A DNA stretch of 27,717 bases from a virus. This document shows, piece after piece, positions 1 to 27,717 of the stretch. The DNA lies in IMG/VR virus record IMGVR_UViG_3300033144_002846, positions 1 through 27,717 of that record, one strand, 5' to 3'. Under the pieces are notes generated by a model that did not search any database, was not told the origin of the DNA, and saw only the letters and a list, made by a program, of their open reading frames with translations. The translations under genes and the position numbers were made by a program. Numbering within the stretch: the stretch's first letter is position 1; each line of letters opens with the position of its first letter.

Positions 1-145
1 TTTTATGAGAGTCTATTGAAAATACATCGTGTGTTAGTTTTTGATGAAAGTCCTGCATGTACTGTGGTTTTTTTAGTACCATGCCCACTACTTTACTTTC
101 AGCAGTTGTTACATTCAGTTTTCTTTCTCCTGTGCTATTCTCCAT
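1..145 (-). CDS. DnaB-like replicative helicase, N-terminal fragment (cut by window edge)
   Basis: Only the first 48 codons are in the window. The ATG at 145-143 follows a CGAGGAAATAA leader with a good Shine-Dalgarno, and it overlaps the end of the upstream gene by 11 bases. The visible residues (TAESKVVGMVLKKPQ, then a DF/HDVF pattern) fit the helical N-terminal domain of DnaB helicases, where an 'E..VLG.ml..p' motif is followed by '..F....h..if'. DnaB-type helicases unwind the fork ahead of the polymerase. The setting supports this: SSB, recombinase and polymerase lie upstream in the same operon. The ATPase domain lies outside the window, so the call rests on a short match and on context. 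Confidence 0.65.
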   Translation of the reverse strand, partial: MENSTGERKLNVTTAESKVVGMVLKKPQYMQDFHQKLTHDVFSIDSHK

Positions 146-536
146 TTATTTCCTCGAATGTATCCGGTACATTTATTTTTTTCCTAGTTTTTAATGACTT
201 CATGTAGTCATCTACATAAGCCTGTAATGAGTTTTCCTCTTTTTGTATTTCTATAGCAAGTTGGTCAGCCAAGTCCCTTCTAATAATCGCTGATACGAGA
301 GGAAAAGGGTTCTCCGTGTTTAGCTGGTCTTCTCTTCCAAAATAGGAATCAGACATCTTGGCTAAAGCGAAGTAAACCCTAAACCTCCCATAGTTCCTTG
401 ATAACCTGCGAAATTGTATAAGAGTCTCGTTTGAATATCTAGCACTAAAGAGTTGCTGATACAGCTGATTCAGGACTGTGCCTGGATTAGTTGTTTTCTT
501 TAATTCTGTAAGTGCTTTACCGAGTAAGTTTTCCAT
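135..536 (-). CDS. Hypothetical protein between SSB and helicase
   Basis: A 133-residue, mostly helical, charged protein I do not recognise. It lies 27 bases downstream of the SSB gene and overlaps the start of the DnaB-like gene. No clear Shine-Dalgarno precedes its ATG (the leader reads ACTCTCTTAAACATT), which is unusual here and may mean low or coupled expression. Its place between an SSB and a replicative helicase would suit a helicase loader or replication accessory factor, but no motif supports that; it is a guess from position only. Confidence 0.75.
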   Translation of the reverse strand: MENLLGKALTELKKTTNPGTVLNQLYQQLFSARYSNETLIQFRRLSRNYGRFRVYFALAKMSDSYFGREDQLNTENPFPLVSAIIRRDLADQLAIEIQKEENSLQAYVDDYMKSLKTRKKINVPDTFEEINGE

Positions 537-563
537 AATGTTTAAGAGAGTAATCTTTTTTTA

Positions 564-1478
564 TTATAGGTCAAATAGGCTTTTCACAGCGTCTTCTAGG
601 TCTGTATCTTCTGCTGAAACTTCTTCTTCAACAGGAACTTCTGGTTCTACAACCTCTGTTGCTACGGCTTCCACTGCGGGTTTTTCTTCCCAAGGTGGTT
701 TTTCTGGAGCCACTTCTTTTTTAGGTTCAAAAATAGGATTGTCTGCAACAGTTGCATCTAAAGCAGATTCTGCTCGTCTTGCTGAGAAAATATCTTTCAA
801 ACTTGCACCACTAAGGAAAGATTTAATCTCTCCAGATTCCAAATGTAGTGGAGCCTCAGATAGTTTGTAAAGTTCCTCCGTAACTTCCACTGGGTCATTT
901 TGATGTGGCATAGCAGAAGCAGAAGGTCTCTTCGTCTTCGCTGGAACCATAATCATAATATCAAAGTTGTCAATACCAACTCTTTCGCCAGCTTCATCTA
1001 ATACTGAGCTATTAATTGTTTTTAATTGGTCGTACAGTTCTGTGCCACGATTTAGAATTACAACCTGATTTAAAGGTTTAGGCTCTTCGTTCACTAACAC
1101 AGAGTTACAGTTTGCACATACACTTGGGTAAGTTCCCATAACGGGTTTGTGTACCTGACCACAAGATGCACAGGTTTTGGAAAGAGTTCTATCCAAAGCA
1201 TTGACATAGAAAACCTGTCGTCTTCGTGAATAGCTCTTATCTTCTCTATATCCATCACCCTTTTCTGCCACAATTCTTTTATTGTTTAAACAAATTGGAC
1301 ATTCATCTCCTAAACATTCAAGATTCGCATTATGAATCCAGTGTGTAAAGGTAATGTAAAATCCTTCATCTCCAGGCAAAAGTCTAACGGAATGGTTACC
1401 CGCTGTAAGTTTCAAAAACTCTTTCTTTCGTCCGGTAAATTCACTAGTTTGTTCCATTTCTGGCATTCGCATGTTCAT
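564..1478 (-). CDS. Single-stranded DNA-binding protein, T4 gp32-like, with zinc sites
   Basis: 304 residues. The N-terminal part (GNHSVRLLPGDEGFY at 27-41, then HWIH and a Cys55/Cys60/Cys63 cluster) resembles the core of T4 gp32-type ssDNA-binding proteins, which carry a zinc ion in the OB-fold. A second C4 zinc ribbon is visible at Cys103, Cys106, Cys121, Cys124. Residues from about 250 are a low-complexity Pro/Glu/Val linker ending in an acidic-hydrophobic tip (DLEDAVKSLFDL), the usual partner-binding tail of phage and bacterial SSBs. It would coat ssDNA at the fork and recruit polymerase, helicase and recombinase, which are neighbours. The first of several Met codons is chosen because GGAG sits at proper distance from it. 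A second ribbon is more than T4 gp32 has. Family level is an inference from motifs and context. Confidence 0.75.
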   Translation of the reverse strand: MNMRMPEMEQTSEFTGRKKEFLKLTAGNHSVRLLPGDEGFYITFTHWIHNANLECLGDECPICLNNKRIVAEKGDGYREDKSYSRRRQVFYVNALDRTLSKTCASCGQVHKPVMGTYPSVCANCNSVLVNEEPKPLNQVVILNRGTELYDQLKTINSSVLDEAGERVGIDNFDIMIMVPAKTKRPSASAMPHQNDPVEVTEELYKLSEAPLHLESGEIKSFLSGASLKDIFSARRAESALDATVADNPIFEPKKEVAPEKPPWEEKPAVEAVATEVVEPEVPVEEEVSAEDTDLEDAVKSLFDL

Positions 1479-1489
1479 GTATATTTCTC

Positions 1490-1804
1490 CTAGCCCTCTT
1501 CTGGTGCTTTTGCACTCTTCGGGGCACTATAAAATAATTCTTCAAATTTTTTGCTGGAAGTTACATCTAGTTCATTAATCAGTTCCATTGCTTCTTCGGT
1601 ACTAAGCTTATGAGTAGTTTCTTTTAGTTTAAAATATTTTAAGAAGCTCTTCTCAATTTGAAAAAGCTGAATAGACCTTAAGCGTTTCATTGCTTCATTA
1701 TCAAATGCAACACTTTCTGGAATATCTTCAATTGTATCAGAAAAACTAATGTTCTGGTAATTTCCTAATGAGTATAGTCTAGTTGTCGTTACTGACCTCT
1801 TCAT
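1490..1804 (-). CDS. Hypothetical protein
   Basis: About 104 residues starting MKRSVTTTRLYSLG. The open frame extends further upstream to a TTG at 1840, but the ATG at 1804 is preferred: it follows GGAAAAGGAAA and overlaps the previous gene by 26 bases. The start 'TTRLYSLGNYQNISFSD' looks like a beta-strand segment and the rest is helical. Small proteins with a similar opening occur in many phage replication operons, but I cannot name a function. It sits directly upstream of the SSB gene. Confidence 0.75.
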   Translation of the reverse strand: MKRSVTTTRLYSLGNYQNISFSDTIEDIPESVAFDNEAMKRLRSIQLFQIEKSFLKYFKLKETTHKLSTEEAMELINELDVTSSKKFEELFYSAPKSAKAPEEG

Positions 1805-2096
1805 TTTCCTTTTCCTTTCCCTCGTAAATAAGTCTAGCAATCATAATTCTATCGCCATCCTTATCCATTTCGGACATAAACTCGATAGAGCGGGTACTTC
1901 TGATTTCCTCAATCTTTTCCATATCTTTAGTTGTAATGGTAACTACTCCATTATTCTTAATAAGATAATCAAAAAGCATTACATCTGTCAGAAAGTCCTG
2001 CACATCAAAATTTCCTAAAACTTTCTCAAGTTGCCCCTGTACTTCTTCCTCACTTAATTCCAAATCCTTAGCAAACGCCTTTATCTCTTCTTCCAT
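1779..2096 (-). CDS. Hypothetical acidic protein
   Basis: A 105-residue acidic protein preceded by AAAGGAG at good spacing. It is not recognised. It is the first gene after a strong promoter embedded in the end of the recA-like gene, so it may be made both from the long operon transcript and from that internal promoter. Its end overlaps the next gene. Confidence 0.75.
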   Translation of the reverse strand: MEEEIKAFAKDLELSEEEVQGQLEKVLGNFDVQDFLTDVMLFDYLIKNNGVVTITTKDMEKIEEIRSTRSIEFMSEMDKDGDRIMIARLIYEGKEKENEEVSNDN

Positions 2097-2110
2097 AATT
2101 TCTCCTTTAC

Positions 2111-3139
2111 TTAGTCTAATAGGTCTGCGATAATATCTTCGTCATCGTCAACAGAGACCATAGCTGTCTTGTTAACTATAACATTATAACACACTTCTCT
2201 TATTTTGTCAAGGACTTCTGGATTTTTCCCTAATTCTTCCAGCGTATTATTTAGTCCGTGTCCAAGTCTGTCATCTTCATAATAATAATATGAACCTCTT
2301 GTTTTTACAACGCCTATCAATTTTGCAAACTCAACAGTGTCTCTAGCAGTGTCTACACCCATACCAAAGATAAAGGGTATTGAGTGTGAACGAAATGGCG
2401 GTGCTACTTTGTTTTTCTTCACCGTAAAGGTTGTAAGAATACCAATTTGTTCCTTATCTGATATGATTGGTTGTGGAGCACCAAGCTGAATTCTTATGCT
2501 TGTGTAATGCTTCAAAGCCCAACCCCCAGGAGTACCATAACCTCTTGAGTATCCTCCAATTTTGTCCCTTACCTGATTGATTAACAACAACGCAACATTG
2601 TTTCGTCTAATGTATGGTGCGTTTCTTCTAAAGAACTTAGAAAGTAATCTAGGAACTTCTGCCATTGTCGCATCTTCAAGGTCTTTTACTCTTTCTCTAC
2701 GAGAAGATAGAGCGGCAATTGAGTCTACAATTATAAGAGCAAACATTCCGCTCCTAATACCCCTCTCACAAATTTCCATAGCATCTTCCCCAACTTCTGG
2801 TTGAGTAATTACCATGTTTTGTGGTGAGTATAAACCATCAAGAAGGTCAATTGTATAATTTAAGTCAATCATATTTTCTACATCTATGTACAGAACCTTC
2901 TCCCCAAGTTTGATTGTTTCTTTAGCAATACAATTTGCCAAAGTACTCTTACCTGTAGCTTCTGGTCCAAAGAGTTCTGTAATCTTTCCTCTAGGAATTC
3001 CGCCCACACCTAAAGAAATATCTAAAGAAGTACTTCCTGTGCTTATAGTCTCTAATTCTCTTTCTTCTGTGATTATCAGCTGGTCATCATAATCTGACCT
3101 TACCTCGTTAATAAATTCTTCTATATTCTTATACTCCAT
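2111..3139 (-). CDS. RecA/UvsX-like recombinase
   Basis: 342 residues of the RecA ATPase core, which forms filaments on ssDNA and catalyses strand exchange. Walker A is GPEATGKST at 58-66, Walker B is ALIIVDS at 134-140. A segment from 188 to 211 (NQVRDKIGGYS, then TPGGWALKHY) matches the L2-loop region of bacterial RecA (INQIR.K.G....TTGGNALK.Y). The protein begins with GSTSLDISLGVGGIPRGK, as RecA proteins do. The start overlaps the stop of the peptidase gene as TAATG. It likely works with the SSB and helicase encoded just downstream in recombination-dependent replication or repair. A promoter lies inside its last codons. Confidence 0.92.
   Translation of the reverse strand: MEYKNIEEFINEVRSDYDDQLIITEERELETISTGSTSLDISLGVGGIPRGKITELFGPEATGKSTLANCIAKETIKLGEKVLYIDVENMIDLNYTIDLLDGLYSPQNMVITQPEVGEDAMEICERGIRSGMFALIIVDSIAALSSRRERVKDLEDATMAEVPRLLSKFFRRNAPYIRRNNVALLLINQVRDKIGGYSRGYGTPGGWALKHYTSIRIQLGAPQPIISDKEQIGILTTFTVKKNKVAPPFRSHSIPFIFGMGVDTARDTVEFAKLIGVVKTRGSYYYYEDDRLGHGLNNTLEELGKNPEVLDKIREVCYNVIVNKTAMVSVDDDEDIIADLLD
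2183..2211 (-). promoter_or_regulatory. Internal consensus promoter in the 3' end of recA
   Basis: On the minus strand TTGACA (2211-2206) and TATAAT (2188-2183) are separated by exactly 17 bp, with a TG just before the -10 (extended -10). The predicted start lies about 80 bases before the next gene (ATG at 2096). It would give extra transcription of the distal genes: two unknowns, SSB, a third unknown and helicase. Confidence 0.75.
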
Positions 3140-3681
3140 TACAATTCCTCCACATAATAAGGTGCTCCAACAAACGCATTATACTTGCCAGCTATTTGTA
3201 AAGCACGAATAATCTTTTCTTTTGGTGAAAGTTCTGTTTCACTTAATGATTCCATTACGCCCATAGCATATGCTCTTCCAGACCCCATAGCAGTAAAATC
3301 TTCTGCATAGACATCTATCTGAAAATCTCCATAAAAGTTGTAAACAACGCCCCTATATCCAATTAACAAATAAACAATAACGCCTTCTTCATTATTATCT
3401 ATTTTGGTGAGTCCTCCTTCCGTAAATAGCTCTCTAACAATTGGAACAACTACTGTGATTATATACTTATAGTCATCTTTTCCAGTATTTTTAGGAACGT
3501 CTAGAGAGAATCTTAAAAGGTTGCTTCCCCTAATGCTTCCAGCAGAACCAATAAGAAATTCCCCTACTTTATAAACTTTCTTTTCTTTTTTTATTCTTGT
3601 ATACCCACCTCCTGTACTTGACAGTGAGTCACCCCCCATATAAACCTTTCCGTTTTCAGCTATTGCAACAATGCAAGTCAT
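3139..3681 (-). CDS. HslV/proteasome-beta-like Ntn-hydrolase peptidase
   Basis: 180 residues, the usual length of HslV. It begins M-T-CIVAI with Thr2 as the likely N-terminal nucleophile after Met removal. GGDS (Asp18) matches the conserved Asp17 of mature HslV, KKV at 34-36 matches the Lys33 region, and GSAG at 45-48 the loop after it. The C-terminal part (AMGSGRAYA at 131-139, ETELSPKEK, AL.IAG, ending VEEL) runs parallel to bacterial HslV (IGSGGPYA, ENTELSARE, AL.IAG, IEEL). Known family members are threonine proteases in self-compartmentalising rings, fed by an ATPase (HslU or a proteasomal ATPase). No such ATPase is in this window. It is coupled by TAATG overlaps to genes on both sides. 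It could process a phage protein or use a host unfoldase. Confidence 0.85.
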   Translation of the reverse strand: MTCIVAIAENGKVYMGGDSLSSTGGGYTRIKKEKKVYKVGEFLIGSAGSIRGSNLLRFSLDVPKNTGKDDYKYIITVVVPIVRELFTEGGLTKIDNNEEGVIVYLLIGYRGVVYNFYGDFQIDVYAEDFTAMGSGRAYAMGVMESLSETELSPKEKIIRALQIAGKYNAFVGAPYYVEEL

Positions 3682-3917
3682 TATATTTTTTCCTCAAAGT
3701 CTGGACACTCCCAAATAGGAGCTACTGTTTTATTTCTTATGCAGAAAGCAAAATTTTCTCCTGCGATTCTACAATGTTTATCTGTATCGGGTTTAAACTT
3801 TCCGCAGTCATGGCATAAACAATGTTCGTTATGTAATCCCATATGGTCTGACCTTACCCAAACAGCATTTCCATGATGTTCATAGTAAATATAATAATTT
3901 TCTTCTTTCTTCCCCAT
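3681..3917 (-). CDS. Small cysteine-rich protein
   Basis: 78 residues with seven-odd Cys/His ligands: EHCLCHDCGKF, then HCRIAGENFAFC, and a final WECPDFEE. This pattern recurs in small phage proteins of unknown role and suggests one structural zinc site. The start overlaps the preceding stop as TAATG and its own stop overlaps the peptidase start in the same way, so its translation is tied to both. Confidence 0.78.
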   Translation of the reverse strand: MGKKEENYYIYYEHHGNAVWVRSDHMGLHNEHCLCHDCGKFKPDTDKHCRIAGENFAFCIRNKTVAPIWECPDFEEKI

Positions 3918-4189
3918 TAAAATTCTCTCCCCTCAAAAAGTTCTGGATGTTCTGCTCTAATCCAACAAATAAACGCATTACCAACTACTTTTAGATATGG
4001 CATTGGCTCATCACCATAAAAGAACTTGTCATAATAATCTCTTACATCACCAGATAGTCTTGCTTCTTGACCTTTCGGTGAACGATTAAGCCAAGTGTTA
4101 CCCCACCTAAGGTCATCAGCACGTAACTGAGCTTCAAACGCTTCCATAAATTCAGGAAGGAAGTCCCAAACTTTAATTTCTTCATTCAT
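3917..4189 (-). CDS. Hypothetical protein
   Basis: 90 residues, preceded by AAAGGAGAGAG. It is rich in Trp and Arg; a 'LRWGNTWLNR' segment and a 'PMPYLKVVGNAFICWIRAEHPELF' type end are the notable parts. I have seen similar short proteins beside phage nucleotide or replication genes, but I cannot assign a function. It overlaps the next gene. Confidence 0.75.
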   Translation of the reverse strand: MNEEIKVWDFLPEFMEAFEAQLRADDLRWGNTWLNRSPKGQEARLSGDVRDYYDKFFYGDEPMPYLKVVGNAFICWIRAEHPELFEGREF

Positions 4190-4216
4190 TCTCTCTCCTT
4201 TTTTTATTTGTTCCTC

Positions 4217-4324
4217 TCATCCACTATGTTCTCCAATATACACTAATAACCACAGAATTCCTAACCCACCAACAAGATAAAAAATACATTCAAATATAAT
4301 CTGGTCTATTGGTTTTTTATCCAT
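4217..4324 (-). CDS. Predicted 35-residue single-pass membrane protein
   Basis: A short frame of 35 codons that starts at 4324, overlapping the polymerase stop as TAATG, with a TGGAG Shine-Dalgarno 7 bases upstream inside the end of the polymerase gene. The product has a short charged start (MDKKPIDQ), a hydrophobic helix of about 20 residues (residues 9-30, IIFECIFYLVGGLGILWLLV) and a short polar end. Size, signal and overlap argue for a real gene that automatic callers would miss. Function unknown. Confidence 0.6.
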   Translation of the reverse strand: MDKKPIDQIIFECIFYLVGGLGILWLLVYIGEHSG

Positions 4325-6237
4325 TACTTACTCCAATATGGCAGTACTTTTGTACCAACCTCTGTTGAAATCTGTGTCATCAAAATTTCTCCAGCCTTTT
4401 TCATTGCATTAACCATGAATGCTTCTGCTTCTACCACTATGTCATCATCCACTTCCGCAACAATTTCATCGTGAACAGTCATAACAATTTTAAACTTATC
4501 TTCCCAAGGATTGTCGTTTTGCATCATGAGTAACGCATACTTTAACATGTCTGCTGAACCACCTTGGACAATATGATTGAAACCTTCTCTATTAATTGAA
4601 CCTTTGAATTTGTACATGTCTTGGGTAGTTTCCCAAAAACTGTCTTTTCTAAATCCTCTACGTCTACCAATAGGTGTAACTGAGTATCTAATTTTCCACA
4701 CTAAGTTCTGAACATCTTTCTGAAACTTAGACAACTTAGGAAACCCATTTACAAACTTAACTAATATTTTTTCTGCTTCTTCTGTGGTAACTCCCAACGT
4801 GTTAGCTAACCCATATGCAGAAGACCCATATAATATAGCAAAATTAACTGTTTTACCTATATTACGTTGTTCCTCAGTTATTTCTTCCAAAGGAATGTCA
4901 GACAACATAGAAGCTGTAGCTGTATGCATATCTTCGCCTTTCTGGTAAGCCTCAATAATTGCTGGCTCTCCTGATAATTCTCCTGCGAGTCTAAACTCTT
5001 GCTGTGAATAGTCAGCAGTAATTATCTTCTTTCCCTCAGGAGCAATAAAACAACTCCTATATTCACTGCCTTTGATAATGTTCTGTAAGTTGGGCTTTCT
5101 TGATGAAAATCTGCCTGTTGTAGTGCCTATTTGATTGAATTTGGCGTAAATTCTCCCATCTTCTTTAACATTTGCAAGAAAATCCAACCCATAAGTAGTA
5201 ACACGCTTGTAATTTTTTCTAAAGTCGAGTAATAGCTTGGCTATTGGTAGTCTTTTGGCAAGTGATACCAATACTTTCTCCGCAGTTGAGTCTACCCCTG
5301 AACCCATAAGTTGTAAAAACTTCTTTACTTGTTTTGGCGAAGCTAAATTCAACCTTTCTTTAAATTCTTGCTCTATAAGAACCATATTTTCGGGAGTATC
5401 AAAAGTAATAACTTCAAGACGTTTGCCCTCTTTCTTGGTTTTCTTGAAGGGAATATGCATATGTAAAAGAAAATCCCGTATGTCCACAAAAAGCTCATGT
5501 GGAATAATCTCATCTAAACAAAATCTCCATACAGCATCAATAATTTCCTCTCTCAAAGTCTCTGATTTTTCTAATGCAATTTCATACAATCCCATCCACT
5601 TATCACGGTCAATCATAACTCCGTTGCATTCCATTATGGTTACTACAGGAACCAACTGCATTTCCAAACTCAAAACTTTTTGCATTTTCTTACCTGCAAT
5701 AAGCTCTAATTGCTGTTTTCTTATTTCGTCCAACCACAAAACATCTACAGCACCATAGATTAACATATCCTGAGTTAACTCAGCACCTGTTTCTTTTATT
5801 GCAACAAACTTCATGACTGTATCTTTCTCAACAGTTTCTCCAAGATACTTATAACCTAATTCTTGATAGCTAGGATATTTTTCTCTAGCTTCTGTAATCA
5901 AGTATTCCGCAATCATGGTACAGTGAATATTTCTAAATAGTATACCATACTTTTCAAATGTAAATTTAATATCAAATTTAGCATTATGAGCCAGTATCGG
6001 TTTATTTGACATAAATAATAATTCTAGGATATACCTTGTAACTCTATCTTGAAGTGTCCGTGTGTTAATTAAATAAGTATTCCCGTTAATTCTAAATTGA
6101 ATTAACAGGATTATGTCTTCTTTGAAATCAAAACCAGTAGTCTCAATATCATAGGAGATAGTTTCAGTCTTATCTAAGTCGTTTTGGATTTGTATTACTT
6201 CTTCAGCTGTCTCCACCAGAACGAATAAATTTTCCAT
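4324..6237 (-). CDS. Family A DNA polymerase (polymerase I-like) with 3'-5' exonuclease domain
   Basis: 637 residues. Proofreading exonuclease motifs are all present: DIETTG at 30-35, HNAKFD at 84-89, and YGAVD ending at Asp165. Polymerase motifs: TGRFSSRKPNLQN at 374-386, motif A DYSQQEFR at 409-416 (catalytic Asp409), motif B R458-x3-K462-x3-F466 ending in ILYG, and motif C HDE at 589-591. There is no 5'-3' exonuclease domain, as is usual for phage PolA enzymes. It would be the replicative polymerase. The start has AGGAAAAAT before the ATG; a consensus promoter lies about 140 bp upstream. The residue at the position of E. coli Pol I Phe762 is Phe466. Confidence 0.96.
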   Translation of the reverse strand: MENLFVLVETAEEVIQIQNDLDKTETISYDIETTGFDFKEDIILLIQFRINGNTYLINTRTLQDRVTRYILELLFMSNKPILAHNAKFDIKFTFEKYGILFRNIHCTMIAEYLITEAREKYPSYQELGYKYLGETVEKDTVMKFVAIKETGAELTQDMLIYGAVDVLWLDEIRKQQLELIAGKKMQKVLSLEMQLVPVVTIMECNGVMIDRDKWMGLYEIALEKSETLREEIIDAVWRFCLDEIIPHELFVDIRDFLLHMHIPFKKTKKEGKRLEVITFDTPENMVLIEQEFKERLNLASPKQVKKFLQLMGSGVDSTAEKVLVSLAKRLPIAKLLLDFRKNYKRVTTYGLDFLANVKEDGRIYAKFNQIGTTTGRFSSRKPNLQNIIKGSEYRSCFIAPEGKKIITADYSQQEFRLAGELSGEPAIIEAYQKGEDMHTATASMLSDIPLEEITEEQRNIGKTVNFAILYGSSAYGLANTLGVTTEEAEKILVKFVNGFPKLSKFQKDVQNLVWKIRYSVTPIGRRRGFRKDSFWETTQDMYKFKGSINREGFNHIVQGGSADMLKYALLMMQNDNPWEDKFKIVMTVHDEIVAEVDDDIVVEAEAFMVNAMKKAGEILMTQISTEVGTKVLPYWSK

Positions 6238-6277
6238 ATTTTTCCTACCCTTTTTTTTCGTGTGTATTCATACATTC

Positions 6278-6360
6278 TAATATACTATTTATATAATTAA
6301 TTAATATACTAAATATAGTAGTCTATTAATCGGAGTTAATTAAGGTTAATATATCTATAT
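6278..6360. other. Very AT-rich leader with short repeats upstream of the polymerase gene
   Basis: This non-coding stretch between a promoter and the polymerase start is almost pure A/T. It holds a 10-bp direct repeat TAATATACTA (6278-6287 and 6302-6311), two TTAATTAA-type palindromes, and a small dyad TACTAAATATAGTA (6308-6321). It is transcribed as the 5' leader of the polymerase mRNA. It may be an unwinding element of an origin, or a regulatory leader; neither is shown. Confidence 0.4.
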
Positions 6361-6374
6361 GGATGTATCTAATG

Positions 6375-6403
6375 ATTATACCATACTTTGATTCATTTGT
6401 CAA
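6375..6403 (-). promoter_or_regulatory. Consensus promoter for the polymerase/replication operon
   Basis: On the minus strand TTGACA (6403-6398) and TATAAT (6380-6375) are 17 bp apart, with an extended -10 (TGG before TATAAT). The -35 box overlaps the last codons (Leu-Asp-Lys-stop) of the upstream gene. The leader to the polymerase ATG at 6237 is about 130 bases. Confidence 0.85.
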
Positions 6404-6608
6404 GCCCCAATTCTAAAGGAGAATGTGGAGATTTAATACATTCTTTTCCAATCATAAGTCTACCACAAATACTGCAATATTCTTTATATTCTTTTTTCTT
6501 TTTAACTAAAGAATCAATATATTCATTAAAAGATTTAATATCTCCATACACAAATAGTAAATTATATCCAGCAGATTTAATTTTCTCTGCTAAGGTAATA
6601 TCTAGCAT
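6393..6608 (-). CDS. Small hypothetical protein with a CxxC motif
   Basis: 71 residues if started at the ATG at 6608: a helical, lysine-rich first part and CSICGRLMIGKEC near the end. The start is uncertain. The ATG lies only three bases after the -10 box of a strong promoter (6612-6639), so a transcript from that promoter would begin inside or after the start codon. The gene would then need read-through from further upstream, with AAGGATGG as a distant ribosome site, or a later start that I cannot see. Its stop lies within the -35 box of the polymerase promoter. Confidence 0.55.
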   Translation of the reverse strand: MLDITLAEKIKSAGYNLLFVYGDIKSFNEYIDSLVKKKKEYKEYCSICGRLMIGKECIKSPHSPLELGLDK

Positions 6609-6611
6609 GAT

Positions 6612-6639
6612 ATTATACCATCCTTTTTTTGTTTGTCAA
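6612..6639 (-). promoter_or_regulatory. Consensus promoter, 16-bp spacer
   Basis: On the minus strand TTGACA (6639-6634) and TATAAT (6617-6612) are 16 bp apart, again with TGG before the -10. It lies in the 39-base gap between two leftward genes and would fire toward the 71-residue frame and the polymerase operon. Confidence 0.75.
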
Positions 6640-6647
6640 CCATCAGT

Positions 6648-7133
6648 TTACTCAAGCTCAGGTGCAAAATTTTCCCATGTAGGACAAATATGAAATGCTC
6701 CCTCCTCAATATGTGCCAAACAGCATTTGCAAATCCAAGCACGGGCTGTTCCAGTTGCATACTGCTCTTCTTGAATATAGTCACTATTTGTAGTAGTTGC
6801 ATAGCCATGCTGTAAACAGTTACGCTGACCACATTTTGGACAGCCCTGCTCTCTTGCTATAACATCAAAGACATCAAAGAAGCTACCATCAAGTACACGA
6901 CCACCTCTAGTTCTTAAAAGAGTCCAGTGATTCTTTTCTCTGTAACCATCATACTTTATTGTATACCCATTTCCAATATCGACAAATAAAAATTGTGGTG
7001 ACTGTAATGAATAGGCAGGTAATTTATCAGGAACAGGCATTTCTCTTCCACAGTCTGCACACACATGGTCATGTGGATGTCCTTTATAAACTTTACCCTT
7101 TGTTTGTCCACAATTTATACACGGTTTACCCAT
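6648..7133 (-). CDS. Cysteine-rich hypothetical protein with multiple zinc-ribbon motifs
   Basis: 161 residues. The N-terminus has a four-cysteine ribbon (Cys5, Cys8, Cys25, Cys28). A second cluster is CPKCGQRNC (98-106) with CKCC (135-138) and Cys150. Between them is a 60-residue stretch with no recognised motif. Such proteins usually bind nucleic acid or protein, but no specific role can be given. The ATG follows AGAGGAG at good spacing and one base separates it from the upstream gene. Confidence 0.78.
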   Translation of the reverse strand: MGKPCINCGQTKGKVYKGHPHDHVCADCGREMPVPDKLPAYSLQSPQFLFVDIGNGYTIKYDGYREKNHWTLLRTRGGRVLDGSFFDVFDVIAREQGCPKCGQRNCLQHGYATTTNSDYIQEEQYATGTARAWICKCCLAHIEEGAFHICPTWENFAPELE

Positions 7134-7134
7134 T

Positions 7135-7461
7135 TTACAACTCCTCTACATGATAAATAGAACATCCTAAATTTTCACAAGTTCTTCCCCAAAGTCTGAC
7201 AGTTAGCTCTTCTTTACAGTATGGACATAGATGTTTTTCCTTAAATATAAAAATAATCTGTGCCCTAGACCTGAAAACAGGACCTGCAAAAGTACCTTTA
7301 AACGGAACCTTTTCTTTTTTCTCTTCTTTTATATATTCTTCTAGCAAAAGATTTTTTACCCATTGAGAAAAAGGCTGTTCTTCATACGCCATTCCTTCTG
7401 GAGTACATAACCAGTCTTGATATAGGTCGTAAGCATCCTGATATGTTTCTTTTTTATTCAT
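7135..7461 (-). CDS. Hypothetical protein with a C-terminal zinc motif
   Basis: 108 residues. The first two thirds are acidic-aromatic and helical; the end has CPYCKEE and CENLGC, a likely C4 zinc site. The ATG overlaps the stop of the upstream membrane protein by 8 bases and has GGAG 8 bases before it. Function not recognised. Confidence 0.75.
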   Translation of the reverse strand: MNKKETYQDAYDLYQDWLCTPEGMAYEEQPFSQWVKNLLLEEYIKEEKKEKVPFKGTFAGPVFRSRAQIIFIFKEKHLCPYCKEELTVRLWGRTCENLGCSIYHVEEL

Positions 7462-7576
7462 CTACACCGCTCCAACAAAAAATATTTACAAACAGGATAA
7501 CTAAAAGCCAGTCAATAAGGCTGTTTGCATTAAATAACATCCCTACAATGAGAACCCAAAAGATAAAACTACACAT
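7454..7576 (-). CDS. Predicted 40-residue membrane protein, two hydrophobic segments
   Basis: The open frame extends upstream to 7639, but the ATG at 7576 has GGAG 7 bases before it and overlaps the stop of the previous small gene by 8 bases, so I choose it. The 40-residue product is nearly all hydrophobic: CSFIFWVLIVGMLF, a short NANS turn, then IDWLLVILFVNIFCW. It is likely an inner-membrane hairpin. No family recognised. Confidence 0.6.
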   Translation of the reverse strand: MCSFIFWVLIVGMLFNANSLIDWLLVILFVNIFCWSGVDE

Positions 7577-7700
7577 CTTTAAGCTCCGAAATACCATAAA
7601 CAATAGCACCCACCCCCATAACAATACCTCCAACAACATACTCCTCTGTTAACAGGAGTACAAGTCCAGCACTAGTGATAAGAGTTGCTAAAAATTCCAT
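7569..7700 (-). CDS. Predicted 43-residue membrane protein, first gene of the leftward arm
   Basis: The ATG at 7700 is preceded by AAGGAGG, about the strongest Shine-Dalgarno in the window. The frame continues upstream to 7787, but that would begin at the edge of the -10 box, so the short version is right. The product (MEFLATLITSAGLVLLLTEE, then VVGGIVMGVGAIVYG) has two predicted membrane helices. It is the first protein made from the leftward strong promoter, so it probably acts early. Function unknown; holin-like, superinfection-exclusion or host-takeover roles are all conceivable. Confidence 0.68.
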   Translation of the reverse strand: MEFLATLITSAGLVLLLTEEYVVGGIVMGVGAIVYGISELKDV

Positions 7701-7710
7701 CAATTCCTCC

Positions 7711-7739
7711 TTGACAAACTGATTAAAGTATGGTATAAT
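7711..7739 (+). promoter_or_regulatory. Rightward consensus promoter
   Basis: TTGACA (7711-7716), 17 bp, TATAAT (7734-7739), with TGG before the -10. Predicted start near 7746, giving a leader of about 80 bases to the NADAR gene ATG at 7826. It faces the leftward promoter across about 46 bp. Its spacer AACTGATTAAAGTATGG resembles that of the polymerase promoter. Confidence 0.88.
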
Positions 7740-7748
7740 GTTCTTAAT

Positions 7749-7775
7749 GGTAAAAAGAAGGTTGATTTTCTTACC
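7749..7775. promoter_or_regulatory. Possible operator: imperfect dyad between the two promoters
   Basis: GGTAA at 7749-7753 and TTACC at 7771-7775 frame an A-rich/T-rich dyad; 8 of 13 half-site positions match. The centre (7762) coincides with the centre of the surrounding inverted repeat. It covers the start regions of both promoters, where a symmetric repressor or activator would affect both. No cognate regulator is identified. Confidence 0.35.
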
Positions 7776-7785
7776 CTCTATAGAC

Positions 7786-7814
7786 ATTATACCACATAAC
7801 TACCTAGTTGTCAA
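7786..7814 (-). promoter_or_regulatory. Leftward consensus promoter
   Basis: On the minus strand TTGACA (7814-7809), 17 bp, TATAAT (7791-7786), with TGG before the -10. Predicted start near 7779; the leader runs through the rightward promoter to the ATG at 7700. Its -35 abuts the Shine-Dalgarno of the rightward NADAR gene. Confidence 0.88.
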
Positions 7815-7825
7815 GGAGGAATTCA

Positions 7826-8284
7826 ATGAATATAGGCTCAGGAAATAGATACCCTGCTAATAGTTTATCAAACTTTGCACCTCACCCTTTCGTAATTGAT
7901 GGGGTAAATTGCAATAGCATGGAAGGATTTCTACAATCGTTGAAGTTTAAAAATCCAGACATGCAGGTAGAAGTGTGCAAGCTGGTTGGAAAATCTGCCA
8001 AATTCAAAGGGAAACCTAAGAAATGGTGGAAAACTCAGACACTTTGGTGGAAAGGAATAGAAATTGACAGGCACGGAGAGGAGTACCAAGAATTATTGGA
8101 TAGGGCTTACTGGGCTTTATGTAGAAATACAGGCTTTCAGAAGGCACTCTTAGCCTCAAGAAACTCTGCTCTTACTCACTCATTAGGAAACAGAGACTCA
8201 CATAGAACTATCTTAACAATTAGGGAATTTTGTGGGAGACTTGAACATATGAGAGAAAAATTACAAGACTACTATGAGAAATAA
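7826..8284 (+). CDS. NADAR-family (YbiA-like) N-glycosidase-type protein
   Basis: 152 residues from the ATG at 7826, which has AAGGAGG 6 bases upstream; the frame is open further back but only into the promoter. SLSNFAPHPFVIDG at 13-26 followed by SMEGFLQSLKF at 31-41 is the NADAR signature (LSNF..hpf..DG, then the E..Q..KF motif). A WWKTQTLWWKG insert at 67-77 and the C-terminal LGNRDSHRTILT segment are compatible with phage members. NADAR proteins hydrolyse N-glycosidic bonds in ADP-ribose-like or riboflavin-pathway compounds, and some remove ADP-ribose from guanine bases in DNA, countering DarT-type toxins. As first gene under a strong promoter, an anti-defence role is plausible. Family good, exact substrate unknown. 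Confidence 0.8.
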   Translation: MNIGSGNRYPANSLSNFAPHPFVIDGVNCNSMEGFLQSLKFKNPDMQVEVCKLVGKSAKFKGKPKKWWKTQTLWWKGIEIDRHGEEYQELLDRAYWALCRNTGFQKALLASRNSALTHSLGNRDSHRTILTIREFCGRLEHMREKLQDYYEK

Positions 8285-8294
8285 GGAGAACTAA

Positions 8295-8573
8295 ATGGAT
8301 ACTTGGAATGTAGACCTAATTTTAAAGAGAAATGGAAAAGAAGATTTAAAGAATACAAAATACATACGCATGGATGGTCTTACTCCGCAAATGCAAAATA
8401 TTAAATTAAGAAATCTTACTGCGAAAATGACAGAAGATTTTATTTCTTTTTTAAATAATGAAAATGACTATACACAAAGATGCGGAAACTGTGGTGGAGA
8501 GTACCTGAGAAGACTTATGGGAAATGAATATTTTCTATACTGTCCCGATTGTGGAATGGGAGAGAACGAGTGA
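8295..8573 (+). CDS. Small zinc-ribbon protein
   Basis: 92 residues after AAGGAGAACTAA. The C-terminal third holds CGNCGG and CPDCG, a C4 zinc ribbon spaced by about 16 residues. The N-terminal part is basic and unrecognised. It overlaps the next gene's GTG start. Function not known. Confidence 0.72.
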   Translation: MDTWNVDLILKRNGKEDLKNTKYIRMDGLTPQMQNIKLRNLTAKMTEDFISFLNNENDYTQRCGNCGGEYLRRLMGNEYFLYCPDCGMGENE

Positions 8574-9229
8574 ACAGAGAGAACTTGCGAAAAACAATAC
8601 GAGACTTTCTAAAAGATTTTAACTGTCACTACACTATTGACTTAGACACTGAGAATGGATTTCCCTTGGTTGATATATTATCACCTAAGGGAACAATAAG
8701 AGAAGGGTTGTTAGAGATTGAACACATTTCTGATGAACTTGCTGATGAAGTTTTCAACTCACTTCCTAAAATGAATCACGAATGGAAAGAAAGACCAAAA
8801 GGCTTTCTTGCTGACTTCACACCACAGCATGATGAGGAAAGGAAGAATTATGTAAGAGAGTTACACCAAGTTATTTGGAAATTACTAAAGGTAATAGGTA
8901 TTTCGTGGAGTGGGGAACTTAAGAATTGTGTTACTACCACCCTTGATAGCCTAAAATTAGAGGGTGAGGAATTGTCACAAGAAAAAATAGCAGGAATATA
9001 TGCTAAAAAGAAATATGACTATGCTTCCTCTCCTGATACCTTAGCTGGACATGTTTACCAAAGAGGCTGGCTAGACTGTTTTGAACACTACCAGCCAAAA
9101 ACACAAGAACACAGCCAATTACTAGAAATATCCAAGCTGAATTTTTATATGTTAAAACGAATTGGTGGTTTTTCAGATGAACTCCCCACACCACCAGAGG
9201 GGGATAATGAGAAAACAAGAGATACTTAA
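8570..9229 (+). CDS. Hypothetical protein
   Basis: 219 residues from GTG at 8570, which overlaps the previous TGA as GTGA and follows GGGAGAG at the right distance. An in-frame TTG at 8549 is less likely. It appears helical and soluble, with no catalytic motif I recognise. The end (residues 205-219) is polar and overlaps the next gene, whose Shine-Dalgarno (AGAGGGGG) lies inside it. Confidence 0.75.
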   Translation: MNRENLRKTIRDFLKDFNCHYTIDLDTENGFPLVDILSPKGTIREGLLEIEHISDELADEVFNSLPKMNHEWKERPKGFLADFTPQHDEERKNYVRELHQVIWKLLKVIGISWSGELKNCVTTTLDSLKLEGEELSQEKIAGIYAKKKYDYASSPDTLAGHVYQRGWLDCFEHYQPKTQEHSQLLEISKLNFYMLKRIGGFSDELPTPPEGDNEKTRDT

Positions 9230-9434
9230 AATAGGCAAAAGACTTGTCGCAGAATATACACACGCTAGCAGGGTAGAGGTTCTAAATAATTTTGCCGAAG
9301 AGATAGAAGAACTAAAGTACGAGGGAGCTAGAACAGTATTAGAGGAATTTTTACGAAAAGTAGATTGGTTTATGTGGGACAAGAAAACAATGAAAAATAT
9401 TGCCAATTGGATAAATAAAAAGGAGAAACGATGA
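9207..9434 (+). CDS. Small helical hypothetical protein
   Basis: 75 residues starting MRKQEILK. The frame is open back to 9162, but the ATG at 9207 directly follows AGAGGGGGATA, so it is preferred. Charged and helical; the end contains a Trp/Lys-rich stretch. No family recognised. Stop overlaps the next ATG as ATGA. Confidence 0.7.
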   Translation: MRKQEILKIGKRLVAEYTHASRVEVLNNFAEEIEELKYEGARTVLEEFLRKVDWFMWDKKTMKNIANWINKKEKR

Positions 9435-9838
9435 AAGAAACACTAGAAAAACTATTAGCAGAGTATTCAGAATTTCATGTAGATTCAAACAGGATGACCT
9501 TTACTCAGAAAAATTGGACTGAGTTTGCTGAGGCTGTAGAGGAAAAAGCAGTCACCTTTGACCCAAATGGCTTTGAACTTATGGGAGAAGGGATAGAGTA
9601 CTGGAAAAATTTGGAGATTTACGCCAAAGAAAACATGACAGATGAGCTTATTAAAGACAAGGTTATTTTAGAGTCCGAAGTTGCAAGGCTAAAAGAGGAA
9701 TTAGAATCAGAAAAGAAGGTAAAGGAAGAGAATTTCAGGGCTTTTGAAGAAACTAAAACTGAACTAAACGAGTTTGTCGAATCTGGATGGGAAGCTAATG
9801 GAAATAAGCTTTACCTAAAGGGAGAGCAACATTCCTAA
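9431..9838 (+). CDS. Hypothetical coiled-coil protein
   Basis: 135 residues, preceded by AAGGAG. Residues 70-120 (KVILESEVARLKEELESEKK and onward) are a clear coiled coil, so it probably forms dimers or binds a partner. Overlaps both neighbours (ATGA and TAATG), so it is coupled in translation with them. No function recognised. Confidence 0.75.
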   Translation: MKETLEKLLAEYSEFHVDSNRMTFTQKNWTEFAEAVEEKAVTFDPNGFELMGEGIEYWKNLEIYAKENMTDELIKDKVILESEVARLKEELESEKKVKEENFRAFEETKTELNEFVESGWEANGNKLYLKGEQHS

Positions 9839-10227
9839 TGGCTAGTCGTAAAAAAGTAGCTACTTGTAAAGGGGTAAGAAAAGACGGAAAGCCTTGCAAA
9901 GGTAAGGGGTATGAAGATGGGTACTGTAAACACCATATACACCAAAAGCCAAAAAAAGAGATAAAAAAATCACGTGCAAAGAGCATAAAGGCATATCGTG
10001 AATATCTAAAATCTCCTGAGTGGGCAGTAAAGCGTCAAATAGTTCTTAGTGTTCTAGGTGAAACCTGTAAATTGTGTGGAAAATCCGCAACTACTGTTCA
10101 CCACAACACATACAAGACATTATTTGAGGAAAACATCCTGAAAGACTTAACAGTTTTATGTTCAAGCTGTCATGCAAAGTACCATAAAAAAGGAAATTAT
10201 CGTGGCAATAAAACTAGACGAAGGTAA
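9838..10227 (+). CDS. HNH endonuclease with N-terminal zinc finger
   Basis: 129 residues. An HNH nuclease core is visible: CKLCG at 77-81, HHN at 88-90, then LTVLCSSCHAKYH at 104-116, giving the two CxxC pairs and the catalytic His89 region. The N-terminus has a C10/C20/C30/H32 cluster (CKGVRKDGKPCKG, then YCKHH), a small zinc motif found on some phage HNH and other proteins. It sits inside an operon with overlapping neighbours and does not interrupt any gene, so it may be a packaging-associated or host-directed nuclease, or a free-standing homing enzyme. It lies about 600 bp before the terminase genes. Confidence 0.85.
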   Translation: MASRKKVATCKGVRKDGKPCKGKGYEDGYCKHHIHQKPKKEIKKSRAKSIKAYREYLKSPEWAVKRQIVLSVLGETCKLCGKSATTVHHNTYKTLFEENILKDLTVLCSSCHAKYHKKGNYRGNKTRRR

Positions 10228-10435
10228 ATATAAATGTTTCTTCTGTCATGAAGAGTATAAGTTTGAAAGAGAAGCAGATGAGTGTGTTACTAGGCATAAC
10301 TTATTGTATGTGCCAATGACATCAGAGGAAATGATGCAACTTATCAGATATATTTATGAACAACAGAATCCACCAGTAGAGCTTATTGGTAGAATGAAAA
10401 AACTAATGAAAGAGAAGGCAGGTAAAACTCATTGA
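10202..10435 (+). CDS. Small zinc-finger hypothetical protein
   Basis: 77 residues from GTG at 10202 (VAIKLDEGKYKC), chosen because AAGGAAATTATC precedes it; an ATG at 10172 has no ribosome site. CFFCHEEYKF at 18-27 and DECVTRH give a CxxC...CxxxH zinc site; the second half is a helical EEMMQLIRYIYEQ stretch. Similar small proteins are common in phage accessory regions; role unknown. Confidence 0.68.
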   Translation: MAIKLDEGKYKCFFCHEEYKFEREADECVTRHNLLYVPMTSEEMMQLIRYIYEQQNPPVELIGRMKKLMKEKAGKTH

Positions 10436-10632
10436 GCAAAAAGCTAACAATGTCAAAAAAAGAGTGTTTATACTGCAAAGTTAATAATAAAAAATCAAGA
10501 GATACAAAATTTAGAGTGGTAGCATTAGACAGACCTTATATTAACCTGTGGTTTCACAGGGCATGTTTGGTTAAGCTGAAAGACACTTTAAATGACTTTT
10601 TGATAGAAAACAGAGAAAAATGGGTAAAATAA
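10432..10632 (+). CDS. Small hypothetical protein with zinc-type motif
   Basis: 66 residues if the TTG at 10432 is the start, overlapping the previous stop as TTGA; AGG 9-10 bases upstream is a weak site. An ATG at 10450 is the alternative but has no ribosome site. CLYC at 12-15 and HRAC at 42-45 could bind zinc. The rest is basic and helical. Function unknown. Confidence 0.55.
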   Translation: MSKKLTMSKKECLYCKVNNKKSRDTKFRVVALDRPYINLWFHRACLVKLKDTLNDFLIENREKWVK

Positions 10633-10664
10633 TCATTAGATTTTATCAAGAATACAAGGAAATA

Positions 10665-10673
10665 TGATATAAT
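10665..10673 (+). promoter_or_regulatory. Possible extended -10 promoter before the terminase genes
   Basis: TGATATAAT at 10665-10673 is a good extended -10. The -35 is poor: the best is TTATCA 19 bp upstream. From TATAAT onward 15 bases (10668-10682) are identical to the leftward strong promoter's start region. It lies at the boundary between accessory and virion genes, so it could help late expression. Confidence 0.4.
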
Positions 10674-10845
10674 GTCTATAGAAACAGTTAAAAAACCTAA
10701 AAAAATACAAGAAATTGAAAAAGAGGTTAAAAAGAGGATGCCTAAAAAGATTGGGTGTCCTATCTGTGGAGACACAGAGAATTTAGTACCATCAGGAAGA
10801 TGTGTTACATGTCTTAGTTGCGGGTGGTCTAAATGTAGCCTATAG
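10672..10845 (+). CDS. Orphan zinc-ribbon protein resembling the C-terminal ribbon of ribonucleotide reductase
   Basis: 57 residues (MSIETVKKPKK start) with AAGGA 11 bases upstream. The C-terminal half is CPIC, then a GRCVTCLSCGWSKC end: two CxxC pairs followed by a GWSKC tail. This matches the small ribbon found at the end of B12-dependent ribonucleotide reductases and some other enzymes (CP.CG..L...GC.TC..CGYSKC). No reductase gene is nearby. If the overlapping -10 element is a true promoter, the gene may start at the ATG at 10738, keeping the whole ribbon (35 residues). A nucleic-acid or protein-binding adaptor is plausible. Confidence 0.65.
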   Translation: MSIETVKKPKKIQEIEKEVKKRMPKKIGCPICGDTENLVPSGRCVTCLSCGWSKCSL

Positions 10846-10854
10846 GAGGGGAGT

Positions 10855-11556
10855 TTGGCAAAGAGAGTAAAATCGAAAGGAAGTTTACGTAACCTAGCAC
10901 AATACAAAAATCTCTCAGATGCGGAATTTGATATAGTTTGGGAAGAAAGACAGGCAAAAGTACTGACAACTTTCAAGCCAAAACAAGAACTAGAGGATAG
11001 GATACTGGACATGATGGAACTGTTCAGAGAGGACTATGCCCTAGATGATTTAAAATTTAATGATACACAAGTTCTTAGGGCACTTATACGTGCCTTATTA
11101 ACTTTAAGTGACTACGAAGATACTCTTTATACTGAACAACAAGAAGGGGTCGGAGCAGAAAACATCAGAGTTATTGGGGAACTAAACAAATTTATTTCTA
11201 GCCTGAGAAAAGATATCTCAGACATGCAGAGAGATTTAAATATTACACGTAAGACTCGTAAAGAAGAAAAAGAAGATTCAATCGAAGCCTATATCAAAAA
11301 CATTCAGGAGAAGGCTAATAGGTTTTATAAAAATAAGGTTTATAGGGCTATTTGTCCAGAGTGTGGAATGATGTTGTTTGATGGATGGTTTTTATATCCT
11401 GATGAAGACAACAAGCTTACCATTGAGTGTGGTAGAATGCTTGAACAAAAGGAAGAAGATGAGGAAGCAAAGTGTACTGGAAAGTTGGAACTTACCTCTT
11501 CTGAGTTGAGAGACTTGCAAGAAGAGTATAAAGATAAGTTTCCAGAGGGACTCTAG
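10855..11556 (+). CDS. Putative small terminase subunit
   Basis: 233 residues from a TTG at 10855 after an excellent AGGAGGGGA. It directly precedes the large terminase. The N-terminal half is helical (a plausible DNA-recognition domain), residues about 100-160 form a probable coiled coil, and the end carries CPECG (167-171), Cys192 and Cys207, a likely zinc ribbon. Small terminases recognise the packaging site and regulate the large subunit. There is no direct sequence match I can point to; the call comes from position, size and helical layout. Confidence 0.55.
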   Translation: MAKRVKSKGSLRNLAQYKNLSDAEFDIVWEERQAKVLTTFKPKQELEDRILDMMELFREDYALDDLKFNDTQVLRALIRALLTLSDYEDTLYTEQQEGVGAENIRVIGELNKFISSLRKDISDMQRDLNITRKTRKEEKEDSIEAYIKNIQEKANRFYKNKVYRAICPECGMMLFDGWFLYPDEDNKLTIECGRMLEQKEEDEEAKCTGKLELTSSELRDLQEEYKDKFPEGL

Positions 11557-11559
11557 TAT

Positions 11560-13137
11560 ATGTCTGTAGTAGAAAAGCTTTCTGTTAAAGAACAGCAACT
11601 CATAAGAATCTTTAAAAATCCTGTTTTGTTTGGAGAATTTTTACACGAAATAGATTCAAACGATGAGGATTTACGAGAAGAAGTTACTGAGATAGAACAA
11701 AATATGGAATTTACAATCTACCAGAAAGAGTTATTGGTAGATACAAATCCATACATTTCTCTAAGAGCAGCACGTGCAGTAGGTAAAACGTTTGCTATTG
11801 TACACATGATTATCTGGATACTGTTTAACAATCTTTATCCTGGGGAGTACATAATTTACTCCGTGCCAAACAAAGCACAGCTAGACCCTGTGTGGGAAAT
11901 GTTAAAAATGTTCTTTAGAACTAATAGCTTACTAAAGAATTTTGTAAATTACAGAAGTGGAATTAATAATTCAGAGCATAGAATTGAAACAAAAGCACAT
12001 GCTACTCTTATGTGCAGAATTGCTGGACAATCAGGAAAGGGGGAAAATGTTATTGGTCTTCACACACCCTTCTTTATTGTAGACGAATCTGGATATTATC
12101 CTTGGGGAACGTGGCTGGAACTTCAAGCTACAATTAACTATTGGATGAGTGGGAGTAAACTTATTGTCTCAGGAGTTCCTACTGGAATTCGTGAGGAAAA
12201 TGTAAACTTTCACGCAGATAAGAATGATGATACCTATAGTAGATATAGAATTGATTCTTATCAAAATCCTAGATTTGATGACGAAGCAGAAGAGGATGCT
12301 ATACGAAGATACGGGGGAAAAACCACAGAGGAATTTGCCCATTTTGTTTTAGGACAACACGGTTCTCCTATCTACGCAGTATTTGATAGAAGACTAATGA
12401 ATATCAAATCTTACCCAGTATATAAAATAGCCCTAAATGGTATTACTTTTGGAGAGAACTTCAACGACTATTTTCAAAAAGTACAAATACTTCCAGCAAT
12501 GCCGAAAAACCAGGGTGTAATCTTTGGAGTAGACCTTGGATATACAGAACCCACAGCAATTTTCATTCTATATTTAGATGAGAACATGAATTTTAAATTT
12601 CATTCCAAAATTCGCTTAGTAAAGGTTCCTTATCCAATTCAAAAAAGATTCATAGATGCCTTGGACACAAAGTATAGTCCCTCATTGATAGGGATGGATG
12701 AAGGACACGCAGGAATGAGTGTAATTCAGGATTTACTAAAGGGAAAACAGTATCAAAAGAAAAACTATGAGGATTACCTCATACCAATCAAATTCAATTC
12801 AGCAATCATACTTGGAATAGACGAAGACGGTAAAGAAATAAAATCAAGAGCAAAGCCTTTATCTGTTTCACTCCTACAGGAGTACACAAACAAACACAGA
12901 ATCATTTATTCTACTACGGATATGGATACTGTAACTGAGTTGGAAAGGATGTCTTATACAAAAAACCCAACTACTGGAATAATTTCATATAAGACAATGA
13001 CACCAGCGGGGGGACATAAAGGCGAAGACCACTTTACTGCATCACTTTTAAGTGGGGTGCTGGCTTATTATCTCACAAATGAGAGTTTAGATTTCCGAAG
13101 TAGACAAATCAAGTTATTAGGAACAGGTTGGTTATAA
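11560..13137 (+). CDS. Terminase large subunit
   Basis: 525 residues with both domains. ATPase: RAARAVGKT at 69-77 (Walker A), FFIVDE at 171-176 (Walker B plus catalytic Glu), SGVPTG at 204-209 (coupling motif). Nuclease (RNase H fold): GVDLGYTEPTA with Asp325, SLIGMDEGHAG with Asp380, and GEDHF with Asp490. It pumps DNA into the prohead through the portal and cuts the concatemer. Its TAA overlaps the portal start. Full length for the family. Confidence 0.95.
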   Translation: MSVVEKLSVKEQQLIRIFKNPVLFGEFLHEIDSNDEDLREEVTEIEQNMEFTIYQKELLVDTNPYISLRAARAVGKTFAIVHMIIWILFNNLYPGEYIIYSVPNKAQLDPVWEMLKMFFRTNSLLKNFVNYRSGINNSEHRIETKAHATLMCRIAGQSGKGENVIGLHTPFFIVDESGYYPWGTWLELQATINYWMSGSKLIVSGVPTGIREENVNFHADKNDDTYSRYRIDSYQNPRFDDEAEEDAIRRYGGKTTEEFAHFVLGQHGSPIYAVFDRRLMNIKSYPVYKIALNGITFGENFNDYFQKVQILPAMPKNQGVIFGVDLGYTEPTAIFILYLDENMNFKFHSKIRLVKVPYPIQKRFIDALDTKYSPSLIGMDEGHAGMSVIQDLLKGKQYQKKNYEDYLIPIKFNSAIILGIDEDGKEIKSRAKPLSVSLLQEYTNKHRIIYSTTDMDTVTELERMSYTKNPTTGIISYKTMTPAGGHKGEDHFTASLLSGVLAYYLTNESLDFRSRQIKLLGTGWL

Positions 13138-14333
13138 TGGCAAGAAAAAAAGATAGCACAGTAAAAGCAGAAGCGACAGCTAGACTGCAAAAAGAAAAAT
13201 TAAGCGACCCAAAAGCAATAAGTCATATGACTTCTGCTATTTGGGATACCCCAGCTAACAGCTACAATGTTGCGAATCCTTGGAGAGATGCTCCGTATAA
13301 TAAGCCAAAAGCAGGAGCACTTACAGCAAAAGAGTATGAGGAAGTAGTAGACAGATGTAGGTATTTTTATAGAAAAGACCCCATAGCTGGTACTACAATA
13401 GATAAATTAATAGAACTTGGTGTTAATGAATTAATCATTGATAAGGGGTCACTTTCAGACAATCAGTATAGAATATTAGAAGGAATAAAGCCACAAATCA
13501 TTGATTTTCTACAGGAGGGAGCACAGGAGTTCCTTGTTTCTGGATTAGTGGTTCCATCCATTACTTTTGAATGGAAAAAGAAATCTTATCTAGAAGATAT
13601 GGGAGTAAAGAAATATCCTAAAGCATGGCTACCTAAAGATATGTGGTTTAGAAATCCTAAGAATATTGAATTAAAAGATTCCTTTATTTCTAGAGAGCCT
13701 AGATATTACGTAAATATTCCTACAGAATATTTAAAACTCCTACAAGAGTCTCTAACACCAACTACACAAGAAGATTCAAAAACTGTAACAGATTTTCTAA
13801 CCTCATATCCAGGATTTGTAGAACAAATTAAATCAGGAAATAGAAAGATTCTTTTGAAAGACGAGCATAGCTTATTTATTAGAAGAAAACCAATGGTTGA
13901 TACGCCGTATCCAACACCATATCTATATTCTGCACTTGAGTCTTTAGAACACAAAAGAAACATTCGTGCTATGGACTTTGCACTAGCATCCAGAGTAATT
14001 GAAGCTATACAAATATTTAAACTTGGGGATAAGGATTTTCCTTTAACACAGGAAACAGAATATCAGCTGGAAGACTTAAAAGCTCAAATTAGTTCAAGAT
14101 ATGCAGTATCACCAGCTAGTGTAGAAAGAGTATTTCAACTGTTTGGAAACCATACCCTTGATGTTAATTGGGTAATACCTCCAGTAGAGGCTCTTTTGAG
14201 CAATGACAAATACAAAGAAGTAAATAACGACATCATCTACGCTTTAGGTTTTCCAAGAGTAAAAGAAGTGGGTCAGCAGACCATGACTTCGCAACCCTTT
14301 CTCCTATTGCTACAATGGAGAACTTTAGAGTAA
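13137..14333 (+). CDS. Portal protein, N-terminal part of a frame-broken gene
   Basis: The ATG at 13137 overlaps the terminase stop as TAATG (a TTG at 13128 is rejected). About 376 residues read as a siphovirus portal: helical start, long alpha-beta body, DKYKEVNNDIIYALGFPRV near the end. After the AAAA at 14261-14264 the frame continues with a stretch (EVGQQTMTSQPFLLLLQW) that does not look like portal and stops at 14333. In the -1 frame, the expected portal sequence goes on (RSGSADHDFATLSPIATMENF) into the next open frame. The portal is the DNA gate of the capsid and should be about 500 residues; the joined reading gives 517. Confidence 0.85.
   Translation: MARKKDSTVKAEATARLQKEKLSDPKAISHMTSAIWDTPANSYNVANPWRDAPYNKPKAGALTAKEYEEVVDRCRYFYRKDPIAGTTIDKLIELGVNELIIDKGSLSDNQYRILEGIKPQIIDFLQEGAQEFLVSGLVVPSITFEWKKKSYLEDMGVKKYPKAWLPKDMWFRNPKNIELKDSFISREPRYYVNIPTEYLKLLQESLTPTTQEDSKTVTDFLTSYPGFVEQIKSGNRKILLKDEHSLFIRRKPMVDTPYPTPYLYSALESLEHKRNIRAMDFALASRVIEAIQIFKLGDKDFPLTQETEYQLEDLKAQISSRYAVSPASVERVFQLFGNHTLDVNWVIPPVEALLSNDKYKEVNNDIIYALGFPRVKEVGQQTMTSQPFLLLLQWRTLE
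14256..14282 (+). other. Frameshift position inside the portal gene
   Basis: The reading switches from frame 0 (GFPRVK) to the -1 frame (RSGSADHDF) at the run AAAA, 14261-14264. One extra A restores a single 517-codon frame from 13137 to 14689. There is no canonical X-XXY-YYZ slippery heptamer here, so a missing base in an A-run (assembly or real mutation) is more likely than programmed shifting. Confidence 0.75.
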
Positions 14334-14689
14334 AGCTACTTAGAATTGCAAAATACATCTTTGACGAAGTAGTAAAGAAAAATGATTTAGGAGACTATGG
14401 TGGAGTAAGGTTTGAAAAAATCAACCTAGTAAAATTTGAAGACCTGTCAGTTGCACTCCTAGCTCTATATGAAAAAGGCAATATTTCTAGAAGCTCTATT
14501 TCAGAATTTTATGGTTACAACTGGGATGAAGAAGTTCACGCTAGAAAGGAAGAAAAAGATTTATTAGAAGAATTAGGCTTAGATGAGTACAATCCACAAC
14601 CATTTGATAAACCAGCAGATACACCTAATGATATCAAACCAGATGTGGAATCTACTGAAAACGAGCCAGAATCAACAAAAAAGGAGTAA
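14315..14689 (+). CDS. Portal protein, C-terminal part
   Basis: 124 codons counted from an internal ATG at 14315 (MENFRVKLLRIAKYIFDEVV). There is no ribosome site before this ATG, and the same frame is open further upstream with portal-like sequence (DHDFATLSPIAT), so it is the tail of the portal gene and not a separate gene. The end is acidic and Pro-rich, typical of portal C-termini. The protease-scaffold gene follows after three bases. Confidence 0.8.
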   Translation: MENFRVKLLRIAKYIFDEVVKKNDLGDYGGVRFEKINLVKFEDLSVALLALYEKGNISRSSISEFYGYNWDEEVHARKEEKDLLEELGLDEYNPQPFDKPADTPNDIKPDVESTENEPESTKKE

Positions 14690-14692
14690 AAA

Positions 14693-15706
14693 ATGACAGA
14701 ATTTATCAAGATTTCATCAGATATGATACAATATAGTATAGATAATAGTGAAAAGGTTAATGAATCCTTTGCCTCTTTATTACTTAATCCTAATGTAACA
14801 TGGGCTAAGTTCATCCTCACTGACGATGAACCTAATGGGAATAAAGTAAGAATTCCGAAAGAGGAGTTTAGTAACATTATCAATTCTGGTATCCACATGC
14901 CTATAAAAATGACCCTTGGAAAGATTGAAGGACATGAAGCATCGATGCCTATTGGTGTGATTACCCACCTGAAAGAGGTTGGAAATCGCATTGAAGGACT
15001 TGCTGCTCTGTGGAACAGTGAAAGACCAGAAGATATCGGATTACTAAGAGAAAAGAAAGATAATGACGAAACACTAAATATTTCTTGGGAAATTGGTTAT
15101 ACAATGACCAGTGACAGCGAAAAATATGAAGGTGTAATGGACCTTTACCACACAGTCTTAAAGGCAGCTACTCTTGTAGAGACACCTGCCTATGAGGGTC
15201 GCACAACTATTCTTGCATTAGCAGAAATGGAGAAAAAAGATATGGAAGAGAAAGAATTAAAAATCGAAGAATTGGAAAAGTCTTTGACTGAGTTGCAAGA
15301 GGAAAAAGAGGAATTACTAGAAAAACTCGACAATTCAATTGCATCAGTACAAGAACTTTCTACTGAAATCGCAGAATTAAAAGAGTTTAAAGTTGAAGTG
15401 GAATCAGAAAGAGAACAAGCAGAAAAAATGTCAGGTATCAAACTTCAGTTTACTGAAGCTGGTATCGTAAAGGAAGATGAGTACTTTGTAGAAAACTCAG
15501 AAACCTTACTTGCCATGGATGAAGCCTCTCTAAAGTTCCTAATTGCAGAAGTTTTAGCTTTCGGAAAAGCAGTTGAGAAGGCAAAAGAAGATGCTGAACT
15601 AGAAGAAAGAGAAGAAACTCTTCCGCCTATTCTAGGCGAAGAAGATGCAGAACTAGATGCTAGTAAACTTGCTAATTTCCTTAAATTCGGAAAAGATAAA
15701 GAGTAA
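14693..15706 (+). CDS. Prohead protease fused to a scaffold domain
   Basis: 337 residues. The first 175 look like a phage prohead maturation protease: NSGIHMPIKMTLGKIEGHEA (64-83) with His68/His81 as candidates, then NISWEIGYT (129-137) with candidate nucleophile Ser131, then a LKAATLVETPAYEG strand (156-169). From 176 to about 255 is a long Glu/Lys coiled coil, followed by an acidic segment and a final basic tip (LANFLKFGKDKE), as in scaffolding proteins. It would organise capsid assembly and then cleave itself and the capsid precursor. Catalytic residues are proposed from pattern only. It lies between portal and capsid, the usual place. Confidence 0.75.
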   Translation: MTEFIKISSDMIQYSIDNSEKVNESFASLLLNPNVTWAKFILTDDEPNGNKVRIPKEEFSNIINSGIHMPIKMTLGKIEGHEASMPIGVITHLKEVGNRIEGLAALWNSERPEDIGLLREKKDNDETLNISWEIGYTMTSDSEKYEGVMDLYHTVLKAATLVETPAYEGRTTILALAEMEKKDMEEKELKIEELEKSLTELQEEKEELLEKLDNSIASVQELSTEIAELKEFKVEVESEREQAEKMSGIKLQFTEAGIVKEDEYFVENSETLLAMDEASLKFLIAEVLAFGKAVEKAKEDAELEEREETLPPILGEEDAELDASKLANFLKFGKDKE

Positions 15707-15718
15707 CGGAGGAATAAA

Positions 15719-16300
15719 ATGAGATTTAGAAAGATTGCTGATAGCATTGGAGCAGTAGCAGTAGAGGAGATTGTTGAAGGTCGTATGTGTGTTATAGTGG
15801 AACATTCCGAAGACGTTAACTATGGAAGTAGAGTTGACTTGGTTGGTTGTAGAGTTCCCGCCACAACAAACGAAGCATTAGAAGCAGTTTATTTAGCTGC
15901 CTTCTCTGTAGTTCAACAAGAACCCCCAATTTATGTAAATTACCCAGCTAACCCAGGAAACATGAGACAAGGGTTTAATGGAGCAAGTAATTTACCTTTC
16001 AATGCAGACGTATACACAACTGCACCAAGTATGTTGCAAGGAAGAACTATTCCTTCTGGAGCACTCGTTGCTCTACATGCTGGTGGAACATACACTGTAA
16101 CTAGTGGAAACTATGTTTACAGTGCAAGCCTAGTACCAGGAGCAAGATGTGACGTAACAGACACAAATTCTGATGGTGCTGGAGAGGGTGGAAAACTAGA
16201 GTACGTTGGTACAGCAGGTATTGCAGCTGGGCAAATTGCGACAGTTATTCATCACGATACAGTAAAAAGAGAATTAACATTCAGAACTAGACAACCCTAA
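15719..16300 (+). CDS. Putative capsid decoration protein
   Basis: 193 residues after CGGAGGAATAAA. It is rich in Gly, Ala, Val and Thr with predicted beta structure, for example SGALVALHAGGTYTVTSGN and GIAAGQIATVIHHD. Proteins of this type between scaffold and capsid genes often decorate or stabilise the head. The two Cys are isolated. No direct family motif; the call is from position and composition. Confidence 0.5.
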   Translation: MRFRKIADSIGAVAVEEIVEGRMCVIVEHSEDVNYGSRVDLVGCRVPATTNEALEAVYLAAFSVVQQEPPIYVNYPANPGNMRQGFNGASNLPFNADVYTTAPSMLQGRTIPSGALVALHAGGTYTVTSGNYVYSASLVPGARCDVTDTNSDGAGEGGKLEYVGTAGIAAGQIATVIHHDTVKRELTFRTRQP

Positions 16301-16329
16301 GTTTCCGTAATGTTTAGGAGAGTAAATTA

Positions 16330-17238
16330 ATGGAAAAAAATAAATACAACGAAGCTATCGCTTCTCTTATGACTGATAAAGAAAAGAGAGATGAATTAGC
16401 TGAACTACTTGTTGAGTTCATTGACCCAGGACATATCACAACTGATTTTGTCGGCATGTTGCTCAACTCACGTGCAATGAAAGAAGGGGATGCGTTAGTA
16501 AAGAAAGTACGCAAGGGCATTAATGTGCGAACATTAGTACCTGGAACTGTACACTTGGCTGACGAATTCACAATCGTTGAACGTCTTCACTACTCACTTG
16601 ATGGGGCTGACATCAAAGTTACTGCCTCTGAGTGGGAACTAAATTCTGGTGAATTGGGAACAATTGAAAGAATTCGTGAAGAAATGCTAAAAACCCTAAA
16701 AGACTATTACCAAAACAAAGTTTTCGCTGCCCTTACATCCGTATGGACAGGCGGAAATACACCTGATAACTACGCTGCAATAGGTGGTTCAGTGACAGCA
16801 CTAGGTCTCGAAACTGCGATTCAACAAATTTCGCAAACAATCGGTGGACCAATTGTTGTTGCGGGTGTGAGAAGCGTATTGAACCCTATCACCAAATTTG
16901 GTGCATTTTGGGACGATGGCAACTCCGCAGTTGTGGGTGTAGACTCACAACTTGAAAAAGTTATGGCTGAGGGTATGTTAGGAAAATACTACGGTGCAGA
17001 AATTGTTGTAATCGACCAAGATTGGGATTACCCTGATTCCTACGGTGCATTAGTACCTACAAACAAGATTCTTGTTATGGGTAAAAATGTCGGTGAGTTT
17101 ATTACTTACGGGGACATCAAGGAAAAACAATATACTGACCCAAGACCAACTCCTCCACAATGGTTCTTTGAAATCTACCAACAATTTGGTATGATTATCG
17201 ACAAAGCGGAAGGAATTTACGTCATTGAGATTACCTAA
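16330..17238 (+). CDS. Major capsid protein (HK97 fold)
   Basis: 302 residues after TTTAGGAGAG. A helical N-terminal arm (1-60), a RTLVPGTVHLADEFTIVERL segment, the long helix region (IERIREEMLKTLKDYYQNKV) and a beta-rich C-terminus (EFITYGDIKEKQYTDPRPTP, ending AEGIYVIEIT) fit HK97-type capsid proteins. It has no large N-terminal delta domain, which fits a scaffold supplied by the protease-scaffold gene. A perfect hairpin follows the stop by 16 bases. Confidence 0.88.
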   Translation: MEKNKYNEAIASLMTDKEKRDELAELLVEFIDPGHITTDFVGMLLNSRAMKEGDALVKKVRKGINVRTLVPGTVHLADEFTIVERLHYSLDGADIKVTASEWELNSGELGTIERIREEMLKTLKDYYQNKVFAALTSVWTGGNTPDNYAAIGGSVTALGLETAIQQISQTIGGPIVVAGVRSVLNPITKFGAFWDDGNSAVVGVDSQLEKVMAEGMLGKYYGAEIVVIDQDWDYPDSYGALVPTNKILVMGKNVGEFITYGDIKEKQYTDPRPTPPQWFFEIYQQFGMIIDKAEGIYVIEIT

Positions 17239-17254
17239 TAGGTAATTGTAATAA

Positions 17255-17288
17255 AGACTGGGATGTGGGTTTTACTACATCCCAGTCT
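17255..17288. terminator. Perfect 12-bp hairpin after the capsid gene
   Basis: AGACTGGGATGT (17255-17266) pairs perfectly with ACATCCCAGTCT (17277-17288), loop of 10. On the + strand it is not followed by a T-run, so it may be a weak attenuator or an mRNA-end stabiliser. On the - strand it is followed by TTTATTAC, more like a terminator for antisense transcription. Confidence 0.55.
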
Positions 17289-17319
17289 CTAAACTTAATA
17301 AATAGGAAAGGAGATTAGA

Positions 17320-17832
17320 ATGCCAGAAAAAACAGTTTCACCAGATGCTTTTGCTAAGATGCAAACAGGAAACCCTGTAGCAGTTTACAAAAAAGCTATT
17401 CTAGGAAAAGTTGAAGTTTCTGTTGTAAATCCATTTAACGGAGTACCAGAATCAATTATCTTACAAGGAAACCCCTCCAAGAACTCTGAGGGTTGCTTTG
17501 TAGAAGCCTGGTCACAAAAGGAAGAAGTTTTTTTTGAAAGACAAAACAAATCCCTCTTTAAGCAGGGATATCTTGTTAAATTGGAAGCAAAAGTAAAACC
17601 ACAGCCTAAAGGCGAAGCAGTGAAAAGTTACGAAGAATATTCCAGAGAAGTAATTGAAGGAATTGTAACTGCCCCATTCATGAAGTTTAAGAAAGACCTC
17701 AACGAGATTGATTCTGAACCAGTGCTTTACAGGGTTCTTACAGTAGCTGAAGAGCTAGAAAGACCTGAAAAGACAATGGTGCATATTAGGCAAAGGTTAA
17801 CAGAAGTACAGCAAAAAGACAGTCAACCGTAA
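17320..17832 (+). CDS. Hypothetical head-region protein
   Basis: 170 residues after GGAAAGGAG. Mixed beta and helical, with no motif I recognise. It lies between the capsid and the first connector gene, separated from capsid by the hairpin, and probably is a minor head or assembly protein. Function not assigned. Confidence 0.7.
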   Translation: MPEKTVSPDAFAKMQTGNPVAVYKKAILGKVEVSVVNPFNGVPESIILQGNPSKNSEGCFVEAWSQKEEVFFERQNKSLFKQGYLVKLEAKVKPQPKGEAVKSYEEYSREVIEGIVTAPFMKFKKDLNEIDSEPVLYRVLTVAEELERPEKTMVHIRQRLTEVQQKDSQP

Positions 17833-17850
17833 GCAAAAGAGTTATAAACT

Positions 17851-18339
17851 ATGCCAGTACGCTCTAGTAATTTAGATTACTTAATAGATGCATTAAGATT
17901 ACAACTATACGATATTGATTCTTCCGCATACAGATACGAAGATTCTTGGTTACGCACTTCCTTGGTAGCAGGAGTGAAAGCTCTTATGCCTTGGTGGAAT
18001 GACAAATATGTTATTGATAGTAGCAACGATGTAGCAAGAAACACAGTAGCTAATGGGTGGAGGACTTCAGACTATAAGTATGATTCTCCACCTATAGTAC
18101 AAGTATCGGATGAAAGACCTATAATACTAATGGCATCCCTTATTATCAAAGGTGGAACCTTAGAAAATAATGCGTGGGATTATGGTTCTTGGAAGGACGA
18201 TGAAATATCATTCTCAAATATTGAGGGGGGCAAACAGAAAAACGCCTCACTTAAGAGAGATTTTGAGGAACTGTCGGGGTATCTAACCCCACCAACTAAA
18301 AAGTTGGCACAGACCTTCAAAAGAGACTTAATTAATTAA
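17851..18339 (+). CDS. Putative head-tail connector (adaptor)
   Basis: 162 residues. LDYLIDALRLQLYDIDSSAYRYEDSWLRTSLV and further helices resemble the small helical adaptor (gp6/gp15-like) that docks under the portal in siphoviruses. Position after the capsid fits. No strong ribosome site; AAAGAG lies about 13 bases before the ATG. Confidence 0.6.
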   Translation: MPVRSSNLDYLIDALRLQLYDIDSSAYRYEDSWLRTSLVAGVKALMPWWNDKYVIDSSNDVARNTVANGWRTSDYKYDSPPIVQVSDERPIILMASLIIKGGTLENNAWDYGSWKDDEISFSNIEGGKQKNASLKRDFEELSGYLTPPTKKLAQTFKRDLIN

Positions 18340-18361
18340 AGAGACAAAAGGAAAGGAAAAT

Positions 18362-19537
18362 ATGAAAGGGTTATTTATCAGTGACGGTGTTACTCCCACT
18401 GGATTTTCAAGGGTAGCACACGGCATTATTGAGAACTTACCAGAAGATTGGCATCTTGACCACATAGCGATTAACTATCGAGGAGACCCTCACAAATATA
18501 AACATAACATCTACCCCGCCAGTCTTGGTGGAGATTTATGGGGTTTCAACAGGATTAAGGAATTTAAAGACAATGAATACGATTTTGTCTTTATTCTAAA
18601 TGATATTTGGGTAATTTCCGAATACCTAAGGGTGTTCAAAGACTTAGAAGAAACAGTAGAAGGGTATGTTGCACCTCCTATAGTTGCCTATTTCCCTGTA
18701 GACGGTACTGATTTCTCTGCACAATGGTTTGAGAATTTTGACCTTGTAAAGACAGCAGTAGTATACACAGAGTTTGGTAGAAGAGTTTGTTCAGAGGTTA
18801 TGCCAGAGATGGACTTTGAAATTATTCCTCATGGAACGGACTTAGAAGTATTCTACCCATTAGGTGATAAGTTAGAAGTAAGAAAAGAGTACTTTGAGAG
18901 AAATCCAGAATTGTGGGAAAGCTTTATTGTACTTAACGTAAATAGAAACCAACCAAGAAAACGTATTGATGTTGCACTTGAGGGTTTTGCAGAGTTTGTT
19001 CAAGATAAGCCAGATAATGTTAAATACTACCATCATGCAGGTATAAAAGACTCAGGATGGGACGTTCTAAATCTTAGCACAAAGCTCGGAATACAGCATA
19101 GAGTTATCCTAACTAACACAATAAAAGGTAACCAAAAAGTAACTCTACCAGAACTAAACATGATTTATAACTGTGCTGACATTGGAATAAATACTTCAAC
19201 TGGAGAAGGTTGGGGACTTTGTTCAACAGAAGGTGCTGCTTGTGGAATTCCACAGATTGTACCAAATCACAGTGCTTGTACAGAACTATTTGAAGATGTG
19301 GGCATTCTTATCCCCGTAAACCAATATTTATGGAGTCCTGAAACATTAGTAAAAGGTGGACTTGTTCACCCCGCAGATGTTGCAGAGTCTTTAGAAATCC
19401 TGTATCAAAATCAGGAACTACGGGAAATGTTGGGGAGAGAGAGCTATAAAAAATTCACTTCCAAAGAGTATGTTTGGAAAGATATAGCCAAGAAATGGCA
19501 AAAGATTTTTGAAAGATATGGCAATAACATTTCCTAG
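18362..19537 (+). CDS. GT4-type (GT-B fold) glycosyltransferase
   Basis: 391 residues after AAAGGAAAGGAAAAT. N-terminal Rossmann-like half with GFSRVAHGII at 14-23; C-terminal half with LNVNRNQPRKRID (191-203), the donor-binding Arg/Lys region, and the EX7E motif Glu282...Glu290 in TGEGWGLCSTEGAACGIPQI (280-299). These are typical for retaining family 4 glycosyltransferases using nucleotide-sugars. It lies inside the connector genes, so a virion protein or the phage's own DNA or host surface may be the acceptor; none can be chosen from sequence. Its end overlaps the next gene by 20 bases. Confidence 0.88.
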   Translation: MKGLFISDGVTPTGFSRVAHGIIENLPEDWHLDHIAINYRGDPHKYKHNIYPASLGGDLWGFNRIKEFKDNEYDFVFILNDIWVISEYLRVFKDLEETVEGYVAPPIVAYFPVDGTDFSAQWFENFDLVKTAVVYTEFGRRVCSEVMPEMDFEIIPHGTDLEVFYPLGDKLEVRKEYFERNPELWESFIVLNVNRNQPRKRIDVALEGFAEFVQDKPDNVKYYHHAGIKDSGWDVLNLSTKLGIQHRVILTNTIKGNQKVTLPELNMIYNCADIGINTSTGEGWGLCSTEGAACGIPQIVPNHSACTELFEDVGILIPVNQYLWSPETLVKGGLVHPADVAESLEILYQNQELREMLGRESYKKFTSKEYVWKDIAKKWQKIFERYGNNIS

Positions 19538-19970
19538 TGATACAAAAGATAAAATAGATGATATTAGAGATGCGATTGGTAGAACAATAACATTCAATTC
19601 ATTGGCAAGGAACACAGCCTGTACAACTTCTGGCTGTAGTCTAGACCCAGTAACAAATGTTTCTACTAACTCTTTTTGTCCTACTTGTGGCGGAGAATAT
19701 TGGACTGATGTAATATCAGGATACCCAATAACCGCACACATAAGATGGAATAGTATGGATAAAGGGGTTGGTTATTCTGCTGGGGAATTATTCGAGGGAG
19801 AATGTCGTGCACAAATTGAGTACACCACAGAAAATATAACTATAATTGATACCTCTGAGACAGTACAAGTAGATGAAAAACTTATGAGTATTGATAAGAG
19901 GATTTATAAAGGTGTACCAGAGTTGAACAGAATTGTTTTAATTCTAAATGAGGAGGAAAAGGATGTCTAA
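19518..19970 (+). CDS. Putative head-closure/neck protein with zinc motif
   Basis: 150 residues from the ATG at 19518, inside the end of the glycosyltransferase gene; the ribosome site (TGAAAG) is weak, so coupling is likely. CTTSGCSLD and CPTCGGEY give a C4 zinc site in the first half; the second half is beta-rich (a short barrel). Zinc-containing stopper/head-completion proteins of this size often follow the adaptor gene. Role inferred from order. Confidence 0.5.
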   Translation: MAITFPSDTKDKIDDIRDAIGRTITFNSLARNTACTTSGCSLDPVTNVSTNSFCPTCGGEYWTDVISGYPITAHIRWNSMDKGVGYSAGELFEGECRAQIEYTTENITIIDTSETVQVDEKLMSIDKRIYKGVPELNRIVLILNEEEKDV

Positions 19971-20196
19971 CAAAGCAGAAGGGGTGATAATTGAAGGACT
20001 GAATGTAATAGAGATTGTTAAGTTTCTTAGCAATAAAAATAAGAAGTACTTGGCAATAACCCTAAACAACATTGAGGACGTATTAGACCCTAATTCAGAA
20101 GATTACAAATTAATTAGAAAAGAAGTTCTTGATGGATTTAATGAGTTCACAAGAGCGATTGTTGAAGTATTATTTGGCGACCAGTTGGAAAAGTAA
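19963..20196 (+). CDS. Small hypothetical protein
   Basis: 77 residues; the ATG at 19963 follows GAGGAGGAAAAGG, and the longer frame from 19948 is not needed. Helical and acidic, no motif. It overlaps the gene before and abuts the gene after with no gap. Function unknown. Confidence 0.72.
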   Translation: MSNKAEGVIIEGLNVIEIVKFLSNKNKKYLAITLNNIEDVLDPNSEDYKLIRKEVLDGFNEFTRAIVEVLFGDQLEK

Positions 20197-21348
20197 ATGG
20201 CAGGGAAACATAGTTTAGAGCAGTGGAAAGACCAACTTACAGATGCTGCTAAGTCTTTTGGAACCCTTATTTCTCAAATAAAAAAATTAGAGGTTCTTGT
20301 AAAAGACTTAGCTAGGGAAGTAGCAGACTTTGAAGCTTCCGCCAGAAATGTAAGAACAGACCCTGAAAATATAATACTTGAAGAGATTTTAAATGGGCTA
20401 ATGGGAGAAACTACTTCTGAATTAAAAAAAGAATTCACTACTGCTAAAGAACAAACTTCTGGGGATATACAAGAAAAGATGCTTTCAAATCTTGTAAGAC
20501 TGGTTGGCTCTAAGCTCGTTCCAAAGGTTGACTATGACGGACGAAGCGTATTGATGGACTTGGAAACAGACTGTAACACAGCTTTTGGGGAAGTGGGAGA
20601 CTGGTTTAAAATAGTAGATGCAGTAAGAGTAACAAGGGCAAATAATCCAACAGCAAGAATGATTGGGTGGATGAAAATATTTGATGCTGGAGTACTAAAA
20701 AGAACCCCCTCTAAAAAAGGAAAGAAAAGAAGCAAGTGGAACAATAAAAGCGACCTTTCAGATATGTATAATAGTATTATTTCTGCAAGATATTCAGAAT
20801 TGGGGGATAGTGCCCCATATTGGTATTTTTTAGAGCATGGTAATATGGAATTTGTTGGGGGAGCTTTATACCCATACCCTGCATATGGAGCACCAGGAGC
20901 AGTAAGTACAGTAGAGGCTAGGATAATAAAAAAGGGAAATAACCTAATAAAAAAAGCTTCTACAGTAGAACTAAGAGTAGAAAAAGGATATAAAGCAAGG
21001 CTTTCTTTACTAGAGGATACTACAAACCTAATTGAGGATTTATATGACCAACTTGAAAATGATGAAGGAGAACTGGCTAAAGTAGCAGCCACTGTAAAAA
21101 GAGTAACTACAAATAGAGTTAATAAGCAGCTTACTACTTATAGAAGTCAAACAAGTTTACAAAATCTATCTAAAGAAGACGTAAGAACCTTAAGAGATAC
21201 AATACTTTCTAATATTTCAAACAAGGATAAATTTAAAGTAGATAGACTTTACCTTCCATCACTTGGAAAAGCAGTTAGGATAAAAGACTTATCAACAAAA
21301 ATGGAGCAGTATTTGACAGACTTAGGAATAGATGACGTAGGAACATAA
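20197..21348 (+). CDS. Putative neck/tail-completion protein
   Basis: 383 residues. N-terminal coiled coil (ISQIKKLEVLVKDLAREVAD), a middle region with PYWYFLEHGN (about 208-217) like the HK97 gp10-type neck proteins, in which an aromatic 'Y..flE.G' strand recurs, and a helical C-terminus. It lies between head-closure and tail-terminator genes, as gp10-like proteins do. Longer than the typical 120-150 residues of that family, so extra domains are present. It starts right at the previous stop with GGAAAAG... inside that stop region. Confidence 0.5.
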   Translation: MAGKHSLEQWKDQLTDAAKSFGTLISQIKKLEVLVKDLAREVADFEASARNVRTDPENIILEEILNGLMGETTSELKKEFTTAKEQTSGDIQEKMLSNLVRLVGSKLVPKVDYDGRSVLMDLETDCNTAFGEVGDWFKIVDAVRVTRANNPTARMIGWMKIFDAGVLKRTPSKKGKKRSKWNNKSDLSDMYNSIISARYSELGDSAPYWYFLEHGNMEFVGGALYPYPAYGAPGAVSTVEARIIKKGNNLIKKASTVELRVEKGYKARLSLLEDTTNLIEDLYDQLENDEGELAKVAATVKRVTTNRVNKQLTTYRSQTSLQNLSKEDVRTLRDTILSNISNKDKFKVDRLYLPSLGKAVRIKDLSTKMEQYLTDLGIDDVGT

Positions 21349-21349
21349 T

Positions 21350-21796
21350 ATGTATTTAGAAAGAAAACAAGAATTAAGTGTGTACTACTGGCTTGATGAT
21401 TTATTTGATGGAACAGGTGTAGATGTAGTAGACTCCTACTATGACGGGAATTTGGAAATACCACGGGTAGCAATCGTGGGTGGGGATATCGGTTCAACCC
21501 TACATGAGCTAGGAGGACAGGAAAGGTACGATAGAGTTTGGTGGTTAGAGATTTTTGGAAGCACCAAACAGCAAAGAGATGAGATTGGCTACAAAATATT
21601 CGGTGAAATAAGAGAAGAAGGTCATGTCCCTGTGTGGGATTATGACGAAGGATTTCCACCAGCTGTTAGCCCTAGCAGCCTTGGTTACATGGATATTGTA
21701 AAGCACCAATTCAGACCAAAAAATTATGATACGGAACTTCAGGATTTATTGGACTGGCGTGCAACAGTAGCGATTCATTCAAGATATATAGCTTAA
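21350..21796 (+). CDS. Putative tail terminator protein
   Basis: 148 residues, one base after the previous stop. ERYDRVWWLEIFGSTKQQRD and the end DWRATVAIHSRYIA (alpha-beta pattern) fit the tail terminator family, which caps the tail tube and joins it to the head. It directly precedes the tail tube gene, as expected. The ribosome site is weak, so coupling is probable. Confidence 0.62.
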   Translation: MYLERKQELSVYYWLDDLFDGTGVDVVDSYYDGNLEIPRVAIVGGDIGSTLHELGGQERYDRVWWLEIFGSTKQQRDEIGYKIFGEIREEGHVPVWDYDEGFPPAVSPSSLGYMDIVKHQFRPKNYDTELQDLLDWRATVAIHSRYIA

Positions 21797-21813
21797 CATT
21801 TTAGGAGGAATTA

Positions 21814-22998
21814 ATGGCAAGACGTATAGCAATTCCCTCAAAGAAACTGGCACTTAAAATTGTTGGTTCGAGAGATGCTTTTTTGGCATCTAGAATTCAG
21901 AGAGCGGAAGTAAGCTCAAATACGCCTTCAACGGATATTGACGAATTAGGTAATCCGTTACACGCTGGAACTGTCGAAGACATTCCAACAGTATCACTAC
22001 CTTTTTCTGCATTTGATACAGGAATTAAAGTTTATTCTACACTTACAGGGACAGACCCTAGTGCCTACCCAGGTGCAGGTGTAGATATTGGACAATTAGG
22101 CACAATTGATGCTGTTATTTACATTCGTGAAGACAGCGTGGCAACATATGCCAAATCAGTACATGCTAAGAAATTAAGAATTCAAGACTTTACATTCTCG
22201 TACTCCGTAGACGGCGAAGGAACTGAGGACTACACAGCCACAGGTACTGAAAGACGATATTTCAAATACAATGTAGTTGTTGAGAAATTTACTACTGGAA
22301 CAACTTCATTTGTACTAAATGATGCACCTACTCCGTTGAAAAATGGCGATAAGTGTTTATCAGTTATTATGGATGGAGACTATTTAGAAGAAGTAGCAGC
22401 TGGACCGGCAACTGGGCAATATTCAGTTGCATCGGACACTATTACTACTTTTGACTCAAGAGTAACACAGGTGATGGCTATCTATCATGAAGCATCAGTT
22501 GGAGATACTTGGTCAGATGTTTCAGATAGCACAATGCCAGCCGCAATTCAGGGCAAAGACATTGAAATCGAAATTAGTGCCAACTTGATTCCTAGAGTAC
22601 AGTCTGTAACAATCAATGGAAATTTGAACGTTACAGAAGTTCGAGAGATGGGTAATGATAAACTTGTAGGTTACCAATCACAAGTACCATCTGTTGAAGG
22701 TTCATTTACTGTTCTTGATACTGACGAAGAACTAATTGACCTATTAACTTACGGTTCAATTGGTTCAGGAAACACAGAGTTCGCTCTGAATGAGTATGAA
22801 GATACAGCAGAACTACCACTTGAAATTCAACTAACTAATCCAGCATCAGGTACACAGGTTTTGAAAACTATCTACATTCCAATAATTAAGATTATTGGTG
22901 ATAGCTACACAGCAAATGTAAACGACAATGCGGTGCAGGTGTTCAACTTCAAGAGTACTACAGGAGCATGTGTAATTTACTCTGGTGCAAAAGTCTAG
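21814..22998 (+). CDS. Major tail (tube) protein
   Basis: 394 residues after TAGGAGGAATTA. The sequence is beta-rich throughout with Thr/Ser/Gly/Val, including DIEIEISANLIPRVQSVTIN and ELPLEIQLTNPASG, consistent with a tail-tube fold plus extra decorative domain (typical tubes are 200-250 residues). The order tail terminator, tube, chaperones with frameshift, tape measure is diagnostic. A terminator-type hairpin follows. Confidence 0.85.
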   Translation: MARRIAIPSKKLALKIVGSRDAFLASRIQRAEVSSNTPSTDIDELGNPLHAGTVEDIPTVSLPFSAFDTGIKVYSTLTGTDPSAYPGAGVDIGQLGTIDAVIYIREDSVATYAKSVHAKKLRIQDFTFSYSVDGEGTEDYTATGTERRYFKYNVVVEKFTTGTTSFVLNDAPTPLKNGDKCLSVIMDGDYLEEVAAGPATGQYSVASDTITTFDSRVTQVMAIYHEASVGDTWSDVSDSTMPAAIQGKDIEIEISANLIPRVQSVTINGNLNVTEVREMGNDKLVGYQSQVPSVEGSFTVLDTDEELIDLLTYGSIGSGNTEFALNEYEDTAELPLEIQLTNPASGTQVLKTIYIPIIKIIGDSYTANVNDNAVQVFNFKSTTGACVIYSGAKV

Positions 22999-23048
22999 AG
23001 TAAAACAATAGAATAAGTACAATCGACTAACAGGGAGATTTAACTTAA

Positions 23049-23099
23049 GGGGTCATATTATATCTACTTTTAGTATTTAATATGACCCCATTATTTTTT
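23049..23099 (+). terminator. Rho-independent terminator after the tail tube gene
   Basis: GGGGTCATATTA (23049-23060) pairs perfectly with TAATATGACCCC (23078-23089), loop 17, followed by ATTATTTTTT. It should cut transcription between the abundant tube protein and the chaperone/tape genes, leaving partial read-through. Confidence 0.8.
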
Positions 23100-23120
23100 A
23101 AAATAATAGGAGAGGAAAAG

Positions 23121-23834
23121 ATGACATTATCACCAGAAAAAAATGATATAGATATTAGTTCTCTATTTTACTACAGAAAACCAGTAGTTATTATAGATAA
23201 AGATGCAGAACCTGCTACTTTCTATATGAGATTAGTAGGAGATGCAGAGCTTCAAAGAGCTAGAGTGAAAGCACTCAGGGATAGCAGAAAGCTGAGGGAT
23301 GCTTTAAAAAATCCTGAATCAGACGAACATCTTGCGTATATTCCTGATGTAGAAGATTTAGATTCTAAACAGCTTGTTGAAGTTATTTTACTTTCTATTC
23401 TAAAGGAAATTTCAGCAGACGTAATTAAAGAAACAAAAATTCCTTTTCCTGAGGAACTGTCATCAGATTCGTCTTTGGAAGAACAAGAAGAATACCAAAG
23501 ACTTGTGGATGAGTACCCAAAGAAACGAGAACTCATAGTAAGAGAAGAAATTGTGCACAGGGCAGCTAAAGCAAAAAAAGAATTATTGAAAAAAAGTATA
23601 GAAACTCTACAAAAAGACTATCTTATAAACCTTAGAAATGAGATGTGTGAGGTAGAACTAACTAGAAGTTTTTATGACCACATAGTATTCTTTAGTTTAT
23701 ATAAAGACTCGGACTATAAAATCCCACTACTTGAAAACTTTAAAGAATTTAAAAACTTTCCAGCAGAAATAAAAGACCAACTACTTAAAGAGTACAGAGG
23801 TCTTGAATTGGGGATGGACGAATTAAAAAAATAG
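23121..23834 (+). CDS. Tail assembly chaperone (gpG-like)
   Basis: 237 residues from the ATG at 23121, which has AGGAGAGGAAAAG upstream; an earlier in-frame ATG at 23082 lies in the terminator and is rejected. Charged and helical, ending GMDELKK then TAG. It precedes a -1 shift site and a shorter open frame before the tape measure gene, exactly the G/GT layout of long-tailed phages. Such chaperones hold the tape measure protein during tail assembly. Confidence 0.85.
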   Translation: MTLSPEKNDIDISSLFYYRKPVVIIDKDAEPATFYMRLVGDAELQRARVKALRDSRKLRDALKNPESDEHLAYIPDVEDLDSKQLVEVILLSILKEISADVIKETKIPFPEELSSDSSLEEQEEYQRLVDEYPKKRELIVREEIVHRAAKAKKELLKKSIETLQKDYLINLRNEMCEVELTRSFYDHIVFFSLYKDSDYKIPLLENFKEFKNFPAEIKDQLLKEYRGLELGMDELKK

Positions 23835-24142
23835 CACGGAGTAATGCAATAGAAGCTTTATGGTCGGTTTCTAAGTCATTACAATTACCGTTTGATATAA
23901 CTATAGATGATATAAGTGAATTACCCTACTCAATATCATACGTAGTAAGAAAAAAGTCTCAGATAGATTCATTCAGGGAGTTACCAAAGGAAAAGAGACC
24001 TACAGAGACCATGATTTGGGAAGGTTCATCAGAGGAATTGGAAGGCTGGTTTGATAGGGTTTTTGATAGAAAAAATAAACATAATGCTCCTACTGACTTA
24101 GGATTAATTATGGAAATTGACAAGAAATTAATAGAGGGATAA
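23121..24142 (+). CDS. Tail assembly chaperone fusion (gpGT-like) made by -1 frameshift
   Basis: The first frame (23121-23831) joins the -1 frame at 23831 (Ile-Ala-Arg-Ser-Asn...), which stays open for 103 codons to the TAA at 24140-24142. The total is about 340 residues. The T part (LWSVSKSLQLPFDITIDDIS and onward, with a WEGSSEELEGWFDRVF stretch) has no ATG or ribosome site of its own near its beginning, so it is expected only as a fusion. Its stop overlaps the tape measure ATG as TAATG. Confidence 0.85.
23825..23831 (+). other. Slippery heptamer A-AAA-AAA for -1 frameshift
   Basis: In frame 0 the end reads TTA AAA AAA TAG, so the heptamer A_AAA_AAA abuts the stop codon. A-rich heptamers of this kind are efficient -1 sites in bacteria. 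GGGGATGG (23810-23817), about 7 bases upstream, might act as an internal Shine-Dalgarno stimulator. Confidence 0.85.
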
Positions 24143-27100
24143 TGGCTGATAGACTTACCACATTAACCAACGAGTTACAAGAAGTAAAGAATCTTATTAT
24201 AGAAAATAGAACAGAATTAGCAGACATAATTAAAACTATTGCTGGTATTCCTGGTGGAGATGTTTTTTCTCCTTTGTCTAAAGAGATGGGATTACTTTTA
24301 AAAGACACTATAAAAGTAAATTCTGAGTTCTCTTCGCTTCAAAGAACTCTAGAGGAGTTGCAAAGAACCTTTTCAAAAAAGCTCACACGCTCACAGGAAC
24401 CAGGAGACTATAACCCACTACAACTAACTGAGAGAACCGCAAGAACCCCACAGGGAAGGTTTGATAGACCAGAGGTAATTCCACTAAGAAGACAAGTAGA
24501 TGTAGACCTTACAGAACAATGGTCAAAAGATAGAGAAAGAACAAGTAGAAGTGCTAATGTTGGTATTCAGATTCAAAATGAAGAGGGTATGTGGATACAT
24601 CTTGAAGCTGCAATTGAGGAAGCTGAACAGGCTAATGCAGACTACTATACAAAAAGTAGAGCGGCTTCTAAGCAAGAACTAGATAATCTAAAAGAAAGAA
24701 TAGACCTCCTCGATAAGCTAAACCAAGTCAAAAAAGATGGACTAAGAAACCTTCGCCAAAGCAGTGAGGAAGATGAGGGATTCGAAGACGTAAAACCGAA
24801 AGCGTTTGGTGATGCTGACGAAATTAAAAAAGCAAAAGCAGAATTTCCAGAAGTAGTTGCAATTTTAAAGAAGTACGGCATGACTATGGACCAGGTTACA
24901 AACGCAACTAGAGAAGCGTCTACTGAGATAATAACATGGACAGCCTCCAAAAAGAACGATATGGGTATTACAGAGCAGGTGAGAATTACCACTGATAAGT
25001 GGGGAAAATCTTTAATAGATACTCAAAAGAGATTTAGAAGTTTTGGTCAAGCTATTGCTAGAAATATCGGAGAAGTTTTCAAATGGGCTATTGCTGCACA
25101 GCTAGTGTGGTTACCTATGAGAAAACTCCAAGAAATTTCTGGAGAGATGATTGAACTTCAAACAAAACTAGCTGCTGCTGCAATCGCAACTGGTACTGCT
25201 TTTGAAGATAGCAATAAAATATTTGAGAATGCTTACAGAGTAGCACAACTAACTGGGTCTAATGTTATTGGAGTTGTAGAGGGATATGAACTAGCATATC
25301 GAGCGGCTGGAAGTCTTACAGATGCACATGAAAGAGCAACAACTGCAACAGCCCTTCTTGGTGATGCTATGTTGCTTGCTACAGTAACGGCTATGGATGA
25401 AGAGAAGGCTTTAGATACTCTTGCAGGTGGATTAAGACAATTAGGCTTACCACTTGATGAGAGTAGAGGCTTATTAGATTCATGGGTAGCTGTATCTAAA
25501 AACGCTGCTGTAAGTATTGAAACTCTTGCAGAATCTTTTGCTATTACTGCTACTTCAGCAGCTAATGCTGGTATTGATATTAATAGTTTAAATGCATATG
25601 TTGCTGTACTAGCCGAAAACACAACTCTGTCTGCTACAGAAGTTGGTAATGCTATGAGAGCTTTTGTTACTGGATATCAAACTGATACTGCCAGAACAGA
25701 ACTTCGTAACTTAGGTATTGCTATTGAAAATACTAAGGGTGAGGCTCTAGATTTCAATGACGTACTAGAACAAATTTACAAATTTTCTAAGGCTGGAATT
25801 ATTTCTCCTACACAGCTAAACAAACTTGGTGTTGCAATAGGTGGAGGTAACAGAAGAGCTTCACAATTTATTACTATTCTTGAAAATCTAGAGAGAGTTC
25901 AAGGAATTACTGCAATTTCAACAGGTGCTCATGGGGATGCAGAGGCAGCTCTAGAAGAGCAACTTAAAACTGTGACAACTGCACTAACTAAGCTTGAAAA
26001 TTCATTTGAAAGGTTTGCACAAACTTTAGGAACAGAGGGTGGTTTCCTATCCATAATAAAACTAATAGCAGACAGTTTTACTGTAACATTGGATGCTGTC
26101 TCAGAACTTACAAATATTTTTGGTTCTGCTATACCAGTTGTAACAGCATTTGGAGTAGCACTAGCGGCTACAGGAAATAAGGACATCTTTAACCAAAAGT
26201 TAACCTTAGCAGGTGATGCAATGGCTGACTTTGTAGGTAAAGGAGCAAGTAAATTAGGACAGGGTGCTGACTTCCTTTCTTTTGATAAATTTGGACTAGA
26301 AAATAGAGCAGAAACTACTTTTTCAGGCGAAAGCAAAATATTAGAGGGACTTTCTACAATATTACCAGGGGCAATATCGGTTGGAATGCAAGCAATAATG
26401 AGTGGTGCTTCTGGTCAAAAATATAGGGGACGTGGACAAGTAGTTGGAGGTGCTATTGGTGTTTTGGGTGCAGGTGCAGTTGCTGGTAAAGTTGCTGGAG
26501 GTGGCATTGCTGCAGGGATTGGAAAACTGGGAACTAGTGGAGTACTTATAGCGGCACAAGTAGGCAGCATGATAGCTGGTGCTATAGCAGATTCTATCTG
26601 GAATTATGAAACAGATTTTGCAGAATTTTTTGGAAGAGCTTTTAAAGCTGCCTCAGAAGATGACTCCGATGAGACAACAACAAAATCTCCAACACAAGAC
26701 TTAATAGCAGAAAGAGATGAAATGGTTCAAGCACTTCTTGATGCGAATCCAATAAAATTCTGGTTCCAAGAAGCACAGCTTGACGGAAGAAGGTTTTTGA
26801 AAGATACAGCTAAATTTTTAGGAAATGACACATCGGAAAACATAGAAGGGTTTGATACTCTTACTAGAACTGACCTAGCAGTTGGTCAGGCATCTCCTGA
26901 AGAACGTGCAGCAATAGCAGCAAAACAAGAACAAATTAACATAAGACAAGGTGGTGGTACTAGTAAAACTGAAGAAGATGCTACAATAAAGTTTTTTGAA
27001 GACTACGGTACTACTTTAGATTCTACCACAGCAAAATATAAAGAATTACTACGAGCAGAGGCAGTTTCTGGAGAAATTTCTTCTAAACAATTTAAAGATA

Positions 27101-27717
27101 AGATTGAAGGGATAGAAGGATTTGATGTCAATGTTGCCAGCTTTGCAGATATTGCTGGTGATGAATTTATGTTACTCAACACCACTGTAGGTACAACTAC
27201 TGACTTAATTGATACAATGTATAAGTTGTTCTACAGAGGAAGTAATGAACAAATTCAACTTCTAAAGGCTATGACAGATGAGTGGTATGAGTTAAGTCTG
27301 CAACCTGGAGTGAATTCAGAAGCAATGAAAGAGTTAGAGCAAGATGCTGCTAATTTGGCTACTGGAATTCTTGCTAATATCACAAAAAACGAAATAAAAT
27401 TCCCACTTACTTTAGATGTAAGTAAAACTTTTAAAACAGAATTAGACACAATAATGGAAAATGCTGCTTTAATTGACCAAGAAAAGTTAGCAGCTTCTGT
27501 GCTTGCTGGATATAACGAGGGAATTGAATATGTAGATTGGGTTTCTACTATGGACCCATTCTTAGCATGGTGGGGAACCGAGGGTTACTCTAAAATAGAG
27601 GGAGTAACAGAGGAAGCTTTTAGACAGGCTGTTGAAGAGGGACTAGACGAAGATAGAATTAGAGAAAAGTTTTCTAATCTTGGTCTTACTGATTTTGGAG
27701 ATTCTACTTTTGCTGAA
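24142..27717 (+). CDS. Tail tape measure protein (cut by window edge)
   Basis: 1192 residues are visible with no stop before the right edge. The start ATG overlaps the chaperone stop. It begins with helical/coiled-coil sequence; residues about 340-560 form a TP901-type tape measure core (AYRVAQLTGSNVIGVVEGYE, DTLAGGLRQLGLPLDESRG, VGNAMRAFVTGYQTDT). A Gly/Ala-rich hydrophobic stretch at about 765-822 (VVGGAIGVLGAGAVAGKV and onward) is a likely membrane-active segment. The protein sets tail length and may help DNA entry. The length so far already implies a tail of well over 150 nm if the usual 0.15 nm per residue holds. Confidence 0.95.
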   Translation, partial: MADRLTTLTNELQEVKNLIIENRTELADIIKTIAGIPGGDVFSPLSKEMGLLLKDTIKVNSEFSSLQRTLEELQRTFSKKLTRSQEPGDYNPLQLTERTARTPQGRFDRPEVIPLRRQVDVDLTEQWSKDRERTSRSANVGIQIQNEEGMWIHLEAAIEEAEQANADYYTKSRAASKQELDNLKERIDLLDKLNQVKKDGLRNLRQSSEEDEGFEDVKPKAFGDADEIKKAKAEFPEVVAILKKYGMTMDQVTNATREASTEIITWTASKKNDMGITEQVRITTDKWGKSLIDTQKRFRSFGQAIARNIGEVFKWAIAAQLVWLPMRKLQEISGEMIELQTKLAAAAIATGTAFEDSNKIFENAYRVAQLTGSNVIGVVEGYELAYRAAGSLTDAHERATTATALLGDAMLLATVTAMDEEKALDTLAGGLRQLGLPLDESRGLLDSWVAVSKNAAVSIETLAESFAITATSAANAGIDINSLNAYVAVLAENTTLSATEVGNAMRAFVTGYQTDTARTELRNLGIAIENTKGEALDFNDVLEQIYKFSKAGIISPTQLNKLGVAIGGGNRRASQFITILENLERVQGITAISTGAHGDAEAALEEQLKTVTTALTKLENSFERFAQTLGTEGGFLSIIKLIADSFTVTLDAVSELTNIFGSAIPVVTAFGVALAATGNKDIFNQKLTLAGDAMADFVGKGASKLGQGADFLSFDKFGLENRAETTFSGESKILEGLSTILPGAISVGMQAIMSGASGQKYRGRGQVVGGAIGVLGAGAVAGKVAGGGIAAGIGKLGTSGVLIAAQVGSMIAGAIADSIWNYETDFAEFFGRAFKAASEDDSDETTTKSPTQDLIAERDEMVQALLDANPIKFWFQEAQLDGRRFLKDTAKFLGNDTSENIEGFDTLTRTDLAVGQASPEERAAIAAKQEQINIRQGGGTSKTEEDATIKFFEDYGTTLDSTTAKYKELLRAEAVSGEISSKQFKDKIEGIEGFDVNVASFADIAGDEFMLLNTTVGTTTDLIDTMYKLFYRGSNEQIQLLKAMTDEWYELSLQPGVNSEAMKELEQDAANLATGILANITKNEIKFPLTLDVSKTFKTELDTIMENAALIDQEKLAASVLAGYNEGIEYVDWVSTMDPFLAWWGTEGYSKIEGVTEEAFRQAVEEGLDEDRIREKFSNLGLTDFGDSTFAE

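Follow-up and report, generated by a model that had tools for sequence, protein, structure and literature searches.

Facing consensus promoters at the boundary of two gene arms in a viral record and its relatives

Two extended-consensus promoters were found to face each other at positions 7711-7739 (+) and 7814-7786 (-) of the window, which is the whole 27,717-nt stretch of DNA that was analysed. The site is best read as a compact two-way early start point, at which host polymerase would launch both gene arms and the two promoters would compete by occlusion and collision. We give this reading a probability of roughly 60%. Promoter activity and its timing, mutual exclusion and the lack of lysogeny are inferred.

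The window is one entire IMG/VR record. No end repeats were found in it, and it is possibly a fragment. As the preliminary description had stated, the promoters lie at the boundary of two arms: annotated genes on the left were read leftward and those on the right were read rightward. The left arm (-) encodes a single-strand DNA-binding protein (SSB), RecA/UvsX, an HslV/proteasome-like protein and DNA polymerase A (PolA). The right arm (+) encodes the PF08010 protein, an HNH protein, the large terminase subunit (TerL), the portal protein and structural-type genes. The features of the arms were as follows:

564..1478, - strand: single-strand DNA-binding protein, left arm (E 8e-4)
2111..3139, - strand: RecA/UvsX-like recombinase, left arm
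2183..2211, - strand: extra consensus leftward promoter within the recA-like gene, 12/12 with TG
4324..6237, - strand: DNA polymerase A, left arm
6375..6403, - strand: extra consensus leftward promoter, 12/12 with TG
6612..6639, - strand: extra consensus leftward promoter, 12/12 with TG
7569..7700, - strand: first gene of the left arm, 43 aa, membrane-bound in appearance, no Pfam or PHROG match
7826..8284, + strand: first gene of the right arm, 152 aa, PF08010 (Phage_30_3), E 6.5e-55
10855..11556, + strand: conserved gene immediately before TerL, right-arm synteny marker
11560..13137, + strand: terminase large subunit, right arm

The gene of the HslV/proteasome-family peptidase was located at 3139-3681 (-), between the recA-like and polA genes. 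For the PF08010 protein (7826..8284), no PDB match was found, and the NADAR-like motif in it is a label given by eye only.

The boundary itself contained the following features:

7702..7717: left arm of an inverted repeat, 16 bp, made up of the leftward gene's Shine-Dalgarno and the -35 box of the rightward promoter
7711..7739, + strand: rightward promoter, TTGACA-17-TATAAT, extended -10 (ATGG), 12/12, predicted output to the right arm
7740..7785: stretch between the -10 boxes, 46 bp, read from the sequence
7749..7775: imperfect central dyad GGTAAAAAGAAGGTTGATTTTCTTACC, no excess over shuffled sequence (p 0.27-0.77)
7786..7814, - strand: leftward promoter, TTGACA-17-TATAAT, extended -10 (GTGG), 12/12, predicted output to the left arm
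7808..7823: right arm of the inverted repeat, 16 bp, made up of the -35 box of the leftward promoter and the rightward gene's Shine-Dalgarno

The score of 12/12 is a match to TTGACA/TATAAT, the sigma-70/sigma-A consensus. Both promoters proved to be as first described, with full scores, 17-bp spacers and TG before the -10 box. An intergenic gap of 125 bp holds both of them. The first genes begin at 7700 (-) and 7826 (+), in both cases with 10-12 bp between the start and the opposing promoter's -35 box. When start sites were placed 6-7 nt past the -10 boxes, they fell at ~7746 (+) and ~7779 (-), i.e. ~33 bp apart. From these predicted starts, the 5' ends of both transcripts would be complementary over ~34 nt.

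The promoter scan found no other near-consensus promoter near either first gene in the correct direction. As each first gene has its sole near-consensus promoter past the opposing one, the transcription units should overlap, in support of the earlier claim that polymerase leaving one promoter runs over the other. If the first genes are transcribed, their polymerase most likely starts beyond the opposing promoter and crosses it.

Five 12/12 sites, all with TG, were found by the scan in positions 1-20000. Three of them lay elsewhere in the leftward arm (6639-, 6403- and 2211-). No 12/12 promoter was found in 19900-27717, and a second consensus promoter was absent from the ~20 kb of rightward genes (7740-27717). 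With no such promoter in the right arm, the late genes need read-through or another promoter type. The promoters at 6375-6403 (-) and 7710-7739 (+) shared 87% identity over 30 nt despite their opposite directions, a likeness that suggests promoter copying within the phage.

Chance was assessed in the window and across IMG/VR. When the 125-bp region was shuffled by dinucleotides 300 times, none of the shuffles came up to the window's best facing pair. A search of IMG/VR for TTGACA-17-TATAAT-N31-61-ATTATA-17-TGTCAA found 93 stretches, grouped into ~70 sequence clusters, and the control with a spacer of 22 bp found none. The difference of 93 vs 0 indicates that facing consensus promoters are a real and recurrent layout, which is frequent and overlooked in viral contigs.

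The gap from -10 to -10 across the ~70 clusters, which are maybe not independent, peaked at 38 and at 46-50 bp, approximately one helical turn apart. A separate group of ten (L006, L012, L016, L023, L034, L040, L042, L046, L062 and L072) had TACGGAAA-like repeats within both spacers, gaps of 45-52 bp and a -10 box preceded by TA in place of TG. Judged by these features, the group looks like operator-bearing temperate-phage switches.

Relatives were sought by promoter pattern and by protein (PF08010 protein, TerL, a TerL profile and a PolA profile). Ten loci, window included, combined the same arm layout (PolA/RecA leftward; the gene at 10855, TerL and portal rightward) with facing promoters at the boundary. 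The -10 gaps were 46 bp in the window, L005/L041, L073 and L079, 42 bp in L014/L100 and L017/L101, 48 bp in L089, 45 bp in L162/L161, 31 bp in L160 and 82 bp in L142. L073 and L089 were reached via the pattern only. Six records (L005, L100, L101, L162, L160 and L142) came from the protein searches, which makes the test unbiased by the promoter pattern.

Identity across the ten loci fell to ~48-56% for TerL and to ~33-38% for PolA. In each of them, the pair exceeded 300 of 300 shuffles; a p-value combined over the loci was set aside, as it counts related contigs as independent. In 179 kb of stored DNA, 8 of the 10 loci had one strong facing pair each, all at the boundary and none elsewhere; the pairs of L160 and L142 were below the strong-pair cut-off. 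The distance between inferred start sites was 29-35 bp in the eight strong cases. In L041, the rightward promoter was identical at 29 of 29 bases, and the leftward promoter was kept with two spacer changes.

More distant members (L165, L166 and L206) were found by a PolA alignment search of viral contigs; a single-sequence PolA search of the same kind of data found nothing. In the distant L139 and L166, the -10 boxes overlapped (gap -3, p ~0.001 each), and the L139 pair exceeded 1000 shuffles. L165 had a weaker facing pair (p ~0.002), and at the boundary of L206 no facing pair was found. L036 was discarded as a relative: it had a facing pair, yet was unrelated. Named relatives were also searched for: the phage collection gave no DNA match, TerL gave two weak matches and the PolA matches were generic.

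The surroundings of the promoters varied. The first genes differed: PF08010 was seen in both the window and L005, whereas L073 had the next window gene and the other loci small zinc-ribbon-like genes. In L142, a tRNA-Trp gene (anticodon CCA, 1373-1448) was located between the facing promoters; it is predicted to lie within the rightward leader and to be antisense from the other promoter. Across these loci, the promoter pair persists, and neighbours, spacing (31-82 bp) and symmetry change freely.

Some genes of the relatives were interrupted. In L005, the closest relative, the PF08010 gene (1031-1489) was broken by one in-frame TAA and one in-frame TAG in place of the window's CAA and GAG, which may reflect decay or stop-codon recoding. 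PolA of L073 (7700-10585) and TerL of L005 (5034-8828) and L079 (2620-5349) were split by long in-frame insertions, which are probably inteins. The window's PolA and TerL were uninterrupted.

The two arms had been described as a perfect inverted repeat of 15 bp. The match was indeed perfect, and the length was corrected to 16 bp (7702-7717 vs 7808-7823); a repeat finder gave the same repeat as 24 nt at 88%. It was also seen on both sides, as described before, that each -35 box abuts the Shine-Dalgarno of the gene read in the opposite direction: the fused motif was TTGTCAAGGAGGAATTCAATG on the right and its mirror on the left. The mirror symmetry comes from the fusion of either -35 box with the opposing gene's Shine-Dalgarno. 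Such a fusion would pack two promoters and two leaders into 125 bp. Within the clade, it was often seen on the right side (window, L073, L162, L017, L079, L089 and L139). As a predictor of a facing promoter, it was abandoned: TCCTCCTTGACA-17-TATAAT was found in 30 contigs, and only 4 of them, all of the window's clade, had a 12/12 partner.

A comparison of the 125-bp region across relatives, as proposed in the preliminary description, was run. The facing pair was kept and the symmetry was mostly lost. In six relatives, the perfect match beside the -35 box was 4 bp (L041), 13 bp (L073), 0 bp (L014), 2 bp (L017), 1 bp (L079) and 1 bp (L089). Hence, a long repeat was kept in L073 alone, and both promoters remained perfect in all six. 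The drop to 0-4 bp in five relatives lends no support to the idea of the symmetric repeat as a functional unit. The symmetry is a by-product of packing two constrained motifs and not a conserved element.

Consequently, the repeat, being an unconserved sum of -35 and Shine-Dalgarno motifs, was rejected as an operator or inversion site. A promoter-inverting (phase-variable) element was rejected as well, since the repeat is unconserved and inversion would yield the same two directions. With regard to a recombinase for inversion, the one model searched, PF00589 integrase, had no match.

Several other readings of the site were weighed. In a lysis-lysogeny switch of the P2/186 type, one promoter would be lytic and the other lysogenic, with the repressor elsewhere or of an unrecognised fold. 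The site shares orientation and spacing class with these switches (40-60 bp, PMC7498355). Moreover, Cro/CI-type HTH proteins flank many IMG/VR facing pairs: the proteins beside them matched HTH_3 in 23 of 64 and HTH_26 in 22 of 64 cases (overlapping sets; 6 of the 64 came from the window's clade), and HTH_3/HTH_26 beside facing pairs is the signature of Cro/CI switches. In the clade itself, integrase PF00589 and HTH_3 had no match in 7 records and HTH_26 had none in 10, with 14 of 14 control genomes positive; the records searched are fragments or of uncertain completeness, and a repressor could lie outside them. Set against the 23 of 64, the clade without HTH matches is unlike the switch-type majority. 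No HTH family occurred among the genes flanking the promoters, which agrees with the earlier remark that no repressor gene adjoins them. The first genes encode a membrane peptide, PF08010 or small zinc-ribbon-like proteins, which are not regulators and vary between relatives. Both promoters are near-perfect, in contrast to the strong/weak pair in 186, and the left promoter feeds DNA polymerase and RecA but no lysogeny operon. Finally, no relative of TerL was detected in 84,980 bacterial and archaeal genomes, which fits a non-lysogenising phage, short of proof. We consider a switch of this type quite unlikely.

Control by overlapping transcripts (excludon-like or antisense) would mean that the two 5' ends anneal, or are cleaved by RNase III, and that the mRNAs tune each other. 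The ~34 nt of predicted complementarity, the foldable sequence at the start of both predicted transcripts and the known analogue scbA-scbR (53-bp overlap, PMC3134472) are consistent with it. We nevertheless regard it as unlikely: the overlap in the clade varies from below zero (L139 and L166) to ~69 nt (L142), and no pairing element is conserved. The 46-bp gap also falls within the 45-55 bp of the helD/pps-type motif (PMC12802891), so the pair could be a sensor of the RNA polymerase state, in which inhibited or modified polymerase jams the faster promoter first and the balance of the arms shifts. However, the antisense promoter of helD is geneless and has a 19-bp spacer, whereas here both promoters are consensus and both precede genes. 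In addition, the gap is 31-48 or 82 bp in relatives, and phages are not known to use such a sensor. We hold this reading to be very unlikely. It is highly improbable that the central dyad serves as an operator or as a shared 5' stabilising hairpin around which the promoters were placed. Centred hairpins were significant in L079, L089 and L162, with different sequences in each, but in the shuffle test they were not significant in the window, L041, L014 and L017 and marginal at most in L073. With significance in three relatives only, a central hairpin was dismissed as a general feature. That a single promoter is in use and the other is a consensus look-alike is hardly credible, since each of the two is perfect and ten records keep the pair; losing either would deprive one arm of its near-consensus promoter.

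In the two-way early start point that we favour, for a phage that is probably obligately lytic, host sigma-70/sigma-A RNA polymerase would recognise both extended consensus promoters. The rightward promoter would drive the right arm and the leftward promoter the replication arm, and each polymerase would have to pass over the opposing promoter on the way to its first gene. Open complexes extend to about +20. With starts ~33 bp apart, they would overlap by a few bp, and the two promoters should not be occupied together. A polymerase on its way out would occlude, block or evict at the other promoter. Without a repressor, this would not be a switch: the relative strength of the promoters would decide how polymerase is divided between the arms.

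A small stochastic model of the promoter pair was run with assumed rates. Two equal promoters each gave 57-79% of their solo output, and a promoter at least 3-fold weaker gave 29-46%. The modelled pair would share polymerase and exaggerate differences, and it would not latch. Steric exclusion would not be universal in the clade, given the 82-bp gap with the tRNA gene in L142.

A broader claim would be that a whole lytic-phage lineage relies on a repressor-free, mutually exclusive consensus pair for its central early control. Polymerase competition and collision alone would then set the balance of the replication arm against the other arm, or re-set it during infection, for example when phage or host alters RNA polymerase. 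We hold this extension to be rather unlikely.

Facing promoters are known mainly as repressor-bearing lysis-lysogeny switches or as single-gene interference devices. In P2-like phages, they are 40-60 bp apart, and pR of 186 interferes with pL but not the reverse (PMC7498355). Of the likeness to P2/186 that had been noted, the geometry stands (46 bp, within 40-60); the searches found no immunity repressor, integrase or operator. The window shares with 186 pR-pL and P2 Pe-Pc the facing sigma-70 promoters, the overlapping divergent transcripts and the expected mutual interference (PMC7498355). In 186 and P2, a lysogenic operon with the immunity repressor is on one side, and Apl/Cox operators are between the promoters. 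In contrast, the window has no recognisable regulator on either side, its two promoters are consensus and a replication operon lies on the left; the dyad test gave no significant dyad between the promoters.

The helD/pps pair of Bacillus subtilis likewise has facing promoters with 45-55 bp between the -10 boxes and interference free of a repressor (PMC12802891). Half of that pair is an antisense, non-coding promoter with a 19-bp spacer, whereas in the window both have 17-bp spacers and both precede gene arms. Neither the repressor expected of P2/186 nor the antisense promoter expected of helD/pps was found, so the window was filed in neither class.

In scbA-scbR of Streptomyces coelicolor, divergent genes have facing promoters and 5' ends that overlap by 53 bp (PMC3134472). 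One of the two genes is a regulator of the pair and the location is a bacterial chromosome, whereas the window's pair is at a phage arm boundary. The opposed promoters Pc/Pr of pLS20 share one DNA stretch in a Gram-positive element (PMC4207663); they overlap back to back, with the -10/-35 of one on the -35/-10 of the other, and Pr is weak and depends on RcoLS20.

No case of facing early promoters in lytic phages was found in the open-access literature searched, which is weak evidence. Compared with the systems above, a conserved pair in apparently lytic phages in which no repressor was found is a natural case of selection on interference or on plain compactness. The near-perfect pair with coding arms on both sides is a clean system for polymerase sharing at ~33 bp, and gaps ranging from -3 to 82 bp occur naturally within the clade.
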